A stretch of DNA of 64,000 nt, taken from contig NZ_CP120416.1 of assembly GCF_032773895.1 (NCBI RefSeq), positions 3,036,001 through 3,100,000 of the forward strand, in the 5' to 3' direction. Positions 1-64,000 of this stretch are shown here, in pieces. The translations under genes and the position numbers were made by a program. Each line of letters opens with the position of its first letter. Position 1 is the stretch's first letter. This stretch comes from Teredinibacter sp. KSP-S5-2. Its GTDB lineage: Bacteria; Pseudomonadota; Gammaproteobacteria; Pseudomonadales; Cellvibrionaceae. The notes beneath the pieces were generated by a model, which did no database searches, was not told the DNA's origin, and was given only the letters and a program-made list of their open reading frames with translations.

Positions 1-252
1 CAACTTATCCCGCCCCATAATTTCCAACTGGGCGCACAGCTCAGCAATCGGGTTAGCTCCAATATTCCGGCTGCTACCTTTTAAACCATGAGCCTCCTGG
101 CGAATACCTTCAAAATTGCTGTCAGCTACAGCCTCTTTCAACAATTCCATACGACGGCTACCATCTTCCAGGTAGGTTTGTATTAGCTGGCTGAATTTTT
201 CATCTAATAATTCTTTTAAACTATTTAACATATCGTGATCAACAGACGACAT
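1..252 (-). CDS. Hpt-domain phosphotransfer protein (partial, C-terminus off the left edge)
   Basis: This is the N-terminal part of a histidine phosphotransfer (Hpt) protein. The visible protein has the motif EAHGLKGSSRNIGA, with the phospho-accepting His in HxLKGSS as in HptB-type proteins. Two ATGs lie close together (258 and 252); GGGAG spaced about 8 nt away favours 252. It follows an RsbU-like response regulator by 12 bases, so the two are probably cotranscribed, and it likely relays phosphate to that regulator or from a hybrid kinase. The rest of the gene is outside the window. The identification as Hpt is firm; the partner is inferred from neighbourhood. Confidence 0.85.
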   Translation of the reverse strand, partial: MSSVDHDMLNSLKELLDEKFSQLIQTYLEDGSRRMELLKEAVADSNFEGIRQEAHGLKGSSRNIGANPIAELCAQLEIMGRDKL

Positions 253-264
253 GTGCATTTCTCC

Positions 265-2025
265 CTAGCTTTCATTTTCCCAGCGGAAATGGGCTTCGAT
301 ATCATTTCCCGGTGGATGAATAATGAGTTTCTCACAAATTGAGTCGATTAATGTTAGTCCGCGACCAAAATAATTCGGTTTTTCTTCAGGCGCATCCTCA
401 CCATGGTATCGAATGGGTTGAGCCTCCTGCTGCTTTCTGGACTCTCGAGCTTGAAAGTCAAAGCCTTCTCCCGAATCCTTCACACGAATAATAAGCAAAC
501 CACCATTAGCTTGATACTGGTGCGCCAAGGTAATGACCATATAGTCATCATGCAAGCTGTTCAGTTTTTTTCGTCGATCGTCATAATAAGCCACAAAACC
601 TTCCGGGCTTAGTTTCTGGTCTGACGTCATACCCAAAATACCGTGATCCAACGCATTATTAAACATCTCTGACATGACGGTATAAAGCATGGCGCTATGT
701 CGTCTAAGACCCGGGATCTCGGACAGAATATTCAACAGCAGCGGTAATGGGTCGTAATCCTTCAAGGAAGAAGACTCCACACGAAAATCCATCTTCCAAT
801 CTTTTAACTGTCCCTGCTTGGCTTTTTCGGAAATATCCTCATGCACCACCAAGTCCACTTCTTCCATGAGAATTTCGACCAGGGAAATGTCATCATTTTT
901 ATCGCTGGTGCCAATATGATTATGTACCTGACCAAGGATTTCATCGAACAGAATATCCTGTCCTTTACGACGCTCCATCAGCCGATGAAGTCGCTCCTCA
1001 CCAAACATTTCCCCTTTACCATTACGCGCTTCACAAATGCCGTCGGACCACATATAAAAGCGGTCCCCTTCTTCAAGGCGAATACGCTGGGTTTCGGCTT
1101 TGAACTCCCTATGAGATAGCACGCCCAAAGGTAAATGGCTGGACTGAATCTTTTCGTAATTATCAGTATCGGCACGATAGAGATAGCAATCAGGTAAACC
1201 ACCATTCCAGACACGTAATCGTTGCTTAGTAAAGTTCACATCAATACATGTGGCACAACAAAAGAAGCCAACGGGAAGAATCTGATTTAGCTTGGCATTA
1301 ATTTCACGCAGGATATCCGCCATCGAAAACCCTTTGCGTACCATGCCATAAAAAGTGGTTGCCAACGGCATTGAACCGATGGCCGCGGGTAAACCGTGTC
1401 CGGTGAAATCTCCCAATAACATGACAATACTGCCACTGGGACTAACCTCAGAAACCAGTACGTCTCCGTTGAACACCGCGAGGGGTGACATGTAATAACG
1501 AATATTACTGAGATCCAGGCAACCGCTGTGGGCAATTTTGTCGAAAACCTGTTTCGCTACACGCTGCTCTTGAATCAGGTGGCGGTTATTCGCCTCAATC
1601 TGGGATTTTTGTTCCGCCAACGTCTGGTGCATTTCACGCATGCGACTGAAGGCTTTAATTTTCGATTGAATAACAACCCGATTGTAGGGTTTAGAGGCAA
1701 AATCATCTCCGCCGGCTTCAAGACACTCAACCAACGACTCGTTATCAGATAAAGAGGTTAAAAAGACAATTGGAACCAATTCGCCAGCAGATATTTTGCG
1801 AATTTCACGAGCAGTATCCATCCCGCCCATATTCGGCATGAGTACATCCAGCAACACAATATCCGGGCGTTCTTTTTTATAGGCTTCGACAGCCTGAACG
1901 CCGTCTTCGACACTGATTGCAGTATGGCCAACCTGAGTCACGATTGACTCAAGAATCATTCTGTCGGGAGCAGAATCTTCCGCAATTAATATTTTTAGAT
2001 GTTTTTGGTTCGCAGCTTGAGCCAT
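265..2025 (-). CDS. Response regulator with PP2C/SpoIIE phosphatase and anti-sigma kinase domains (HsbR/RsbU-like)
   Basis: The protein has an N-terminal receiver domain (acidic pocket E16-D17, phospho-acceptor D60 in VLLDVLMP), a central SpoIIE/PP2C phosphatase domain (about 190-390; GDFTGHG and WSDGICEA metal-site motifs) and a C-terminal GHKL ATPase resembling RsbW (N-box EMFNNALDHG, G-boxes KDSGEGFD and FGRGLTLI). This three-part design matches HsbR of Pseudomonas, which can both phosphorylate and dephosphorylate a STAS partner. The gene for such a partner lies immediately upstream (2075-2383). The start ATG at 2025 begins MAQAAN; a GTG six codons upstream (2043) is possible. A 9-bp hairpin precedes the ATG and covers the only G-rich ribosome site. 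Confidence 0.88.
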   Translation of the reverse strand: MAQAANQKHLKILIAEDSAPDRMILESIVTQVGHTAISVEDGVQAVEAYKKERPDIVLLDVLMPNMGGMDTAREIRKISAGELVPIVFLTSLSDNESLVECLEAGGDDFASKPYNRVVIQSKIKAFSRMREMHQTLAEQKSQIEANNRHLIQEQRVAKQVFDKIAHSGCLDLSNIRYYMSPLAVFNGDVLVSEVSPSGSIVMLLGDFTGHGLPAAIGSMPLATTFYGMVRKGFSMADILREINAKLNQILPVGFFCCATCIDVNFTKQRLRVWNGGLPDCYLYRADTDNYEKIQSSHLPLGVLSHREFKAETQRIRLEEGDRFYMWSDGICEARNGKGEMFGEERLHRLMERRKGQDILFDEILGQVHNHIGTSDKNDDISLVEILMEEVDLVVHEDISEKAKQGQLKDWKMDFRVESSSLKDYDPLPLLLNILSEIPGLRRHSAMLYTVMSEMFNNALDHGILGMTSDQKLSPEGFVAYYDDRRKKLNSLHDDYMVITLAHQYQANGGLLIIRVKDSGEGFDFQARESRKQQEAQPIRYHGEDAPEEKPNYFGRGLTLIDSICEKLIIHPPGNDIEAHFRWENES

Positions 2026-2032
2026 GAAGACT

Positions 2033-2055
2033 GATATCCCCACAGAGGGGATATC
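2033..2055 (-). promoter_or_regulatory. Hairpin over the ribosome-binding region of the PP2C response regulator
   Basis: On the minus strand GATATCCCC, a 5-nt loop and GGGGATATC form a perfect 9-bp stem. The 3' arm carries the only Shine-Dalgarno-like GGGGA before ATG 2025. It lies between the STAS stop and the regulator start, with no T-run, so it looks more like a translational control element than a terminator. Function is inferred. Confidence 0.4.
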
Positions 2056-2074
2056 CTCTGATCCTTAGCGATAA

Positions 2075-2383
2075 TTACTCAATCGTAAATAATTGTTCGA
2101 AACTCGAAATAGCAAATATTTTGCGAACTTCCGGCGAGCAATTGGATATCGTGATGTTAGCTTGATCACCGCCAGCGAAATCTCGAAGCACCAGAAGCAT
2201 CCCCAAAGCAGAGCTGTCGAGATGGATAGTGTCTTCCAAATCCACTACATAACGCTGTATTTCACTTGGGTCGGTATCTTCATAGCTTTTGCGGAATTCG
2301 TCCAGGGATGATGCATCAAATCTTCCGTCAATGGAAATGGTTAATAGCTCACCACCTTCTGAAACTTGAGACTTAATTGCCAT
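2075..2383 (-). CDS. STAS-domain anti-sigma factor antagonist (HsbA-like)
   Basis: This is a single STAS domain of 102 residues, the usual size for SpoIIAA/RsbV/HsbA proteins. The phosphorylation-loop motif HLDSSALGML is present, with S58 in the position of the regulatory serine. The downstream response regulator carries both a kinase-like and a PP2C domain, so a phospho-switch acting on this serine is the natural reading. In Pseudomonas the equivalent trio (STAS, regulator, Hpt) follows fliJ; here a whole chemosensory operon lies between. Family assignment is firm and the role in swimming or biofilm choice is inferred from relatives. Confidence 0.88.
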   Translation of the reverse strand: MAIKSQVSEGGELLTISIDGRFDASSLDEFRKSYEDTDPSEIQRYVVDLEDTIHLDSSALGMLLVLRDFAGGDQANITISNCSPEVRKIFAISSFEQLFTIE

Positions 2384-2525
2384 ACTTCCTCTCTCGTAAG
2401 CTGTTTTTTTAATCGATTTGGCAAAGTAATCTTGGATAATGCGCCAGACTTTCTAAGCATAGCTTAATTTTATTTGAAACGAGACATTAATCTTTGTTCC
2501 AAACCCGTTAATATAACAAAAATTC

Positions 2526-3587
2526 CTATTGAAATCCTTTCGTGATGATGTATTTCGGTATCTGAGAGAGCGCCAAAACTTTATCTGCTGCTCCCAGCTT
2601 TACCGCACTTCCCGGCATCCCCCACACCACACTGGTATTTTCATCTTGTGCGACAGTGGTTGCTCCGGTTTGTCGCATACGTAATAACGCTTCAGCACCA
2701 TCGGCGCCCATTCCCGTTAGAATGATTCCCATTGAGGAAGCACCCGCTTCCTGCGTCACCGAATCGAACAAAACCTCGACGGATGGTTTATGCCGATTAA
2801 CCGGAGCCCCGTCATCCAGTAAACAAATATAGCCCGAACCCTGTCGTTTTATTTTTAAGTGCGCATCACCAGGAGCAATATAGACGCAACCACGTTCAAT
2901 TGCCTGTTTATGGCTGGCTTCATACACGCGCATTGCGGACATTTTATCCACACGCTGAGCAAAAGATGTACTGAAAACTGCAGGAATGTGTTGAGCCACC
3001 ACGACGGGAGGAGAATCTTCAGGTAAAGACACAATGACATCTTTAATTGCTTCCGTACCACCAGTTGAAGCGCCAATAGCACAAATAAAACCAGGCCGCA
3101 GTGTGCCGTTTTTAGCCACAGAATTTAATTGAGGTTGCGGCGAAACAGGGTGCTGCCCCTCATTAGCAATCACATTGGCAGAAGAAGCCGCAACCACTTT
3201 TTCGATAATCGTTTCTTTATATTTTTCCAGCGCGCCATGGCCCTGATCTTGTGGTTTACCAATAAAGTCCACGGCTCCGAGAGAAAGTGCTTCAAGTGTC
3301 GCAGGTGCTCCGTCATGGGTCAGGGTGGAAATCATTACCACCGGCATTGGCCGCAGACGCATTAAATTTTTTAAAAATTCAATGCCATTCATTCGTGGCA
3401 TTTCAATATCCAAAGTAATTACATCTGGATTGTATTTTTTAATCTGCTCCCTTGCATCATAGGGGTCTACCGCAGCACCTACGACAAGTATGCGCGAGTC
3501 AGAAGAGAGTATTTCTGTCAATACGGACCGAATAACGGCCGAATCATCGACAATAAGTACTTTTATTTTATTTCTAAAGCTACTCAT
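2526..3587 (-). CDS. cheB: CheB, chemoreceptor glutamate methylesterase/deamidase
   Basis: CheB removes methyl groups from chemoreceptor glutamates and deamidates glutamines. The N-terminal receiver has D12-D13 and phospho-acceptor D60; the C-terminal methylesterase domain shows the catalytic triad S174 (GASTGG), H200 (AQHIPAVF) and D296 (GMGADGAE). Length (353 aa) is standard. It is the last gene of the chemosensory run cheA-cheW-mcp-cheR-cheD-cheB, 29 bases after cheD. Phosphorylation by the CheA encoded upstream is expected. A 142-base gap separates it from the STAS gene. Confidence 0.96.
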   Translation of the reverse strand: MSSFRNKIKVLIVDDSAVIRSVLTEILSSDSRILVVGAAVDPYDAREQIKKYNPDVITLDIEMPRMNGIEFLKNLMRLRPMPVVMISTLTHDGAPATLEALSLGAVDFIGKPQDQGHGALEKYKETIIEKVVAASSANVIANEGQHPVSPQPQLNSVAKNGTLRPGFICAIGASTGGTEAIKDVIVSLPEDSPPVVVAQHIPAVFSTSFAQRVDKMSAMRVYEASHKQAIERGCVYIAPGDAHLKIKRQGSGYICLLDDGAPVNRHKPSVEVLFDSVTQEAGASSMGIILTGMGADGAEALLRMRQTGATTVAQDENTSVVWGMPGSAVKLGAADKVLALSQIPKYIITKGFQ

Positions 3588-3616
3588 AAATCTTTATCCG
3601 GCACGGTTCACGTTCA

Positions 3617-4255
3617 CTAAAAAAGCTCAACATCACCCGATTTAGGTTTCTTCGACATTTTATCCAAGTAAGCTTTTTCGCGTTTTTGAATAGTGTCATT
3701 TTGCATAGTACGGAGACGCTTTAATTTTACCGCCCCTGTATCGGGGAAGTACAAAACCTTTCTGGGCGATTCTCCCCCTAAATCCTTTGCGACGATTTTC
3801 AGACAGTCCCGATCCAGATAGTCCAATACAAATTCAATGTTTCTGCGGCCAACGTCAATATTCGTCATACTGGACAAAACCCGTCCGCCACCAAACACTT
3901 TGACCTCTAACCTATCTCTGCGCCCACCCAGTTTAATAATGGTATTAATTAAATACTCCATCGCCCAGTTGCCATAACACAATTCAGCATTCACAACGCT
4001 TGGACGATTAACCTTATGAGAATCTGAACTTTGGACAGGTAGCATGAAATGGTTCATCCCACCCACACCAATTTTGGCGTCTCGCACACAGGCTGCCACA
4101 CAGGAACCCAAAACAGTACCAATGATTTCTCCATGAGCACTCACGTAGCATTCCCCCGGCAAAATTTTTGCCGCCGGCATATCCATTCTGCGATCCCAAT
4201 AGCGGTTCACATGCTCAAAGCCCGCTATAACAGGAGGAAAAAGCTTTGCGTTCAT
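3617..4255 (-). CDS. cheD: CheD, chemoreceptor glutamine deamidase
   Basis: CheD deamidates specific receptor glutamines and tunes receptor adaptation. The protein carries the catalytic Cys in LGSCVAACVRD (C52) and the downstream catalytic His in GGMNHFMLP (H69). At 212 aa it is near the upper end of the family, with a longer C-terminal basic tail ending SGDVELF. It lies between cheR and cheB, a common arrangement. The start ATG at 4255 is followed by MNAKLF; the conserved domain begins near residue 30, so an internal start is possible but not needed. Confidence 0.95.
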   Translation of the reverse strand: MNAKLFPPVIAGFEHVNRYWDRRMDMPAAKILPGECYVSAHGEIIGTVLGSCVAACVRDAKIGVGGMNHFMLPVQSSDSHKVNRPSVVNAELCYGNWAMEYLINTIIKLGGRRDRLEVKVFGGGRVLSSMTNIDVGRRNIEFVLDYLDRDCLKIVAKDLGGESPRKVLYFPDTGAVKLKRLRTMQNDTIQKREKAYLDKMSKKPKSGDVELF

Positions 4256-4302
4256 TGTTCCATTCTTCTCACCAAACCTGGCAACTGTCAGTTTGCAAAC
4301 TG

Positions 4303-5151
4303 TTAAATAATTCTCTGATACATTGTCCGTCCCAAAGAATCAAAACGGTTACTGACTTTATGCAGGTTTTCGCTGTGTCCAATAAATAAATAACCGTCAC
4401 TTTTCAGAATAGTCGCATATCGATCAAATAACCTTCTTTGCGTTTCTGCATTAAAATAAATCACCACATTCCGACAAAATATCACGTCAAAAGGGCCTTT
4501 CATCGGCCAGTCGTGCATCAGGTTAAGTTTTTTAAAAGTAATTAACCCACGAACGTTTTCCTTAACCCGAACATATTCATGCCGTTTATCTGTAGCGAGA
4601 AACTTGCGATAAGTATCGGGAATATTTTCCGCTCTATCGCGGAGGTAGACGCCCTCTTTTCCTGACTGTACGACATTGGAGTCCAAGTCTGTTGCCAGAA
4701 CTTTCACATCCCAACTGTTTAACGCGGCACAGTCCTTTAACACCATTGCGATTGAGTATGGCTCTTCACCGGTTGAACATCCCGCCGACCAAATACGAAT
4801 TCGCCTTTCTTTGGCATTACGTTTAATTAGATTTGGAAGAACCGTTGAACGTAAATATTCGAAATGGTGGTTTTCTCGAAAGAACGACGTTAAATTGGTT
4901 GTTATCGCATTGATAAATTCTACCGACTCAACTTCATTATCCTGAGAGATAATTTGAAGATATTCAGCAAAGCTGTTCAAGCCTAAACGGCGTAGACGCC
5001 TTGCTAAACGTCCGTAGATCATATTCTTTTTATGATGAGACAGGCTAATTCCTGTTCTCGTGTATGCGATGTTCTGAATTTCCTTAAAGTCCTTATCGGT
5101 CATCGGAAATTCACGGTCAGAGAAATCATCAATTGCTTTCAATGAATGCAC
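4303..5151 (-). CDS. cheR: CheR, chemoreceptor protein-glutamate O-methyltransferase
   Basis: CheR methylates chemoreceptor glutamates using S-adenosylmethionine. It has the all-alpha N-terminal domain (about 15-85), the TSFFRE motif and the SAM-binding motif WSAGCSTGEEPYS (121-133), then FCRNVVIYF typical of the family. It follows the MCP gene by 36 bases. That MCP ends in EWEEF, which resembles the pentapeptide to which some CheR proteins dock, so receptor and enzyme may be matched. The start at 5151 (MHSLKA) is acceptable; a later Met at residue 17 (MTDKDF) is an alternative. Confidence 0.96.
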   Translation of the reverse strand: MHSLKAIDDFSDREFPMTDKDFKEIQNIAYTRTGISLSHHKKNMIYGRLARRLRRLGLNSFAEYLQIISQDNEVESVEFINAITTNLTSFFRENHHFEYLRSTVLPNLIKRNAKERRIRIWSAGCSTGEEPYSIAMVLKDCAALNSWDVKVLATDLDSNVVQSGKEGVYLRDRAENIPDTYRKFLATDKRHEYVRVKENVRGLITFKKLNLMHDWPMKGPFDVIFCRNVVIYFNAETQRRLFDRYATILKSDGYLFIGHSENLHKVSNRFDSLGRTMYQRII

Positions 5152-5187
5152 CTATCCCAACACATTGCCGTTATTAAAATGTCTGAA

Positions 5188-7929
5188 CTAAAACTCCTCC
5201 CATTCATCATCGCTGTCATAGCCTCCACCCGAACTATCCGAGGCAGGTCGACTACCACCACTTGAGTAGGTTTTCAGTTCTGCTACCGGTGCACTGTCTG
5301 TGTAATCTGAGGGAATACCAGCAGTAGAGAAAAAGGCTACGATATCGTTCATATTTTTTGCCTGATCCGCCATAGCTTCGCCCGCGGCGGAAGCCTCCTC
5401 CACTAACGCCGCATTTTGTTGCGTCATCTCATCCATTTGCGATACCGCGGTATTTACCTGTTCGATTCCAGATGTCTGCTCCCGTGCAGCGTCGGCAATT
5501 TCCTGCATCATACTGGTCACGTTTTCAACGGCGGAAACAATTTCTGCCAGTGTTTTACCTGACTCGTTAACCAGTGCAGCACCATCTTCAACCTTGGTCA
5601 CACTATCTCGAATTAAATCTTTAATTTCTTTCGCTGCCGCTGCAGACCGTTGCGCCAGATTACGCACTTCACCAGCGACAACCGCAAATCCGCGACCTTG
5701 TTCACCTGCTCTAGCTGCTTCCACTGCCGCGTTCAAAGCCAGTAGATTGGTTTGGAATGCAATTTCATCAATCACACCAATAATGTCGCTGATTTTTTTG
5801 CTCGACTCGTTAATTTCAGACATGGCGGACACAGCATCACTAACCACACTTCCACCTTCCTGAGCCTTTTTCTGTGCTTCACGCGCCAAACTATTTGCCT
5901 GAATCGCATTATCAGCACTTTGTTTTACCGCCGATGTCATTTCTTCCATACTGGACGCAGTTTCTTCCAAAGACGAAGCCTGCTCCTCAGTGCGCTGACT
6001 CAAATCCGCATTACCCTGTGCAATTTCATTTGCCCCGGAAGAAATCGCACCGGATGCATTTCTAATTTTGGTAATAACATCCGTTAATTTATCGGCCGTT
6101 GCATTGGCATCATCTTTTAACTGGCCAAAGGCACCTTCATAATCGCGGGTAATTCTTTCGGATAAATCCCCTCTTGCCATAGCGCCAAGCATACGTAAAA
6201 CATCGTTCATGGCCACTTCGACAGTACTGACCAGTTGATTCAACCCTTTGCTTAGATTTAGGAAAAACCCTTCTTTAGCATCCAGGGAAACCTGCTTGCT
6301 GAAATCTCCTGCGCTGGCAGCATCAACCATCACATCAATTTCTCGCTCAATGGCCAACTCAGCTGTTCTATCAGCCCATTCAACAACGGTTCCTATACGT
6401 GTTCCTCCATGAAAAACAGGATTAGCAATTACCGTAAAACTTCTCCCGCCAGCTTGTGCCTTACCATAATAAGCTTGTTTTAAATCTTTTAATAAATTTC
6501 GTTGATGCTGAGGGTCCTTATGGAAAACATCAATATTTTTACCCACAAGATTATTACTATCAAAATTGGGTAGATCCTTTTTAATATCCGATTCCGCCTT
6601 GCGCATCATGCTCGTTACCGCTTCATTCATATACACGATATTGGCATCCGAATCGGCGATCATTACGTTAGTGGTTACCGAGTCCAGTGCCAACTTAACT
6701 CGTGCATTTTCCTGAGCAACTTCCTGCTCTTCTGCTTCCTTGGCAAGTCGTTCAGTTTTATCATTCCACTCAACTACAGTTCCCAAACGGACACCGGCTG
6801 ATGAGTATATGGGCGTGGCGATTAAGCCAAACGTTAATCCAGCCAGTTTAATGTCCGTCGAATACGGTTGTTTTATATTTTTCAGAAGATCTCGTTGATG
6901 GCTCGAGTTTGCATGAAAATCATCAACACATGAGCCAACCAGTTTACTGACCTTAAAGTTTGGTAGAGCAGTCTGAATAGACTCCTCGCGGTCGGAAAGC
7001 ATTTTTGTAACAGCATCATTAATATAGATAATATTTAAATCGTCGTCAGCAAGCATGACACAGGTATCGCACACATCGAGAGCCTGTTTAATTCTCAGGT
7101 TCTCTGCCTCTTCCTTGGCCCGTTTGTTTTCAGCGGCCAACTCATCCGTCTTATCTTTCCATTCAACCAGAGTTCCCAAACGGGTGCCTTTTCCATCGAT
7201 CCAGGGCGAAGCAATAAGACCAAAAGTCAAATTACCGACGTGGATATCGGTTTGATAGGGTTCAGTCAGATTACCAAGCAATTCTCTCTGATGGCTCGCA
7301 TTTTTATGGAATCGATCAACACTCTGCCCAATCAGTTTATCAACCGAAAAATCACCCAAACTCTGGTTCAGAACGACTTCATTTTCCTTAAGCATGGCTG
7401 TTACAGTGTCGTTCATGTAAACAATATTTAGGTCGTTATCCGCCAACATAACGTTAGCCTGACAAAGCTTTAACGCATTGGCTAAACTTGCAGACTTTCT
7501 ATTTTCTTCCTCTTCCTGTTTCCGTGCGGTAATATCTGTTGCCAACGCCAGAATTCGATATGGTTTACCCTGACCATCAAGCAGAGGGGTATAATTGGCA
7601 TGCAGCCATACTGTTTTTTTGTAATTACCTTCGTAACGAAACTCCGTTATTTGATTTTCGCCACGTAGCAATGCACTCCAAAAATGACGAAACTCTTCAC
7701 TTTCACGAACGGTTTCATCGTAAAGCATACTATGGTGCCTACCAGCAACATCCTGCAAACTGTATCCCATAATATCCAGGAAAACCTGGTTCGCGGTAAT
7801 CACATTACCATTAAGATCCAGTTCCATCACAGCTTGCGTTCTTAGCACTGCCATATATTTATCAGTAACTTCCTTACAACTCTCCCCGCCGAGTCCAAAG
7901 AGTTTAAGTAGACTGCTCATAGTAACCAC
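5188..7929 (-). CDS. Soluble methyl-accepting chemotaxis protein with four PAS-type sensor modules
   Basis: A 913-residue chemoreceptor without a convincing transmembrane segment, so probably cytoplasmic. A PAS domain (about 20-135) is followed by three successive similar PAS-like modules, each beginning VMLAD or VMIAD with NIVYMN (about 150-265, 280-395, 405-520), suggesting internal duplication and possibly flavin or haem sensing. A HAMP-like segment (about 530-640) leads to the MCP signalling hairpin, with the conserved tip around [18 protein letters not shown]. The C-terminus is Ser/Gly-rich and ends EWEEF, fitting the xWxxF tether that binds CheR/CheB. It sits between cheW and cheR. The ligand cannot be read from the sequence. 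Confidence 0.92.
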
Positions 7930-7974
7930 CTATTATTTTTCCTTGAATTATCGCTTTATTTTTTTCGCAATAGT

Positions 7975-8538
7975 TTAGTTGATAGATTCGGCAGATAGCT
8001 TATCTGCAATACTGGAGAGGTTTGGAATATCATCCAAGGTTAAGAGCTTATCGATATCGAGAAGTATCACCATCTTCTCATCGACATTAACTAAGCCTCG
8101 AATAAAATCGGTATTGACTGCATTACCCAAATCTGGAGCTGAGCGCATGTCATTCTCTGACAGGGAATACACATCGGAAACCGCATCGACAACAATCCCC
8201 ATAGTTCGACTCCCGTCACTGGTTTGAACTTTCAAAACAATCACTACAGTCACTGGCGTGTATTCGATGCCATTTAAACCAAAGCACTGACGCAAATCGA
8301 TAATAGGCACAATGGTTCCACGCAAATTAATTACACCTTTAATATGGGGAGGCGCATTAGGTAAAGGTGTTGCAGATTCCCAACCGCGAATTTCCTGAAC
8401 ACATAAAATATCCACACCATATTCTTCATTGGCCATGATAAAAGTGAGATATTGATTATTCGTGCTTTTTCCTGCTTCGGGAGTTTCACCCACTTGCATA
8501 ACCGCACTTTCTACCGAAACAGATTGTTGAGTTTGCAT
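7975..8538 (-). CDS. cheW: CheW coupling protein
   Basis: CheW links receptor tips to CheA. The 187-residue protein has the full CheW fold (about 25-170), with YLTFIMANEEYGVDI near the start and the conserved GVINLRGTIVPIIDLR strand pair. The family is normally 150-180 aa; the extra length is short extensions at both ends. It lies directly between cheA and the MCP gene (28 and 45 bases), consistent with one array-forming operon. Confidence 0.95.
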   Translation of the reverse strand: MQTQQSVSVESAVMQVGETPEAGKSTNNQYLTFIMANEEYGVDILCVQEIRGWESATPLPNAPPHIKGVINLRGTIVPIIDLRQCFGLNGIEYTPVTVVIVLKVQTSDGSRTMGIVVDAVSDVYSLSENDMRSAPDLGNAVNTDFIRGLVNVDEKMVILLDIDKLLTLDDIPNLSSIADKLSAESIN

Positions 8539-8566
8539 AATTTTCCTCCGACTTAGATTAAAGTCG

Positions 8567-11020
8567 TTATCCCAATGCTCGACCAGATCCCGTTAGCATC
8601 GCGTTATTTTGTGCAATCATTGAATTTGTATACTGCTGCGCTTTTCTATAAGCGTCACCAGCCAATTTGACAATTCCGGGAATATCCAAAATCAAGGCAA
8701 CGGTACCATCGCCTAAAATGGTTGCTCCGGAGATGCCATCCACTCTACGATAATTTTGTTCAAGACTTTTTATAACAACTTGTTGTTGTGCTAAAAGTTC
8801 ATCTACCACAATACCCACTTTTTCTCCGTCAGACTCAACCACCACCATTAGACTTTCTTCAAAGTCTTCACTATCGGCCTTTACAGAAAAGGTTTTGGAT
8901 AATTCAATAATGGGAACGTAGTCATCCCGCAGACGAAAAACATTACAGCCACCGGCAACCTTGCTGATAAACTCTTTTCGACACTGGAGGGATTCAACAA
9001 TAGAGACCAATGGGAAAATATAGGTATTCTTGCCCACACGAATTAATTGTCCATCTAGGATGGCCAAAGTAAGCGGTAGGCGAATAGTAATTTTTGACCC
9101 TTTATTCGGCTCAGATGTTAATTCAACCACGCCATTTAATGATTGAATATTCTTTTTGACCACATCCATGCCCACACCGCGACCTGATACATCGCTGACA
9201 ACTGTGGCGGTGGAAAATCCAGGCTGAAAAATCAGGTCGTATGCTTGTTCATTCGACAAATACTCCGCTTCATTATCGGATATAATGCCTTTTTCTATGG
9301 CCTTGCTAATAATTTTATCCCGGTCCAGACCTTTCCCATCGTCAATAATTTCAATTACGACATTGCCACTTTGATGGTAAGCATCCAGCGTAATAGTCCC
9401 GGTTTCAGATTTACCTTTCGCCAAGCGTTCCTGTGGTGACTCAATTCCGTGATCCACCGCATTTCGCACTAAATGAACGAGCGGATCACCGATTTTTTCC
9501 ATTACGGTTTTATCCAGCTCGGTTTGCTCACCGAACATTTGCAAATTGACAGATTTACCCAGTGATTGTCCAAGGTCTCTAACCATTCTGGGAAAACGAC
9601 TGAATGCAAAGCTGATTGGCAACATACGTATTTGCATGACGCTTTCTTGCAGTTCACGCGTGTTTTGCTCAAGCTGGCTTAGCCCCTCTAAAAGCTGAGG
9701 CAATTTATTTAAATCAAAATCATTGCCAAGTTGCCCCAACATGGATTGGGTGATAACCAACTCACCCACCATATTAATTAAATTATCGACCTTATCGATT
9801 CCCACACGAATAGACGAGGTTTCCCCCGCCGGCTTTTTACTACTCGAAGAAGGTGTGGAAGCCGCTGGTTGAGGCGCTTGTGATTTAACCGGTATCGGAT
9901 GGACATTGGAAGGCGGCTTGGCAACATTACTTAACGATGCGGGTTTAACTGTATCCGCTTGAGTGGCTGACAAATCAGTAGCTTGTGGTTCGCTTGTTTC
10001 CTCTTTCGCTTGCTCGCTAAGTTTGCTGATTTTGAAATCCGATTCATCCACTACCCATTCAAACACTTCCTCAATTAATTCTTCTGTGGCATCGTCCGAC
10101 GAAAAATGGATTACCCAACTTAGAAAACATTGTTCGGGTTCAATATCCACAAGACTGGGAAGTTTGGACAAATCAACTTGAACAGATTCAATTTCACCAA
10201 TTTCTTCTAACGCTGAAAAAAGTCGGACGGGCTCATTCCCGGTTCGTAAAATTTCTTTATCAGGACCAAACGCGATTTTCCAGCGAGTTTTATCCGTGTT
10301 GTTTACAGGTTCGATATGGATTTCCGCATCATCCTCCACCCATTCGAAAACATCATTGATGTCATCGGTGGTGCAATTCGCTTCCAGTACAAGCGCCCAA
10401 CTCATGTAACAAACGTCTGGTTCCATAGAGGTCAAGTCAGGAAGATCAATTTGGCAATTTGATTCCTTTATTTCGCCCAGATCATCAAGCTCACGTATGA
10501 TCCGGAAGGGGTCATTTCCAGTACGAAATAAATCAGGAGCGGGATTAAACGTGATATGCCAAAGGGTTGACGCAGTATCTGTCGGCTGAACGGCAGCAGG
10601 TTCCTGGTTTTCTTCTTCTATATCCAGGCTCTCACCGTTTAGCATTTTAGTAAACTGTGATTTTAATTGTGCAGATAATTCGGTATTGCCATCCTCACCA
10701 GCCTGTAATAATGCAAGCATCTCCCGCATACAATCGACTGACTGCAAATAGAGATTGATATCCTCCCCTTTCACCTCCCGATTACCCGATCTCACTTGAT
10801 CCAAAATAGTTTCCAGATCGTGAGTAAATTCAGATATAGAGGTAAAACCAAAGGTTGCGCTACCACCTTTAATGGAGTGGGCAGCTCTAAAAATGGCATT
10901 GATGGTTTCGCTATCAATATTCGATGGGTCCAACTCCATTAGAGCAGACTCCATCACATCAAGTCCTTCAATACTCTCTTCGAAAAACACCTGATGGAAT
11001 TGCGAAAGATCGATTCCCAT
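8567..11020 (-). CDS. cheA: CheA chemotaxis histidine kinase with duplicated P2-like domains
   Basis: CheA is the sensor kinase of the array. P1 carries the phospho-accepting H48 (AAHSIKGGSATFG). Two similar modules of about 85 residues follow (starting near TLWHITFNPAPDLFR and TRWKIAFGPDKEILR), which look like duplicated regulator-binding domains. After a Pro/Ser-rich linker come P3 dimerisation (VGELVITQSML), P4 ATPase (N-box HLVRNAVDHGIE, G-boxes DDGKGLD and GRGVGMDVV) and P5, the CheW-like domain to the C-terminus. At 817 aa it is longer than E. coli CheA (654), mainly through the doubled module and linker. It lies downstream of a CheY and a STAS gene, 35 bases after cheY. Confidence 0.95.
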   Translation of the reverse strand: MGIDLSQFHQVFFEESIEGLDVMESALMELDPSNIDSETINAIFRAAHSIKGGSATFGFTSISEFTHDLETILDQVRSGNREVKGEDINLYLQSVDCMREMLALLQAGEDGNTELSAQLKSQFTKMLNGESLDIEEENQEPAAVQPTDTASTLWHITFNPAPDLFRTGNDPFRIIRELDDLGEIKESNCQIDLPDLTSMEPDVCYMSWALVLEANCTTDDINDVFEWVEDDAEIHIEPVNNTDKTRWKIAFGPDKEILRTGNEPVRLFSALEEIGEIESVQVDLSKLPSLVDIEPEQCFLSWVIHFSSDDATEELIEEVFEWVVDESDFKISKLSEQAKEETSEPQATDLSATQADTVKPASLSNVAKPPSNVHPIPVKSQAPQPAASTPSSSSKKPAGETSSIRVGIDKVDNLINMVGELVITQSMLGQLGNDFDLNKLPQLLEGLSQLEQNTRELQESVMQIRMLPISFAFSRFPRMVRDLGQSLGKSVNLQMFGEQTELDKTVMEKIGDPLVHLVRNAVDHGIESPQERLAKGKSETGTITLDAYHQSGNVVIEIIDDGKGLDRDKIISKAIEKGIISDNEAEYLSNEQAYDLIFQPGFSTATVVSDVSGRGVGMDVVKKNIQSLNGVVELTSEPNKGSKITIRLPLTLAILDGQLIRVGKNTYIFPLVSIVESLQCRKEFISKVAGGCNVFRLRDDYVPIIELSKTFSVKADSEDFEESLMVVVESDGEKVGIVVDELLAQQQVVIKSLEQNYRRVDGISGATILGDGTVALILDIPGIVKLAGDAYRKAQQYTNSMIAQNNAMLTGSGRALG

Positions 11021-11055
11021 AGTGGACCTTCCTCAAAAAACGCCCGTTTTTTGCT

Positions 11056-11418
11056 TTACAATACTTTTCCAATAGTTGCCAAAAGCTGGTCAGGGTTAAA
11101 TGGCTTAACTATCCAACCCGTTGCTCCGGCTGCTTTACCTTCGCTTTTTTTGTCTGCTCCCGATTCTGTGGTTAACATCAGAATCGGTGTAAATTTATAG
11201 CTGGGTAAGGCCCGTAATTCTTTTATTAAACTGATACCATCCATATTGGGCATATTGATATCCGAAATCACCAAATCAACTCCGGATTCACTTTGTGCAA
11301 GCTTGAGCGCCTCTGCACCATCACATGCTTCACACACTTCGTGACCCGCTCCTTTGAGTGTAAAACTCACCATTTGCCTCATAGATGCTGAATCATCAAC
11401 AGCTAAGATTTTTGCCAT
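11056..11418 (-). CDS. cheY: CheY-like single-domain response regulator
   Basis: A stand-alone receiver domain with the acidic pair in AVDDSA, the phospho-acceptor Asp in LVISDINMPNMDG, Thr in LMLTTES and Lys in VKPF, all required for phosphorylation and switching. Start ATG 11418 is chosen because GGAG lies 9 nt upstream; a TTG six codons earlier is open but unlikely. It precedes cheA and probably carries its output. The main flagellar CheY of Pseudomonas-type bacteria is usually elsewhere (next to fliA/cheZ), so this one may serve a different target. Family assignment is firm. Confidence 0.92.
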   Translation of the reverse strand: MAKILAVDDSASMRQMVSFTLKGAGHEVCEACDGAEALKLAQSESGVDLVISDINMPNMDGISLIKELRALPSYKFTPILMLTTESGADKKSEGKAAGATGWIVKPFNPDQLLATIGKVL

Positions 11419-11460
11419 CGGCTTACTCTCCACCAAATATCAAATAATTCCCATCAACTG

Positions 11461-11742
11461 CTAGTGAATACCGAGCGCGTCTCCCACACCGAGCAAGCCA
11501 GCAGCAGAACATAATTTTTCTGACGGACTATCCCAATCAACCTGTATTTGCCGTTCTTTTGTTGCATGTACGAATGCAACTAATAATTGCAGACCAGCGG
11601 TATCTGCACGTGTTACGCCGTCACCTCGCAAAATAACCTTGTCGCAATCTTTGGTATCAACCAGAGATTCAAATTCTTCATGCAGTCCATGAACATTAGC
11701 AATGGTAAGGTTTTCTGGAAGCTTAAAATCTACTGTGGACAC
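11461..11742 (-). CDS. STAS-domain protein at the head of the chemosensory operon
   Basis: A 93-residue STAS domain distantly similar to anti-sigma antagonists and MlaB-type proteins. The phosphorylation loop reads TRADTAGLQLL, with Thr where many family members have Ser, and GVGDALGIH closes the domain. It lies 24 bases upstream of the cheY start and is presumably the first gene of the che operon. Such STAS genes recur next to cheY/cheA in non-canonical chemosensory clusters, but their partner is usually unknown. No dedicated kinase is next to it; the HsbR-like regulator at the other end of the cluster is a conceivable partner. Confidence 0.85.
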   Translation of the reverse strand: MSTVDFKLPENLTIANVHGLHEEFESLVDTKDCDKVILRGDGVTRADTAGLQLLVAFVHATKERQIQVDWDSPSEKLCSAAGLLGVGDALGIH

Positions 11743-11979
11743 GGGACATTCTCCAAAACAAAACTACGACTCCAACGAACGCTTCGTGGGCTTCTCAACT
11801 AATTCTAGACACAGTTATAAGAGTTGCTACGTAAATACCTGAATTCTTAAAAAAAACCCGGTAAATCGCAGGGAGGTAGAACATCTAAAAGAAAGGATTA
11901 GTTCAAAGAGGAGCTAAAATCCCACAAACTAATTACTTGAACATATAAAACTGAGGATAAATACAATGAAAATACACCT

Positions 11980-12417
11980 TCATTCATCGCGGCTATAGGT
12001 TTGGTTTACCCAATCATCTATCATTTTTTGTTCCTTTTTGTCATATTCAATTTCCTCTTCCTTCTTATATCGATCAATCAAATCTGATAAAGATTTTGCA
12101 CGGAGATGGCATTTATACCAGACATCTTTTTTTTGCTGTACAACGCCCTCTTTTAGGGCAACCTGCTGTTTAAGCAATTCAATTATTTCAGATAAGCGTT
12201 GTAAGAAGTGACGGGAATGCTCAAGCGCACTGATATTGACTTGACTGCCCTTCACACCGGAAGAACTGGCATACTCCTGGTAGTAACGGGTCGTTTGGTT
12301 CAGTTGATCCGCCTCCGCTTGCAACTCACGTTTGGCATGTTCATAGTCTTCGGCTGCGGCTTCTTCATCGCGCTTTGCCAAATCCAATACCAATTGCATG
12401 CGCTTGGATCGTTTCAT
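11980..12417 (-). CDS. fliJ: FliJ, flagellar type III export chaperone/stalk protein
   Basis: FliJ is the coiled-coil stalk that fits into the FliI hexamer of the flagellar export apparatus and helps recycle chaperones. The 145-residue protein is strongly charged and almost entirely predicted alpha-helical, with the heptad-rich stretch around LQRLSEIIELLKQQV typical of the family. It starts 9 bases after the fliI stop, so translation is probably coupled. It is the last fli gene before the chemosensory block. Confidence 0.92.
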   Translation of the reverse strand: MKRSKRMQLVLDLAKRDEEAAAEDYEHAKRELQAEADQLNQTTRYYQEYASSSGVKGSQVNISALEHSRHFLQRLSEIIELLKQQVALKEGVVQQKKDVWYKCHLRAKSLSDLIDRYKKEEEIEYDKKEQKMIDDWVNQTYSRDE

Positions 12418-12425
12418 TGATCAGG

Positions 12426-13889
12426 CTACCGGGCTCGATTGGCCTGTTGACGAAGAGGCCCTTGATTGGGTTTTCCCGGTGGATTTTGCCGGCCCTGTGA
12501 CAAAGGACGATTGGCGGCTTTGACGGGATCAGGCGCAGCGTTCTGCTCCGTTGTATTTTGCAGAAGCTGCTGTAATTCACCAATGCTCATAGGGTAATGG
12601 GACGCCTGACGCATACTCTGGGCAATATAATTTTTTAATTCCGGGTATTTTTCTAATGCCATGTCAATATCGGGATCACTGCCACGGGCATATGCGCCAA
12701 TCGCGATAAGGTCTTTATTGGCACGATAAGTTGCAAGTAACTGTTTAAATTTTTGCGCCGTTTTTAATTGTGTTTCCGGCACAATGTTGGGCATCACCCG
12801 GGAAATTGACGCTTCAATATCAATCGCTGGGTAAACACCTTCTTCAGCCAATTGTCGCGATAACACCACATGGCCATCCAAAATTGCGCGAGCCGAGTCT
12901 GCAATCGGGTCTTGTAAATCATCCCCTTCCGTTAACACAGTATAAAAAGCTGTTATTGATCCACCGCCTTCGCACCCATTACCCGCTCTTTCCACCAGGT
13001 CAGGAATTTTGGAAAACACGGAAGGCGGATAGCCTTTGGTTGCCGGCGGTTCACCAATCGCAAGCGATATTTCCCGTTGCGCTTGAGCAAAACGCGTCAA
13101 GGAATCCATCAAGAGCAGCACGCTTTTTCCCTGATCTCGAAAAAATTCTGCAATACGCGTGGATAATTGCGCCGCGCGTAAACGCATTAACGGAGCATCA
13201 TCCGCTGGCGCTGCCACAACAACCGCTTTGGTTAGGCCTTCTTTTCCGAGAATATGGTCAACAAATTCTTTTACCTCACGCCCCCGTTCACCGATCAATC
13301 CCACCACCACAATATCCGCCGTCGTAAAACGGGTCATCATGCCCATGAGTACACTCTTACCCACACCACTACCGGCAAATAAACCAATTCGCTGGCCTTT
13401 ACCCACGGTTAACAAACCGTTGATTGCTCGAATACCGACATCCAAAGGCTCATCAATTGGGTGTCTATGTAAGGGGTTAATGGCGCTGGGTTCTAAATCG
13501 ACTTTACCGTCGCTGGCGATCGGCCCCAGGCCATCCAAAGGTTGGCCAATACCATTTAATATTCGACCTCGCAGGTGATCACCAATCGACAATGTTTTGT
13601 GTGCTTCGATCGGGATAACCTTAGCGCCAGGTTGCAAACCTTCCACTTTTTGCACCGGCATAAGAAATGTTTTTTCATTATGAAAACCAACAACCTCGGC
13701 ATCAATTTCCCGGTCGTTCGGTAAAATCACTTTACATTGTCGACCAACAGACACATTCAAGCCAACCGCTTCCAGAGTCAAACCCACCATTCGTGTTAAA
13801 CGGCCAGTCGCCAAAGCGGGTGATGCCAGTAGATTAAACTGGCGATATTTAGTTAAACGTGAAAAAAAACTGGGGGAATCATTTGTCAT
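12426..13889 (-). CDS. fliI: FliI, flagellum-specific export ATPase
   Basis: FliI energises flagellar protein export and is related to the F1-ATPase beta subunit. Walker A is AGSGVGKS, the catalytic Glu lies in GERGREVKEF, Walker B is LLLMDSLTR and the C-terminal domain is complete. The C-terminal tail is unusually long and rich in Pro, Gln and Asn (about 40 residues after LQQLLQNT). The start ATG 13889 (MTNDSP) overlaps the end of fliH by 11 bases; an upstream start 9 codons earlier is open but would increase the overlap. Operon position H-I-J is canonical. Confidence 0.96.
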   Translation of the reverse strand: MTNDSPSFFSRLTKYRQFNLLASPALATGRLTRMVGLTLEAVGLNVSVGRQCKVILPNDREIDAEVVGFHNEKTFLMPVQKVEGLQPGAKVIPIEAHKTLSIGDHLRGRILNGIGQPLDGLGPIASDGKVDLEPSAINPLHRHPIDEPLDVGIRAINGLLTVGKGQRIGLFAGSGVGKSVLMGMMTRFTTADIVVVGLIGERGREVKEFVDHILGKEGLTKAVVVAAPADDAPLMRLRAAQLSTRIAEFFRDQGKSVLLLMDSLTRFAQAQREISLAIGEPPATKGYPPSVFSKIPDLVERAGNGCEGGGSITAFYTVLTEGDDLQDPIADSARAILDGHVVLSRQLAEEGVYPAIDIEASISRVMPNIVPETQLKTAQKFKQLLATYRANKDLIAIGAYARGSDPDIDMALEKYPELKNYIAQSMRQASHYPMSIGELQQLLQNTTEQNAAPDPVKAANRPLSQGRQNPPGKPNQGPLRQQANRAR

Positions 13890-14778
13890 CGGAATCAGAC
13901 CCACCCGGAATATCATCGATTACTGGAGAATCAGGTTTTTCCTCGACTAAAGGTGGTTCGCTCAATACGTCTACGTCTTCCGATGTCGTGATGTAGTTTG
14001 GAACCTCTTCCATTGGAAATTCTGCATTCTCACCTTTTTCCGTTATTTCCAGAAGGTACTGTTGTAAACGCGTTGTAACAGAATAATCCACCAAACTTTC
14101 TGCCGTTTCTATTTTACAGCCACCGGTTTCCAATGAATTATCAACCACAATACTCCAGTTACGTGTTGCCTCAGGGAATACCTGATTAAATAATTCCGCG
14201 TCCCGCTCATTGAGGTACACCAAAACATTTTTGGCTCCGGCAGGTAACGCTGCTATCGCGTGCTTAACAATATCAAATAAATATTCCGGCGACTGTTTCA
14301 GTTCATTTTGTAGCAGTGTTTTCGCTAGCTGAATACTCATGTCGATCACAATATTTTCCAATGCATGCTCCTGCTCACCAAGAGGTTGCATTAAATTCTG
14401 ACTGATCGACTTTAACCGGTTGTATTCGTCCTCCAATTTTTTCTTGGTTTCCGCATACGCTTGATCCTGCCCCAACTTCGTACCCTTTTTTAAGCCATCA
14501 TCCAGGCCTATTTTGCTGCCTTCCTGATACCCTTCGTTATAACCTTCCTTCTTGGCCTCGTCGGCAATCAGTTGCAGCTCTTCTGCGGTCAAGGGTTTTG
14601 GCTTTTTTGCTCTAGAGACGGTTTCAATGCTTTCATCAGTTTTTTCCTGCTTTTTTCCACCCGCTTTTACTACACGTCCCTGGTGATCAATAGAAGGAAG
14701 TGACCAATTACTGACACTCACTGAATCGGTAAGGGATTCATATGGGATACGGTCGGCTGACTTTAATGGGTCTGACAT
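13879..14778 (-). CDS. fliH: FliH, flagellar export ATPase regulator
   Basis: FliH holds FliI at the C-ring and regulates its ATPase. The 299-residue protein has the disordered N-terminus, a Gly/Glu heptad region (EGYNEGYQEGSKIGLDDG, about 95-115, the GxxxG repeat of the family) and the C-terminal FliH domain that ends near LLEITEKG, followed by an acidic tail. It lies between fliG and fliI and overlaps fliI by a few codons. Assignment rests on order and the GxxxG repeat. Confidence 0.93.
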   Translation of the reverse strand: MSDPLKSADRIPYESLTDSVSVSNWSLPSIDHQGRVVKAGGKKQEKTDESIETVSRAKKPKPLTAEELQLIADEAKKEGYNEGYQEGSKIGLDDGLKKGTKLGQDQAYAETKKKLEDEYNRLKSISQNLMQPLGEQEHALENIVIDMSIQLAKTLLQNELKQSPEYLFDIVKHAIAALPAGAKNVLVYLNERDAELFNQVFPEATRNWSIVVDNSLETGGCKIETAESLVDYSVTTRLQQYLLEITEKGENAEFPMEEVPNYITTSEDVDVLSEPPLVEEKPDSPVIDDIPGGSDSDDK

Positions 14779-14854
14779 AGAAATTACAACTCGCTCACTT
14801 GCTAATAACGGCGAAAATATTTAATCACTATTTTTGCCGCCCCTAGCTTATTGA

Positions 14855-15895
14855 CTACAGCATTTCCTCTCCGCTGCCACCAAGATTCAATTCACCCGCA
14901 TCGGCCATACGGCGAGCAATAGTGAGAATTTCTTTTTGTGCAGCTTCCACTTCAGAAACACGAACAGGCCCTTTGGCTTCCAAATCGTCGCGCAACAGTT
15001 CACCGGCACGTTTCGACATATTGCTGAAGATTTTATCCTGCAACTCATCGTCAGCGCCTTTAAGCGCCAGAATAAGTACATCGGAAGAAACTTCTCGCAG
15101 AAGCGATTGGATACCCCGATCGTCCACATCTTTAAGATTTTCAAATACGAACATAAGCTCTTGAATTTGCACACCGGTTTCTTCATCGATTTCTTTAATC
15201 GATTCCAGCAGCTCATTGCTAATCGAGCTTTCGAGGTTATTAACAATCTCTGCCGCAGTTTTATATCCACCCATGGATTTGGTTTGGGAACCGGCATTAC
15301 CAGAAAATTGTTTTTCTAAAATATCATTTAATTCCTGCAAGGCACTCGGTTGTACCGTATCCAGCGAAGCGACACGCATCATGACATCCAGGCGCATTTT
15401 TTCCGGGAAGTATGTGAGTACATCGGCGGATTGATCCGGGTCGAGATACGCAAGCACAATGGCCTGAATTTGTGGATGCTCATTGCGAATAATATCGGCA
15501 ACAGAGCGAGCCTCCATCCACTTCAATGTATCCAGTCCGGTGGTATTCCCACCGAGAAGAATTCGATCAATTAACCCGTTGGCTTTATCTTCACCCAAAG
15601 CCGTGACCAGCATACTGCGAATGTAATTATCCGCCCCCATACCCAACCCGGTTTGGGTTCGCACTTCATCCATAAAGTTCGACAACACCACTTCCACTTC
15701 ATATTGCTGAACGTTGGTCAAACCCGCCATGGCGGTGCCCAAACGTTGAACCTCTTTCGGCCCCATATGTTTAAGAATTTCTGCTGCACTGGTTTCCCCC
15801 AGTGTCATAAGCAAAATTGCCGCCTGGTCAACTTTACTCAAGTCAACCGTGGGCTTAACGGGCTCTTGCTTACTGGCTTTAATCGTGCCACTCAT
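14855..15895 (-). CDS. fliG: FliG, flagellar motor switch/rotor protein
   Basis: FliG forms the torque-generating ring with FliM and FliN. The N-terminal domain begins near VDQAAILLMTLGE, the middle contains the EHPQ motif (NEHPQIQAIVLAYLDP, about 134-149) and the C-terminal domain keeps the charged torque helix (DDRGIQSLLREV). Length 346 aa is typical, with a 20-residue N-terminal extension. Its ATG overlaps the stop of fliF by 4 bases (ATGA), a sign of translational coupling. Confidence 0.96.
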   Translation of the reverse strand: MSGTIKASKQEPVKPTVDLSKVDQAAILLMTLGETSAAEILKHMGPKEVQRLGTAMAGLTNVQQYEVEVVLSNFMDEVRTQTGLGMGADNYIRSMLVTALGEDKANGLIDRILLGGNTTGLDTLKWMEARSVADIIRNEHPQIQAIVLAYLDPDQSADVLTYFPEKMRLDVMMRVASLDTVQPSALQELNDILEKQFSGNAGSQTKSMGGYKTAAEIVNNLESSISNELLESIKEIDEETGVQIQELMFVFENLKDVDDRGIQSLLREVSSDVLILALKGADDELQDKIFSNMSKRAGELLRDDLEAKGPVRVSEVEAAQKEILTIARRMADAGELNLGGSGEEML

Positions 15896-17571
15896 TCTTC
15901 ATTAATCCAACGCTTAATCACTTGTGCCACACGGCCGGCATCTTCTGCAACCAACCCCTTCACGGCGTTAAGTTGCTGCTCGTAGCTTTCTTCCGGGCTG
16001 GGTAATGCCAAGGCATCACCACCCGTCAGGGTCACAGTTTCATCCGACAACGAATCAAACGAATCCAAACCCGCTGCACTCAATGCAGCCAATTCCCTTG
16101 CTTCGTCTTTTTCTTTGGCTTTCACACCCGCGCTCGCCAAGCTTTTTAGCACGGGGCGCATTAACCCGACGACAAGCAGCAGTATGATTAGCAGCCCCAC
16201 CGCTTGTTTGGCTATGGAGTGAAACCAATCTGTTTCCCAGATAGGCAAGTCTTCAACCGTCTCCAGTTCCGGGAGAGGCAGAAAAGACTCATTGAGGATG
16301 TTGACGCTGTCCCCGCGAACAGCAGAAAAACCAACCGCATCTCGAATAAGTATAGACAACCGCTCTATTTCGGTATCGGTCCAGCGTACCCGCTCAACAC
16401 CACCGTCGGCATTGGGTACTTTTTTATCGTCAACAACAACCGCAACCGTCAGGCGTCGCAAACGGCCCTTTTCACGCTTGGTGTAGCTCACCGTTCTATC
16501 TAACTCATAGTTCTTGGTCGACTGCACCCGAGAGTTACTTGGTGTGGCTGGTTTCGCGGTATTTTGATTGCCCCCCTGAGCCTGCTGAGGTGCGGCACCA
16601 TTATTAGGTGGCTGATTAGACAGCGCACCTGGGATGCCCAAGGCACCGGCACTGCCAACGCGCTGCTCTTCCAGCGTTTGCTCGCTACGTACTGCAGGTA
16701 GATCCGGGTTAAAGGATTCTTCCGCCTGTTCGATCTCGGTGAAATCAATATCCGCAGCCACTTCCGTTTTAAAGTTTCCATCCCCGATTAATGGCGTTAG
16801 TAAACGACGAACCCGTAACACAATATCGTTTTCAATTTTACGGGTGTAATCCAGATGTTGAGCCGCGATAACCAGCTTTTCATCTTCAGCTCCCACCGAC
16901 ATTAAATTGCCTTTCTGATCGACCACGGTGACATTTTCAATATCCAGCTCGGGGATACTAGAGGCGACCAGATTAGCAATACCGCGAACCTGTTTTGGCG
17001 TAATTGGACGACCAGGAAATAAATCAAGAAAAACCGAAGCGCTGGGTTCACGCCCGTCCCGAACAAATACTGTGCGCTTGGGAATAGCGAGGTGCACTCG
17101 GGCAGCACGAACGGCGTTAATACTGGCAATGGTGCGGGCCAGTTCTCCTTCTAAGCCACGACGATAACGTGTGGCTTCCATAAATTGTGATGTACCTAAA
17201 GGCTGTTCCTGATCAAGTAATTCGTAACCAACAGACTTATCACCCTGAATACCATTTTCTGCTAACACCAAGCGGGCTTTATTGACTTTGTCCACAGGCA
17301 CCATCAGCGCGCCAGTCGAACCATCAACTTTGTAGGGGATTTCGTTAAAATCGAGAATTTGCCCAACTTCAGATGAGTCAAGACGATCCAAACTACCATA
17401 TAAAGGTTTGTAGTCTTCTCCCTGACTCCACAGAACCACAGCAAAACCTATGGCCACACTCGCCGCCAGACCAATCATCAACCCAGCCTGACGAATCAAA
17501 TTTAAATTATTAAACCCTTCGATTAAATCGCTGGTTCCACCGGTTTCCGTTGGTAAAGAATCTGCGGCCAT
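15892..17571 (-). CDS. fliF: FliF, flagellar MS-ring protein
   Basis: FliF builds the MS ring in the inner membrane. The N-terminal membrane helix (about 30-52, LMIGLAASVAIGFAVVLW), ring-building motifs (YKVDGSTGALMVPVDKV and YRRGLEGELARTIASINAV) and a second membrane helix (about 458-480, AVGLLIILLLVVGLM) are visible, with a C-terminal FliG-binding tail ending in VIKRWINEE. Length 559 aa is usual. It overlaps fliG by 4 bases and follows fliE by 57 bases. Confidence 0.97.
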   Translation of the reverse strand: MAADSLPTETGGTSDLIEGFNNLNLIRQAGLMIGLAASVAIGFAVVLWSQGEDYKPLYGSLDRLDSSEVGQILDFNEIPYKVDGSTGALMVPVDKVNKARLVLAENGIQGDKSVGYELLDQEQPLGTSQFMEATRYRRGLEGELARTIASINAVRAARVHLAIPKRTVFVRDGREPSASVFLDLFPGRPITPKQVRGIANLVASSIPELDIENVTVVDQKGNLMSVGAEDEKLVIAAQHLDYTRKIENDIVLRVRRLLTPLIGDGNFKTEVAADIDFTEIEQAEESFNPDLPAVRSEQTLEEQRVGSAGALGIPGALSNQPPNNGAAPQQAQGGNQNTAKPATPSNSRVQSTKNYELDRTVSYTKREKGRLRRLTVAVVVDDKKVPNADGGVERVRWTDTEIERLSILIRDAVGFSAVRGDSVNILNESFLPLPELETVEDLPIWETDWFHSIAKQAVGLLIILLLVVGLMRPVLKSLASAGVKAKEKDEARELAALSAAGLDSFDSLSDETVTLTGGDALALPSPEESYEQQLNAVKGLVAEDAGRVAQVIKRWINEE

Positions 17572-17628
17572 ATAACACTCTTATCTCAATTTCACATCAC
17601 TACACAGAAACGCCAAAAATCAGTCGGA

Positions 17629-17976
17629 TTAAACTGGCATATTCATTACGTCTTTGTAGGCTTCAACCAACTTATTTCTTACTTGCACCATCGCATCAAA
17701 TGCCACACCGGCTTTTTGTGAGGCAATCATGACATCCGTAATACCCACGTTCGGGTCACCCTGAATGTAAGCGGTACTCATTGAACTGGATGCCTGTTGC
17801 ACCTCATTCACTTTATTTACCGCCTGCGCCATGACATCGGTAAATTTCGGGCCGTTCACTTGAGTGTTGTGAGGGTTAGCGACATCCTGCGCCGCCATAT
17901 TGCCGAATGCCTGCGACTGCGCTTTCATTGCCCGCATTTCCAACAGCAACCGATTTACGTCAATTCTGTCACTCAT
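17629..17976 (-). CDS. fliE: FliE, flagellar MS-ring/rod junction protein
   Basis: FliE connects the MS ring to the rod. The 115-residue protein ends with the conserved block [18 protein letters not shown] followed by [17 protein letters not shown], diagnostic for the family. It heads the fliE-F-G-H-I-J operon. A sigma-54-type promoter motif lies 60 bases upstream of its ATG, as expected for FleQ-dependent fliE operons in Pseudomonas and Vibrio. Confidence 0.95.
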
Positions 17977-18036
17977 AACCCAGCCTCTTTATCAGGTGTC
18001 AGGTTTCTGTCAAAAAACCTATCTCAGAGGGTCTTT

Positions 18037-18052
18037 TGCACAAAACAGGCCA
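18037..18052 (-). promoter_or_regulatory. Candidate sigma-54 promoter of fliE-fliJ
   Basis: The minus strand reads TGGCCTGTTTTGTGCA: GG and GC are separated by exactly 10 bases as RpoN requires, and -24 TGGC matches the consensus. It lies 60 bases upstream of the fliE ATG on the right strand. Promoter activity is inferred. Confidence 0.55.
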
Positions 18053-18316
18053 AGTTTTGCCGCTTTGCCGGCATGCACCTTTTTGCCGATTAAAAAAACA
18101 TCACTACTGATAAAACAAAAGAAAGGACGAGGAAAAAATGTCAGCGTCTCATGATATGAGACAGCTGTAAGGAATAATGCTCTCCACAGCGTGACACCCC
18201 ACGCTGACTCATGCTCAGCTCAAGCATGCGCCGGCAAAAGCATCAGGGAAGGTGCTCATAAGCCAGAATAAAGGACAGGATTCACACCAAACAAACACAA
18301 GGAGTTATTTAAAAAT
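18053..18316. other. Intergenic region between fliE and a small secreted-protein gene, with two hairpins
   Basis: Two strong inverted repeats are visible: 18142-18167 (CAGC-GTCTCAT / ATGAGAC-GCTG arms) and 18187-18206 (CAGCGTG / CACGCTG). Neither is followed by a convincing T-run. A ten-codon open frame at 18138 overlaps the first hairpin and is probably meaningless. The plus-strand half is the leader of the gene at 18317. Confidence 0.4.
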
Positions 18317-18622
18317 ATGGCAACACCCGTAAAGCTCAAAAAGCGATGTATACAACTTGGACTCGCCGCCTGCACACTTGCAGCGTTAATTGAAGTCCAG
18401 GCGCAGGCACCAACACCCCAGGTGCAAGCACCGCCAAGGATAGGGATGACGGTGAAAGAAACCGCCACACAATTCGATGTAAAGGAGCTCACGCAAAAAG
18501 TGACAAACTGGAAGATGGAACTCAGCGAATTGAACGCGCCCAACCAATATCCCGCCCGGCTCATTGATCAATTGCCATACCGGGACAATAACAATAATAA
18601 AGTCCCCGACTCACTGGAGTGA
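18317..18622 (+). CDS. Small secreted protein of unknown function with an Asp/Asn-rich tail
   Basis: I do not recognise this 101-residue protein. It has a basic N-terminus and a hydrophobic segment (about 13-30) ending VQAQAP, consistent with a signal peptide cut near residue 30. The mature part is Pro/Gln-rich, then mildly amphipathic, and ends in DNNNNKVPDSLE, which resembles a single calcium-binding DxNxNxxPD repeat of the thrombospondin type 3 kind. AAGGAG lies 12 bases before the ATG, a longer spacing than usual. A rho-independent terminator follows, so it is probably a monocistronic gene. Confidence 0.65.
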   Translation: MATPVKLKKRCIQLGLAACTLAALIEVQAQAPTPQVQAPPRIGMTVKETATQFDVKELTQKVTNWKMELSELNAPNQYPARLIDQLPYRDNNNNKVPDSLE

Positions 18623-18684
18623 GAATGCAAGGAAGACTCAAGGAATAACCACGTTGTTTTTTTAATTATCCCCTTCTACCATTA

Positions 18685-18711
18685 GGCGCCCGGTACAGGC
18701 GCCATTTTTTT
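18685..18711 (+). terminator. Rho-independent terminator after the small secreted protein gene
   Basis: GGCGCC, a 7-nt loop and GGCGCC are followed by ATTTTTTT on the plus strand, 62 bases after the stop at 18622. Confidence 0.8.
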
Positions 18712-18784
18712 ACAAAGAGATAAGGTTACCTAAAACAAAAAATTATTAATCTACGACAAATCATACCCGCTTATACAATTAAAC

Positions 18785-19165
18785 ATGATTAACAACAAAT
18801 TCAGTCATCCTTACGACACCGTATTTTCTTCAACGTTAAGGTTTGCGGTTGAACTTATCGCCTGGATTAGCGGCCCATGGACTGTCAGTTATCTGTCCCA
18901 TTGGTTAATTATTCCCACCGCCATTATGTTAGTGATACTACCGGGTATTTTTTCAACACCCAATGATAAGAAAGTCATTCTAGTCCCTGTATCGGGGATA
19001 GTAAGGATTGTTATTGAAAGCCTACTCTATCTGATAGCAATTATTGCACCCTGGTTGGTATGGTCAAACATTTCCGCGGGTATTGCTTTTACAATTGTTA
19101 TCCTATCAATTTATTTGGGAACACCCCGCTTTAAATGGCTGTTAAAGGGAGCACCATACATTTAA
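18785..19165 (+). CDS. Small integral membrane protein (DUF2568/YrdB-like)
   Basis: A 126-residue protein with four predicted membrane helices and little soluble sequence. The spaced motifs LRFAVELIAW and VRIVIESLLY, with a short hydrophilic turn (FSTPNDKK) between halves, resemble the YrdB/DUF2568 family. No catalytic residues are visible and function is unknown. Flanking genes share no clear theme. The family match is from memory and is moderate. Confidence 0.6.
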   Translation: MINNKFSHPYDTVFSSTLRFAVELIAWISGPWTVSYLSHWLIIPTAIMLVILPGIFSTPNDKKVILVPVSGIVRIVIESLLYLIAIIAPWLVWSNISAGIAFTIVILSIYLGTPRFKWLLKGAPYI

Positions 19166-19419
19166 AAAGCTGTCCCGAGGTATCTTTCGTTCTAATAATG
19201 ATCACCGCATGGCACAACCGATAGATTAAACAAATCTGTAACAGTTCAGCTTAAATAAAATGCGCTTCGCTGGAGCAAATCGTGCAATCCTTCGTTGGTA
19301 AGGCCATATTCAAGCCGCTACAATAGCACCCTGTCTACTCGACTCACTATTTATCAACACCCAAATGTAAGGGGTTCACCATCCGACACGATCGTCCTGT
19401 CTACGCCGCATTTTATGCT

Positions 19420-20265
19420 TTGCTGGCGTGTTTCTTTTTTTCGATTATGGCCGCCTCCGTCCGTTACATCAGTACCGATTTACCCTTACCCGAACTGGCG
19501 TTTTTTCGCTCAGTCATACCTATGGCTATTGTTGGTATATTAATTCTGCAACAAAGAAAACCATTTTTCCCGTCACCTCGTAAGCCACTACTATTACGTG
19601 GCATATTGGGCACAGGTGGTTTGCTCTGTTTTTTTCACGCCACACAAAACCTCCCCATGTCCGTTTCAGGTATTTTGGTCTGGTGTACCCCAGCAGTTAC
19701 CTATGTAACTGCTCGACTGGCGTTGGGTGAAAAACTGGGGATTAAAACACTTCAATGGTTGTTGGTGGCAGCATTCGGCTTACTGCTAATTTTTTCTCCT
19801 GTCTGGTTCGCCGATATAAAAGACAACAATGCACTAGCCCAGGTTAACTTTGTTGATTTTTCTATTGGTTTAATGGGAACACTGTTTGCCGGAATGGTAT
19901 TTGTCACCATTCGTTCTGCCGCAGCCAACCACACGAACTACAGCATTGTGTTTTCTTTTAGTGTTACCGCCTCGATCATCACCGGTGCCTGGATGATGAC
20001 TTCCTTTGTTATGCCGAACCATAAGTTGTGGGGTATCTTGATTGTTATAGGAGTAACCGGCACACTTGCCCAGCTAGCCCTGACCGAGGCGTATCGTAAT
20101 GCACCCGCTGCGCTGGTCAGCTCTATGGGGTTAATGCAGGCACCTTTTGCCATCGCCTGGGGAGTATTTATGTTCGCAGAACAACTCACCGCATTGCATC
20201 TTATCGGTATTGTGTTAATGGGGATAGGCGTTGCACTGGCAAGTCGAGCACATGCCAGGGAATAG
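19420..20265 (+). CDS. EamA/DMT-family transporter
   Basis: A 10-helix drug/metabolite transporter with two EamA halves (about 1-135 and 150-280). The second half ends with the usual helix VLMGIGVALASRAH. The start is a problem: TTG 19420 is the first recognised initiator in frame, but it cuts the first helix short. The frame stays open to a TAG at 19369 and reads as plausible protein (IRHDRPVYAAFYALL). AAGGGG lies 6 nt before an ATC at 19381, so a rare ATC start or a sequence change from ATG is likely. The substrate is unknown. Confidence 0.85.
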   Translation: MLACFFFSIMAASVRYISTDLPLPELAFFRSVIPMAIVGILILQQRKPFFPSPRKPLLLRGILGTGGLLCFFHATQNLPMSVSGILVWCTPAVTYVTARLALGEKLGIKTLQWLLVAAFGLLLIFSPVWFADIKDNNALAQVNFVDFSIGLMGTLFAGMVFVTIRSAAANHTNYSIVFSFSVTASIITGAWMMTSFVMPNHKLWGILIVIGVTGTLAQLALTEAYRNAPAALVSSMGLMQAPFAIAWGVFMFAEQLTALHLIGIVLMGIGVALASRAHARE

Positions 20266-20304
20266 CACGAAAAATAAAGTAATCTAATAATTGTTGACTA
20301 ATAC

Positions 20305-21006
20305 ATGAATAAATCGATCAAACTTATTAGTGAAACATGGGTTTTCTACAAATCTTATTTTTATGGCATTTTTAGAGTGCTCGCACCTGTTTTTTTGCCA
20401 CTCACACTGATCGACACCCTGATTATCTACTGGCCGCCTTCATCAACGATTGTTCTCTGGAGCTTCTTAATTGCTAAACTGTTAGTTTACCCAAGCTATC
20501 AGGGAGCATTGATTTTTTACCTTGGTTCAATTATTTCAGGAAAGACACAAACTGTTTCTTCATGCTATGAATATGCAAAGCTCGCATATCCCAAACTTTT
20601 GACCGTATATTGTCTCTATTCTCTGGTGGTGTCGGCTGGATTTTTCCTTCTCATTATTCCCGGTTTAATTCTCGCCTCACGTCTTCTGATTGCCGATTTT
20701 ATGTGTGTATACGACGGTAAGGAAGGTACCGAAGCATTGAACTCCAGTATTGAAAAGACCAGAAGTTATCAATGGACCATCCTAATGGGAATATTAGTTC
20801 TTGCAATATTTATTGGAGTACCCGCCATTACAATAGAAGTATTATTGAAAAAGATAAACTTATTAGTTTTTCCGACTGAACTAATACTCAATATTGCTAT
20901 AGCATTTTTAACACCGCTATTTACTGTTTTCGGTTTTCGAATATACACCTATCAACTATCGGTAGAAAACAGAGAATTAGGTACACCAAAATGGAATCAT
21001 AGATAG
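20305..21006 (+). CDS. Multi-pass membrane protein, YciC/UPF0259-like
   Basis: A 233-residue protein with about six predicted membrane helices. The central part, LLIIPGLILASRLLIADFM followed by EGTEALNSSIEKTRSY, matches the pattern of YciC-like proteins, whose function is unknown. No obvious Shine-Dalgarno precedes the ATG. It starts 39 bases after the transporter stop on the same strand and may be cotranscribed with it and the following cupin gene. Confidence 0.65.
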   Translation: MNKSIKLISETWVFYKSYFYGIFRVLAPVFLPLTLIDTLIIYWPPSSTIVLWSFLIAKLLVYPSYQGALIFYLGSIISGKTQTVSSCYEYAKLAYPKLLTVYCLYSLVVSAGFFLLIIPGLILASRLLIADFMCVYDGKEGTEALNSSIEKTRSYQWTILMGILVLAIFIGVPAITIEVLLKKINLLVFPTELILNIAIAFLTPLFTVFGFRIYTYQLSVENRELGTPKWNHR

Positions 21007-21019
21007 CGAAAACTCTCAG

Positions 21020-21517
21020 ATGAAGGAGTATAGTGTAGAAAAATATATTGTTACCCACCAGGAAATTGAAAAGTTTGAAGGTTTACACAAAACACATTTC
21101 CTCAACACAAATGCCCAACGGTTAAACAAGTCCTTAGGCGACTTAACCGGTTTATCCCATATCGGCTTTCACCTTATTGAAGTACAACCCGGTCGAGAAA
21201 CCACCGAATTTCATGTTCATTATCACGAGGAAGAGTGTGTTTATATTCTGCAAGGTACTGCTGAAGCCCTGATTGGGGATGAAAAACATCAGGTTAGTGC
21301 CGGAGATTTTATCGGTTACCGAGCCGGAGGATTGGCACACAGTTTGAAGAATACCGGTTCGGAAGTATTAAAGTGCATTGTTGTCGGTCAACGTTCTGAA
21401 CATGATGTTGCGGATTACCCTAAGTTAGGCAAACGTATCTACCGCCATAGAGATTTACCCTGGAACCTGGTAGATCTGGATGACATAAAAACACCAACAG
21501 CGGGAAAAAAGATATAA
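21020..21517 (+). CDS. Cupin-domain protein
   Basis: A 165-residue protein with one conserved-barrel cupin domain (about 50-125). Motif 1 is EFHVHYHEEECVYILQG, giving His/His/Glu metal ligands, and motif 2 is AHSLKNTG with the last His. Such proteins bind a metal and range from isomerases to sensors; no substrate can be assigned. It starts 13 bases after the upstream membrane protein and 22 bases before a small membrane protein, suggesting an operon. Confidence 0.8.
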   Translation: MKEYSVEKYIVTHQEIEKFEGLHKTHFLNTNAQRLNKSLGDLTGLSHIGFHLIEVQPGRETTEFHVHYHEEECVYILQGTAEALIGDEKHQVSAGDFIGYRAGGLAHSLKNTGSEVLKCIVVGQRSEHDVADYPKLGKRIYRHRDLPWNLVDLDDIKTPTAGKKI

Positions 21518-21542
21518 CGCACACGTAAAGGAGAATATATTG

Positions 21543-21809
21543 ATGAACGAAAAGCAATTAGCACTATGGGAAAAAGAGCGTACTCGAGGTAAATGGCATT
21601 TTATATTCGTAAGAGGTGTTTTATCCTGGGGACTGCCTATGTTGGTGGCAATGGCATTTGTCAACCGCCCTTTTGCTGAAGGCCTCACCTCTTCCAGAGC
21701 AATCATTCACTGTGTTATTTGGCCAATTGGAGGAATCTTATTTGGTGTCACGCTCTGGTTTGTCCAGGAAAAACGGTACCGAAAAGAAATGGAAAAGAAA
21801 AACAGCTAA
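21543..21809 (+). CDS. Small two-helix membrane protein of unknown function
   Basis: An 88-residue protein with two predicted membrane helices (about 19-36 and 50-70) between charged ends (WEKERTRGKWHF, and a Lys/Glu-rich C-terminus). ATG 21543 is preceded by AAGGAG at good spacing; the TTG just before it is unlikely to be used. It resembles widespread small hypothetical proteins with a WxxxR..KW start, and no function is known. Confidence 0.6.
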   Translation: MNEKQLALWEKERTRGKWHFIFVRGVLSWGLPMLVAMAFVNRPFAEGLTSSRAIIHCVIWPIGGILFGVTLWFVQEKRYRKEMEKKNS

Positions 21810-21900
21810 CCTCGATTTTCATCACCCAACCTTATCACAAAATTCGATATGCTGTTTGACGAACACGACACGGATTAAACCACCCCATTAGGCTTAAAAA

Positions 21901-22254
21901 ATGAACATTGACGCACAAAATTTTGCCCAGGAATGGGTAGCAGCATGGAACTCCCATGATTTGGAGAAAATACTTCACCACTACTCGGATGATTTTTCCA
22001 TCACAACACCAATGATAAAAATCGCCATGGGTGTAGAGACAGGCACGTTATCAGGAAAAGAGAATATCCGCGAATATTGGGCAGCGGCTTTAAAGAAAAT
22101 ACCGGACCTGCATTTCAAATTGGTGGATGTGACGACCAGCGTCGATTCGATTGCGCTTTATTACCACTCAGTAATGAATAAAATGGCCATCGAAGTGATG
22201 TTTTTTAATGCCGAAGGCAAGGTCAACCAAGTGATTGCTCATTACACCGATTAA
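21901..22254 (+). CDS. SnoaL-like / NTF2-fold protein
   Basis: A 117-residue alpha+beta protein starting with the helix QEWVAAWNSHDLEKILHHYSDDF, the hallmark of SnoaL-like polyketide-cyclase-fold proteins. These small cone-shaped domains bind hydrophobic ligands or act as isomerases. GKENIREYWAAALKKIPDLHF is the second conserved block. Length is typical. No pathway genes are near, so the substrate is unknown. Confidence 0.8.
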   Translation: MNIDAQNFAQEWVAAWNSHDLEKILHHYSDDFSITTPMIKIAMGVETGTLSGKENIREYWAAALKKIPDLHFKLVDVTTSVDSIALYYHSVMNKMAIEVMFFNAEGKVNQVIAHYTD

Positions 22255-22281
22255 GCTTATCGATGATGGTTTCGTTTTGAT

Positions 22282-23055
22282 CTAATCCCTCATGGAAGTC
22301 ATGGGGGTAACATCATACTCTTGAAGAATTCGCTGATGGCTGCCATCTATTTTTATATCGGCCAACGCTTTTTGCCATTGGTCAACCATGTCGTGTTCAA
22401 GATCCAAGGAACCAACCAAATACATATCGATATCCATATCATCAGCCACAATGGTGACGTCACTTTGCTTTATATTCATAAGACGAAGCTGATCGTGCAC
22501 CATTAACGCAGTTGAAAACCAGACATCAATGCGTTTTGCCAAGAGTTTTTTGGTATTGGTCTCTTCGCCCACCACAGATTCAATATGATTAAACTTCAGT
22601 TGCTTTAATCGGGTCTCGGTTGAGGCTCCACGCGTGACACCCACTCGCAGCGAACGCAGACGATCCAGTGAGTATTCGCCATTCACCCTTGAGGTGAGCA
22701 TCGCAAACACGAACTTATCTTCGACTATTGGTCCAATCCAGTGATAATGCTCCTCTCGAACCTCTGTTCTCGCCAAGGGATAAGTAAATTGGTAATACTC
22801 AGAGCTGACAATTGCACGCTTCCAAGGCTGGATATCGATAGTGTGGGAATAGCCAACCCGCTTCATGATTTCACGGACGATGTCTGTCGCCACGCCGGTT
22901 AGCTCACCTGACTGGGTAAAAGAGTAAGGCGGCAGTTCACCAGTCACAACAGGAATATTTTGTGCGTAAGGCTTATCACCCAGAAATAAGATCAGGCATG
23001 CCAGACAAGTGATGCACTGTCTTTTGAAACAGGTCACCGTAGTAATTTCTCTCAT
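22282..23055 (-). CDS. Periplasmic substrate-binding-like protein (SBP family 3)
   Basis: A secreted protein of the amino-acid-type solute-binding family. After a signal peptide (ACLILFLGDKPYA) the sequence PPYSFTQSGELTGVATDIV is the classic SBP-3 start, with RVGVTRGAS in the second half. No ABC permease or ATPase gene is near, as in orphan SBP-3 proteins common in marine gammaproteobacteria. ATG 23055 (MREITT) is preferred over a TTG seven codons earlier. The ligand is unknown. Confidence 0.8.
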   Translation of the reverse strand: MREITTVTCFKRQCITCLACLILFLGDKPYAQNIPVVTGELPPYSFTQSGELTGVATDIVREIMKRVGYSHTIDIQPWKRAIVSSEYYQFTYPLARTEVREEHYHWIGPIVEDKFVFAMLTSRVNGEYSLDRLRSLRVGVTRGASTETRLKQLKFNHIESVVGEETNTKKLLAKRIDVWFSTALMVHDQLRLMNIKQSDVTIVADDMDIDMYLVGSLDLEHDMVDQWQKALADIKIDGSHQRILQEYDVTPMTSMRD

Positions 23056-23134
23056 TTTCCCGTTTACAGAAAACAACCCGCTACCCCAGTACGTATGATT
23101 TCCAGCATATGAGAGTATAGACGTTCCCGTCCTA

Positions 23135-24589
23135 TCAAAAGCGCCAGAAGCGCGGAAGGAACAATGCTAATACCGTGAGGTATTCCAAGCGACCCAGGAT
23201 CATAGCTCCGGACAATACCCAAGTACCGAAGTCATTCACCGGCTGAAAGTTTGAACCCAACTCCCCAAAAGCCGGACCCAATACATTTAGACAGGCAGCA
23301 GTGGCAGTAAACGATGACCAGAACTCCAGCCCCGTCATCATCAACAACAAGGTGACAAATAAACTGCTCAGCACCACAAAGAACATAAATGCCGTGGTGG
23401 CACTCATGACGGAGTCATCGACGGAGTTACCATGGTATTTAATTCGCAGTACCGCGTTAGGATTAACCAAACGCTTCATTTCCAGGTTAATGATCTTGAA
23501 CGTCAGAATATTGCGGATAAATTTGTTTCCACCTGCCGTTGAACCTGCACAGCCCCCCAGATAACCAGACACCACGAGCAAAAATGCCGTGACATGGGGC
23601 CACTCAGTAAAGCTGTCCGCGGCATAGCCGGTACTGGTAATAAAAGAAACAAGGTGAAAACAAGCTTCATTAAAGGTGGTCCAGGGATCCTGATAGCGAT
23701 GATCCCAATAGAGAAAGACAGCAATTAAAGCCGATATCGCCAGGATAACCAGAATAAAGGTACGTGTTTCCTCATCTTCCCAATATTCAGAAAAATTCCA
23801 GTTCCGCCATACGCGAAAATGCAGAGCAAAACTCATTGCACCCAGCACCATGAAAATATCCGAGACCACGAGCATCGCCTGGCTGTCAAAGTAGCCCATA
23901 CTGGCGTCGTGGGTGGAAAACCCGCCGGTGGAAACCGTGGTAAAACTATGCCCAATCGCATCAAACGCGCTCATGCCGCAGACGTAGTAACTCAAGGCAC
24001 ACAAGCCGGTGATCGCGAAATATACCCCCCACAAATAGTGGGTTGTATTGGCCACCCGAGGTGAAAGTTTTTCGTCTTTTATCGGACCTGGCGTTTCTGC
24101 TTTGAGTAGCTTCATACCACCAATGTTCAACATGGGCAGCACGGCAACAACAAAGATCACAATGCCCAGGCCACCCAGCCATTGCAGGAACTGGCGATAC
24201 ATAAGAAAGGTAGGAGCCATCGAATCCAGGTTGGACAGTATCGTAGCACCCGTGGTGGTCAAAGCACTGATCGATTCAAACACCGCATCCGTAAAACTAA
24301 CGTGGGTGATCAACATAATGGGAATACCGCCGACCACCCCCATGACAAACCAGGTTAACGCAGCGTAGGCTAATGCTTCCCGGGCACGAATTTCGGTGAC
24401 TGAGATTTTGTTTTTTAGTGCAAATAAGCTGAGGGCACAGACGAGCGCTGCCAAAGCAGGAGTAAGGAACTCGACACCAACCTGATCGTGAAAAACTGTG
24501 AGCGACAAAACACCAAACACTAGCTGCACGCCTCCCATCAACGCAATAGGAAAAGCAAGCAGGTATGAGGTGATTTTTCGATTGATCAC
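23135..24589 (-). CDS. trkH: TrkH-type potassium uptake channel subunit
   Basis: TrkH/TrkI is the membrane pore of the Trk potassium system and works with cytosolic TrkA. The protein has 10-12 membrane helices and the four selectivity-filter repeats, seen as ALTTTGATI, TTVSTGGFST, SFITSTGYAA and NVLGPAFGEL. GCAGSTAGGNKFIR is also characteristic. Length about 485 aa is typical. The true start is uncertain: no ATG exists before the first helix, and GTG 24589 (MINRKITSY) was chosen over a TTG 13 codons upstream. trkA is not next to it. Confidence 0.92.
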   Translation of the reverse strand: MINRKITSYLLAFPIALMGGVQLVFGVLSLTVFHDQVGVEFLTPALAALVCALSLFALKNKISVTEIRAREALAYAALTWFVMGVVGGIPIMLITHVSFTDAVFESISALTTTGATILSNLDSMAPTFLMYRQFLQWLGGLGIVIFVVAVLPMLNIGGMKLLKAETPGPIKDEKLSPRVANTTHYLWGVYFAITGLCALSYYVCGMSAFDAIGHSFTTVSTGGFSTHDASMGYFDSQAMLVVSDIFMVLGAMSFALHFRVWRNWNFSEYWEDEETRTFILVILAISALIAVFLYWDHRYQDPWTTFNEACFHLVSFITSTGYAADSFTEWPHVTAFLLVVSGYLGGCAGSTAGGNKFIRNILTFKIINLEMKRLVNPNAVLRIKYHGNSVDDSVMSATTAFMFFVVLSSLFVTLLLMMTGLEFWSSFTATAACLNVLGPAFGELGSNFQPVNDFGTWVLSGAMILGRLEYLTVLALFLPRFWRF

Positions 24590-24978
24590 AGGCAGACCAC
24601 AGGTAGGAACAACACCCCTGTCAAACAATCACAGGGCCTTCATATCATACTAGATGATATTCAGCGCGATTATCTAAATTTTGGTTACCGCAAGCAAGTG
24701 CTTACTGGGAGCGACTTGATCCTGATCTAGCAATATCCATCCGGCGAAAGTCCCTATTTTCCTAAGTGAAATTCCCTGTTGCCGGATGTCATCAGATACC
24801 CTCTTTCCACTCTGAGCGAAACTCTTGGACTGAGTTTTTAATATGCAGCTCAGTGATATTTATTACAAAAGTGAGACCTCCCCGATCATCTACACCTAAA
24901 CCAAAATAAACATTCTCCCAAGTTAGAAATCCCCTCAGTTAAGACCACTCTTTTGTTGCGGCTTAGCCCAATGATCAA
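24590..24978. other. Intergenic region between trkH and the TonB receptor
   Basis: This holds the trkH promoter side and the 3' end of the TonB receptor transcript. A weak inverted repeat (AAACTC/GAGTTT, 24819-24837) is followed by Ts on the plus strand, but no plus-strand gene precedes it. No open frame here looks real. Confidence 0.4.
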
Positions 24979-27084
24979 TTAAAAACCAAGCTCTACTCCA
25001 AGGGATACCGCTGGCACTTCATTTCGAAATTGTCCCATCTGGTAATATCGGTTGCGCTTGTTGAGGTCCTTATCTATTAAACCGAGCAAATTGTAGAATT
25101 TTATTTTGGCTGTTGCCCTTTCATTGATTACGTAATCCAAACCGGTATGTAAATACGCAGACGCACCAAATGCTTTTGTTCTGCCATCACTGATAGTTCG
25201 ACCGCTGATTCCACCTCTGCCGAGATTATCGACATTATATTGAGCGTAGTCTTCAGCGCCGGGAAATCCCCAAAACACCTGTAAAGAAGTATTTACTTTT
25301 GTTTTGTTGGTTAAACGCCATAACCAATGCAGCTTGGTAATATGAGGAGACCAGTTATGGAAGTCATTTCCATATCCATAGGGTTCAGTGCTGATGGCCT
25401 GATCAATTAACGTATTATCTAGCAGATTGAAACTTTGTAATTGCGTATAACTGTGAAACAAACCCAGGTCATGATTTTCATCACTGTAATTTAGCTCCAG
25501 CTCAAGGCCGTATGCATCAATGGTTCCAATAGGAGATTCCCTTAAGGTCGCCCGCGTCCATGCAATAATGTCATAGGTATAATAGAAAACGGTGTAACCA
25601 GTTTTTAATGGTTTACTGAAATTATATTCATGCTTTAACTCTAAAGATTTAATTTCTTCTTTTTCGGCATTATCAACAGCATCGGAACGGATCAGCGCCT
25701 CTAAAGGTTCATCATCTATTTTTCTAACGGATTCATTATAGATAAGTTTAACCGACTGCTTTTTGGACGGAGACCAGATTACCGCCGCCTTTGGCGAAAA
25801 TAACCAGTTACTCCAAGTATGCTTATCCCCTCGACCACCGACGAAAACAGACCACTTATCACTAGCTCGCCATTGATACTCACCAACCAGACTATAAGTA
25901 TCTGTAGTCCACGGATCCCGTTTTGGGCCATTCACAGAAGCATGACTAAAATCTGTTGCAATGCCTAAGCTATCGCGGGCAAAATCTTCTCTGGAATATT
26001 CCCCACCAAGGGCCAAACTGTGTTCAATGACCGGCGTCCATTGCGCGAGCATTTTCAACTTAAACTCTTCTTCGGAAAAAGAAAAATGGGGAATATCACC
26101 GGTTACCGAACGCTCCACATGGGTAGAATCCCATCCAGCACTTAACTCGAGTGAGAGCTCGTCAGACATTTTATGTTCGTAATCTGCCTGCGTTGTTAAT
26201 TGTTGGTAATGCTGCCAGTGATCCAACTCGAAGAAATAAGGGTTTCTATAACGGACTCCACCACGTGTATAACGGGAAAAAAAACTAAAATCTCCTTTAT
26301 CGTAATCCAGATGAAACTTATGTCTGGCGAAGTCTGATCCATGGTAATTGGGCAAATCATCAAAATAACCCGCAGACCAAGTGGTGCCGTTGTTATAGCT
26401 TCCCGCTTTGCTGATGTAACCTTCGGATAAATCCCCTTGTGCACCAGTATAATCATCAACACCGTAATAAACATATATTCCGTGGTCACTGCCAAAATCA
26501 TGTCCATATCGCATTTCCAACGCAGTAAATTCTTCTTCAAAACCTCTCCTTAGGTTTATATCAGCACCCTTATATACCCTCGAATCCTGTGTATGAATAT
26601 CAATAACACCCGCTAACGCACCTGGACCATATAACGCTGAACCGGGTCCGGTAATGACGTTAATATGATCAATATCGCCCAGCATAGACATAAATCGCTC
26701 GGTGAATGCACCGAATACACTTTTGTGATTCATCAATCGACCATTGACCAATAACAAAATTTTATTATCCAGGTCAGAAATAATTCCACGTAAGCCAATA
26801 TGCTGTCCCGAACCATGATGCTGAAGTGTCAGTAGGTTTGGGACATAGTATTCGAGCAACTCATCCAAACTTCTCGCACCAGATGCATCAATCATTTCTC
26901 GGTCTATAGTTGTTATGGTTGCAGGTATTTTTTCCTCTTCTGTTGCGGTTAAAGCACCGGAGGAAATAATTCGAATTTTGGCAAGCTCTGCCAGAGTCAT
27001 GGAGAATAGCTGTTCATCTTGAGCATGAACAATAGACGAGTAAGGAATCACAAATAGCAGACTGATAAAACACAGCTTAAACAT
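24979..27084 (-). CDS. TonB-dependent outer-membrane receptor
   Basis: A 701-residue outer-membrane receptor with a signal peptide (MFKLCFISLLFVIPYSSIVHA), a plug domain (about 45-170, with IPATITTIDREMIDASGARSL and GPGSALYGPGALAGVI) and a beta barrel ending in an aromatic-final strand, SLGVELGF. ATG 27084 is chosen because GGAGTGTCTCT precedes it; the frame is open upstream. No siderophore or sugar genes are adjacent. The plug wording resembles colicin-I/BtuB-type receptors. Substrate unknown. Confidence 0.9.
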   Translation of the reverse strand: MFKLCFISLLFVIPYSSIVHAQDEQLFSMTLAELAKIRIISSGALTATEEEKIPATITTIDREMIDASGARSLDELLEYYVPNLLTLQHHGSGQHIGLRGIISDLDNKILLLVNGRLMNHKSVFGAFTERFMSMLGDIDHINVITGPGSALYGPGALAGVIDIHTQDSRVYKGADINLRRGFEEEFTALEMRYGHDFGSDHGIYVYYGVDDYTGAQGDLSEGYISKAGSYNNGTTWSAGYFDDLPNYHGSDFARHKFHLDYDKGDFSFFSRYTRGGVRYRNPYFFELDHWQHYQQLTTQADYEHKMSDELSLELSAGWDSTHVERSVTGDIPHFSFSEEEFKLKMLAQWTPVIEHSLALGGEYSREDFARDSLGIATDFSHASVNGPKRDPWTTDTYSLVGEYQWRASDKWSVFVGGRGDKHTWSNWLFSPKAAVIWSPSKKQSVKLIYNESVRKIDDEPLEALIRSDAVDNAEKEEIKSLELKHEYNFSKPLKTGYTVFYYTYDIIAWTRATLRESPIGTIDAYGLELELNYSDENHDLGLFHSYTQLQSFNLLDNTLIDQAISTEPYGYGNDFHNWSPHITKLHWLWRLTNKTKVNTSLQVFWGFPGAEDYAQYNVDNLGRGGISGRTISDGRTKAFGASAYLHTGLDYVINERATAKIKFYNLLGLIDKDLNKRNRYYQMGQFRNEVPAVSLGVELGF

Positions 27085-27583
27085 AGAGACACTCCTGCAC
27101 CCGATTACATATTTACCACAGAGTTCCCTATCTAACTGCCGAAACCACACTATTAACTATATAACACCAAATTCCGGTTTTTAGGCCAATTTAACAGCAT
27201 TTTTTTATTACAAACCAAGTCAGTTATAACCAACAAGGTATTAACAATAACAACCACACGACCAAAATAGTTTTTATAAAGGGTTTTTATCATGCGATAA
27301 ATGTATAACCAAAAATCAAAAACAGCGTAAATCACCCCAACATCCAGACATATTAAATACTGTTTAACAGTAATTAAACGGTCTCAATTACCCAACAAAC
27401 AAGCATTAAACCATGATAGATCATTCGTTACATACACCGGAGAAAAGCCGACAAACTGTCATCCCAATGTAATAATTCACTAGAAATAAATATTGGCAGC
27501 CTGGTATCCTCACACAAAAGATATGAATACGATGACCTATGGGGCTAATTTAAGTTAAAAGCAAAAAGAAGGATAAGATACCA
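27085..27583. other. AT-rich divergent intergenic region
   Basis: This 499-base stretch separates the minus-strand TonB receptor from the plus-strand gene at 27584. It must hold both promoters. I see no strong hairpin, no convincing Fur-box palindrome and no credible open frame. Confidence 0.4.
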
Positions 27584-28051
27584 ATGAAGTACGTTCTCGT
27601 TATTTTTCTATCACTTTCAGGCACCACTTGGGGAGATAGTCTAAAACTGAGTTTCAATGACTCGTTACCAGATCTCGAAATATCCGACTCTCAACACATG
27701 GGTTATTCCGTACCCTTTATATTTTGGTCAGCGCTCTATAGTACCTATTCAGTTACGATTAACGATATTGAGTTTACTGCGTATACTTTTTGTGACCTTA
27801 AGAATCAACTATGCGAATCAAATTCGAGACATATCCTTTTTCTGGAAACCACAAGCCCCGACTTTATGACGCCAGAAGGCGTGACCATCGGTTCTGAAGC
27901 GAATCAAATTCAAGGAAACAGCACATTGGGAGGAGAGTGTAAAATTCTCCCCTCATATTGGTATGCGTGCATGTCGGTAAAGTATGAAAATGAAACTACA
28001 CTGTTTGGCAACAATGTAATTCGGCTGATCAAATCAAACCATAGTTTTTAG
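27584..28051 (+). CDS. Secreted protein of unknown function
   Basis: I do not recognise this 155-residue protein. It starts with a short signal peptide (MKYVLVIFLSLSGTTWG, cut near residue 18). The mature part is rich in Ser, Thr and aromatic residues and has four cysteines (FCDLKNQLC, GECK, YACM), compatible with two disulfides. AAGGA lies ten bases before the ATG. It is isolated between the TonB receptor and fleR. Confidence 0.6.
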   Translation: MKYVLVIFLSLSGTTWGDSLKLSFNDSLPDLEISDSQHMGYSVPFIFWSALYSTYSVTINDIEFTAYTFCDLKNQLCESNSRHILFLETTSPDFMTPEGVTIGSEANQIQGNSTLGGECKILPSYWYACMSVKYENETTLFGNNVIRLIKSNHSF

Positions 28052-28168
28052 AACGAAACAAAACACTTCGACATATTCTGTTTAGACCTGATGTGAACAC
28101 AATTACGTTAAAGATTGAAATGCATAACGTTAGTGTTTTCACTCTCCGGTCATATGTTTACTGTTTTT

Positions 28169-29674
28169 TTAACTGGCCATAGCCGCGTCCAAATTAAAGC
28201 CTTCCTCTCGCATTTTGGCGAGTTTGTAACGCAACGTGCGAGGGCTTATACCTAACTTTTCTGCCGTATTTTTCTTGCTACCATTTTCTTCGCGAAGGGT
28301 TTTGACAATAATTTCAAATTCGTGGCGACGCATATCTTTTCCCAACAAAGGGGAAGAAAAATCCGATGCCGCATCAAAAGACGATGCAGTATCATGTTCA
28401 ACAGTCGATGGAACAACACCAGAAATTGCCGAATGGGTCATGTGCGCAACCGCATCCTGAAAACTCGCCGATGGCGTACTGCTTTGATTACCAGTATCCA
28501 ATAGCGAAGGTTTGGCACTGAACGTTTGTGCCGCAACCAATCCAAGATCTACAGCGCCAATACTGTTCGCAGGCTGCAAAATTAATGCTCGCTGCATCAC
28601 GTTATCCAGTTCTCTGACATTACCTGGCCAGGGGTATTGAAACAGTGCTTGCTTGGCATCCTGACTCAGGGAAACACCTGCCCGATGCTGCTTAACAGCG
28701 TGACGAGCCAGCAGACTTTCAGCCAAAGGAATAATATCTTCTTTACGATCCCGAAGTGGTGCCCATTGCAATGGCAACACACTTAAACGGAAATATAAAT
28801 CTTCCCGAAATTTGCCGTCCACCACTTCCTGACGCATGTCGCGGTTGGACGTAGCAATCACCCGCACATCCAACTGAATACTCTTTTTACCACCTAAACG
28901 TTCCACTTCCCGCTCTTGCAGTACCCGCAACAATTTGGCTTGCAAGCCCAAATCCATTTCGGAAATTTCGTCCAACAAAATAGTGCCGCCATTGGCTTGC
29001 TCAAACTTACCAGGGGAAGAAGCATGGGCTCCGGTGTACGCCCCTTTTTCGTGACCGAACAACATAGCTTCCAGCATATTTTCTGGAATTGCCGCACAGT
29101 TAATAGCAATAAAGGGTTTATTGGCTCGAGGAGATTTTTCATGAATATACCGGGCAAGTACTTCTTTGCCCGTTCCCGACTCACCCGCTAACAGCACCGT
29201 AGAATCCGATTGTGCAACTCGTGTTGCCAGTTGTAACAACTGACGACTGGATTCGGCAACGGCAATCGGCTCGGATGTTGATACCGAATGCTTACTCACA
29301 TACTTTTGCACCGTTTCCACCAACGCTTGGGGTTCAAACGGTTTTACTAAATAATCCACCGCACCTTCACGAATAGCCTCAACCGATTCACTGATACTGG
29401 CGTACGCCGTAATCAATAATAATTGAATATGAGCGTAATTCTTTTTGACTTCCCGCAGTAAATCGTGGCCACTCATGGCTCCCATATTGACATCGGAAAC
29501 AATTAAATCGATATCCTGCTGTTTTTCAATAATGGTTAATGCATCTTCAGCACAGGCGGCATCCAGTACCTGGAATTTTTCCAGCTCTAATGTGTCAACC
29601 AAGGCTTCTCGCAAATCCAGATCATCTTCAACAACGAGAATTTTGGGTTGCGCTTCGCTTAATTGTTTAGTCAT
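28169..29674 (-). CDS. fleR: FleR, sigma-54-dependent flagellar response regulator
   Basis: FleR is the response regulator that switches on later flagellar genes (hook and basal-body class III genes in Pseudomonas). It has an N-terminal receiver with phospho-acceptor D61 (LIVSDVNMG), an AAA+ domain with Walker A (GESGTGKE, 164-171) and the sigma-54-contact loop GAYTGA (211-216), and a C-terminal Fis-type helix-turn-helix (NTAEKLGISPRTLRYKL). The linker before the HTH is long and rich in Ser. It lies 34 bases after fleS. Confidence 0.94.
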   Translation of the reverse strand: MTKQLSEAQPKILVVEDDLDLREALVDTLELEKFQVLDAACAEDALTIIEKQQDIDLIVSDVNMGAMSGHDLLREVKKNYAHIQLLLITAYASISESVEAIREGAVDYLVKPFEPQALVETVQKYVSKHSVSTSEPIAVAESSRQLLQLATRVAQSDSTVLLAGESGTGKEVLARYIHEKSPRANKPFIAINCAAIPENMLEAMLFGHEKGAYTGAHASSPGKFEQANGGTILLDEISEMDLGLQAKLLRVLQEREVERLGGKKSIQLDVRVIATSNRDMRQEVVDGKFREDLYFRLSVLPLQWAPLRDRKEDIIPLAESLLARHAVKQHRAGVSLSQDAKQALFQYPWPGNVRELDNVMQRALILQPANSIGAVDLGLVAAQTFSAKPSLLDTGNQSSTPSASFQDAVAHMTHSAISGVVPSTVEHDTASSFDAASDFSSPLLGKDMRRHEFEIIVKTLREENGSKKNTAEKLGISPRTLRYKLAKMREEGFNLDAAMAS

Positions 29675-29708
29675 GATAAAACCTTGTCGTGTCTGAATTT
29701 ACTACTGG

Positions 29709-30923
29709 TTACGCCGCGATATTCGACTGTGGCAGATGAATACTGGCAACCGTGCCGTCACCCAACTGAGAATTTAATTCGAATCGACCACCGTGTGCTC
29801 TTGCTACAGCTTGCACCACAGCCAAGCCAATGCCTGTGCCCTGTTTCTTGGTGGTGACAAACATTTCCTGAACTTCTTGAATCATCTCTTCTGGTATACC
29901 AACACCATTATCTTCCACCATGACGGAAATTGAACCGGGAGATAAACTGGTCAGAGCGATACTGATTTCCGGTGTCTGACCGGCGGCTTGCAACGCATTG
30001 TCCACCAGGTTAACCAACGCACTGATCAATGCTTCGCGATGGCATTTAATTCGTGCCTCTGGTACAGCATTGATCCAGGCCACTTGCACACCGTGGGTAC
30101 CCAAACTGGCTTCAATTGCTTCCTTCAAACCTTTCTCAAGCTGTAAGGAAGTAATCACATCGTTAAGCGGCAATTCACTTTTAACAAACAGCATCATATC
30201 TCTCACTTGTTTTTCCATATGCTGTAATCGGCTTAATATTTTTTGAGAAAACTGCTGGCGCTTTTGTTCTTCCAGGCTTTCATTACAAATGTGTCCGGCA
30301 TAGAGCAACGCGGCAGAAAGCGGAGTACGAATTTGATGCGCTAAAGCGGAAACCATTTTTCCCATCGCCGATAATTTTTCATGACGGCTCAATTTATGCT
30401 GCAATTCACGGGTTTCGGTTTGATCGGTGAGAAGAATAATTTGGCCGTTGCCATCCAGCGAGCTGGTGGCCACGCTGATACGTTTACCGGACTTGGTCGA
30501 GACCTCCAATCCGTCATCATTTCTCGGCGCAAAGCATTCACCGATTATTTTTCGCCAGACACGCCCTTCGAGTTTGGTTTGTAATAGATATTCAGAGGCT
30601 GGGTTTGCTTGCGTGACAATGCCGCGCGAATCCAGAACAATCACACCACCGGGTAAGAAATCCAGTAGTGCTTGCATTTGGTATGCAATCTGTCGTTTTT
30701 CTCTGGATTCTTCTTCCCGCTCTGCGGAAACCTGATCCAACTCTGCTGTTAGACTGGCCACACGCTTTTCCAGCATTTTGTAGGAGCGCGAAAGCTGTTC
30801 CGATGTTTGACTGAACGCTTTAAAGGCCGCAATCAGGCTTTCCTGCCTTTCACTGTCACTTTGCCCTAACTCCTGAAGTAAAGGCAGTTCGCGTTCTAGC
30901 GTTTGGTTTTGAGCAGTTTGCAA
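29709..30923 (-). CDS. fleS: FleS, PAS-containing flagellar sensor histidine kinase
   Basis: FleS phosphorylates FleR. It is soluble: a coiled-coil N-terminus (about 20-85), a PAS domain (about 85-175, GGVIVLDSRGIVTQANPAS), the H-box SALAHQIRTP with phospho-acceptor H196, and a GHKL ATPase (N-box LVNLVDNALQAA, G1 VEDNGVGIP, G2 KQGTGIGLAV). Length 404 aa is usual. No transmembrane segment is seen. It is transcribed with fleR, and a near-perfect sigma-54 promoter lies 64 bases upstream. Confidence 0.94.
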   Translation of the reverse strand: MQTAQNQTLERELPLLQELGQSDSERQESLIAAFKAFSQTSEQLSRSYKMLEKRVASLTAELDQVSAEREEESREKRQIAYQMQALLDFLPGGVIVLDSRGIVTQANPASEYLLQTKLEGRVWRKIIGECFAPRNDDGLEVSTKSGKRISVATSSLDGNGQIILLTDQTETRELQHKLSRHEKLSAMGKMVSALAHQIRTPLSAALLYAGHICNESLEEQKRQQFSQKILSRLQHMEKQVRDMMLFVKSELPLNDVITSLQLEKGLKEAIEASLGTHGVQVAWINAVPEARIKCHREALISALVNLVDNALQAAGQTPEISIALTSLSPGSISVMVEDNGVGIPEEMIQEVQEMFVTTKKQGTGIGLAVVQAVARAHGGRFELNSQLGDGTVASIHLPQSNIAA

Positions 30924-30986
30924 AGTAAAACTCCTGACGATTCTCTGACACCGATTACTGCTGAGTGGTGTGTTACAGAGAGTATT

Positions 30987-31002
30987 TGCAAAGCCAGTGC
31001 CA
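30987..31002 (-). promoter_or_regulatory. Sigma-54 promoter of fleS-fleR
   Basis: The minus strand reads TGGCACTGGCTTTGCA, one base from the RpoN consensus (TGGCACG-N4-TTGCA), with GG and GC exactly 10 bases apart. It lies 64 bases upstream of the fleS ATG, matching FleQ-dependent fleSR expression in Pseudomonas. Confidence 0.85.
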
Positions 31003-31311
31003 AAAATAAAATCTCTTATTTTTCAATACGTTACAACCAAACAAGCCATCAACGCTGGTTAAAAGTCAGCGATTTGACGAATTTCACATCAATGCATACC
31101 TGGATTCCGACATCAATTAATACCCCCATCAGATACGCCATAACAAAGTTTGCTAATAACGTACTTTCTTCAAGACTCCAATGTGAACACCATCCGTAAC
31201 AGCTCATCACAAATACATATAGTTAATTTAATCGTGGGACTCAGCGCCTTAAAAATCCCCAGGTGGGCGTGGCGTTGGAGCATTTCTTTAATCAATGTAT
31301 AAAGGTGTGAC
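31003..31311. other. Divergent intergenic region upstream of fleSR and the PL9-like gene
   Basis: Between the fleSR promoter and the GTG start at 31312 there is no credible gene. FleQ sites would be expected near the sigma-54 promoter but cannot be recognised by eye. The segment before 31312 holds AAAGG as ribosome site for the lyase gene. Confidence 0.4.
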
Positions 31312-33243
31312 GTGACCAATTTAAACCTGTCTTATCAATCAGTAAGGGGGATTTTTTGGGCGATTTCGTTGCTTGCTATTGCCTCCTGTGGCGGTGGTTC
31401 GGGAAGTAGCCCATCCAATACCGATTCAACAAATCAACCAAACTCGACAGGCAATACACCAGGCAATACCACTAGCACTCAATACACCAAGGAAAATCTT
31501 CATAAGCACTCATGTATAGATCTACCTTATTCGCATCAAAATGATCTAGGCGAATGTGGAGATATATTTGATTATCAATGCGGGACCAAAACAATTGCAG
31601 GCGGACAAATTAACTATGGAAGCTGCCCTACCGGCTATGAATGCAATGCAAACCTCTGTATCGCTTCGAATACACTCACTTGCGAAAACGTCACGTGTGC
31701 TACCAATGAAGACTGCGTTCAGGGTATTTGTTTAATAACCCCAGCGGCAGGTGCCAGTCGACGATTTGTTGCAAGCTGGGGTAATGACACCAACTCAGGA
31801 ACCATTGATCAGCCTTTTCAATCCTGGCAAAAGGCCGTTGAAGAATCCTACCCGGGTGATATTACCTATATCCGTGGAGGAGTCTGGTACAAAACAGAGC
31901 ATGTACACCCGGGTCATTCCGCATTGGCAATGCTTATCCGGCCCGGAGAGTTTGGACGTAACGGTTTACCTGACGCACCGATTAAGTACCTTAATTTTCC
32001 CGGCGAGCGCCCTATTCTGGATGGCTCTCAAGCAGAGCCCAATCAATTTCGTTGGTTGACGGGAATCTCCTTAAGCCTGGCTGAGCACATTCATCTCAAA
32101 GGGCTGACGGTACGGCACATTCACCAAGATGAACCCCATCCAGATCATGAGAAACCGAATGCTCAGGTCTCTGGAATCGCCACATCAGGAGCTAACCTGA
32201 AATTTGAAAATATGGTTGTGCACAATATTAACGGACGAGGTTTTGAGCATTGGAGTCGCTCATGGAGTCAAGCCGATGCCCAAATTGGCTACGATGTTTG
32301 TGTTGATAGAAATTCGGGAGATGCTTCAGCCTGTGACGTGGAAATAGCGGAGTTTGCCAGTGATAACACCAGTTGGATTAATTGTGATGCGTACAATTTA
32401 TATGACTGGTCTTCAACACAACCAGGCAATCACGCTGATGGCTGGAAAGTGGGCACCTATTCCACTGGTGAATTTTTATGGAAAGGATGCCGCGCCTGGA
32501 ACTACTCCGATGATGGTTTCGACCCCCACGGTTATGGCAAACGAACATTTATCGATTCCTGGGCTTCATCAGGAACCAAATATCGGGACATGACTGACAT
32601 TTGGAGCGCGGAAGGCAACGGCTTTAAAACAACCGGAGTGTATATTGCTGCATTTCCCGATTACGTTGAAGGTGGTGAGCCCAATGTTGAATATAAGGGA
32701 ACCATTGCCGCTCATTGCATAGGCAGAGGCTATTTCAATAACCTGTATGTCGACTACGATAAACAATGGCCGAACAACGCGATTTATTACAACACCCTAT
32801 CCTACTTAAATGATGTCGGGTATACCGATAAAAGCGGCTCTACTTTTTACAACAATATTGTTTATCGCAGCACCGGTATTGGCGTAAACGATACGCCCAC
32901 AGAAATCAGCATTCCACAACATGTTTACACAGAAGCCAACAATACTTGGGTCGCACAAGATCCTGCTGCTTCCTGGCCGCATTATTTATACAACCAATTA
33001 TTTTCTGTTACTGATGATGACTTTGTCAGCCTGGATGTTTCCGAGCTAACAAAACTGAGAAAAGACGACTTTAGTTTGCCCGACATTTCTTTTGGCCTGC
33101 ATTCCTCTGCCAGCGAATTAATTAACGCAGGGAGAATAATTGAAGGTTTTCATTGCTCAACAGCTGGAGAACATCAAGGCGCAAACTGTGTTGAATGGTT
33201 TGGTTCTGCACCGGATTTAGGTCCATTTGAGCAACAAGAATGA
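31312..33243 (+). CDS. Lipoprotein with a right-handed beta-helix, PL9-like polysaccharide lyase
   Basis: The GTG start opens a lipoprotein signal peptide with lipobox LLAIASC, a Ser/Gly/Asn linker, a short Cys-rich region (eight or more Cys, about 65-150) and a long beta-helix. The helix starts with the DUF1565-type motif GNDTNSGTIDQPFQSW, and its core HADGWKVG plus CRAWNYSDDGFDPHG resembles pectate-lyase family 9, where the Lys is the catalytic base and Asp residues hold calcium. Substrate could be pectate or another uronan. It is probably surface-attached. It sits between fleS and dbpA. Confidence 0.8.
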   Translation: MTNLNLSYQSVRGIFWAISLLAIASCGGGSGSSPSNTDSTNQPNSTGNTPGNTTSTQYTKENLHKHSCIDLPYSHQNDLGECGDIFDYQCGTKTIAGGQINYGSCPTGYECNANLCIASNTLTCENVTCATNEDCVQGICLITPAAGASRRFVASWGNDTNSGTIDQPFQSWQKAVEESYPGDITYIRGGVWYKTEHVHPGHSALAMLIRPGEFGRNGLPDAPIKYLNFPGERPILDGSQAEPNQFRWLTGISLSLAEHIHLKGLTVRHIHQDEPHPDHEKPNAQVSGIATSGANLKFENMVVHNINGRGFEHWSRSWSQADAQIGYDVCVDRNSGDASACDVEIAEFASDNTSWINCDAYNLYDWSSTQPGNHADGWKVGTYSTGEFLWKGCRAWNYSDDGFDPHGYGKRTFIDSWASSGTKYRDMTDIWSAEGNGFKTTGVYIAAFPDYVEGGEPNVEYKGTIAAHCIGRGYFNNLYVDYDKQWPNNAIYYNTLSYLNDVGYTDKSGSTFYNNIVYRSTGIGVNDTPTEISIPQHVYTEANNTWVAQDPAASWPHYLYNQLFSVTDDDFVSLDVSELTKLRKDDFSLPDISFGLHSSASELINAGRIIEGFHCSTAGEHQGANCVEWFGSAPDLGPFEQQE

Positions 33244-33341
33244 AAACCGACTTTTCATATTTACCGAGAACGACGTAATTAGGGTACTATAGCGCCCCAG
33301 CCATACTTAACCTTACCAAACAGCCTGTTTATGGGCTGCTG

Positions 33342-34772
33342 ATGGGCTATTTCATCCACTTTTACTATCCAGGCGCTATCACATTGAACCCCGAGTCATT
33401 TTCCAACCTGAAATTACACCCTAACCTGCTAAAAAACCTGGACTCGTTAGGCTACAAGACAATGACCCCAATTCAGGCACAAAGCCTGCCATTCATACTG
33501 GAAGGAAGGGACGTGATAGCGCAGGGGAAAACCGGGTCAGGTAAAACAGCCGCTTTTGGCCTGGGCGTGTTAAATAAGCTCGATGTTAAAAAGTTTCGCA
33601 TTCAGACGTTGATACTGTGCCCTACCAGAGAACTCGCCGATCAGGTAGCAACGGAACTGCGTAAACTTGCCCGAGCGATCCACAATATTAAAATTCTTAC
33701 CCTGTGCGGTGGCATGCCAATTGGCCCCCAAATCGGCTCACTGGAACACGGTGCCCATATTATTGTGGGTACCCCAGGGCGAATAGAAGATCATCTGCGA
33801 AAAGGTACACTTAGCCTTGAGCATGTGGATAGCTTTATTCTTGATGAAGCTGATCGAATGCTCGATATGGGTTTTCAGGATTCATTGGAAAACATCCTTC
33901 AGCATGTACCCCAAAAACGCCAGACACTGCTATTTAGTGCAACCTTCCCTGCACAAATTAGAGAAATTGCTGATGGCATTATGCATCAGCCGGAAATGAT
34001 TAAAGTTGAATCCCAGCATCATCACAGCAGTATTCGACAACAGTTTTATAAAGTTGCGGACAACAAACAAAGATTGGTCGCTCTTAAACTTCTTTTATTG
34101 AAATACCAACCCGAATCGGCACTGGTATTTTGCAATACAAAAAAAGAAACCCAAGACGTTGCGCACGAACTCCGCCAGGATGGTTTTTTTGCCCTGGCAT
34201 TGCACGGCGATTTAGAACAGAAAGACCGGGACCGTACGCTGGTGCTTTTCTCCAATAAAAGCACCTCTATTCTGGTGGCGACAGATGTTGCCGCCAGAGG
34301 TTTGGATATCGAAGATTTGGATGCGGTGATTAATTACCACGTAACACGAGATTCCGAAGTCCATGTCCATCGAATAGGCCGAACCGGTCGTGCCGGTAAG
34401 AAAGGCTTAGCCTGTTCAATTTATACCGAGAATGAAGCCTATAAGTTGGCAAAGATTGATTCGGATGTCGATCCAATTCAAGACACGTCTAACTTGCCGG
34501 ATTACGATTTATTGCAAACCAAACCAAAAAAATCTGCCATGACCACGATTCAAATTGATGGTGGTAAAAAACAAAAAGTACGGCCGGGTGATATTTTAGG
34601 TTGCTTGACCGGCGAGAATGGAATTGCCGGTAAACAGGTTGGGAAAATACATGTTTTTGATAATAGTGCGTTTGTTGCCGTCAGCCGGGATGCAGCAAAG
34701 CCTGCATTAAATAAAATAAGCCAAGGTAAACTTAAAGGACGTAATTTTCGGGCAAGGCTTGTGTATAAATAA
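33342..34772 (+). CDS. dbpA: DbpA, DEAD-box RNA helicase for 23S rRNA
   Basis: DbpA remodels helix 92 of 23S rRNA during large-subunit assembly. Helicase motifs are Q (MTPIQAQSLP), I (AQGKTGSGKT), Ia (PTRELADQ), II (DEAD within LDEADRMLDMGF), III (SAT) and VI (HRIGRTGRAG). The C-terminal domain with IQIDGGKKQKVRPGDILG and GKLKGRNFRARL is the DbpA-specific RNA-binding domain. The first 20 residues (MGYFIHFYYPGA) are not conserved, so the real start may be a TTG near 33381, but neither has a good ribosome site. Confidence 0.94.
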   Translation: MGYFIHFYYPGAITLNPESFSNLKLHPNLLKNLDSLGYKTMTPIQAQSLPFILEGRDVIAQGKTGSGKTAAFGLGVLNKLDVKKFRIQTLILCPTRELADQVATELRKLARAIHNIKILTLCGGMPIGPQIGSLEHGAHIIVGTPGRIEDHLRKGTLSLEHVDSFILDEADRMLDMGFQDSLENILQHVPQKRQTLLFSATFPAQIREIADGIMHQPEMIKVESQHHHSSIRQQFYKVADNKQRLVALKLLLLKYQPESALVFCNTKKETQDVAHELRQDGFFALALHGDLEQKDRDRTLVLFSNKSTSILVATDVAARGLDIEDLDAVINYHVTRDSEVHVHRIGRTGRAGKKGLACSIYTENEAYKLAKIDSDVDPIQDTSNLPDYDLLQTKPKKSAMTTIQIDGGKKQKVRPGDILGCLTGENGIAGKQVGKIHVFDNSAFVAVSRDAAKPALNKISQGKLKGRNFRARLVYK

Positions 34773-34839
34773 AATTTGTTATTGGATTAATGTCTGAAAA
34801 CCTTTTTGCCTTTGCAGACACGCTGTAAATATTTAACTC

Positions 34840-34902
34840 GAATGCATCCATGCATTCGCCCCTTCGGGCGTAGACACGGTTCAAAATGATCCATTCATTT
34901 TG
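34840..34902. repeat. Cluster of three adjacent palindromes
   Basis: Three inverted repeats follow each other: 34840-34857 (GAATGCAT/ATGCATTC), 34857-34870 (CGCCC-CTTC-GGGCG) and 34882-34902 (CAAAATGA/TCATTTTG). They lie after dbpA, before a tandem duplication, in DNA without a gene. They look like an interspersed intergenic repeat unit of the REP/BIME type; the element family is not identified. Confidence 0.55.
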
Positions 34903-34972
34903 TCTCTATACGCTCATCGTCGGCATCCTGCCTTCTATGGTCTGCCAAGGCCATAAAGGTTTTCTAATTCAG

Positions 34973-35107
34973 AATTATCAGTACCCCGTCAAACGTAAAG
35001 CAGATGTTATGGGCATGACCGTCGACAGCAAGGATGCTGGCGACGAGCCTCCATGGACGGATTCACGGCGAGTCATGCGAATAATATCTGGTTTGCGTTA
35101 AGTCAGA
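34973..35107. repeat. Tandem repeat unit, copy A (135 bp)
   Basis: This 135-bp stretch recurs exactly 160 bp downstream with two mismatches (34984 c/g and 35026 c/t). It begins AATTATCAGTA and ends AGTCAGA. It contains ACGGATTCACGGCGAGTCAT, a wording typical of intergenic repeats in marine gammaproteobacteria as far as I recall. The open frame over it is not conserved protein and is not annotated. Confidence 0.8.
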
Positions 35108-35132
35108 ACTGTAATCAGTGACTTTGCCTCAA

Positions 35133-35267
35133 AATTATCAGTAGCCCGTCAAACGTAAAGCAGATGTTATGGGCATGACCGTCGATAGCAAGGATGCTGG
35201 CGACGAGCCTCCATGGACGGATTCACGGCGAGTCATGCGAATAATATCTGGTTTGCGTTAAGTCAGA
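35133..35267. repeat. Tandem repeat unit, copy B (135 bp)
   Basis: This is the second copy of the 34973-35107 unit, 133 of 135 bases identical, separated by a 25-bp unique spacer. It ends 14 bases from the fleQ stop codon, so any hairpin in it would lie in the 3' untranslated part of the fleQ transcript. No target-site duplications or transposase are visible. Confidence 0.8.
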
Positions 35268-35281
35268 TATACAACCAATTG

Positions 35282-36721
35282 CTATCTCTGCATCCCATAC
35301 TTACGCATTTTCTCTACCAAGGTGGTTCGACGAATAGTTAATTGCTCCGCTGCACGGGCAACCACACCACCGGTATTATCCAAAGCCTGCTTAATTAAAC
35401 TCTGCTCCAGATTGGTAATATATTCTTTCAGGTCAATACCATTTTCCGGTAGAAAAACCATATCGCCTTCATTGAGCACCGCGACTTTTTTCTCGTGGGT
35501 ATCCGGGATTTCCATTTCCTCTTCTTCTTCAATCTCCACATGGCGATATTTCCCCGGCAAATCCTGCACGCCGACAACACCGTAAGGGTGCATAATCGCC
35601 ATACGTTCAACCAAGTTCGCTAACTCGCGAACATTGCCCGGCCAGGGATGACGACACAGGGACAAAATCGCCGCGGAATTAAAACGAATCGAACCGCGTT
35701 TTTCGCTTTCCATACGCGAGACAAGTTCGCTAATAAGTAATGGAATGTCTTCTGAGCGTTCACGGAGTGACGGCATCTCGATAGGAAACACATTCAAGCG
35801 GTAATACAAATCTTCTCGAAAGTTTCCATCCTCAATCATCTGCTCCAAGTTGCGGTGTGTTGCAGCAATAATCCTGACATTGGTTTCCATGGTTTTGTTA
35901 CCACCCACACGCTCGTAGGATTTTTCCTGCAATACACGCAAAATTTTAACTTGCATATGCAGCGGCATATCCCCGATTTCATCCAAAAACAGGGTACCAC
36001 CTTCAGCCATTTCAAAGCGCCCGGCACGGGCACTGATAGCACCGGTGAACGCTCCTTTCTCGTGACCAAACAATTCACTTTCCAACAATTCAGCGGGTAT
36101 TGCGCCGCAGTTCACCGGAACAAATGGCCCCTCTCTGCGAGGCGAGTGATAGTGTAAATTTCGGGCAACCACTTCTTTCCCTGTTCCCGATTCGCCTTCA
36201 ATCAGCACACTAACGTCTTTATCCGAAACCTGACTCATCATTTTTCGTACAGCTTGAATTTCTCGACTGGTGCCAACCAAGCTGCGAAATAAATGAACAG
36301 GCCGTTGATTATTGCTTTCTTTGTTGAATTTTTGTGCTTCGTTAAAACGTTGCGCACGATGAATCACATCATTGAGCTCGTTATACACCAGAGGCTCTTT
36401 AAGGCAGGCAATAACCATATGCCGTTTGATAGGCTCCCAGTCCGGTTGTACCTCGTCAAAATCACCAACCAATACCACCGGAGTCGGTTCGCATCGATGA
36501 ATCAACGAATCGAGAAACGCAGATAAATTGATGGGTTGATCGGCTTGATGGATGACCAGCATACCAATGCTGTCCAGTGCCGTTTGATCAAAACTTGCCG
36601 CCTCCCAGTCTTTATATGTCATCGCGAGTACGTGCTCACCGATAAAGTCCAGAATGGTGGTTAAATCATGTTGTTGTGATTCGTGGTTGGCAATAACTAA
36701 GATTTTTTTATCATGAAGCAT
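35282..36721 (-). CDS. fleQ: FleQ, master sigma-54 activator of flagellar genes
   Basis: FleQ activates flagellar class II genes with sigma-54 and in Pseudomonas also binds c-di-GMP. The N-terminal FleQ domain (1-130) lacks a phosphorylatable receiver core. The AAA+ domain has Walker A (GESGTGKE, 176-183) and GAFTGA (223-228), and the C-terminal Fis-type HTH is [17 protein letters not shown]. An acidic linker (EEEEEMEIP) precedes the HTH. Length 479 aa is usual. It follows fliT by 254 bases. Two near-identical repeats lie just after its stop. Confidence 0.95.
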
Positions 36722-36948
36722 GGGATCACAACCCTCTTACATCTGGGGTAACAAGACAGAACACATGTTAGAGAGGAAAACTCCGGCAATAAAACTCATA
36801 GAAAACTCTAACGACTGAGAATTGACCATCATTGGAATACAAAAGACTACTTGATAGTAATAGTCAACAAACCGCCATAGGTCAAATAACTGGCATATTT
36901 ATTTTATCAAAGAAGAAAATACGCTAGAGCGTTGAATTGCAATAACAA

Positions 36949-36986
36949 AAAAAGAAGAACGATGCCTGGAGAAGATTACTCCAGGC
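36949..36986 (-). terminator. Rho-independent terminator overlapping the end of fliT
   Basis: On the minus strand GCCTGGAG, a 7-nt loop and CTCCAGGC are followed by a T-rich run (36949-36962). The fliT stop codon TAA lies in the loop, so the coding end forms half of the terminator stem. Confidence 0.8.
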
Positions 36987-37233
36987 CCATTCCTGCGTGA
37001 ATGGCTTTTTCGGGCATGGATGACACGATTGTGGCATACAAAGAAAGGACTTTTTCCAGTTCCCCCACGAGAGCCCGGGTGTCCCTATCCTCGTCGTCAA
37101 AAGCACGATTAAGCATAACGCCGAGATCTTGATCCCATTGTCGGACGGCCTCCCAATCTTCACAATCGTAGGCTTTTTCCAACTCGCGTCGAGCTCGGAC
37201 TAATGAAAAGTGAGATGCTGATATCACTGACAT
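36976..37233 (-). CDS. fliT: FliT-like flagellar chaperone
   Basis: A short (85 aa) helical protein between fliS and fleQ, the place of fliT in Pseudomonas-type clusters. It has no enzymatic motif; the pattern LVRARRELEKAYDCEDWEAVRQWDQDL resembles the first helices of FliT, the export chaperone of FliD. GGAG precedes the ATG at good spacing. FliT is poorly conserved, so the call rests mainly on position, size and helix pattern. Confidence 0.75.
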   Translation of the reverse strand: MSVISASHFSLVRARRELEKAYDCEDWEAVRQWDQDLGVMLNRAFDDEDRDTRALVGELEKVLSLYATIVSSMPEKAIHAGMGLE

Positions 37234-37336
37234 TGGTTACTCCAATTTATACCGCCGTTACTTCAAATAACGGCAGATGAATATGGAGCTTTAATAATGA
37301 ATATTAAAAAATTAACCAAATCAAACAACAAACAGG

Positions 37337-37720
37337 TTATGCAGCCTGACCACTACAGGGGTCAATGGCATCCCACCCACTTTTCACTCGAGCGATTAAA
37401 CCAGCCACTTCGGTCAGTGTTGACACTTCTTCTTCAGACTCGCCGAGCTTATTCACCATGTAGTCGTATAAGCAATCCAGATTCAGTGCAATATCGCCGC
37501 CATCCTCGAAGTTCAAGCTACTGCGCAAGCCGTTAATAATGGCAACCAGCTTGTCAATAAGCACTTTTTTGTCTTCTTCATTACCGCTGATTGCGCAATT
37601 TTTAGCTTGCTGAACACGCTCCAAAGCGCCGTCAAACAGTAGTGAAATCACTTGATGTGCCGTCAATTCGCTAGAACGTTCTTGCATAATTTGCGCGGCT
37701 CTTGTTTGTGCAACAGACAT
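37337..37720 (-). CDS. fliS: FliS flagellin chaperone, paralogue 1
   Basis: FliS binds the C-terminal disordered part of flagellin and prevents polymerisation in the cytoplasm. The 127-residue protein has the family core QVISLLFDGALERVQQAK and NGLRSSLNFEDGGDIALNLDCLYDYM. ATG 37720 is chosen because GAGGAG lies 7 nt upstream. A second, more canonical FliS is encoded at 38772-39152; this one has the shorter conserved block and a Cys near its end. It lies 104 bases before fliT on the transcript. Confidence 0.88.
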   Translation of the reverse strand: MSVAQTRAAQIMQERSSELTAHQVISLLFDGALERVQQAKNCAISGNEEDKKVLIDKLVAIINGLRSSLNFEDGGDIALNLDCLYDYMVNKLGESEEEVSTLTEVAGLIARVKSGWDAIDPCSGQAA

Positions 37721-37974
37721 ATTTATCTCCTCACATGCTGAGTACAAAGCGGCAGCCTTCTGCCGTTGTTACAATACAGTCTGAATACTGCACACACAGT
37801 GCCAACTTTAGATTTACGTCGCACATTTGCTCGCAAGGTAAAATATCAGAGGTGCTTTATCTAGCGCTTGTGCAGTCCATATCAAGGGCTTTATGCGACT
37901 CGATATACACTTTACCAAAACATGTTTGATTTGCGCCACACAAGGCTTAGAGATAACGTGAGACAGTGAAACGG

Positions 37975-38535
37975 CTAATCCTTACCACTCAACTCCAAGG
38001 CCCGTTCAACAAATTCTTTCTCTGCTAAACATTGCCGCTCAATTGGAGCAATGCGCTCAACATTCAAATGTTCAACATTGCTTTTATACCAATCTCTCTT
38101 TTTATAATACTGCGTAATAGTTTTGCGAAAATCCTTCTTTCCAGTTTTATGGCATTGTTGATAAATTGTCGCCAAACTGTCACTCAAGCTCTTCGAATCC
38201 TGTTCGTACTGTTCGACTTCAGTACGAAATTGGTCAACATTGTGCTGGCAATCCTGCATCAACATCAGTGTTGACCTTGCACCAATTTCGATAACCACAC
38301 CATGAACACGCATGGACTTAACCATTCCTTCTGGTGTTTCAAACAGCGCTATAAATGTTTTCCGTTTATAAAAAAGCTCTTCGTCATAGTTTGAAATACG
38401 GCTGAGCAAGTCCCGATAGCCTGAGTACATGGCATCATATTCACCTATTGCCAGATCCGCAGAATCCAAATCACACTCTGCATGGCTTTCAAAGCTGAAC
38501 AACAAAATACCAACTAATAAAAATATTTGTTTCAT
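37975..38535 (-). CDS. Secreted helical protein of unknown function between two fliS genes
   Basis: I do not recognise this protein of about 186 residues. It has a clear signal peptide (MKQIFLLVGILLFSFESHAE) with cleavage near residue 19, then long charged helices with five Cys residues (CDLDS, DCQHN, QQCHK, RQCLA) that could form disulfides in the periplasm. ATG 38535 gives the signal peptide; the frame is open 14 codons further. It interrupts the fliS-fliS pair, so it may be a cargo gene of the flagellar locus or a periplasmic helper. Confidence 0.6.
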   Translation of the reverse strand: MKQIFLLVGILLFSFESHAECDLDSADLAIGEYDAMYSGYRDLLSRISNYDEELFYKRKTFIALFETPEGMVKSMRVHGVVIEIGARSTLMLMQDCQHNVDQFRTEVEQYEQDSKSLSDSLATIYQQCHKTGKKDFRKTITQYYKKRDWYKSNVEHLNVERIAPIERQCLAEKEFVERALELSGKD

Positions 38536-38718
38536 ATTACGCTTCACGATAAAACCTTTGCGCCTTCTGGCTATCAATGGGCAACCAAGTATAAGGGGCT
38601 ATATAACTGAACCACTATATAGGGAGGAAACCATTGAACGTTGAATACAGATCAACCGATAGTGAATTGTGTTGCCAAAGAAACAAGGTAATACAGGAGG
38701 GGACAAAGTCCGATATTT

Positions 38719-38750
38719 CGCGCTTTACGGTCAAGCATACGTAAAGCGCG
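38719..38750. terminator. Hairpin downstream of fliS paralogue 2
   Basis: CGCGCTTTACG, a 10-nt loop and CGTAAAGCGCG form a perfect 11-bp stem, starting 22 bases after the stop of fliS (38772). The plus-strand side is followed by CTTTT, the minus-strand side by no clear T-run, so it is probably an end-of-transcript hairpin rather than a strong terminator. Confidence 0.6.
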
Positions 38751-38771
38751 CTTTTAAAAAGAGGTCGCGCC

Positions 38772-39152
38772 CTATTCGCCGATTTGCGCCCAGGCTGAAC
38801 GTAATTCGTTCAATAAATGTGCAGCTTCATCCAATTTTTCTGGATTATTTTCCAAATGTGCTTTCATTAGGATGTTTTGGATATAGATGTAGAGCGCATC
38901 CAGATTTTCTGCAATATCACCACCCTGATCAGGGTCCAGGCTTTCACGTAAACCACCAACGATGGTAATAGCGGAATTTATTTTCCCCCCTTTCATCTCA
39001 ATGTTGCCGTATTCCATTGCTCCCTTGGCCTGAGCAATGCGCTCCAGGGCACCATCGAACAACATACAAATGAGTTTGTGAGGAGAAGCAGACTCTACCG
39101 CAGATGAACGGTGAACTTGAGCATAAGAATCGACAGCGAGTTGAGAATTCAC
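38772..39152 (-). CDS. fliS: FliS flagellin chaperone, paralogue 2 (canonical)
   Basis: A 126-residue FliS with the full family pattern: SPHKLICMLFDGALERIAQAK, then GGLRESLDPDQGGDIAENLDALY. GTG 39152 is the start, with GAGG at 5-nt spacing. A sigma-28 promoter lies 42 bases upstream (39195-39221). This is the better match to known FliS. Two FliS genes plus two flagellin genes in the window suggest flagellin-specific chaperones, which is inference. Confidence 0.94.
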   Translation of the reverse strand: MNSQLAVDSYAQVHRSSAVESASPHKLICMLFDGALERIAQAKGAMEYGNIEMKGGKINSAITIVGGLRESLDPDQGGDIAENLDALYIYIQNILMKAHLENNPEKLDEAAHLLNELRSAWAQIGE

Positions 39153-39194
39153 GGTAACCTCGACGTTTATCTGGATGAATTGGCGCTATTTAGG

Positions 39195-39221
39195 GTATCG
39201 GCAGCTTCCACATACACTTTA
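39195..39221 (-). promoter_or_regulatory. Sigma-28 (FliA) promoter of fliS paralogue 2
   Basis: The minus strand has TAAAGTGT, 11 bases and GCCGATAC, a close match to the FliA consensus TAAAGTTT-N11-GCCGATAA. It lies 43 bases upstream of the GTG start of fliS and sits inside the leader of the divergent methyltransferase gene. Confidence 0.8.
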
Positions 39222-39326
39222 GTCTATTTTTTCCCTTTAGGTTGGCACAATCGATGCTTTTACCGTGGGATATACCAACGACTTGCCTATACTCATTTCA
39301 AGCAACCCCTGGGGGAACAAACAATA

Positions 39327-41303
39327 ATGATCGCCGAGGCAACGGGCAATACCCATCCTGTATTAGTTGAATCCACACGTTTGTTTAATTCTGGCTGCTA
39401 TGTTGAAGCCCAAAAGAAACTACGTGTTTTTTTACAAAAAAAACCGCAAAATCATCAAGCCAATATATTAATGGCAATGATTAAAGAAGCTGTGGCTGAC
39501 TACAACTCAGCTTTGGACTATTGTCATCAAGCACAAAAAAATTCGCCCAACAATAGAAATTATCTGTATTTAGAGGGCGTAATTTACGTCAGGCAAAAAA
39601 AACTTGATCTCGCATTAGCCCATTACAAAAAGTTTTTCCAACACTACCCCAATGATTTGGATGCACTGAATACGGTGTATGCCATATATAGCTCCCGGGA
39701 AAACAAACCGGCACAGCTTAAAACGCTATTGAATATTGCCACCCTGACTCAACTACCCCAGGAAAAACTGCAACAGATTTATGCTTTGCTCGCTGAGACT
39801 CAACACCTTATTTTCGACACAATCACCACTAATGGGATCATAGCGTTAATACAAGCGGAGCAAATCAGCGATGGCCTATTAACACGACATTTAACCGCCT
39901 ATTTAATCGAAAAATACAATTTAAGCAGCCCTCAACCAAAATTAAATTTATATGAAATTTTCCAGAACAATCTCTTTTACCTGGGTATTGGCTGTACGCG
40001 TTTTTCCAGCATAGAAGTGGAAAAACTGCTAACCACGTTGCGCGAGGCCATTCTCACAATATGTATTCAACGGCAGCACGTAGAGGCAGTAGCCATGCCT
40101 ATGATCGAGGGCATTGCCCTGCAAAACTATTTAAATGAATATATTTATCCAATTAAAGATTCCGAACAGAAAATTATTACGGAAACCAAGAAATTACTGG
40201 AAATACAAACCAAAAATAAAGACTGGCATGTTCAGCAAAGTGAAGGACTACTGCTGTTAATCAGTATGTTTCAGCCGCTCTATGAACTCCCTATCAGGAA
40301 AATATTGCTGAATACCCCCATATCAAAATGGCCAAAGTCATTACACAAAATTGCTCAAAAGACCTTATTCAATATTCATGACGAACTAGCACTAAGCGAA
40401 CAGATACCGAGCATCACACCGATTCACGATGAAGTATCAATGGATGTACAGCAACACTACGAAGAGCACCCCTACCCCAGATGGAATCAGATTTTTGTTA
40501 TTCCTTTAGAAAATATTGGCAGCGCCATTTTAAGATATATTCCGGATATTCGCGATCAACTACCTGCCCCGCTTTTTAATGAATCAACACCAATTCTAGT
40601 TGCCGGAGCAGGAACGGGGCGACATCCCATTATAGTCTCCAAACGTTTTCCGAAAGCCAAAATTACCGCAATAGATTTGAGCCGAAGAAGCTTGGCTTAT
40701 GCAACATTAAAAGCCAAACAATTAAATATCAACAATGTGAATTTTTATCATGGCGATATTCTTGAGTTTGATAAGCGGGAACAAAAATACCATTACATCG
40801 AATGCAATGGGGTATTACACCACTTGGACAATCCCATGCTCGGTTTGGAACGTTTACTTCAGTGTTTACACCCAGGCGGAGTAATCAAAATAGCCCTGTA
40901 CAGTGCAACTGCCCGAAAGGCCATTACCAGTGAGCGTGACAAAATTTCAAAACTCAATATTCGGCCCAACTCGGATAGCATTCGCTCCTACCGCCAAGCA
41001 ATTATCAACGCTCCGGAAAAACATCAGGATCTATTAGTCTTTAGCGATTTTTACAGTTTAAGTGAATGCCGGGATTTGCTCTTCCACCAACACGAAATCT
41101 GTTTTACCTGGGAATTAATTCGGGAGTATTGTCACACGCTGGACATTAATTTCTTGGGTTTGGTGGGCAACCAGAAAATAATCGATATTTATAATAAGGA
41201 ATACCCTAATTCAGCAACCAATGACTTTGGCAAGTTAACTGAGCTGGAACAAAAACACCCATACATGTTTCGAGGCATGTATGAGTTTTTAATACAAAAA
41301 TAA
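39327..41303 (+). CDS. TPR-containing SAM-dependent methyltransferase in the flagellin cluster
   Basis: A 658-residue protein. The N-terminal third (about 10-140) is a set of TPR-like helical repeats (YVEAQKKLRVFLQKKP, YNSALDYCHQAQKNSP, LDLALAHYKKFFQHYP). The C-terminal half has a class I methyltransferase: motif I LVAGAGTGRHP, acidic residue after it in AIDLS, and NGVLHHLDNP as motif IV. ATG 39327 is chosen because earlier starts overlap the divergent fliS gene. It is the only plus-strand gene inside the flagellin cluster. Methylation of flagellin or of a flagellar glycan is a reasonable guess, not shown by the sequence. Confidence 0.82.
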   Translation: MIAEATGNTHPVLVESTRLFNSGCYVEAQKKLRVFLQKKPQNHQANILMAMIKEAVADYNSALDYCHQAQKNSPNNRNYLYLEGVIYVRQKKLDLALAHYKKFFQHYPNDLDALNTVYAIYSSRENKPAQLKTLLNIATLTQLPQEKLQQIYALLAETQHLIFDTITTNGIIALIQAEQISDGLLTRHLTAYLIEKYNLSSPQPKLNLYEIFQNNLFYLGIGCTRFSSIEVEKLLTTLREAILTICIQRQHVEAVAMPMIEGIALQNYLNEYIYPIKDSEQKIITETKKLLEIQTKNKDWHVQQSEGLLLLISMFQPLYELPIRKILLNTPISKWPKSLHKIAQKTLFNIHDELALSEQIPSITPIHDEVSMDVQQHYEEHPYPRWNQIFVIPLENIGSAILRYIPDIRDQLPAPLFNESTPILVAGAGTGRHPIIVSKRFPKAKITAIDLSRRSLAYATLKAKQLNINNVNFYHGDILEFDKREQKYHYIECNGVLHHLDNPMLGLERLLQCLHPGGVIKIALYSATARKAITSERDKISKLNIRPNSDSIRSYRQAIINAPEKHQDLLVFSDFYSLSECRDLLFHQHEICFTWELIREYCHTLDINFLGLVGNQKIIDIYNKEYPNSATNDFGKLTELEQKHPYMFRGMYEFLIQK

Positions 41304-41353
41304 AATGAAAAAAGTCACGTAGAAAAGCTGACATCCTTGTCTGAGAGAATGAA

Positions 41354-43432
41354 TTAATCCCGCTTGGCAGTAAACGGTAGCGTATCGAGCAAGTTTTCCA
41401 GGAAGGAACCAGAACTGCTTAACCCGCTTAATATACGCTCCATGGCAATATATTGTTGGCGCAAACGTTCTTCAAAGGCTTCCATTTTACGATCCAGGCT
41501 ATCCTGATCGTCATCTAACGTTTCGAGTTTCTTATCCAGCACTTCTTCACGTTTAGCAATCAGACCATCAGAAGAGAGAAACTCTTCGATCAAGTCACTT
41601 AATTCGCCGGCAAAACCACGGGAGAAGTTGATCGTCGCCGAGGTGGAGTTTTCACCGATGATCATCGCCAACCCTTCACCTGGTTCCCCCAACTTAGGCA
41701 ACAACACATTACTGGTACCAAAACCGGCTACGCCATTGATAGTACCCGAAACTTTATTCCCGCTGGTGCCATTGGCGATGACCAGACCTAAATCCGCCAG
41801 AGTGTCGGCACTGGCAGCGGTAATATTTACCTGCGAAGAGGTGTCATATTTGGTTGATGTAATTAAAAAGCGGTCATTATCCGAATCATAAGAAACCAGT
41901 ACAGAGTGACCTTCCTCAGATAGGTTGGTATCCGCATTAATGGCCGTTTGCATAGCGGAAGCTAAATCGGCTTGACTGGCATAGGTACCTTCGGGAATGG
42001 TAATGGTATTGGTCGTCACACCATTTACCTGAGCGGTAAAACTGTAATCTTTGCCCGTGCTGTCAAAATTCGGGAAAGTCATATTCGCTAATGTTCCACC
42101 GGTATACACGCCACGGGAAGGTGGTGTGGTAATCACAATATCGTATTGCCCCGGTGAAGTGGCATCATTGGTGGAATTTACATATATATTTGGATCAGAA
42201 GACGTATTACGCGGAGCAAATAATTTTTGAATATCTTCAAAGCGTTCATCGAAGGCTTTGGTAAATTCTTTCTCATTAATACTGAGCGTACCATCTAATT
42301 CTGTACGAATTCCCAGATTGGTAAGAGAGGTGAAATTGGAATCGGCCAAACCGGTTACCGTACTGGAAATCAAATTACGGATACTGGACAGTGTCGATTT
42401 AGCCAGGGAATCCCGAGCCAATGAGCCGACCACGGTGGAGGTTGAGCCATCATCGTTTTCGACTTCCGACGTGCCCATAATCGGTTCAAGCGCTTCCAGA
42501 AAAAGATTATATGCTTCAACAAAATCCCGTACTGTTTGCTCAGCAAAGGCTTTATCTTCTGTGACGGTGATCGTGACTTTTTCACCTGGTGCGGCTTTTA
42601 AAACATCGAGTGATAAGCCTTCCACAATGTCATCAATGGTGTTCGAAGAACGATTAATAGTTAAACCATTCAACGTTAATACCGCGTCTTTCCCAATTTG
42701 AGTTTCAACATTTTCAAAACTGGTTACACCAGTATTAAACGCAAAACGGGATAAATCATTGCCGTCTGTATTACTGGGCGCACCACCGGCTTCTTCAACG
42801 GTGATTTCCAGTTCATTACCTACACCGGATGCCGCAACAATCGACAAACGATAGCCTGAACCATCATTAATAATAGAGGCCTGAACACCAAAATCCGCAT
42901 CGTTAATGGCATCACGTAAGCCTTCAAGCGTGTTGTTGGTGCTGTCAATCGTAATGGTGACTGGCTCTTGTGCATTATCCACGGTGAACGCAGTTGGGTT
43001 GTCGCTGCCGTCCCGTGTCCAGGTGCCAAAATTAAAAGTTAAGGTGCCTTCTCCAACCGCATCGTCTACGGAAGAAAATGCTTCAAAGGCAAGGTTTTGA
43101 GACTGTGCAACGTCTTCAACCGTAAAGGAATACACCCCTGGCTGGACGTCGGTGGATAATTCGGTAGGAACCAGTGCGTTGCTTTCGGTAAAGGCCGCAC
43201 TTTTACTGAATAAACCTTCTGGATCGGTTAAGGTTTTCGCCGCATCTTGCAAGGTTGCCAGTGCGCTGCTGAGAATACCGTAGTCCGATATTTGTGTTTC
43301 CGTTTTTTCCCGCGTGCTGGTAATACGCTCTTGCGGCGCCGATCGTTCAATCGCCGTCAACTGCTTAACCAGGCTGTTGGTATCAATACCTGAGCCCGCA
43401 CCCAGAGTTTTGATAATGTCATTTTCAATCAT
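41354..43432 (-). CDS. fliD: FliD, flagellar filament cap
   Basis: FliD caps the filament and folds incoming flagellin. N-terminal FliD domain starts with LGAGSGIDTNSLVKQL; hook IN-like repeats occur in the middle (LTLNGLTINRSSNTIDD, about 250-270), and the C-terminal coiled part ends MERILSGLSSSGSFLENLL. At 692 aa it is longer than Pseudomonas FliD (about 470), the extra being a beta-rich insertion around residues 400-580. The gene lies between flaG and the methyltransferase. Sigma-54- and sigma-28-like motifs both occur upstream. Confidence 0.95.
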   Translation of the reverse strand: MIENDIIKTLGAGSGIDTNSLVKQLTAIERSAPQERITSTREKTETQISDYGILSSALATLQDAAKTLTDPEGLFSKSAAFTESNALVPTELSTDVQPGVYSFTVEDVAQSQNLAFEAFSSVDDAVGEGTLTFNFGTWTRDGSDNPTAFTVDNAQEPVTITIDSTNNTLEGLRDAINDADFGVQASIINDGSGYRLSIVAASGVGNELEITVEEAGGAPSNTDGNDLSRFAFNTGVTSFENVETQIGKDAVLTLNGLTINRSSNTIDDIVEGLSLDVLKAAPGEKVTITVTEDKAFAEQTVRDFVEAYNLFLEALEPIMGTSEVENDDGSTSTVVGSLARDSLAKSTLSSIRNLISSTVTGLADSNFTSLTNLGIRTELDGTLSINEKEFTKAFDERFEDIQKLFAPRNTSSDPNIYVNSTNDATSPGQYDIVITTPPSRGVYTGGTLANMTFPNFDSTGKDYSFTAQVNGVTTNTITIPEGTYASQADLASAMQTAINADTNLSEEGHSVLVSYDSDNDRFLITSTKYDTSSQVNITAASADTLADLGLVIANGTSGNKVSGTINGVAGFGTSNVLLPKLGEPGEGLAMIIGENSTSATINFSRGFAGELSDLIEEFLSSDGLIAKREEVLDKKLETLDDDQDSLDRKMEAFEERLRQQYIAMERILSGLSSSGSFLENLLDTLPFTAKRD

Positions 43433-43529
43433 AAGGCTCTACCTCGATAGGAACCGCATGTCCTATCCAAATCACTCCTTTGAACGACGTCACCTCGCAT
43501 TATGCAAAGGGAGTTGAACTCATACTATG

Positions 43530-43555
43530 TATCGGCAGCACAGAAAAAACATTGA
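43530..43555 (-). promoter_or_regulatory. Candidate sigma-28 promoter of fliD
   Basis: The minus strand reads TCAATGTT, 11 bases and GCCGATA. The -10 part matches FliA closely, the -35 part partly (Pseudomonas-type TCAAG). It lies about 98 bases before the fliD ATG. Confidence 0.5.
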
Positions 43556-43573
43556 GCATTAAATGTACTAAAA

Positions 43574-43589
43574 CGCAAAAAGACGCCCA
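43574..43589 (-). promoter_or_regulatory. Candidate sigma-54 promoter of fliD
   Basis: The minus strand reads TGGGCGTCTTTTTGCG, with GG and GC exactly 10 bases apart. fliD is RpoN/FleQ-dependent in Pseudomonas, which supports the call. It lies 142 bases upstream of the ATG, and one or more competing spacings exist nearby. Confidence 0.45.
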
Positions 43590-43652
43590 GTAGCCTGAAC
43601 GCCATTTTTGCGATATCTAAGCCCAGTGTAGAACACCGGATGTTTTGTCTAG

Positions 43653-44039
43653 CTATCCAAGCGCGTTCAGCAATCGAAACTCCCCATCATCCTTCAATTT
43701 TCGCGCCAACTCTAAGAAAATGTCCTCAGGAATTTGCCGGATAAGCTCTCCTGAATCACTATCGACTACCTTAACAACCGTCTGGTTCAGCTCCTCATCC
43801 ACCGAAAACTCTAGGTCTCGCTGAACGGATTGCACATAGCTGTTAATCGATTCCACCGCCGATTGCAGTTTTTGCTGCGTCTCGTGTACAGCTTGTGGCT
43901 GTTCTGAGTCTGCGGGTTTTTCTATAGATTTGGGCAAATCTTTGCCGCTGGTACGCGGCTGAGCTTCGACAGCCCCCTTAGATGAAGCAGAACTGGCCAC
44001 CAACCGGTTAGCCGTCTGAATATTTCTAACTTCATTCAT
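43653..44039 (-). CDS. flaG: FlaG family protein
   Basis: A 128-residue protein with a disordered N-terminal half and the conserved FlaG C-terminus (INSYVQSVQRDLEFSVDEEL, then TVVKVVDSDSGELIRQIP). FlaG proteins tune filament length in Vibrio and Pseudomonas relatives; the biochemical role is unknown. Position between flagellin and fliD is canonical. A short hairpin (44069-44086) lies upstream, so it may be read from the flagellin promoter at reduced level. Confidence 0.9.
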   Translation of the reverse strand: MNEVRNIQTANRLVASSASSKGAVEAQPRTSGKDLPKSIEKPADSEQPQAVHETQQKLQSAVESINSYVQSVQRDLEFSVDEELNQTVVKVVDSDSGELIRQIPEDIFLELARKLKDDGEFRLLNALG

Positions 44040-44068
44040 GGGTTTACCCTCTTTCTACGGCCAAAGCC

Positions 44069-44086
44069 GGCGGGTTTTACCCCGCC
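44069..44086 (-). terminator. Hairpin between flagellin and flaG
   Basis: GGCGGG, a 6-nt loop and CCCGCC form a GC-rich stem 48 bases after the flagellin stop. There is no long T-run, so it may attenuate rather than stop transcription into flaG. Confidence 0.5.
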
Positions 44087-44133
44087 AGCCTGAACCACTT
44101 TACATGTCGGTTAACTCGACTTTAACCTCCGGC

Positions 44134-46509
44134 TTACTGTAGGAGTGAAAGAACTTGTTGAGGTCGTGCGTTTGCTTGAGCCAACATTGCTTGAGAGGCT
44201 TGTTGCAACACTTGAGCTCGACTCAACTCAGCAGTTTCTGAGGCGAAGTCCGCATCCACAACTCGAGATCTTGCCGCTGCAGTATTCTCAGAAACGTTAC
44301 TCAAGTTAGACACTGTAAAGTCAAGACGGTTACTGATCGCACCCAACTGAGACCGAGTGTCGTTGATGGTTTCAAGTGCCTGGTCGATCGAAGCAATCGC
44401 ATTCTGAGCACCGGAGACTGTCGCAACACTGATGTTGGAGATTGCAGAGCCAGTGACTGTTGCACTAAGGTCTGTATTCAAGCTACGTAGGCCTGTAGAA
44501 GCCGCACCATTAGCGGTTGTTTCCACGGAAAGTGATTGTCCACCGATGGTATCCAGCTTGAGCGTTGCACCAATGGTGATTGGGTCAACCAAGTTGTCAC
44601 CAGCGCTCGCACCAGGGAAGGAAATACCCAATGCTGTTGCGGTTGCTCCACCGAGGGTATTACCTAGCTCAAGTGTGATCGAAGATGTACCGGAGAATTC
44701 AAGCTCACCGTTTTCATCAATCGCCGCAGTTACACCAGTAGTCACTGTTTGAGCATTGATGTCGGTTAACATCGCGTCCACACTGCTCAAGTCGATACCA
44801 GTAATTTCAGTACCGTTGATTTTGATCGAACCAGTAGTCACTGTGGTTGCAGCAACAGAAGCTTCTGCAGTGTCATCCGCTACCGCGTTACCGCCGATAT
44901 CAATGAACTGAGTGGAAAGCGCACCGGCTACAGTACCGTCAGTGACTTCGATTGGGCCAGTACCGTATAGGTGTAGCTGATCGTCGTCATCTACGTAGGC
45001 GGTCACACCAATATTCGCAGTACCGTTAATGTCGGCTGCCAATTCTGATGCTGTCGCGGTTGCACCTGCGGTTGCGCCTACAGTTACCGTAATACCGTTG
45101 ATATCAAAGGTATTGGTAGCGACTACGTTCAAGGTACCAGTTAAGGTAAGCTCGTTAACTTGCTGGGTAAGGTCTGCACCGTAGGACTCAGAAGCATCGA
45201 TGGAAGCCACTACATTGGTTTCATCAGTTACCGCATTGATGTTGGCCACTTTACCTTGCAAGGTGTCAGTGTTGCTTGCATCAATGGCGACACCGTTGAT
45301 CACCAAGTCATTTGCAGTAAGCGCAGTAGTGAAATCAACAGTTTGTCCGTCGACAGTTGTGCCGTTAGCACCACCTTTTACTTCACCCGCCGCTGCGATT
45401 TCCTGGAAGCCAAAGCCTTCAAGGTCGGTATCAGTACCATTCGCACCTTTAGTCACGGTAATTGCACTACCGTCGTCTGAAGTTAACGCCAGGCTACCGG
45501 TTTGAGAATCACCAGAGGTGAAGCCAACATTCGCTGCTGTGGCACCGTTTTGGAAGTTGTTAACGGTGATGGTTCCGCCAGTATCATTACTGAGTACTAA
45601 ACGACCTGAGTCTTCAGCAATGCTTGCTGTAACCGCGCCGCCAGTTTTTTCATTGATAAGGGCAACCATTTCATCCAGGCTGGATGTGGTAACACCTGTA
45701 CCGCCAATGGTGAAGGTAGTTGCAGCAGAGCCGTCGATGGAGCCAACCACGATGTCGAAACTATCAGTGCTTGCTAGTACACCATCCGCAGCGCCAGTAC
45801 CTTCAAAGACGTTGTAGGCAGATGCGCTAACGCCATCAACATTGTTGTTAATGTCAGCGATAAGGTCATCCAGATTTTCGTCAGCTTGTGACAAATCGAT
45901 TGCACTTAAACCTTGGCCATTAATTTCAATGTCGCCATCATCGATGCTGAACGTTGCACTGATGTTGTCGCCACTTAAATCGCTGGTGGTTGAACCAAGA
46001 CCTAGAGTTTTGGTACTGGTTTCTGCAATGGAGAAAGAAATGATTTGATTCGCTTCTGAACCCACTTGTAGGTCAACACTGCCTAGACTTCCGTCCAATA
46101 CTTTTTGACCGTTAAAGCTGGTGGTTTCAGAAATACGATCCAATTCTGCAACAAGTTGCTGAACCTCTGCATCCAGAGTTGCCCGGTCAGCATCAGAGTA
46201 GATGCCGTTAGCAGACTGGATAGATAGCTCACGCATACGTTGCAAAATGTTGGTGGACTCTTCCAACGCACCTTCGGCGGTTTGAATAAGAGAAGCACCA
46301 TCGTTTGCATTACGAATTGCTTGGTTCAAACCTCTGATCTGAGAAGTTTGACGGTTAGAAATTGCGAGACCCGCTGCGTCATCCGCGGCGGAGTTGATTC
46401 TTTTACCTGAAGCCAAACGTTCGCTTGCTCTCTCCAAGTCCATACTTGAAGAGTTCAACTGACGCTGAGCATTCAGTGAAGAAATATTACTATTTACAAC
46501 TAGTGCCAT
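44134..46509 (-). CDS. fliC: Flagellin with a large variable insert
   Basis: The major filament protein. D0/D1 ends are conserved: the N-terminus [18 protein letters not shown], and [19 protein letters not shown]; the C-terminus with [17 protein letters not shown] and [18 protein letters not shown]. The middle (about 170-690) is a very large insert, rich in Thr, Ala, Asp and Gly, with several flagellin-hook IN repeats ([35 protein letters not shown]). Length 791 aa is about 1.6 times a usual flagellin. A sigma-28 promoter lies 114 bases upstream. A paralogue is at the right edge. There are no Cys residues. Confidence 0.95.
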
Positions 46510-46622
46510 GGTAAGACTCCCACGTTTGAATTAACCAAAGCCAGCCGTCAGTGACTAGCAAAAGCTTCTTAAGGAAGCGTCAGGGAGTTTTGTGAACTGG
46601 GCCCTAACGTCTCTTACCTGGG

Positions 46623-46649
46623 ATAACGGCACGAGGAATTCAAACTTTA
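46623..46649 (-). promoter_or_regulatory. Sigma-28 (FliA) promoter of flagellin
   Basis: The minus strand reads TAAAGTTT, 11 bases and GCCGTTAT, one mismatch from the FliA consensus. It lies 114 bases upstream of the flagellin ATG, leaving a leader of about 100 nt. Confidence 0.85.
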
Positions 46650-47182
46650 GTGGGGGTAAACAGATAGATAAATATCATCACTCTCAGTAATTAATAAATT
46701 TATCTAACAAATTCAACGGCTTGGAACAGCAAAAAACACACCCTTATTTTTCCGTCAAAAAATAATTGTGATTTTTTCTTAAATTAATTGGTTACTTTAA
46801 GAGCGGATATCATTACCCAAATGCATATAGAGCTGATTATTGCCCTAAGACGTCCATACGACGGCCCCAAAATCTGGTACAGAGAGTTTCTTCCGGTCGA
46901 TCAACTAATAACATGCAACGAGAGTTAGTTTCTTCCCGCTTAGAAACATCTGTTTAAATTGCGGTAGCGCAATTACACTAGTCACATCAGTCAATAAAGT
47001 GTCAAAGAACATATAAACATGACATAAGAAAGTCAGACTGACAAAAATCAGCCTTTCGGGTGTTTTCGGTAATCACTTTACACCCAGCTGGCATCAAATC
47101 TTGGAGAGAGGTATTTGGCTTAATGGAAGATTAGGTATGTGCCAATCCAGGAAGAACAGTAATTAAAAACGGAAACGTACTT
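46650..47182. other. Intergenic region between flagellin and a PKD-like lipoprotein gene
   Basis: The stretch upstream of the flagellin promoter is AT-rich and holds no credible open frame. The plus-strand part must hold the promoter of the lipoprotein at 47183, but no clear -35/-10 pair stands out. I see no repeats or RNA structure. Confidence 0.4.
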
Positions 47183-50095
47183 ATGAACGTCATTCAATGC
47201 GGTAAAAAAGCGCTCTTTTTTCTTTCTTTATTAGTATTCGTAGGCTGTGGTGGTGGCGCAGGCGGCTCGGGCGGCACAGAGTATCAGGAATTCACGGTAA
47301 AAGAGGTAAAACTCAGCATATCCGCTCCCCAAACAATGACCGTCAATGAGGGCGAAAAGGTCACAATCAAAGCGACCGGCCGAGCTTCCGGTGCAAACCC
47401 TAAACTTTCCTATTCATGGCTGACCGTTTTTGCCTCATTACTCCCAGACTTACAAGGTACGAATACCGACACCATTACGTTCACGGCACCAATGGTTTCC
47501 AGTAATCGTGACCTTATCTTCCTGGTTCAACTTGACGCAGAGGGGGTGATTTATACCGACATTCTTGCAGGTAAACCCACTGCTCGCGTTGTGGTCACCG
47601 TTGTTGACACATCACCCCGTGCTAATGCAGGGAGTGATCAAACAGGTATTCCCGGCAACCTTGTGACCTTGTCCAGCCAATCCACAAACACCGATAGCTG
47701 CGCATGGGAACAAACTTCCGGCGCGACCCTCGTCATTACCAACCCAAACCAATGTACTGCCCAAGTTACGTTGCCAGATCTATCTGCTGAAAATACATTT
47801 ACTTTTCAGCTGACCGCAACCAGCACCAGCGGACAAACAGACACCGACTTAATAACACTTACAGTCGTCCAACCAACTCCACCGACAGCAGTTGCAGGTA
47901 ATGATCAGTCTGCTCCGCCGTTCGGCACTGTACTATTACAGGGAGCGGCCAACATGGGCTCGTCTCCCATTCAAAGCTATAACTGGCAGCAGATTTCCGG
48001 CGAAAAGCTCGAGATTATCCATCAGTCCTATAGCCAAATGCAGGTTCGTCTCCCAGAAACATACTCTCAGCAAACTTATGTTTTTGAGCTGACCGTTACC
48101 GACAATAGGGGCCTATTTCACTCGGACCAAGTCACTGTCACCATGAGCCCTCCTGTCAGTCCGAAAGCCGTGCTCAATGCATCACTTACCTATGTGCTTA
48201 CCGGTAATAACGTGCAATTGGATGGTTCTGGTTCAACAGACGATTTGGGAATCACTCATTATTACTGGAGCCAAACTCAGGGAACGCCCATCTCTGGCAT
48301 CAGCGCATCCGAACCTATCCTCAGCTTTAATGCACCAACCGTGACCAGCGTAGAAACCCTGTCATTCCAGTTACGCGTTGTCGATGCTTCCGGGTTAGAA
48401 GACGCAGCAACGGTCGATATCACCGTCTATCCATCCAATGCCGCGCCAGTAGCTGTTGCAACGGCACCGACAACAGCAGATGAAAGAACCCGGGTAACGC
48501 TAACTGGCAGTGGCTCAAGTGATGTCGATAACAATATCGTCAGTTATCAATGGAGCCAGCTGTCGGGGCCTGATGTAAATATTAGGAATAGCAATTCATC
48601 AGATGCCAACGTTTCTATAGATAACCTATCTGAAGACACACAATTTCGATTTCAACTCACCGTATCCGACCTGTTTGGTGAAACAGACACGGCAACGGTA
48701 AGTATCACCATCCAGAACAAAAACCAACTGCCCGTTATAGGCACAATTTACGGTATTAATTCAGTGTATTCAGGGACGCAACGCTCGATAATTGCATCGT
48801 TTCATGATCCCGACGGATTAACTCGACAATCCTATATAACACAATTAACCGGCCCAGAAATATGGCTGGCCCGTGTCAATCCTCAAGAATGGAAATTCAT
48901 CGCCCCCGAAACAGATGTACAACAAAATTTGTCATTCAGACTCACGGTTATCGGCGATACCAATGAAATCGTAACCAAAGACTTTTCCATCGACATTTTA
49001 CCACTATCCTCCACATCCACTCAGATTACTATTCACGAGCCTAATCACGGACAAGTGGTATTGGGAGATGATCTGATCGCAAACGGCTCGATCACGCAAG
49101 ACGGTTTGGGCGCATCGTTACCAATCCTGGCATCCATATGGCGTAGCGATTCAAACTCAGTTTCGTCAACCTCTGATGCCCAAGGTCTATGGCAACTTTC
49201 ATACTCTGGACTGGGGTACAGTGACCGCAGACATGTTGAAGAAGTGAGAGCACTGAAAGTTTCCTATAACACACACGATAGCGATGTCGTCTTTTTCAAG
49301 AACCTGCCGCAAACCAATCAACAAGCCGAAGTCATTACTGGTAGTTGTGAGAGTAAGTTCTATATCATGTATTCCGATAACACTTTGGTTGAACGACACT
49401 GCGACCAATACACTCGCGCTTTAATTTCGTCAGCCATCACAGACCCGAGCCTACCTGGATACCTCTACTCTGCAGCACAATTTGCTTCTATAGACCCTCA
49501 AACCGGGAATGTTATCGCTTCAGACGGAAAAAACATTATCCGCATTAATACCACGACAGGAGAAAGATCAACCATTTATCAATCCGCGTCGTATGACCCC
49601 ATTTTTGCTGATGAGATGTCAATTGCTTCCGATGCAAAAAGCGCTATCGTAAAACGCCATACCACTCCAGGTAAAACAACAGGAGAGTTCAGTCACATTA
49701 ATTTTGAGTCAGGCAAGATTACTCTACTGGAAAACGTTAATAAGATCATAAAGGGAAATAGTTTTGACCCAACGGGATCATTTTACTACGATCAAACCAG
49801 CTCAAAGATTTATTTTTTAAGTTACTCAAATTTATATGAAATTAATTTTGAAACTGGAGTATATCGACCTACCAGCGGCGTAATTGAATTAGATTTTATC
49901 AAACAGATTTTGCTCGCAGCCAATGAACCCGAGACAGAAAGCTATTCTTATGATTGGCAAAATAAAACCATCTATCTATTAAAAGAAGCTGAAAATACTG
50001 CCATTGTAAAACGTTTTGCCGAATGGAATGGCGTCAACATGCTTGAGTTTGAATTAGTCAACGATTCACCCTACCAACCTGCTCAAGTTCAGTAA
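47183..50095 (+). CDS. Large lipoprotein with tandem PKD/K319L-like domains
   Basis: A 970-residue lipoprotein: lipobox LVFVGC followed by a Gly-rich linker, then several Ig/PKD-like repeats of 85-100 residues (starts ANAGSDQTGIPG, AVAGNDQSAPP, KAVLNASLTY, VAVATAPTTADE), with the QLTVTD-type closing strand of K319L/REJ domains. The C-terminal third (about 700-970) is of mixed beta character and looks propeller-like (DPQTGNVIASDGKNIIRIN). Probably an outer-membrane surface protein for adhesion or carbohydrate contact. A shared terminator follows. Confidence 0.8.
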   Translation: MNVIQCGKKALFFLSLLVFVGCGGGAGGSGGTEYQEFTVKEVKLSISAPQTMTVNEGEKVTIKATGRASGANPKLSYSWLTVFASLLPDLQGTNTDTITFTAPMVSSNRDLIFLVQLDAEGVIYTDILAGKPTARVVVTVVDTSPRANAGSDQTGIPGNLVTLSSQSTNTDSCAWEQTSGATLVITNPNQCTAQVTLPDLSAENTFTFQLTATSTSGQTDTDLITLTVVQPTPPTAVAGNDQSAPPFGTVLLQGAANMGSSPIQSYNWQQISGEKLEIIHQSYSQMQVRLPETYSQQTYVFELTVTDNRGLFHSDQVTVTMSPPVSPKAVLNASLTYVLTGNNVQLDGSGSTDDLGITHYYWSQTQGTPISGISASEPILSFNAPTVTSVETLSFQLRVVDASGLEDAATVDITVYPSNAAPVAVATAPTTADERTRVTLTGSGSSDVDNNIVSYQWSQLSGPDVNIRNSNSSDANVSIDNLSEDTQFRFQLTVSDLFGETDTATVSITIQNKNQLPVIGTIYGINSVYSGTQRSIIASFHDPDGLTRQSYITQLTGPEIWLARVNPQEWKFIAPETDVQQNLSFRLTVIGDTNEIVTKDFSIDILPLSSTSTQITIHEPNHGQVVLGDDLIANGSITQDGLGASLPILASIWRSDSNSVSSTSDAQGLWQLSYSGLGYSDRRHVEEVRALKVSYNTHDSDVVFFKNLPQTNQQAEVITGSCESKFYIMYSDNTLVERHCDQYTRALISSAITDPSLPGYLYSAAQFASIDPQTGNVIASDGKNIIRINTTTGERSTIYQSASYDPIFADEMSIASDAKSAIVKRHTTPGKTTGEFSHINFESGKITLLENVNKIIKGNSFDPTGSFYYDQTSSKIYFLSYSNLYEINFETGVYRPTSGVIELDFIKQILLAANEPETESYSYDWQNKTIYLLKEAENTAIVKRFAEWNGVNMLEFELVNDSPYQPAQVQ

Positions 50096-50120
50096 TACTT
50101 TGAAGAATTAATATTGAATC

Positions 50121-50154
50121 AACTAATCCCCAGGAGAAATACCGGGGATTAGTT
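50121..50154. terminator. Bidirectional terminator between convergent genes
   Basis: AACTAATCCCC, a 12-nt loop and GGGGATTAGTT form a perfect 11-bp stem followed by Ts on the plus strand. It serves the lipoprotein (plus) and, reading the other way, the P-loop kinase gene that ends at 50156. Confidence 0.85.
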
Positions 50155-50155
50155 T

Positions 50156-50659
50156 TTAGCTGATGTGCTTTTGAATTTCCATCACACAATCCAATACAGA
50201 TTTTCCAGCCGTATCAATAATAAACCTATCGCAATTCCATTGATGGTATTCCCTATTTTCAATTTCATCCCATGTAGATAGTTTAAGATTCGGCACTGTT
50301 GATTGACGAAGTTCTACACGCTGACGATGCTCCATTTTGTCGGAGCAGATAATTTCAATATTCACAGAATCAGCACTACTGTTTATCGCAACGTCATTCC
50401 ATTCTCCGCGAGTCAACGTGATAGGGTTACATGAATCTGCTATAACGCTTTTGCCCAGCCTAAGGTTATCGGATGCAATTCTGTATGCTAATCGATACCC
50501 TTCACCTTCGACAGAATAATTACACAAATCTCTTAATGCCTGTTCTATCGTATCTATGCGTAAATAAAAAGCGTGGGTGATTCTCGCCAGCTCTTGAGCC
50601 AGTGTACTTTTCCCCACACCAGGAAGCCCGGAAAATATGTACAGCTTAGGTTTACTCAT
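50156..50659 (-). CDS. P-loop kinase-like protein (AAA_33 type)
   Basis: A 167-residue nucleotide-binding protein with Walker A GLPGVGKST (11-19), then LRIDTIEQALRD and VIADSCNP, the pattern of small zeta-toxin/gluconate-kinase-like AAA_33 proteins. These phosphorylate small molecules or aminoglycosides; the substrate here is unknown. It starts 25 bases after the PaiB-like gene stop and is probably cotranscribed with it. Confidence 0.78.
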   Translation of the reverse strand: MSKPKLYIFSGLPGVGKSTLAQELARITHAFYLRIDTIEQALRDLCNYSVEGEGYRLAYRIASDNLRLGKSVIADSCNPITLTRGEWNDVAINSSADSVNIEIICSDKMEHRQRVELRQSTVPNLKLSTWDEIENREYHQWNCDRFIIDTAGKSVLDCVMEIQKHIS

Positions 50660-50684
50660 GAGATCTCACACTGGATTGTATAAG

Positions 50685-51269
50685 TTATTCGGAAACACGC
50701 TTCATGGCTTCAGCAAGCTTAATCGAACCCAAATCACATAATCGATCAATCACCTGCTCCCTATCTTCAGCCGAACGATTCTGACTCAATTTATATTGGC
50801 ACTGAATATCATCGATTGAGATTTCAACACCAACAATCGCTTTGAGCATGGCGTTATTGTATTCAGGTTGCCAGGGTGGAGTTAAAAGCGACTCATATTT
50901 TTCCGTGAGTTTATCCACCACATATTGAAGCCTGTCCAAATCCGTAAAAATGCGTGCACGTCCGTAAATATGAACAGCTTGATAATTCCAGGTGGGCACA
51001 CCGGGGCTTTTATACCAGGAAGGTGAAATATAATCATGCGGCCCTTCTAAAGTAATCATTACCTCCTGACCATCCAGTTCATTACATTGAGGATTGTTTC
51101 CTGCCAGATGCCCCAACATTTTCGTATTGTCGTTCGACAATAGAAACGGCATATGTGTGGAAAATATCCTGCCAGAAACATGAGAAATCAGTTGGCCAAA
51201 TGCATTCGCCTGGACAAAAGACAAGATCTCTTCCTTATCGGTAATCTCAAAGTACTTAGGTATATGCAT
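50685..51269 (-). CDS. PaiB-like FMN-binding protein (negative transcriptional regulator family)
   Basis: A 194-residue protein of the PaiB/FMN-binding split-barrel family: IPKYFEITDKEEILSFVQANAFGQL at the start, the flavin-side motif HLAGNNPQ, then YISPSWYKSPGVPTWNYQAVHIYG, which is diagnostic. In Bacillus PaiB represses protease and sporulation genes; many homologues may be oxidoreductases instead. It is transcribed towards the P-loop kinase gene. Confidence 0.9.
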   Translation of the reverse strand: MHIPKYFEITDKEEILSFVQANAFGQLISHVSGRIFSTHMPFLLSNDNTKMLGHLAGNNPQCNELDGQEVMITLEGPHDYISPSWYKSPGVPTWNYQAVHIYGRARIFTDLDRLQYVVDKLTEKYESLLTPPWQPEYNNAMLKAIVGVEISIDDIQCQYKLSQNRSAEDREQVIDRLCDLGSIKLAEAMKRVSE

Positions 51270-51482
51270 AATTTATCCTTGTAGATCTTCCATAAACAAT
51301 TCATCGACCGATCATTTAACAAGCTCCTACAAACCGTTATTGAACAAGTAACAGGCGGGTAACAATATAAGACTGATAACGGAATGATAATGGAGTTTTA
51401 ATTGTCTTCTACTTTCACTCACCTATGTCGTCCTATGCAAGCAAATTACGGAAAAATCCGGAATTATTTTGTCGTTCAGTCA

Positions 51483-51511
51483 TTGAAATTCCCCCACACA
51501 GTCATTATAAG
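51483..51511 (+). promoter_or_regulatory. Promoter of htpX
   Basis: TTGAAA, a 17-bp spacer and TATAAG lie 58 bases upstream of the htpX ATG. A run of Cs after the -35 gives partial likeness to a sigma-32 site, but the fit to sigma-70 is better. Confidence 0.55.
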
Positions 51512-51569
51512 GTGCTTGGTACCCACTGGATTTTAACTGCTTATTAATACATTTAACTGGAGCAATTTA

Positions 51570-52454
51570 ATGCTACGAATCTTACTTTTCCTAGGGTCAA
51601 ATATTGCTGTACTGGCCTTGTTAAGCCTGACCTTCAGCCTATTGGGCATAGGTGGTCTGCTAAAGGAAAACGGCGTTGACCTCGACCTCAATGCTTTGCT
51701 TATTTATGCGGCAGTAATTGGTTTCAGCGGCTCATTCATCTCTTTGCTATTGTCCAAATTCATGGCAAAAGCCTCAATGAAAGTCGCCGTCATTACGCAA
51801 CCCGGTAATCAGGTTGAACACTGGTTGGTTGATACCGTTCGCCGCCAGGCGTCTCAAGCCGGTATCGGCATGCCGGAAGTGGGTATATTTAACCACCCTT
51901 CTCCTAACGCTTTTGCCACCGGTTGGAACCGTAACAACGCGTTAGTGGCAGTAAGTACGGGTTTATTACAAACAATGGGCAGGGAAGAAGTTGAGGCTGT
52001 TCTCGCCCACGAAGTCAGCCACGTTGCCAATGGCGATATGGTCACTCTGGCGTTGATTCAGGGTGTAGTGAATACCTTCGTCGTATTTGTTTCCCGTGTT
52101 ATTGGCTTCCTGGTGGACCGATTGATTTTCAAGGTAGAGCGTGGACACGGGCCCGGCTTTTGGATTGTTTCTATGATCGCCGAAGTCGTGCTAGGCATTC
52201 TCGCCACAACCATTGTCATGTGGTTTTCCCGCTGGCGGGAATATCGCGCGGATGCGGGAGGAGCAAAACTCGCCGGAAAACAAAACATGATCTCCGCCTT
52301 GCGCGCACTGCAAACGCAACACAACGCTCCCCCGATGCCGGAGGAGATGTCAGCCTTTGCCATTAACGCGGGCAAAGTACAGTTGCTATTCTCCAGCCAT
52401 CCACCACTGGAAGCACGCATTGAAGCTTTGCAACGAAGCACTGATATTAAATAA
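51570..52454 (+). CDS. htpX: HtpX, membrane-bound zinc metalloprotease
   Basis: HtpX degrades misfolded membrane proteins along with FtsH. It has two N-terminal membrane helices (about 5-26 and 43-62), the zinc motif HEVSH (147-151, catalytic E148), two further helices (about 160-180 and 195-215) and the third zinc ligand Glu in SRWREYRADAGGA. Length 294 aa is standard. GGAG lies 7 nt before the ATG. An inverted repeat follows the gene. Confidence 0.96.
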   Translation: MLRILLFLGSNIAVLALLSLTFSLLGIGGLLKENGVDLDLNALLIYAAVIGFSGSFISLLLSKFMAKASMKVAVITQPGNQVEHWLVDTVRRQASQAGIGMPEVGIFNHPSPNAFATGWNRNNALVAVSTGLLQTMGREEVEAVLAHEVSHVANGDMVTLALIQGVVNTFVVFVSRVIGFLVDRLIFKVERGHGPGFWIVSMIAEVVLGILATTIVMWFSRWREYRADAGGAKLAGKQNMISALRALQTQHNAPPMPEEMSAFAINAGKVQLLFSSHPPLEARIEALQRSTDIK

Positions 52455-52465
52455 CGAGACATTTT

Positions 52466-52500
52466 AGGAGGCATGTTGTTTGAGAATGACATTGCCTCCT
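52466..52500 (+). terminator. Hairpin after htpX
   Basis: AGGAGGCA and TGCCTCCT form an 8-bp stem around a 19-nt loop, 12 bases after the htpX stop and 23 before the convergent GNAT gene. T-runs are weak on both sides. Confidence 0.55.
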
Positions 52501-52522
52501 TATCCCAATAATTTAACCCGGC

Positions 52523-52996
52523 TTACATCCTATATTCCATCATCAGCTCTGGCTGCCCGGTATTTGTATCGATTTGTTCACCGGCGATAACAAATCCGTG
52601 TTTTTTATAGAATTCAGTACTCGAAGAATTCATTTTATATACAGTCAACTGGAGTTGCTTACGCCTTTTCTTGGCATCGTTCATCAAAGCGCTTCCTATT
52701 CCTTTACCCTGATGGTTAGGTAAAACAAAAATCGCTGCCAACGTATCGCCATATAAACAATAAAACCCAACGATTTTTCCATCAGCCTCAAACACATAGG
52801 TTTCTGATACAGGGATATAGAGGTTTCGCATATCCTCTACTTTTGATTGCCAAAACTCGGAGGGAATAAAATGGTGGGCCTCCACTGAGGCCGAAAGCCA
52901 AATGCCCAGAATGGAGTTCATATCCCGGCTTTTATAGTTTCGGATCATACTTCTCTTACTGCCATGAACATCAGCCTGTTTAACAGCAACAGACAT
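52523..52996 (-). CDS. GNAT-family N-acetyltransferase (YjaB-like)
   Basis: A 157-residue acetyltransferase. The acetyl-CoA loop is VLPNHQGKGIGSALM; the N-terminal part (SILGIWLSASVEAHHFIP) and EFYKKHGFVIAGEQ resemble E. coli YjaB. Substrate unknown. A Met at residue 17 (MIRNYKS) is an equally likely start. It follows the nitrilase gene by about 19 bases and is probably cotranscribed with it. Confidence 0.85.
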   Translation of the reverse strand: MSVAVKQADVHGSKRSMIRNYKSRDMNSILGIWLSASVEAHHFIPSEFWQSKVEDMRNLYIPVSETYVFEADGKIVGFYCLYGDTLAAIFVLPNHQGKGIGSALMNDAKKRRKQLQLTVYKMNSSSTEFYKKHGFVIAGEQIDTNTGQPELMMEYRM

Positions 52997-53015
52997 TTAG
53001 TATCGTTATCCTACC

Positions 53016-53954
53016 CTACCCTTTAAAAACCGTCGGTGACGGCCTGGACTTATTTACTTCTAAATGAAAAACATCTGGCCGGGAATAATGCCCGGCAACG
53101 TCCAAAGCGCGCCGAGATATCGCTGCCTGTTCAACATCAATATCCAGCACAATAAACCCTTTCTGGTTTGTTAAGGGGCCAGCGACAATTTCACCGCTCG
53201 GTGAAACAACAAGCGAATCGCCAGGATTAATCCACTCCTCGTCTACAGGATATAGTCGATCCAGATCTGGAAAGTTTTCAGGTAAATCTTTTCGTTCCAG
53301 CGCAACACCACAGCATAACACCCAGCATCGCCCTTCTCTTGCAATATGTTGCATGGTTCCAATCCACGCATCACCGCTATCATAAGTTGGTGCAATATAT
53401 ATTTCTACACCTTGGGAGTACAACGCGTATCTCGCCAAAGGCATATAGTTTTCCCAACAAATTAAGCTACCAATTTTTCCAACTGGCGTATCAACAACAT
53501 TTAAACCATATCCATCACCAAATCCCCAAACCATTCGTTCAGGGTTAGTTGGCATTAACTTCCTATGGTGATTAACAATATGCCCCTCAGCATCAATAGT
53601 TATTACAGCGTTATAAATCGTTGAACGACTATTTGTGTTATCTCGTTCGTTAATACCACATACCACGGTGACTTGTTTCTCCCTGGCAATAGTCAGTAGA
53701 GGTGTTAAATCATTGGAGGACAGATCAATCGCATTCTGAAATAGCCTGGCATGTAATCTTTGACATAAGCTCCCATCACTGCCCGGCCGCAATCGCCAAA
53801 TCCAGGCAGGGTATCCGGGAATAAAGGCTTCAGGAAAAACAACAAGCTCTGCACCTTGCGCTGCAACAGAATCAATGATCTCTACGGCCTTTTTGACAGT
53901 ACGTTGTTTATCAAGAACACATGGCGCTTCTTGAATAATGGCTATCTTCTTCAT
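53016..53954 (-). CDS. Nitrilase (aliphatic nitrilase / cyanide hydratase type)
   Basis: A carbon-nitrogen hydrolase with the complete catalytic triad: E42 (VVFPEAFIPGYP), K132 (HHRKLMPTNPER) and C166 (LICWENYMPLAR). The wording around the Cys is typical of true nitrilases and cyanide dihydratases, not amidases. ATG 53954 (MKKIAII) starts the conserved domain; the frame is open 17 codons upstream but that part is not conserved. Length 312 aa is normal. Substrate specificity cannot be read. Confidence 0.92.
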   Translation of the reverse strand: MKKIAIIQEAPCVLDKQRTVKKAVEIIDSVAAQGAELVVFPEAFIPGYPAWIWRLRPGSDGSLCQRLHARLFQNAIDLSSNDLTPLLTIAREKQVTVVCGINERDNTNSRSTIYNAVITIDAEGHIVNHHRKLMPTNPERMVWGFGDGYGLNVVDTPVGKIGSLICWENYMPLARYALYSQGVEIYIAPTYDSGDAWIGTMQHIAREGRCWVLCCGVALERKDLPENFPDLDRLYPVDEEWINPGDSLVVSPSGEIVAGPLTNQKGFIVLDIDVEQAAISRRALDVAGHYSRPDVFHLEVNKSRPSPTVFKG

Positions 53955-54143
53955 AACCAAACCCCACGGGCTTGCTATCGGACGAGTAACTACTGTCTTT
54001 AACACTAGTTAATTCAGGAGAGACTGCCAGAAAAAAGCCTATTGTTTTTAGAATTATTACTTGAAAGTTTGGTAAATGGCATTCCTTGCCAGGAAAACAC
54101 AAACAAGCCGTTTTTCAATTCTTCTGCTTACTGCTTGATAACA

Positions 54144-54848
54144 CTATTGCTTACAGGGCACAACAAAATCAATATGATAGTGTTCATCATGCCTTACCCA
54201 AGAACGCTTTTTAGAGAACTGAATATGAGACTTTAAATAGTCTGCATATTTGGTTGAATACAAATTCGGTTGAAGTTCAGGGGCGAATATCACACGCCAT
54301 ATTTCTCGGTTACGCTTTTTGGCCTGTTGATGCAACGCGACAATATGTGCAGCCATTGCCTCGTAATCAATATGCATTCCGTCATAATGACTGTCATTAT
54401 CAAACTCAATATTGTAACCAAGCTTATTCAGAGGGTTAGTCGGCAAATGGACAGACTTCCCATTTTCATCCACAACTGGAACCATAAAATCTACGGATAA
54501 ACCATTCCTGTGAGTTTTGTGCGGCGAAAACTTCCCTCCATTTTTAAAGCCTGTCTCAGCGTATTTATAGACCTTACTTGGCTGTTCTTGCTCAAGAACT
54601 TTATAGGTTGAAACAATAATATCCCTTACATCGGAATGAATATAAGTTCTACCAGCCAGTCTAGCGACGAAGCTGTATGTAACAAAATTAGTTCCTTTCG
54701 ATGGAAGCTCTACACCTTCAGCTAAACGACCATTGGATGTTGTGCCGTAGCAAGTACTGGGTTCTGCCGAGACAAGGACAGGAAGTAGAACTGTACTAAA
54801 AATCCCCGTTAAAAGTACAATCACTAACCTATAAGATAGATAATTCAA
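54144..54848 (-). CDS. Secreted LAS-type murein endopeptidase-like protein (MepA-like)
   Basis: After a signal peptide (MNYLSYRLVIVLLTG to VSA, cut near 28) the protein has the LAS zinc motifs: H113 and D120 (THRNGLSVD) and H223/H225 in HDEHYHIDF, as in MepA, which cuts peptidoglycan cross-links. Family members are about 250-280 aa, so this is slightly short. Its ATG overlaps the preceding gene by 4 bases (ATGA), so it is translationally coupled to the small-secreted-protein array. It could mature the wall or act on prey or competitors; that is inference. Confidence 0.82.
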   Translation of the reverse strand: MNYLSYRLVIVLLTGIFSTVLLPVLVSAEPSTCYGTTSNGRLAEGVELPSKGTNFVTYSFVARLAGRTYIHSDVRDIIVSTYKVLEQEQPSKVYKYAETGFKNGGKFSPHKTHRNGLSVDFMVPVVDENGKSVHLPTNPLNKLGYNIEFDNDSHYDGMHIDYEAMAAHIVALHQQAKKRNREIWRVIFAPELQPNLYSTKYADYLKSHIQFSKKRSWVRHDEHYHIDFVVPCKQ

Positions 54849-55162
54849 AATGCCAACCTATGAACACGCCGTTCAGCATTCCCTTCAACAGGGTCTTTCT
54901 GACATAAAACCTCTCCAGATAATCCTTGTGCTCTTGCAGCAAGCGCAGCTGAATATAATTCCTTGTCCGTCTTACTGATTTTACAAATTTCGCCATTAGA
55001 CAAGAAAATTCTGGTATCTGATGTTTCCCAGTAAACAATAACTTTTTCAATTTTTACGTTTTTATTCCATTGCCAATAGGGATCATAAGTGGCCGAATCA
55101 GAACATACAACAGGTGAAAACGCCAAGGCCAAAAAACCTAATAAATACTCTTTTAAATACAT
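54845..55162 (-). CDS. Small secreted two-Cys protein, array member 5
   Basis: A 105-residue protein with a signal peptide (YLKEYLLGFLALAFSPVVCS). The mature part follows the array pattern: IEKVIVYWE strand, IRxFLSNGEIC with the first Cys, ELYSAALAARAQGLSG as the LAA/SG motif, and a final Cys in VLCQKD. It is the most divergent member (SGK is replaced by LSGE). ATG 55162 has AGGAGG at 5-nt spacing. Its end overlaps the peptidase ATG by 4 bases. Confidence 0.7.
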   Translation of the reverse strand: MYLKEYLLGFLALAFSPVVCSDSATYDPYWQWNKNVKIEKVIVYWETSDTRIFLSNGEICKISKTDKELYSAALAARAQGLSGEVLCQKDPVEGNAERRVHRLAF

Positions 55163-55208
55163 CCACTCCTCCTTTTTATCAATCCCTATCAACTTTGGCT
55201 TATTATAT

Positions 55209-55556
55209 TTATTTAATATAGGCCGCAGTAATTTTACATACTGGAGCAATTGGCGTTACGCTATCGTTTACTTCAAGCTGTATTGACTTCCCTGAAATCC
55301 AGGCAGCAAGCAGAATCGAAAGAATATGTTCGTCTTCCTTTAACAGATCAGCTGCATCCCCTCTACAAGCAGTATCTCCCCATGCCACATTATTCACGTA
55401 TATTCTGGTTATACCCGAACAACTAGGACAATGAGTTCGATCCATAGCCATTGGATGAATACGCTCAATCACAACATCTCTTACTACAGGCTTAGCAATA
55501 ACAGTCAATGATGTAAAAAAAAGTAGAACAAAACTTAAAGGTAATAATATTTTCAT
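55209..55556 (-). CDS. Small secreted two-Cys protein, array member 4
   Basis: A 115-residue protein with a signal peptide (MKILLPLSFVLLFFTSLTVIA). It shares the family core ILSILLAAWISGKSIQLEV with the neighbours and has four Cys (CPSC, TACRG, PVCKI), two more than most members. GGAGCGAC precedes the ATG. Function is not recognised. It lies 46 bases before member 5. Confidence 0.75.
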   Translation of the reverse strand: MKILLPLSFVLLFFTSLTVIAKPVVRDVVIERIHPMAMDRTHCPSCSGITRIYVNNVAWGDTACRGDAADLLKEDEHILSILLAAWISGKSIQLEVNDSVTPIAPVCKITAAYIK

Positions 55557-55630
55557 TGTCGCTCCATTTAGGACTTAAATTTCGGCAATATTTAAAACAC
55601 ATACAGTATTCAATTTAGTCATTTCCCGCC

Positions 55631-55954
55631 TTAATTGATTATGGTAAAACTACCAGGCCGAGGAGAATCACCTAAGCAATCGTTATCCGCAATACCTACT
55701 TTAACTTTCTTACCCGATGCATGCGCTGTTAATGCAATGCTCAACATAGCATCAGACATTGAATCAGTCATTTCCCATCTAAGCTGATTATGCCTTGAAC
55801 AAGTTGACACAGACTCATTCGGGATAATATTTAAAAAAACATAGTTTCCCCCTCGGGTAACACCTACCTCAGTAATAGTAAACTCTTCTGTACCGGCAGC
55901 ATAAATATTACTTGATAGAACGACAGCAAAAACAATAGCTATCATTTTTTTCAT
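55631..55954 (-). CDS. Small secreted two-Cys protein, array member 3
   Basis: A 107-residue protein with a signal peptide (MKKMIAIVFAVVLSSNIYA). Mature part: TITEVGVTRGGNYVFLNI strand, Cys in VSTCSRH, then MLSIALTAHASGKKVKVGI and the second Cys in DNDCLG. It is closest in pattern to the members at 56415 and 61922. ATG 55954 gives the best signal peptide. Function unknown. Confidence 0.75.
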   Translation of the reverse strand: MKKMIAIVFAVVLSSNIYAAGTEEFTITEVGVTRGGNYVFLNIIPNESVSTCSRHNQLRWEMTDSMSDAMLSIALTAHASGKKVKVGIADNDCLGDSPRPGSFTIIN

Positions 55955-56023
55955 AAAACACCCTAAAAGTAAAACGAAATAAACAGAATTAAACAAAACA
56001 ACTATTATAAAACATTCAGTTTA

Positions 56024-56341
56024 TTAATAATCATAATAATAAAAATACGTTGGAGTACAATTACCACTTGTATTTGGATTATAGCCAGCAATTATTTCCA
56101 TTTTTGACATTCTAGAAGCAAGTAACATACTTACCCATTGTTTTCCATGCTCAGAAGTAGGGTCAAACTGAAACTGCCAACCATTTGCAAGATCACAACT
56201 CGGACTCGTATTCCCCTTCTCAAGCGTAACATACGCCACCTTTGAACTATGAACCAAGAAGCCTTTTACGGTCCCAGTAAACTCCGCCGCATTCAAACTT
56301 ACTGAAAACAACAATACAATAACACTGATAATAATCTTCAT
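56024..56341 (-). CDS. Small secreted two-Cys protein, array member 2
   Basis: A 105-residue protein with a signal peptide (MKIIISVIVLLFSVSLNA). It follows the family pattern: FTGTVKGFLVHSSKVAYVTL, Cys in SPSCDL, WVSMLLASRMSKMEII in place of LAAxxSGK, second Cys in SGNCTP, and a Tyr-rich tail (YFYYYDY). Function unknown. Confidence 0.72.
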   Translation of the reverse strand: MKIIISVIVLLFSVSLNAAEFTGTVKGFLVHSSKVAYVTLEKGNTSPSCDLANGWQFQFDPTSEHGKQWVSMLLASRMSKMEIIAGYNPNTSGNCTPTYFYYYDY

Positions 56342-56414
56342 TTTTATTTCCTATTTATAATAAATACAGGTTATATTCAACATCATGCAAGATATCACGT
56401 ACAGAGTTTCAAAA

Positions 56415-56756
56415 TTACTCATTTTTAAGATACATTGAACCTGCTGATGTCAGTTCGTTATGCGTACCGCCATGCCAACCATATTCAGTACACTGATGAG
56501 AATATATTTGGAGTTTTTTTCCACTCATATAGGCAGCTAACGCAACAGACAACAGTCGTTCATATTGGGGGTGCTGGACCGAGATAAAAACCGTGTTGGT
56601 TACGGTGCAGTTTGACGGATTACCAAACTCCCCCCTTAACTGAAAACCTTGGGCTCGAATTATCTCCAAGTCAACCACATTAGCAGTATTCGTATATCCG
56701 TTCGCAAAGGATAAATTTGACACAAAAAGTGTTAAACACAGCCATATATACTTCAT
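56415..56756 (-). CDS. Small secreted two-Cys protein, array member 1
   Basis: A 113-residue protein with a signal peptide (MKYIWLCLTLFVSNLSFA). It has the family core: VVDLEIIRAQGFQLRG, Cys in PSNCTV, LLSVALAAYMSGKKLQIY and Cys in HQCTEYGW. GGAG precedes ATG 56756. It is the first member of the array and lies 105 bases after a 200-bp repeat copy that also precedes the solitary member at 61922-62254. Confidence 0.75.
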   Translation of the reverse strand: MKYIWLCLTLFVSNLSFANGYTNTANVVDLEIIRAQGFQLRGEFGNPSNCTVTNTVFISVQHPQYERLLSVALAAYMSGKKLQIYSHQCTEYGWHGGTHNELTSAGSMYLKNE

Positions 56757-56822
56757 TGTTACTCCTATTTTTCTAACAGTACAAGAGAGATAATTTCTCA
56801 AACACTCGAATGAAAACAATTC

Positions 56823-57035
56823 TCACCAACTAATTGTTTTATTTCCAATAAAATAATAAGAAGAAAGCTCGTATAGAACGGCTATTGATAGGAAAGATAT
56901 GCCTATGTACATACACGGCTGAACAATCTGAGACATCCATGTATTTGATAATGAGACACTTTTCCCTTTAGCTGCAAGAAGCGGCTCTCTCTCGGAAAAA
57001 CACAGAATGCATTTCTGTTTGTCATTAAACTCCAT
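56823..57035 (-). CDS. Small CxxC/one-helix membrane protein in repeat copy 1
   Basis: A 70-residue open frame with CILC near the N-terminus, a polar middle (GKSVSLSNTW) and one membrane-like helix (CMYIGISFLSIAVLYELSS). It lies almost wholly in the 200-bp repeat. The second copy of the frame has a premature TGA at codon 9, so either this is the intact gene and the other a pseudogene, or the repeat acts as DNA or RNA and the frame is accidental. No ribosome site of strength is seen. Confidence 0.4.
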   Translation of the reverse strand: MEFNDKQKCILCFSEREPLLAAKGKSVSLSNTWMSQIVQPCMYIGISFLSIAVLYELSSYYFIGNKTISW

Positions 57036-57060
57036 TCAGGCAGAAATGTCTATTTCCAAA
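56861..57060. repeat. 200-bp direct repeat, copy 1
   Basis: This segment is 197/200 identical to 62371-62570, same orientation. The mismatches are at 56942/62452, 57009/62519 and 57040/62550. Weaker similarity continues to about 57105, where a decayed form of the flagellin-2 terminator is recognisable. It lies between the HAF protein gene and array member 1. No transposase or inverted ends are seen. Confidence 0.95.
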
Positions 57061-57226
57061 TGGAGTGACGAAAAAAGCATAAACAACTTGCAGTTACTTG
57101 CACTCAGGAGAAGTTCATATCAAAAATAAGTATGATTTGTAATCCCCACTAGAATTAGTATTCTGGGCGAGAGAAACTAAAATACCCACCCAGAACACGA
57201 ATTAAAGCAATACAATTTCCTAGGAA

Positions 57227-60200
57227 TTAAGGAATCGTTACAACTTCTTCTAAATTATCAAACTTACCGGTTAACCCTAACTGATTACTGTATATATACA
57301 TGTTCATATCCCCCCAATCGGTAAAATTCTGATGATCTTCATACAAAGTACCTCGATCTTGGCCTAATGGGTAAATATAAAGACTCGTTCCTGTGTCGTG
57401 ACAAACTAATTCAAGTTGATAAACGACTCCCGTTTCTGCAGCTCCGAGATCAATGATATAGTCATAACCATAAACCGTATTTGTTCGAACCATCCAGCGG
57501 CCGTTCTCAATAAATGCTGAGTGGTATCTCATTCCAGAACGAACACTAGAGGAGTTCATTGCGCCAAACCCTAGCTCTCCAGAAGAATACCAGTTCCCAG
57601 TAACTTCAACTCTGGCTCTAATGGTAACTTGATCGGAGAAAAAATAGTTTCGATCGCCATAAATTTGAAACGGAGTAGTTTGCCATCCAGTCATACGATT
57701 GAAACTTAAACTACCAGCAGAAACAGAGACATGATCCGGTAAGATGCTTAGACCAGAACTATCTGTATTAAAGTTTTGGGACCACAAAATAGTTTCTGTT
57801 CCACCAGTTTGATCCGTAACGATAACACTAACGGCTGTACTGGAAACCGAATCTCCGGCACTGTCTGTAACGCGAGCAACAATGCTGTGAGACCCAGAAG
57901 CTAAATCGCTAAGTACAACACTAGGCCCAACTTCATCTCTCAATACACCATTAAGGAACCACTGAATATTACTAGAAAGAACCGTATCATCGTCCTCAAC
58001 ATCCATAGCCTCAGCGGTAAAACTAATAGCCTCTCCAACAAAATATTCGGAACCGTCAGCAGGCAACAAAATATTTACCACTGGAGGATTATTTGGAGCT
58101 GGGTTTACCACTACTGTGACTTCAGTACTTTTAACTGAAGCACCGGCGGAATCTGTTACTTGCGCCCCGATTTGGTATGTACCATGTATCAAATCGATTA
58201 AAGAGATTGATGCCCCCTTTTCCGCCTGGAGAACACCGTCAACGAACCATTCAATGGTTGCTGAGAGTAAAGCATCATCATCCTCAACATCGGTAGCTGT
58301 AGCGGAAACATCGACGATTTCCCCTTGAATATATTCAGAACCACTAATCGGCGAAGTAATATCTATACTGGGAGGATTATTTGGTATCGCATCAGGAACG
58401 ATCTCTTTAATATTATCAAAGTAACCATCCAAACCAAGTTGATTGCTATATAAAACTAGAGTAACGTCCCCCCAATCAGTATAGGACTGATGGTGCTCAT
58501 AGAGAGCTCCTCGCGATTGTCCAACTGGATACACATATATGCTCGAGCCTCCGCTATGTAGCTCAACATCAATTTTATAAGTGACATTTAACTCAGCAGC
58601 ACCTAGCTCGATAATGCTATCCCACCCGTAAACATTATTGGTACGGATATACCAACGTCCGTTTTCCATGAATGCGGAGTGATAACGCATATTTGATCGA
58701 ACTTCAGTCGTATTTTTTATTCCAAAACCCAATTCGCCAGACGAATACCAGCTATTAATTGCAGTTAACTCTCCAACGAACATTACTCTTTCGCTAAATC
58801 CGTAGGTTCGAATTCCATTCACCTCAAATACATGGGTTCTCCAATCGGTTAAACGTGTTGTATTTAGTACACCATTTGTAACTGAATAATGATCAGGCAA
58901 ACCGGTTAAACCAAAACTATTGGAGGTAAAATCCTGTGACCAGGCAGCATTAGATAAAACAGAAAAAGCAACCTCCTGACTGGTAGCCGTTGCCCCCTGA
59001 CTATCTGTTACTTCAGCATAAACAAAGTAACCTCCCTCAGCTAGATCGTTTATCGTTATTGTTGCGCCAGTTTCTGCACGCTCTACACCATTGACAAACC
59101 AACGTACATAATTCGAGAGAGTCGTATTATCGTCTTCTGCATCCGTCACCGTAGCCGAAAGTTGAATATCATCACCAACGATAAACTCATCCGAGTTTAA
59201 GGGCGAGGTTAATTCGATAGCTGGATCTGTATTTGGTGGCTGCAGCCCACTTCTGACAATGAATAAATCTGTTGACTCATTAGTATCTCCAGGCACAAGA
59301 TTGCGTGATCTACTGGATATTAGTACATATTGACCATCTTCAGAAATATCAGGGGACCAACTGTCACTTAGCCCTAACTCATGATTATTATTTATCGAAA
59401 TAGCTCTCGTGACTTGAGTCTCTCTATTCCATATATAAGCATCATATTTAAAATTATTGTCTTGACCAATATTTTCGTCCGTCCAATAAACAATATGCTT
59501 TCCATCAGGAAAGAGTTTTGCTCCGCCATATTTAGCATCCGATTTTAATATCTCTGTCGTCGTATTATCAACTCGATTTCGTATATACAACCTATTCTTT
59601 TTATGAGTGTTTGCAGGGTCTGATAAATCTCCTTCATACGAAAATAATAGAGTATTTCCGTCATCGGTGATTTCATGATAACCCGCTTCTGCAATTTCAT
59701 TTTGACTAACAGACCCATCGGTTGAAACAGTTATCAGTTCCGTTTTCTTTGTCACTCGGTCATACAAGTATATATTTGAACGCCCACCAACGCTTCGATT
59801 TACCATATTTTTGGCGCGAGAAACCATGGTTATGTAGCGGCCGTCCGATGTAATTTTCCCAACATAAGTACTCCCATCCAACTCACCACCATCGAAACTT
59901 TTGGAAATTCGCTCAAGAACGTTAGTCTGTGTATTAAATAGAAACACATCATAAAAACCGTTAGCATCCCCTTCAACAAAACCATTTTCTGGAGAAGAAA
60001 AAATAACATATTGGCCATCCGCACTAATATTAAACCCACCATGACGTAAATTAATTGCTCTACCATCTTGAGATTTGGTTACCAGCCGAATGGTGCCTGT
60101 CTCCAAGTTCTTTAAATAAAGATAAGGATAAAACACACTAGAATTAAAGGGTTCAAGTTCAGGAGAATTGGAAGTAAAGAGCAGAAATTTTCCATCATCT

Positions 60201-61621
60201 GAAATGGAATACATTGGACTTGGCCCCATCCCTTTACTCAACTGTGCACCAGTTTCTGTGGTTGATAACCTTATTACCTCACCTGTCACATTATTCCGCT
60301 GAAAGAGATCAGTAGTATTATTGGTGTCTCCAGGAACAACATTGTCAGCAAAACTCGTGAATAGAGTATAACGGCCATTATGAATAAGCTTACCACTTAG
60401 AGCTCTTCCTCCAACTAGCTCTTTATTATCGTAGGTGAGAGAACTTCGTATAATATTTCCGTACTCTAAACCGTCATTGATAAAGTTATTATTTGAGTCT
60501 GCATTATCAATTGGCAGCCCTAAAGCAACCTCTTCATCATCGGTTAAGCCATCATTATCCAGATCACTTTCCACTGGCACATCCAACCTTAGCGTCCAGC
60601 TTTTATACTCTTCTTTAGGGGTATACCCATTACCTATAATGGTTTTACCATCATCGGAAACCCCTACCGCATCGCGAAGCTGCCATTCTTTATGATAATA
60701 AAAGTCCCCATTTCGGTCATTTAAGTTTATCTGGTAAGTATTTTTCGCTATTTCTGATAGGTTTTGCATCCCGTGTTCCGCAGTCCATATGAAAGCAGCC
60801 TCATCAGCGTAAGATCCATATGGACAACTGTTACCTACAATCACACGACCATCAGCAGAAATATCTCTGGCAATACTGCCACAGCCAGGCGTTAATTCAC
60901 CTAAAGGTTGCATACCTTCTGCCTCAGTCCAGCGAAAAGCCATGGGAGCACCTTCTATATAAGAATAACCCACTACTACGCCGTTATCTGAAACACCTGT
61001 TGCTTCACTATAATAATCTCCACCTGGAAAATCCCCTAAACCTCGACTTCCATTTTTTTGCGACCAAACAAAAGCCTCATATTCAGAGGTCATACCTACA
61101 AGCATATTTGCATTGTTTCTTCCAACGACATATTCACCGGAAGGAGAAATAGCATTTACATTTAGGTTCGAGTAAGGCCTATCGTCGATAGTTGGAATTG
61201 TATCTATAGCCCCTGTGATTCGATTCCATCGAAACCCCGAGCGACCATCAAGATTCCCGCCCGCTAGTATAACGCCATCCCTGGAGACGTCTCCAACCTG
61301 AATTCTGGTCGAGGAGAAAAAAGCGTTAAGGTCAAAAAGACCTCCATCATGGGTCCATAAAGAAGATTGGTAATCATTTTGAAACTGCGAACCAATACAG
61401 ACTGTTCCACTATCAGAGCAACCTGATATACGAATCGATATGGTGTTTTTCCCGGTTAAACCGGTTTGAATCATTCCCCCGGTAAAAATGACATTTCCGT
61501 TAGGTGAGATACCTCCAACATCTTTAAACATCCCCTCAGTTAGGGTAGAAAATGCATTTACATTTCCAACATAAAAGCACAGTAAAATAAAAATTATTTT
61601 TAAAACGGATATACCGTACAT
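57227..61621 (-). CDS. Giant secreted HAF-repeat / beta-propeller / Ig-like protein
   Basis: A secreted protein of about 1464 residues. After a signal peptide (VLKIIFILLCFYVGNVNA) there are HAF-type extracellular repeats (30-350; GLGDFPGGDYYSEATGVSDN), a calcium-binding-like linker (DLDNDGLTDDEE), a TolB/PD40-like propeller (about 400-800; DISEDGQYVLISSRS), three Ig/cadherin-like domains with DVEDDDTVLS, and two copies of a lectin-like domain of about 180 residues (near 905-1085 and 1283-1464, sharing WYSSGELGFG and GMRYHSAF-like strings). ATG 61621 is preferred over a TTG three codons earlier. It probably faces the outside; ligand unknown. Confidence 0.82.
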   Translation of the reverse strand: MYGISVLKIIFILLCFYVGNVNAFSTLTEGMFKDVGGISPNGNVIFTGGMIQTGLTGKNTISIRISGCSDSGTVCIGSQFQNDYQSSLWTHDGGLFDLNAFFSSTRIQVGDVSRDGVILAGGNLDGRSGFRWNRITGAIDTIPTIDDRPYSNLNVNAISPSGEYVVGRNNANMLVGMTSEYEAFVWSQKNGSRGLGDFPGGDYYSEATGVSDNGVVVGYSYIEGAPMAFRWTEAEGMQPLGELTPGCGSIARDISADGRVIVGNSCPYGSYADEAAFIWTAEHGMQNLSEIAKNTYQINLNDRNGDFYYHKEWQLRDAVGVSDDGKTIIGNGYTPKEEYKSWTLRLDVPVESDLDNDGLTDDEEVALGLPIDNADSNNNFINDGLEYGNIIRSSLTYDNKELVGGRALSGKLIHNGRYTLFTSFADNVVPGDTNNTTDLFQRNNVTGEVIRLSTTETGAQLSKGMGPSPMYSISDDGKFLLFTSNSPELEPFNSSVFYPYLYLKNLETGTIRLVTKSQDGRAINLRHGGFNISADGQYVIFSSPENGFVEGDANGFYDVFLFNTQTNVLERISKSFDGGELDGSTYVGKITSDGRYITMVSRAKNMVNRSVGGRSNIYLYDRVTKKTELITVSTDGSVSQNEIAEAGYHEITDDGNTLLFSYEGDLSDPANTHKKNRLYIRNRVDNTTTEILKSDAKYGGAKLFPDGKHIVYWTDENIGQDNNFKYDAYIWNRETQVTRAISINNNHELGLSDSWSPDISEDGQYVLISSRSRNLVPGDTNESTDLFIVRSGLQPPNTDPAIELTSPLNSDEFIVGDDIQLSATVTDAEDDNTTLSNYVRWFVNGVERAETGATITINDLAEGGYFVYAEVTDSQGATATSQEVAFSVLSNAAWSQDFTSNSFGLTGLPDHYSVTNGVLNTTRLTDWRTHVFEVNGIRTYGFSERVMFVGELTAINSWYSSGELGFGIKNTTEVRSNMRYHSAFMENGRWYIRTNNVYGWDSIIELGAAELNVTYKIDVELHSGGSSIYVYPVGQSRGALYEHHQSYTDWGDVTLVLYSNQLGLDGYFDNIKEIVPDAIPNNPPSIDITSPISGSEYIQGEIVDVSATATDVEDDDALLSATIEWFVDGVLQAEKGASISLIDLIHGTYQIGAQVTDSAGASVKSTEVTVVVNPAPNNPPVVNILLPADGSEYFVGEAISFTAEAMDVEDDDTVLSSNIQWFLNGVLRDEVGPSVVLSDLASGSHSIVARVTDSAGDSVSSTAVSVIVTDQTGGTETILWSQNFNTDSSGLSILPDHVSVSAGSLSFNRMTGWQTTPFQIYGDRNYFFSDQVTIRARVEVTGNWYSSGELGFGAMNSSSVRSGMRYHSAFIENGRWMVRTNTVYGYDYIIDLGAAETGVVYQLELVCHDTGTSLYIYPLGQDRGTLYEDHQNFTDWGDMNMYIYSNQLGLTGKFDNLEEVVTIP

Positions 61622-61921
61622 CGTTGACAATCCCTCTAATGTTAAAAACAGGCATCCTTGGATTGTTTAGGAAAAATATGTCAACCAAAAACACCTTGAC
61701 GCCTCTAAAAAAACAAGAAACGCCATATATTCATAACGCAGAATTTTAATTAAGATCCGATTTTTATGATTTGCATCTTTCTCTATTACATCATATCTCC
61801 TGCTTTTAGATGAGCTCTATTACCCACTACTATTCAACCAATATTACAAAAATACTACACATGTTTCTTCTTATAGGGTAAGCCGCATCTTAACTACGCA
61901 ATTATCATATAGTTTGCCTTG

Positions 61922-62254
61922 TTAACCTTGATTAATAACAACTTCATTGGCATCTTCAATATCACCCCAGCGAGTGCAATCATTGTTGCCAACAACTTCT
62001 ACTTCTTTACCAGACACCCAAGCAGCCATAAGAATTGAAATTTGAGTTTTACCCGCAGGGCTATTTTCATCTTTAATTGTCCAAGCACTATTAGTTGCGC
62101 AATTTGGACGACTATTGTGAGCTCCCGTTAATTTAAAATAATGTAAATTGTCTGAGGCACGAACCCTTACCCACTCAACAGTTCCCGAACCACTTCCTGC
62201 AAACACTGAGCTAGAAACCAAGCTTAAAACCAATACCACAAGAACTTTTTTCAT
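61922..62254 (-). CDS. Small secreted two-Cys protein, solitary member 6
   Basis: A 110-residue protein with a signal peptide (MKKVLVVLVLSLVSSSVFA). Core: GTVEWVRVRASDNLHYFKLT, Cys in RPNCATN, QISILMAAWVSGKEVEVVG, Cys in NDCTRWG. It is the clearest form of the family. GGAG lies 6 nt before ATG 62254; a GTG four codons earlier is less likely. It lies 117 bases after repeat copy 2 and upstream of the giant HAF gene. Confidence 0.78.
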   Translation of the reverse strand: MKKVLVVLVLSLVSSSVFAGSGSGTVEWVRVRASDNLHYFKLTGAHNSRPNCATNSAWTIKDENSPAGKTQISILMAAWVSGKEVEVVGNNDCTRWGDIEDANEVVINQG

Positions 62255-62362
62255 ATACATCTCCACTTTCGACTGACAATTAAAAAAGATACACTACAGA
62301 ACTCCGAAAACAAAAGAATAACAACCATTCTCAAATATTAAATTATTATTTAAATCAATAAA

Positions 62363-62545
62363 TTAACAAAAAGAAAGCTCGTATAGAACGGCTATTGATA
62401 GGAAAGATATGCCTATGTACATACACGGCTGAACAATCTGAGACATCCATGCATTTGATAATGAGACACTTTTCCCTTTAGCTGCAAGAAGCGGCTCTCT
62501 CTCGGAAAAACACAGAATTCATTTCTGTTTGTCATTAAACTCCAT
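62363..62545 (-). pseudogene. Broken copy of the small CxxC/one-helix frame
   Basis: This is the counterpart of the frame at 56823-57035. TGC at codon 9 has become TGA, and the C-terminus differs (ends YELSFC). Otherwise it is nearly identical. It is a pseudogene if the copy 1 frame is a gene. Confidence 0.45.
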
Positions 62546-62570
62546 TCAGACAGAAATGTCTATTTCCAAA
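62371..62570. repeat. 200-bp direct repeat, copy 2
   Basis: This is the second copy of 56861-57060. It lies just downstream of the flagellin-2 terminator and just upstream of secreted member 6. Together the copies bound 57061-62370, so homologous recombination between them could delete the giant HAF gene and member 6. Confidence 0.95.
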
Positions 62571-62585
62571 TAAAGCGGCATAAAA

Positions 62586-62618
62586 AAAGCACAAGCAACT
62601 TGTGATTGCTTGTGCTTT
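62586..62618 (-). terminator. Rho-independent terminator of flagellin 2
   Basis: On the minus strand AAAGCACAAGCA, a 9-nt loop and TGCTTGTGCTTT form a 12-bp stem followed by a T-run (TTTTTTT). It is 60 bases after the flagellin stop. Confidence 0.9.
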
Positions 62619-62630
62619 CCCAGGTACTTC

Positions 62631-62660
62631 GAGAATATCGGTACGGGATTCGATATTCTC
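62631..62660 (-). terminator. Second hairpin after flagellin 2
   Basis: GAGAATATCG, a 10-nt loop and CGATATTCTC form a perfect 10-bp stem between the flagellin stop and the strong terminator. There is no T-run; it may stabilise the 3' end of the message. Confidence 0.6.
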
Positions 62661-62677
62661 TCGGGGTGCTAAGGTGA

Positions 62678-64000
62678 TTAACCTTGGAGTAGCTGAAGCA
62701 CCTGTTGCGGTTGAGCATTTGCCTGAGCCAGCATGGCTTGTGAAGCCTGTTGCAGTACTTGTGCTCGGGAAAGGTTGGCCGATTCTGCAGCAAAGTCCGC
62801 ATCGACAATTCGTGAACGCGCTGCCGCAGTATTTTCTGAAATATTGGACAGGTTGCTCATGGTAAATTCAAGTCGATTGTTAATTGCACCTAAATCTGAC
62901 CGTGTGGCATTAATGGTTTCCAGCGCATTATCAATCGGCGATATGGCTTCCTGTGCCGAGGTATACGTCGCCACACTCAAGTTGGCAATGGCGGAACCGG
63001 TTACCACAGAAGACAACTCCGTATTTTGGTTTAATAAACCTGTTGCCGTTTGTGCGGAGGCATTACCTTCAATGGAAATGGTGGTTTCATTAATAGAGGT
63101 GAGTTCAATACCGGCACCAATAACATAGGAGGTCGCATTCAGGGCACCATCCGCATCCGTATCGGAAATCAGATCCATTATTCCCAAAGAGTGTGCTGCT
63201 GTCATCGCTGTTCTGGATGTTCCCAATTGAATTGAAATATTGGAAGTCGAACTGAGCGATAGCTCACCATTATCATCAATTTCAGCGTGTACCCCTGTTT
63301 GTGCCTCACTAATATTAATATCTGCGACAACTTGTGTTAAATCACCAAGGTCTGTAAGTGCCACCACCTGGCCATTAATCACCAAGTCTGAGTTGGCGGC
63401 TATGGTACTTAAGTCAGCATCTGCAACTGCGGTTCCACTTACCACCGCTGTTGCCGCTGTAAATGCATCTTGCAGACCGCCCAAGTTCGCCACGGTAGCG
63501 GTGCCATCAGCAATCACTATTGGCCCTGCGGCAAAAATATGAATCTCGCCGTTGTCATCCACTGCCGCGGTTACGCCAGTATTATCCGAGACATCATTAA
63601 TTGCAGTCGCAACATCTTCTAATGTTGTACCGGCAAAGTTAGAGGTGGTAATACCGTTAATAATTAAGTTTTGACCCGCGGTAATGGCTGCACCACCGGT
63701 CGAAACAAATTCAGTGGCAAATACTTGAGAATTTTCATCAAAAGCTTCGGTCGCATTCGACGTAGCCACCACATTGGTATCCGACGTTGCATTATTAATG
63801 GTATCGATTACACCTTGTAAGCTGTCATTTTGTGTCGCTTCAATTACAACACCATTAATTTTTAAATCGCCAGTTTCCAAACCTTCAGAAAAATCTACCG
63901 TACCCGCTGGCACTGTCGCACCGTTGGAGACACCTTTTACAGTACCGTCACCACTGGTTTGCTGAAAACCAAGGCTTGCAAGATCAGTCGCGGTACCTTC
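62678..64000 (-). CDS. Flagellin paralogue (partial, N-terminus off the right edge)
   Basis: This is the middle and C-terminal part of a second flagellin. The conserved C-terminus [17 protein letters not shown] and [18 protein letters not shown] is present, ending LLQG. The insert contains IN-type repeats (LKINGVVIEATQNDSLQG) that match the insert of the flagellin at 44134-46509, so the two are paralogues. The reading frame is open to the edge. Expression is probably sigma-28 driven, but the promoter is outside the window. Confidence 0.92.
   Translation of the reverse strand, partial: EGTATDLASLGFQQTSGDGTVKGVSNGATVPAGTVDFSEGLETGDLKINGVVIEATQNDSLQGVIDTINNATSDTNVVATSNATEAFDENSQVFATEFVSTGGAAITAGQNLIINGITTSNFAGTTLEDVATAINDVSDNTGVTAAVDDNGEIHIFAAGPIVIADGTATVANLGGLQDAFTAATAVVSGTAVADADLSTIAANSDLVINGQVVALTDLGDLTQVVADINISEAQTGVHAEIDDNGELSLSSTSNISIQLGTSRTAMTAAHSLGIMDLISDTDADGALNATSYVIGAGIELTSINETTISIEGNASAQTATGLLNQNTELSSVVTGSAIANLSVATYTSAQEAISPIDNALETINATRSDLGAINNRLEFTMSNLSNISENTAAARSRIVDADFAAESANLSRAQVLQQASQAMLAQANAQPQQVLQLLQG

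Follow-up and report, generated by a model that had tools for sequence, protein, structure and literature searches.

Integrons are usually described with one attI site beside the integrase gene, and an integron of that design therefore has only one spot that is both open to cassettes and close to the promoter. Cassette genes also occur without a nearby integrase, as in the CALIN (cluster of attC sites lacking an integrase) of IntegronFinder, for which excerpts of two accounts propose origins by loss of intI and by off-target insertion (PMC9024848, PMC8618304). Within the bacterial group studied here, Saccharophagus degradans has a core integron and five satellite clusters that share one intergenic repeat, and the available portion of that account makes no mention of attI at the satellites (PMC2386152). 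In the Delta-attI-type cassettes of mobile integrons, attI is likewise found away from its usual single place, as pieces that end resistance cassettes (PMC12901181, in excerpt). Our literature searches on attI with gene conversion and on orphan or trans attI gave, in the portions of the sources available, no description of integrase-free attI ports, and a search for work on Gilvimarinus integrons found none.

Here we analyze a duplicated 200-bp segment in a 64,000-nucleotide stretch of the chromosome of Teredinibacter sp. KSP-S5-2 (the window). The genome resembles a sedentary chromosomal integron in having IntI above the cut-off of the TIGR02249 model, a LexA box, attI with G^TT, and tandem cassettes in one direction, with VCR-like attC in relatives. 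It differs in that the copies in the window are without intI or recognisable attC, and in that there are 12-13 leaders rather than one. CALIN are defined by their attC sites, whereas the part retained here is the attI leader, according to the portions of PMC9024848 and PMC8618304 at hand; and unlike the attI pieces of the Delta-attI type (excerpt of PMC12901181), whole leaders here begin arrays. We consider it probable that the locus as a whole is best explained by integrase-free attI leaders with a variable cassette payload, two of which, e1 and e2, have been homogenised by gene conversion.

Two leader copies in front of secreted-protein genes

A repeat search of positions 50000-64000 of the window returned a single direct-repeat family, at 56846-57076 and 62356-62586 (95% identity over 231 positions). 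In an ungapped comparison of 56861-57060 with 62371-62570, 3 of 200 positions differ. Both 200-bp copies lie on the minus strand, 105 nt from the likely ATG of member 1 (position 56756) and 117 nt from that of member 6 (62254), so the original prediction of a 98.5% identical duplicate 105-117 nt upstream of these two genes is borne out. The quick decay that it described for the flank on the other side is also real, with identity down to about 60-65% within 20-40 nt at both ends of the segment. The flanks are nevertheless related: on the gene side, the two copies can each be aligned with one attI-distal sequence found in the other leader copies of the genome, and on the other side the flank of the first copy is similar to a terminator region left of the second. 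A terminator-like hairpin (62590-62604, minus strand) adjoins the second copy next to the end of a flagellin-like ORF, and the left edge of the first copy carries decayed sequence resembling that hairpin. We also considered a protein-coding reading of the segment and rejected it; the 70-aa ORF at 56823-57035 in copy 1 does not run through in copy 2 and was not seen in the other copies.

Profile matches, genome searches and alignment place the two leaders at 56790-57055 (e1) and 62295-62565 (e2), both on the minus strand and each including its 200-bp core. A putative attI crossover of e1, GTACTG^TTA, lies at 56774-56782 on the minus strand, 20 nt upstream of the member 1 ATG, at the aligned position of the ACTG^TT core. 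In the aligned core of e1, TACTG^TTAGAAAAATAGGAGTAACAATG, the crossover is followed by a ribosome-binding site and by the member 1 start. At e2 this core is lost and the crossover G is missing, and e2 is probably inactive as a recombination site. The first leader, e1, may still be at work today, in a window with no recognisable attC.

The genes behind both leaders belong to a secreted-protein family, A1. Member 1 (56415-56756, minus strand) is the first gene after e1 and is followed in the same array by members 2-5 (54845-56341, minus strand), which are closely packed, with gaps of about 30-85 nt between consecutive members and no recognisable attC between them. Member 6 (61922-62254, minus strand) is the lone gene after e2. 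Its stop codon is overlapped by TTAACAAGGCAAA (61910-61926, minus strand), possibly the left end of a former attC; the same 13 letters begin the attC at C1:1125947, which is suggestive only. A home-made attC scan found no site in the window, and the scan is insensitive, detecting 3 sites in an array with 7 repeat copies removed. Sites of this kind were seen in further arrays of the chromosome and in a related genome, G063. Between the two ports lies a gene for a 1467-aa protein with bacterial Ig-like domains (57227-61630, minus strand), a putative cassette at most.

To place the secreted genes in the genome, we used a profile built from 17 A1 proteins, which gave 38 matches. Seventeen of them are within 5 kb of one of 12 leaders (mean under rotation 0.80, with a count as high in 1 of 2000 rotations), and 21 are within 5 kb of a leader, a cassette repeat or an intI (mean 1.61, 2 of 2000); the remaining 17 have none of these three features within 5 kb. 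At two other platforms, A1 genes stand between consecutive cassette repeats. The predicted association of the segment with small secreted genes holds, though not exclusively, as an A1 gene occurs within 5 kb at only 6 of the 12 leaders (e1, e2, e6, e9, e10 and e11), the other leaders preceding other genes. We conclude that integron cassettes often carry members of the family to which the secreted genes belong. The family has matches in 61 of 144 genomes of the taxonomic family, this one included. When compared with DUF5992 (PF19454), 3 of the 17 members matched at E<=0.01 (best 8.1e-8), and member 1 scored 17.9 against a Pfam cut-off of 23.8. In genome G031, inferred to be Saccharophagus degradans, A1 matches at C1:526979, 560746 and 562548 fall inside the core integron, as far as its published description is available (PMC2386152, in part).

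The segment as an intI-attI leader

The genome consists of one 5.03-Mb contig. With the segment as a BLAST query, ten further places were found in it at E <= 5.5e-7, giving 12 copies (e1 and e2 in the window, e3-e12 elsewhere), and the 349-nt intI-attI region of e8 used as query recovered the same 12 places. A profile search added a 13th leader copy, without the crossover core. Matches to TIGR02249, the integron integrase model, exceed the cut-off at C1:1944667-1945608 and C1:2946016-2946936; a third intI, broken by one stop codon, is at 4585231 and an intI remnant at 3459187. The intI genes lie about 45 nt from leaders e8, e11 and e7 (that of e7 being broken), and the remnant lies beside e9. 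The same TIGR02249 search gave no IntI match in the range of the window, where e1 and e2 are without an intI of their own. Between intI and leader we found a LexA box, CTGT-N8-ACAG, which is perfect in e11, nearly so in e7-e9, present in Gilvimarinus, and absent at e1 and e2; a LexA motif is described for integrase promoters in the available part of PMC3108266.

Among named genomes, the nearest IntI relatives are in Gilvimarinus (68% identity), where the same leader spans the distance from intI to a core TAATACACTG^TTA (...TAATACACTG^TTAGCT, or in a longer form ...CGGAATTCCGTCTAATACACTG^TTAGCT). Because copies of the segment adjoin intI, and because the Gilvimarinus leader runs from intI to the core, the identification of the segment as the intI-attI leader of a chromosomal integron is well supported by sequence comparison. 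Of the roles first suggested for the segment, that of a recombination site for swapping payload genes is the one that these loci support. At e3-e6, a 358-aa ORF with an integrase core (rve_3) stands in place of intI and scores too low to pass the IS481 and IS3 transposase cut-offs. These four leaders lie in one large array (L021-L023, C1:1.12-1.16 Mb), and their units, each of about 1.7 kb, are 92-94% alike.

The segment is the conserved stretch from the integrase gene to the recombination point, and both copies in the window have lost intI. In a platform of this type, circular cassettes enter at a fixed point, the leader's end, so that the leader stays and the payload changes; in the window, that payload consists of small secreted proteins from a family that is common in cassettes. 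Integrase from other platforms in the genome could act in trans on the integrase-free attI sites, and a cassette promoter may lie inside the leader.

Gene-less cassettes are already known, and this genome contains 40 copies of a gene-less repeat of 211 nt (for example at L025:9954-10164), none of them in the window. In the fetched stretches, the arrangement G|ATACACGG...CACCGACCCG|TTA is kept by 25 of 26 full copies, which places them either at the attI crossover used by IntI (ATACTG|) or where an attC ends (GGCG|). We had considered the 211-nt repeat as the attC itself, but attC ends stand in front of it, and it is therefore a separate insert. If circular, the repeat would be able to base-pair over about 21 bases where its two ends meet, a potential hairpin. 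Searching 143 further genomes of the taxonomic family did not turn it up. In the L024 and L025 arrays, IS110-type transposase genes occur in cassettes, with the same end sequence (AGTATCAAG) joined each time to attC-like sequence.

The cause of the near-identity of e1 and e2

To ask what made the two cores so alike, we compared core and gene-side flank across pairs of leaders. The cores of e1 and e2 agree at 194 of 198 positions (in a core window slightly wider than 200 bp) and their gene-side flanks at 50 of 84 (Fisher p = 1.3e-16), a core/flank identity of 0.98/0.60. The corresponding values are 0.75/0.84 for e7-e12, 0.72/0.74 for e10-e12 and 0.82/0.79 for e7-e10. Against the other copies, e1 and e2 reach only about 0.57-0.65 in the core and 0.56-0.65 in the flank, the lowest similarity among all 12 copies. 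A contrast like that of e1-e2 is also seen for e9, which in comparison with e7 has 0.97 in the core against 0.76 in the flank and a break that is farther along than in e1/e2; breaks near the attI end are therefore not unique to e1/e2. The leader of e9 (C1:3458851-3459124) is 97% like that of e7 to the attI end and unlike it beyond, apparently another sign of recombination near the crossover. Because no other pair without e9 shows the contrast of e1-e2, gene conversion between e1 and e2 best accounts for the 98.5% identity; the two would be old paralogues, separated by 5.5 kb, that recently acquired matching 200-bp cores in this way. Gene conversion was one of the two causes offered by the original prediction, and it is the one that the core/flank comparison upholds.

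The other was selection, which would keep the 200-bp core constant as a promoter or RNA leader for the secreted genes. Parts of the leader are indeed conserved between genera, and the core folds somewhat better than shuffled sequences on the sense strand (z = -2.5, against -0.4 on the opposite strand). However, in the other pairs without e9 the core is no better kept than the flank, and it is therefore not generally under stronger constraint; the cores of e1 and e2 are, moreover, only about 57-65% like those of the other copies. A promoter scan of the segment gave nothing above chance level, and an Rfam search of part of the window gave no match at threshold, the one sub-threshold match (pntA, E = 4.1) lying elsewhere. 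We regard selection as improbable. The sharp drop of identity at both ends would also suit a small mobile element, or a recent duplicate, of 200 bp copied into one of the two sites. Against this, both sites share the same older gene-side homology, which makes each an attI site already before the core was homogenised, and since both flanks already belong to the attI family, the core is not newly inserted; nor does any of the 12 copies of the core stand outside an attI-type context. This origin we hold to be very improbable, and gene conversion between two existing leaders remains our reading of the identity.

Integrase-free leaders in relatives

A 231-bp query from the window found nothing in 57 other relatives, which were reached by profile only. 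A profile made from the 12 copies of this genome alone gave a weak top match (E = 0.14) in Gilvimarinus chinensis, 56 nt from intI, and the strong later scores were obtained once three Gilvimarinus loci had been built into the profile. With two Gilvimarinus loci added, the third, L116, was found at E = 4.5e-46 in a search of 139 loci, in which the only other match was weak (E = 0.61) and lay upstream of intI in L149. In L116 (also L256), the leader and a broken intI are separated by a 322-aa ORF. The final sequence-only profile, R1, built from 13 leaders of which three are from Gilvimarinus, detects the leader in 15 of the 144 genomes that represent the taxonomic family, this one included, and in 10 of 32 genera, although its weakest matches, near E = 0.01, may be due to chance; outside the taxonomic family, two weak matches were found among 244 sampled genomes of the order. 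IntI itself is present at E <= 1e-60 in 113 of the 144 genomes, this one again included.

We then fetched 27 leaders outside this genome, which are all listed matches with E <= 2.3e-4. Ten have IntI similarity within 3 kb upstream (at L266, only to the end of a recombinase), and for the other 17 six IntI queries found no intI within 3 kb at E <= 1e-5, a search that short remains may escape. The CTG^TT[AG] core is at the expected place in 22 of the 27, compared with 64 of 5600 random windows, and in 19 of 24 after dropping the three loci used in the model. In 23 of the 27, an ORF of at least 60 aa begins 10-65 nt past the leader match. The original prediction would have been hard to maintain had the segment been single-copy in relatives or scattered without small secreted genes beside it. 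It proved to be multi-copy, but many copies precede other kinds of gene.

Among the relatives, G063 has one intI-linked leader (L269) and five integrase-free ones (L265, L267, L268, L271 and L274), with a 22-nt core that is identical across all six. The LexA box is intact at L269 and at L268, which retains a remnant of the start of intI, and altered at L265, L267 and L271. Repeats of attC form (CATAACAAGG...GGCGTTA), 83-105 nt long, are common to the L269 array and the L265, L267 and L271 arrays, and L274 has an attC type of its own in common with L265. L274 is also syntenic with L281 of G015, a different species, with 76-84% identity over about 8.5 kb upstream; both are without intI, and from the crossover onward no sequence similarity is detectable between them, so the payloads differ. 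These data fit the idea that IntI could act in trans on integrase-free ports, which they leave unproven. The platforms may instead have been duplicated together with their cassettes, or intI may have been lost late and separately.

A related observation comes from three genomes of the Gilvimarinus group (L261, L262 and L264), which have a common flank, a conserved leader and unlike payloads, with the break at the crossover. We considered these loci as an orthologous, vertically inherited integrase-free site and rejected that reading when longer flanks revealed a recently shared island. Between two of the genomes the flank reaches 98.7% identity across 15.3 kb and 99.96% across 37.8 kb more, while the leaders differ far more; payload exchange there may therefore predate the loss of intI, and the loci were dropped as evidence for exchange in trans. 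The recently exchanged island abuts the attI leader in all three genomes, as if the leader or the start of intI were an insertion point. It carries putative metal-efflux and antirestriction-like genes. An rRNA origin of the flank was also considered, and Rfam and tRNA searches gave nothing.

Integrase-free attI sites could, on the other hand, be dead fossils, with intI lost after the last cassettes had entered and the gene differences between species predating that loss. Some leader-bearing genomes are indeed without IntI at E<=1e-60 (for example G035, G006, G002 and G087), intI remnants persist at several leaders, e2 has lost its crossover base, and L261, L262 and L264 give no sign of exchange after intI loss, their shared flank being a recent island. 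What speaks against fossils is that in G063 the core is the same at the intI-linked port and at five integrase-free ones, while the LexA box is altered at three of the four integrase-free ports that could be aligned; that attC types are common to its intI-linked array and four of its five integrase-free arrays; and that the payloads of the syntenic L274 and L281 are unlike from the crossover on. We consider the fossil explanation plausible but somewhat doubtful. For the fuller proposal our judgment is evenly balanced: that in several genera the integron has shed intI-less attI leaders, kept as working ports served by IntI in trans and so providing several "first positions", and that in the genome of the window a 208-nt gene-less cassette has also come to occupy the IntI crossover at most of the intact attI sites and in many cassettes.

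As judged from their genomes, related marine bacteria carry several apparent integrase-free docking sites, each in front of different genes. Several such attI ports per genome would alter the understanding of how cassettes are expressed and ordered, and they would escape tools that seek intI and attC. They would also explain how a variable secreted family comes to stand behind a conserved leader at scattered sites, and the segment in the window would be a naturally occurring example of two recombination platforms undergoing gene conversion.
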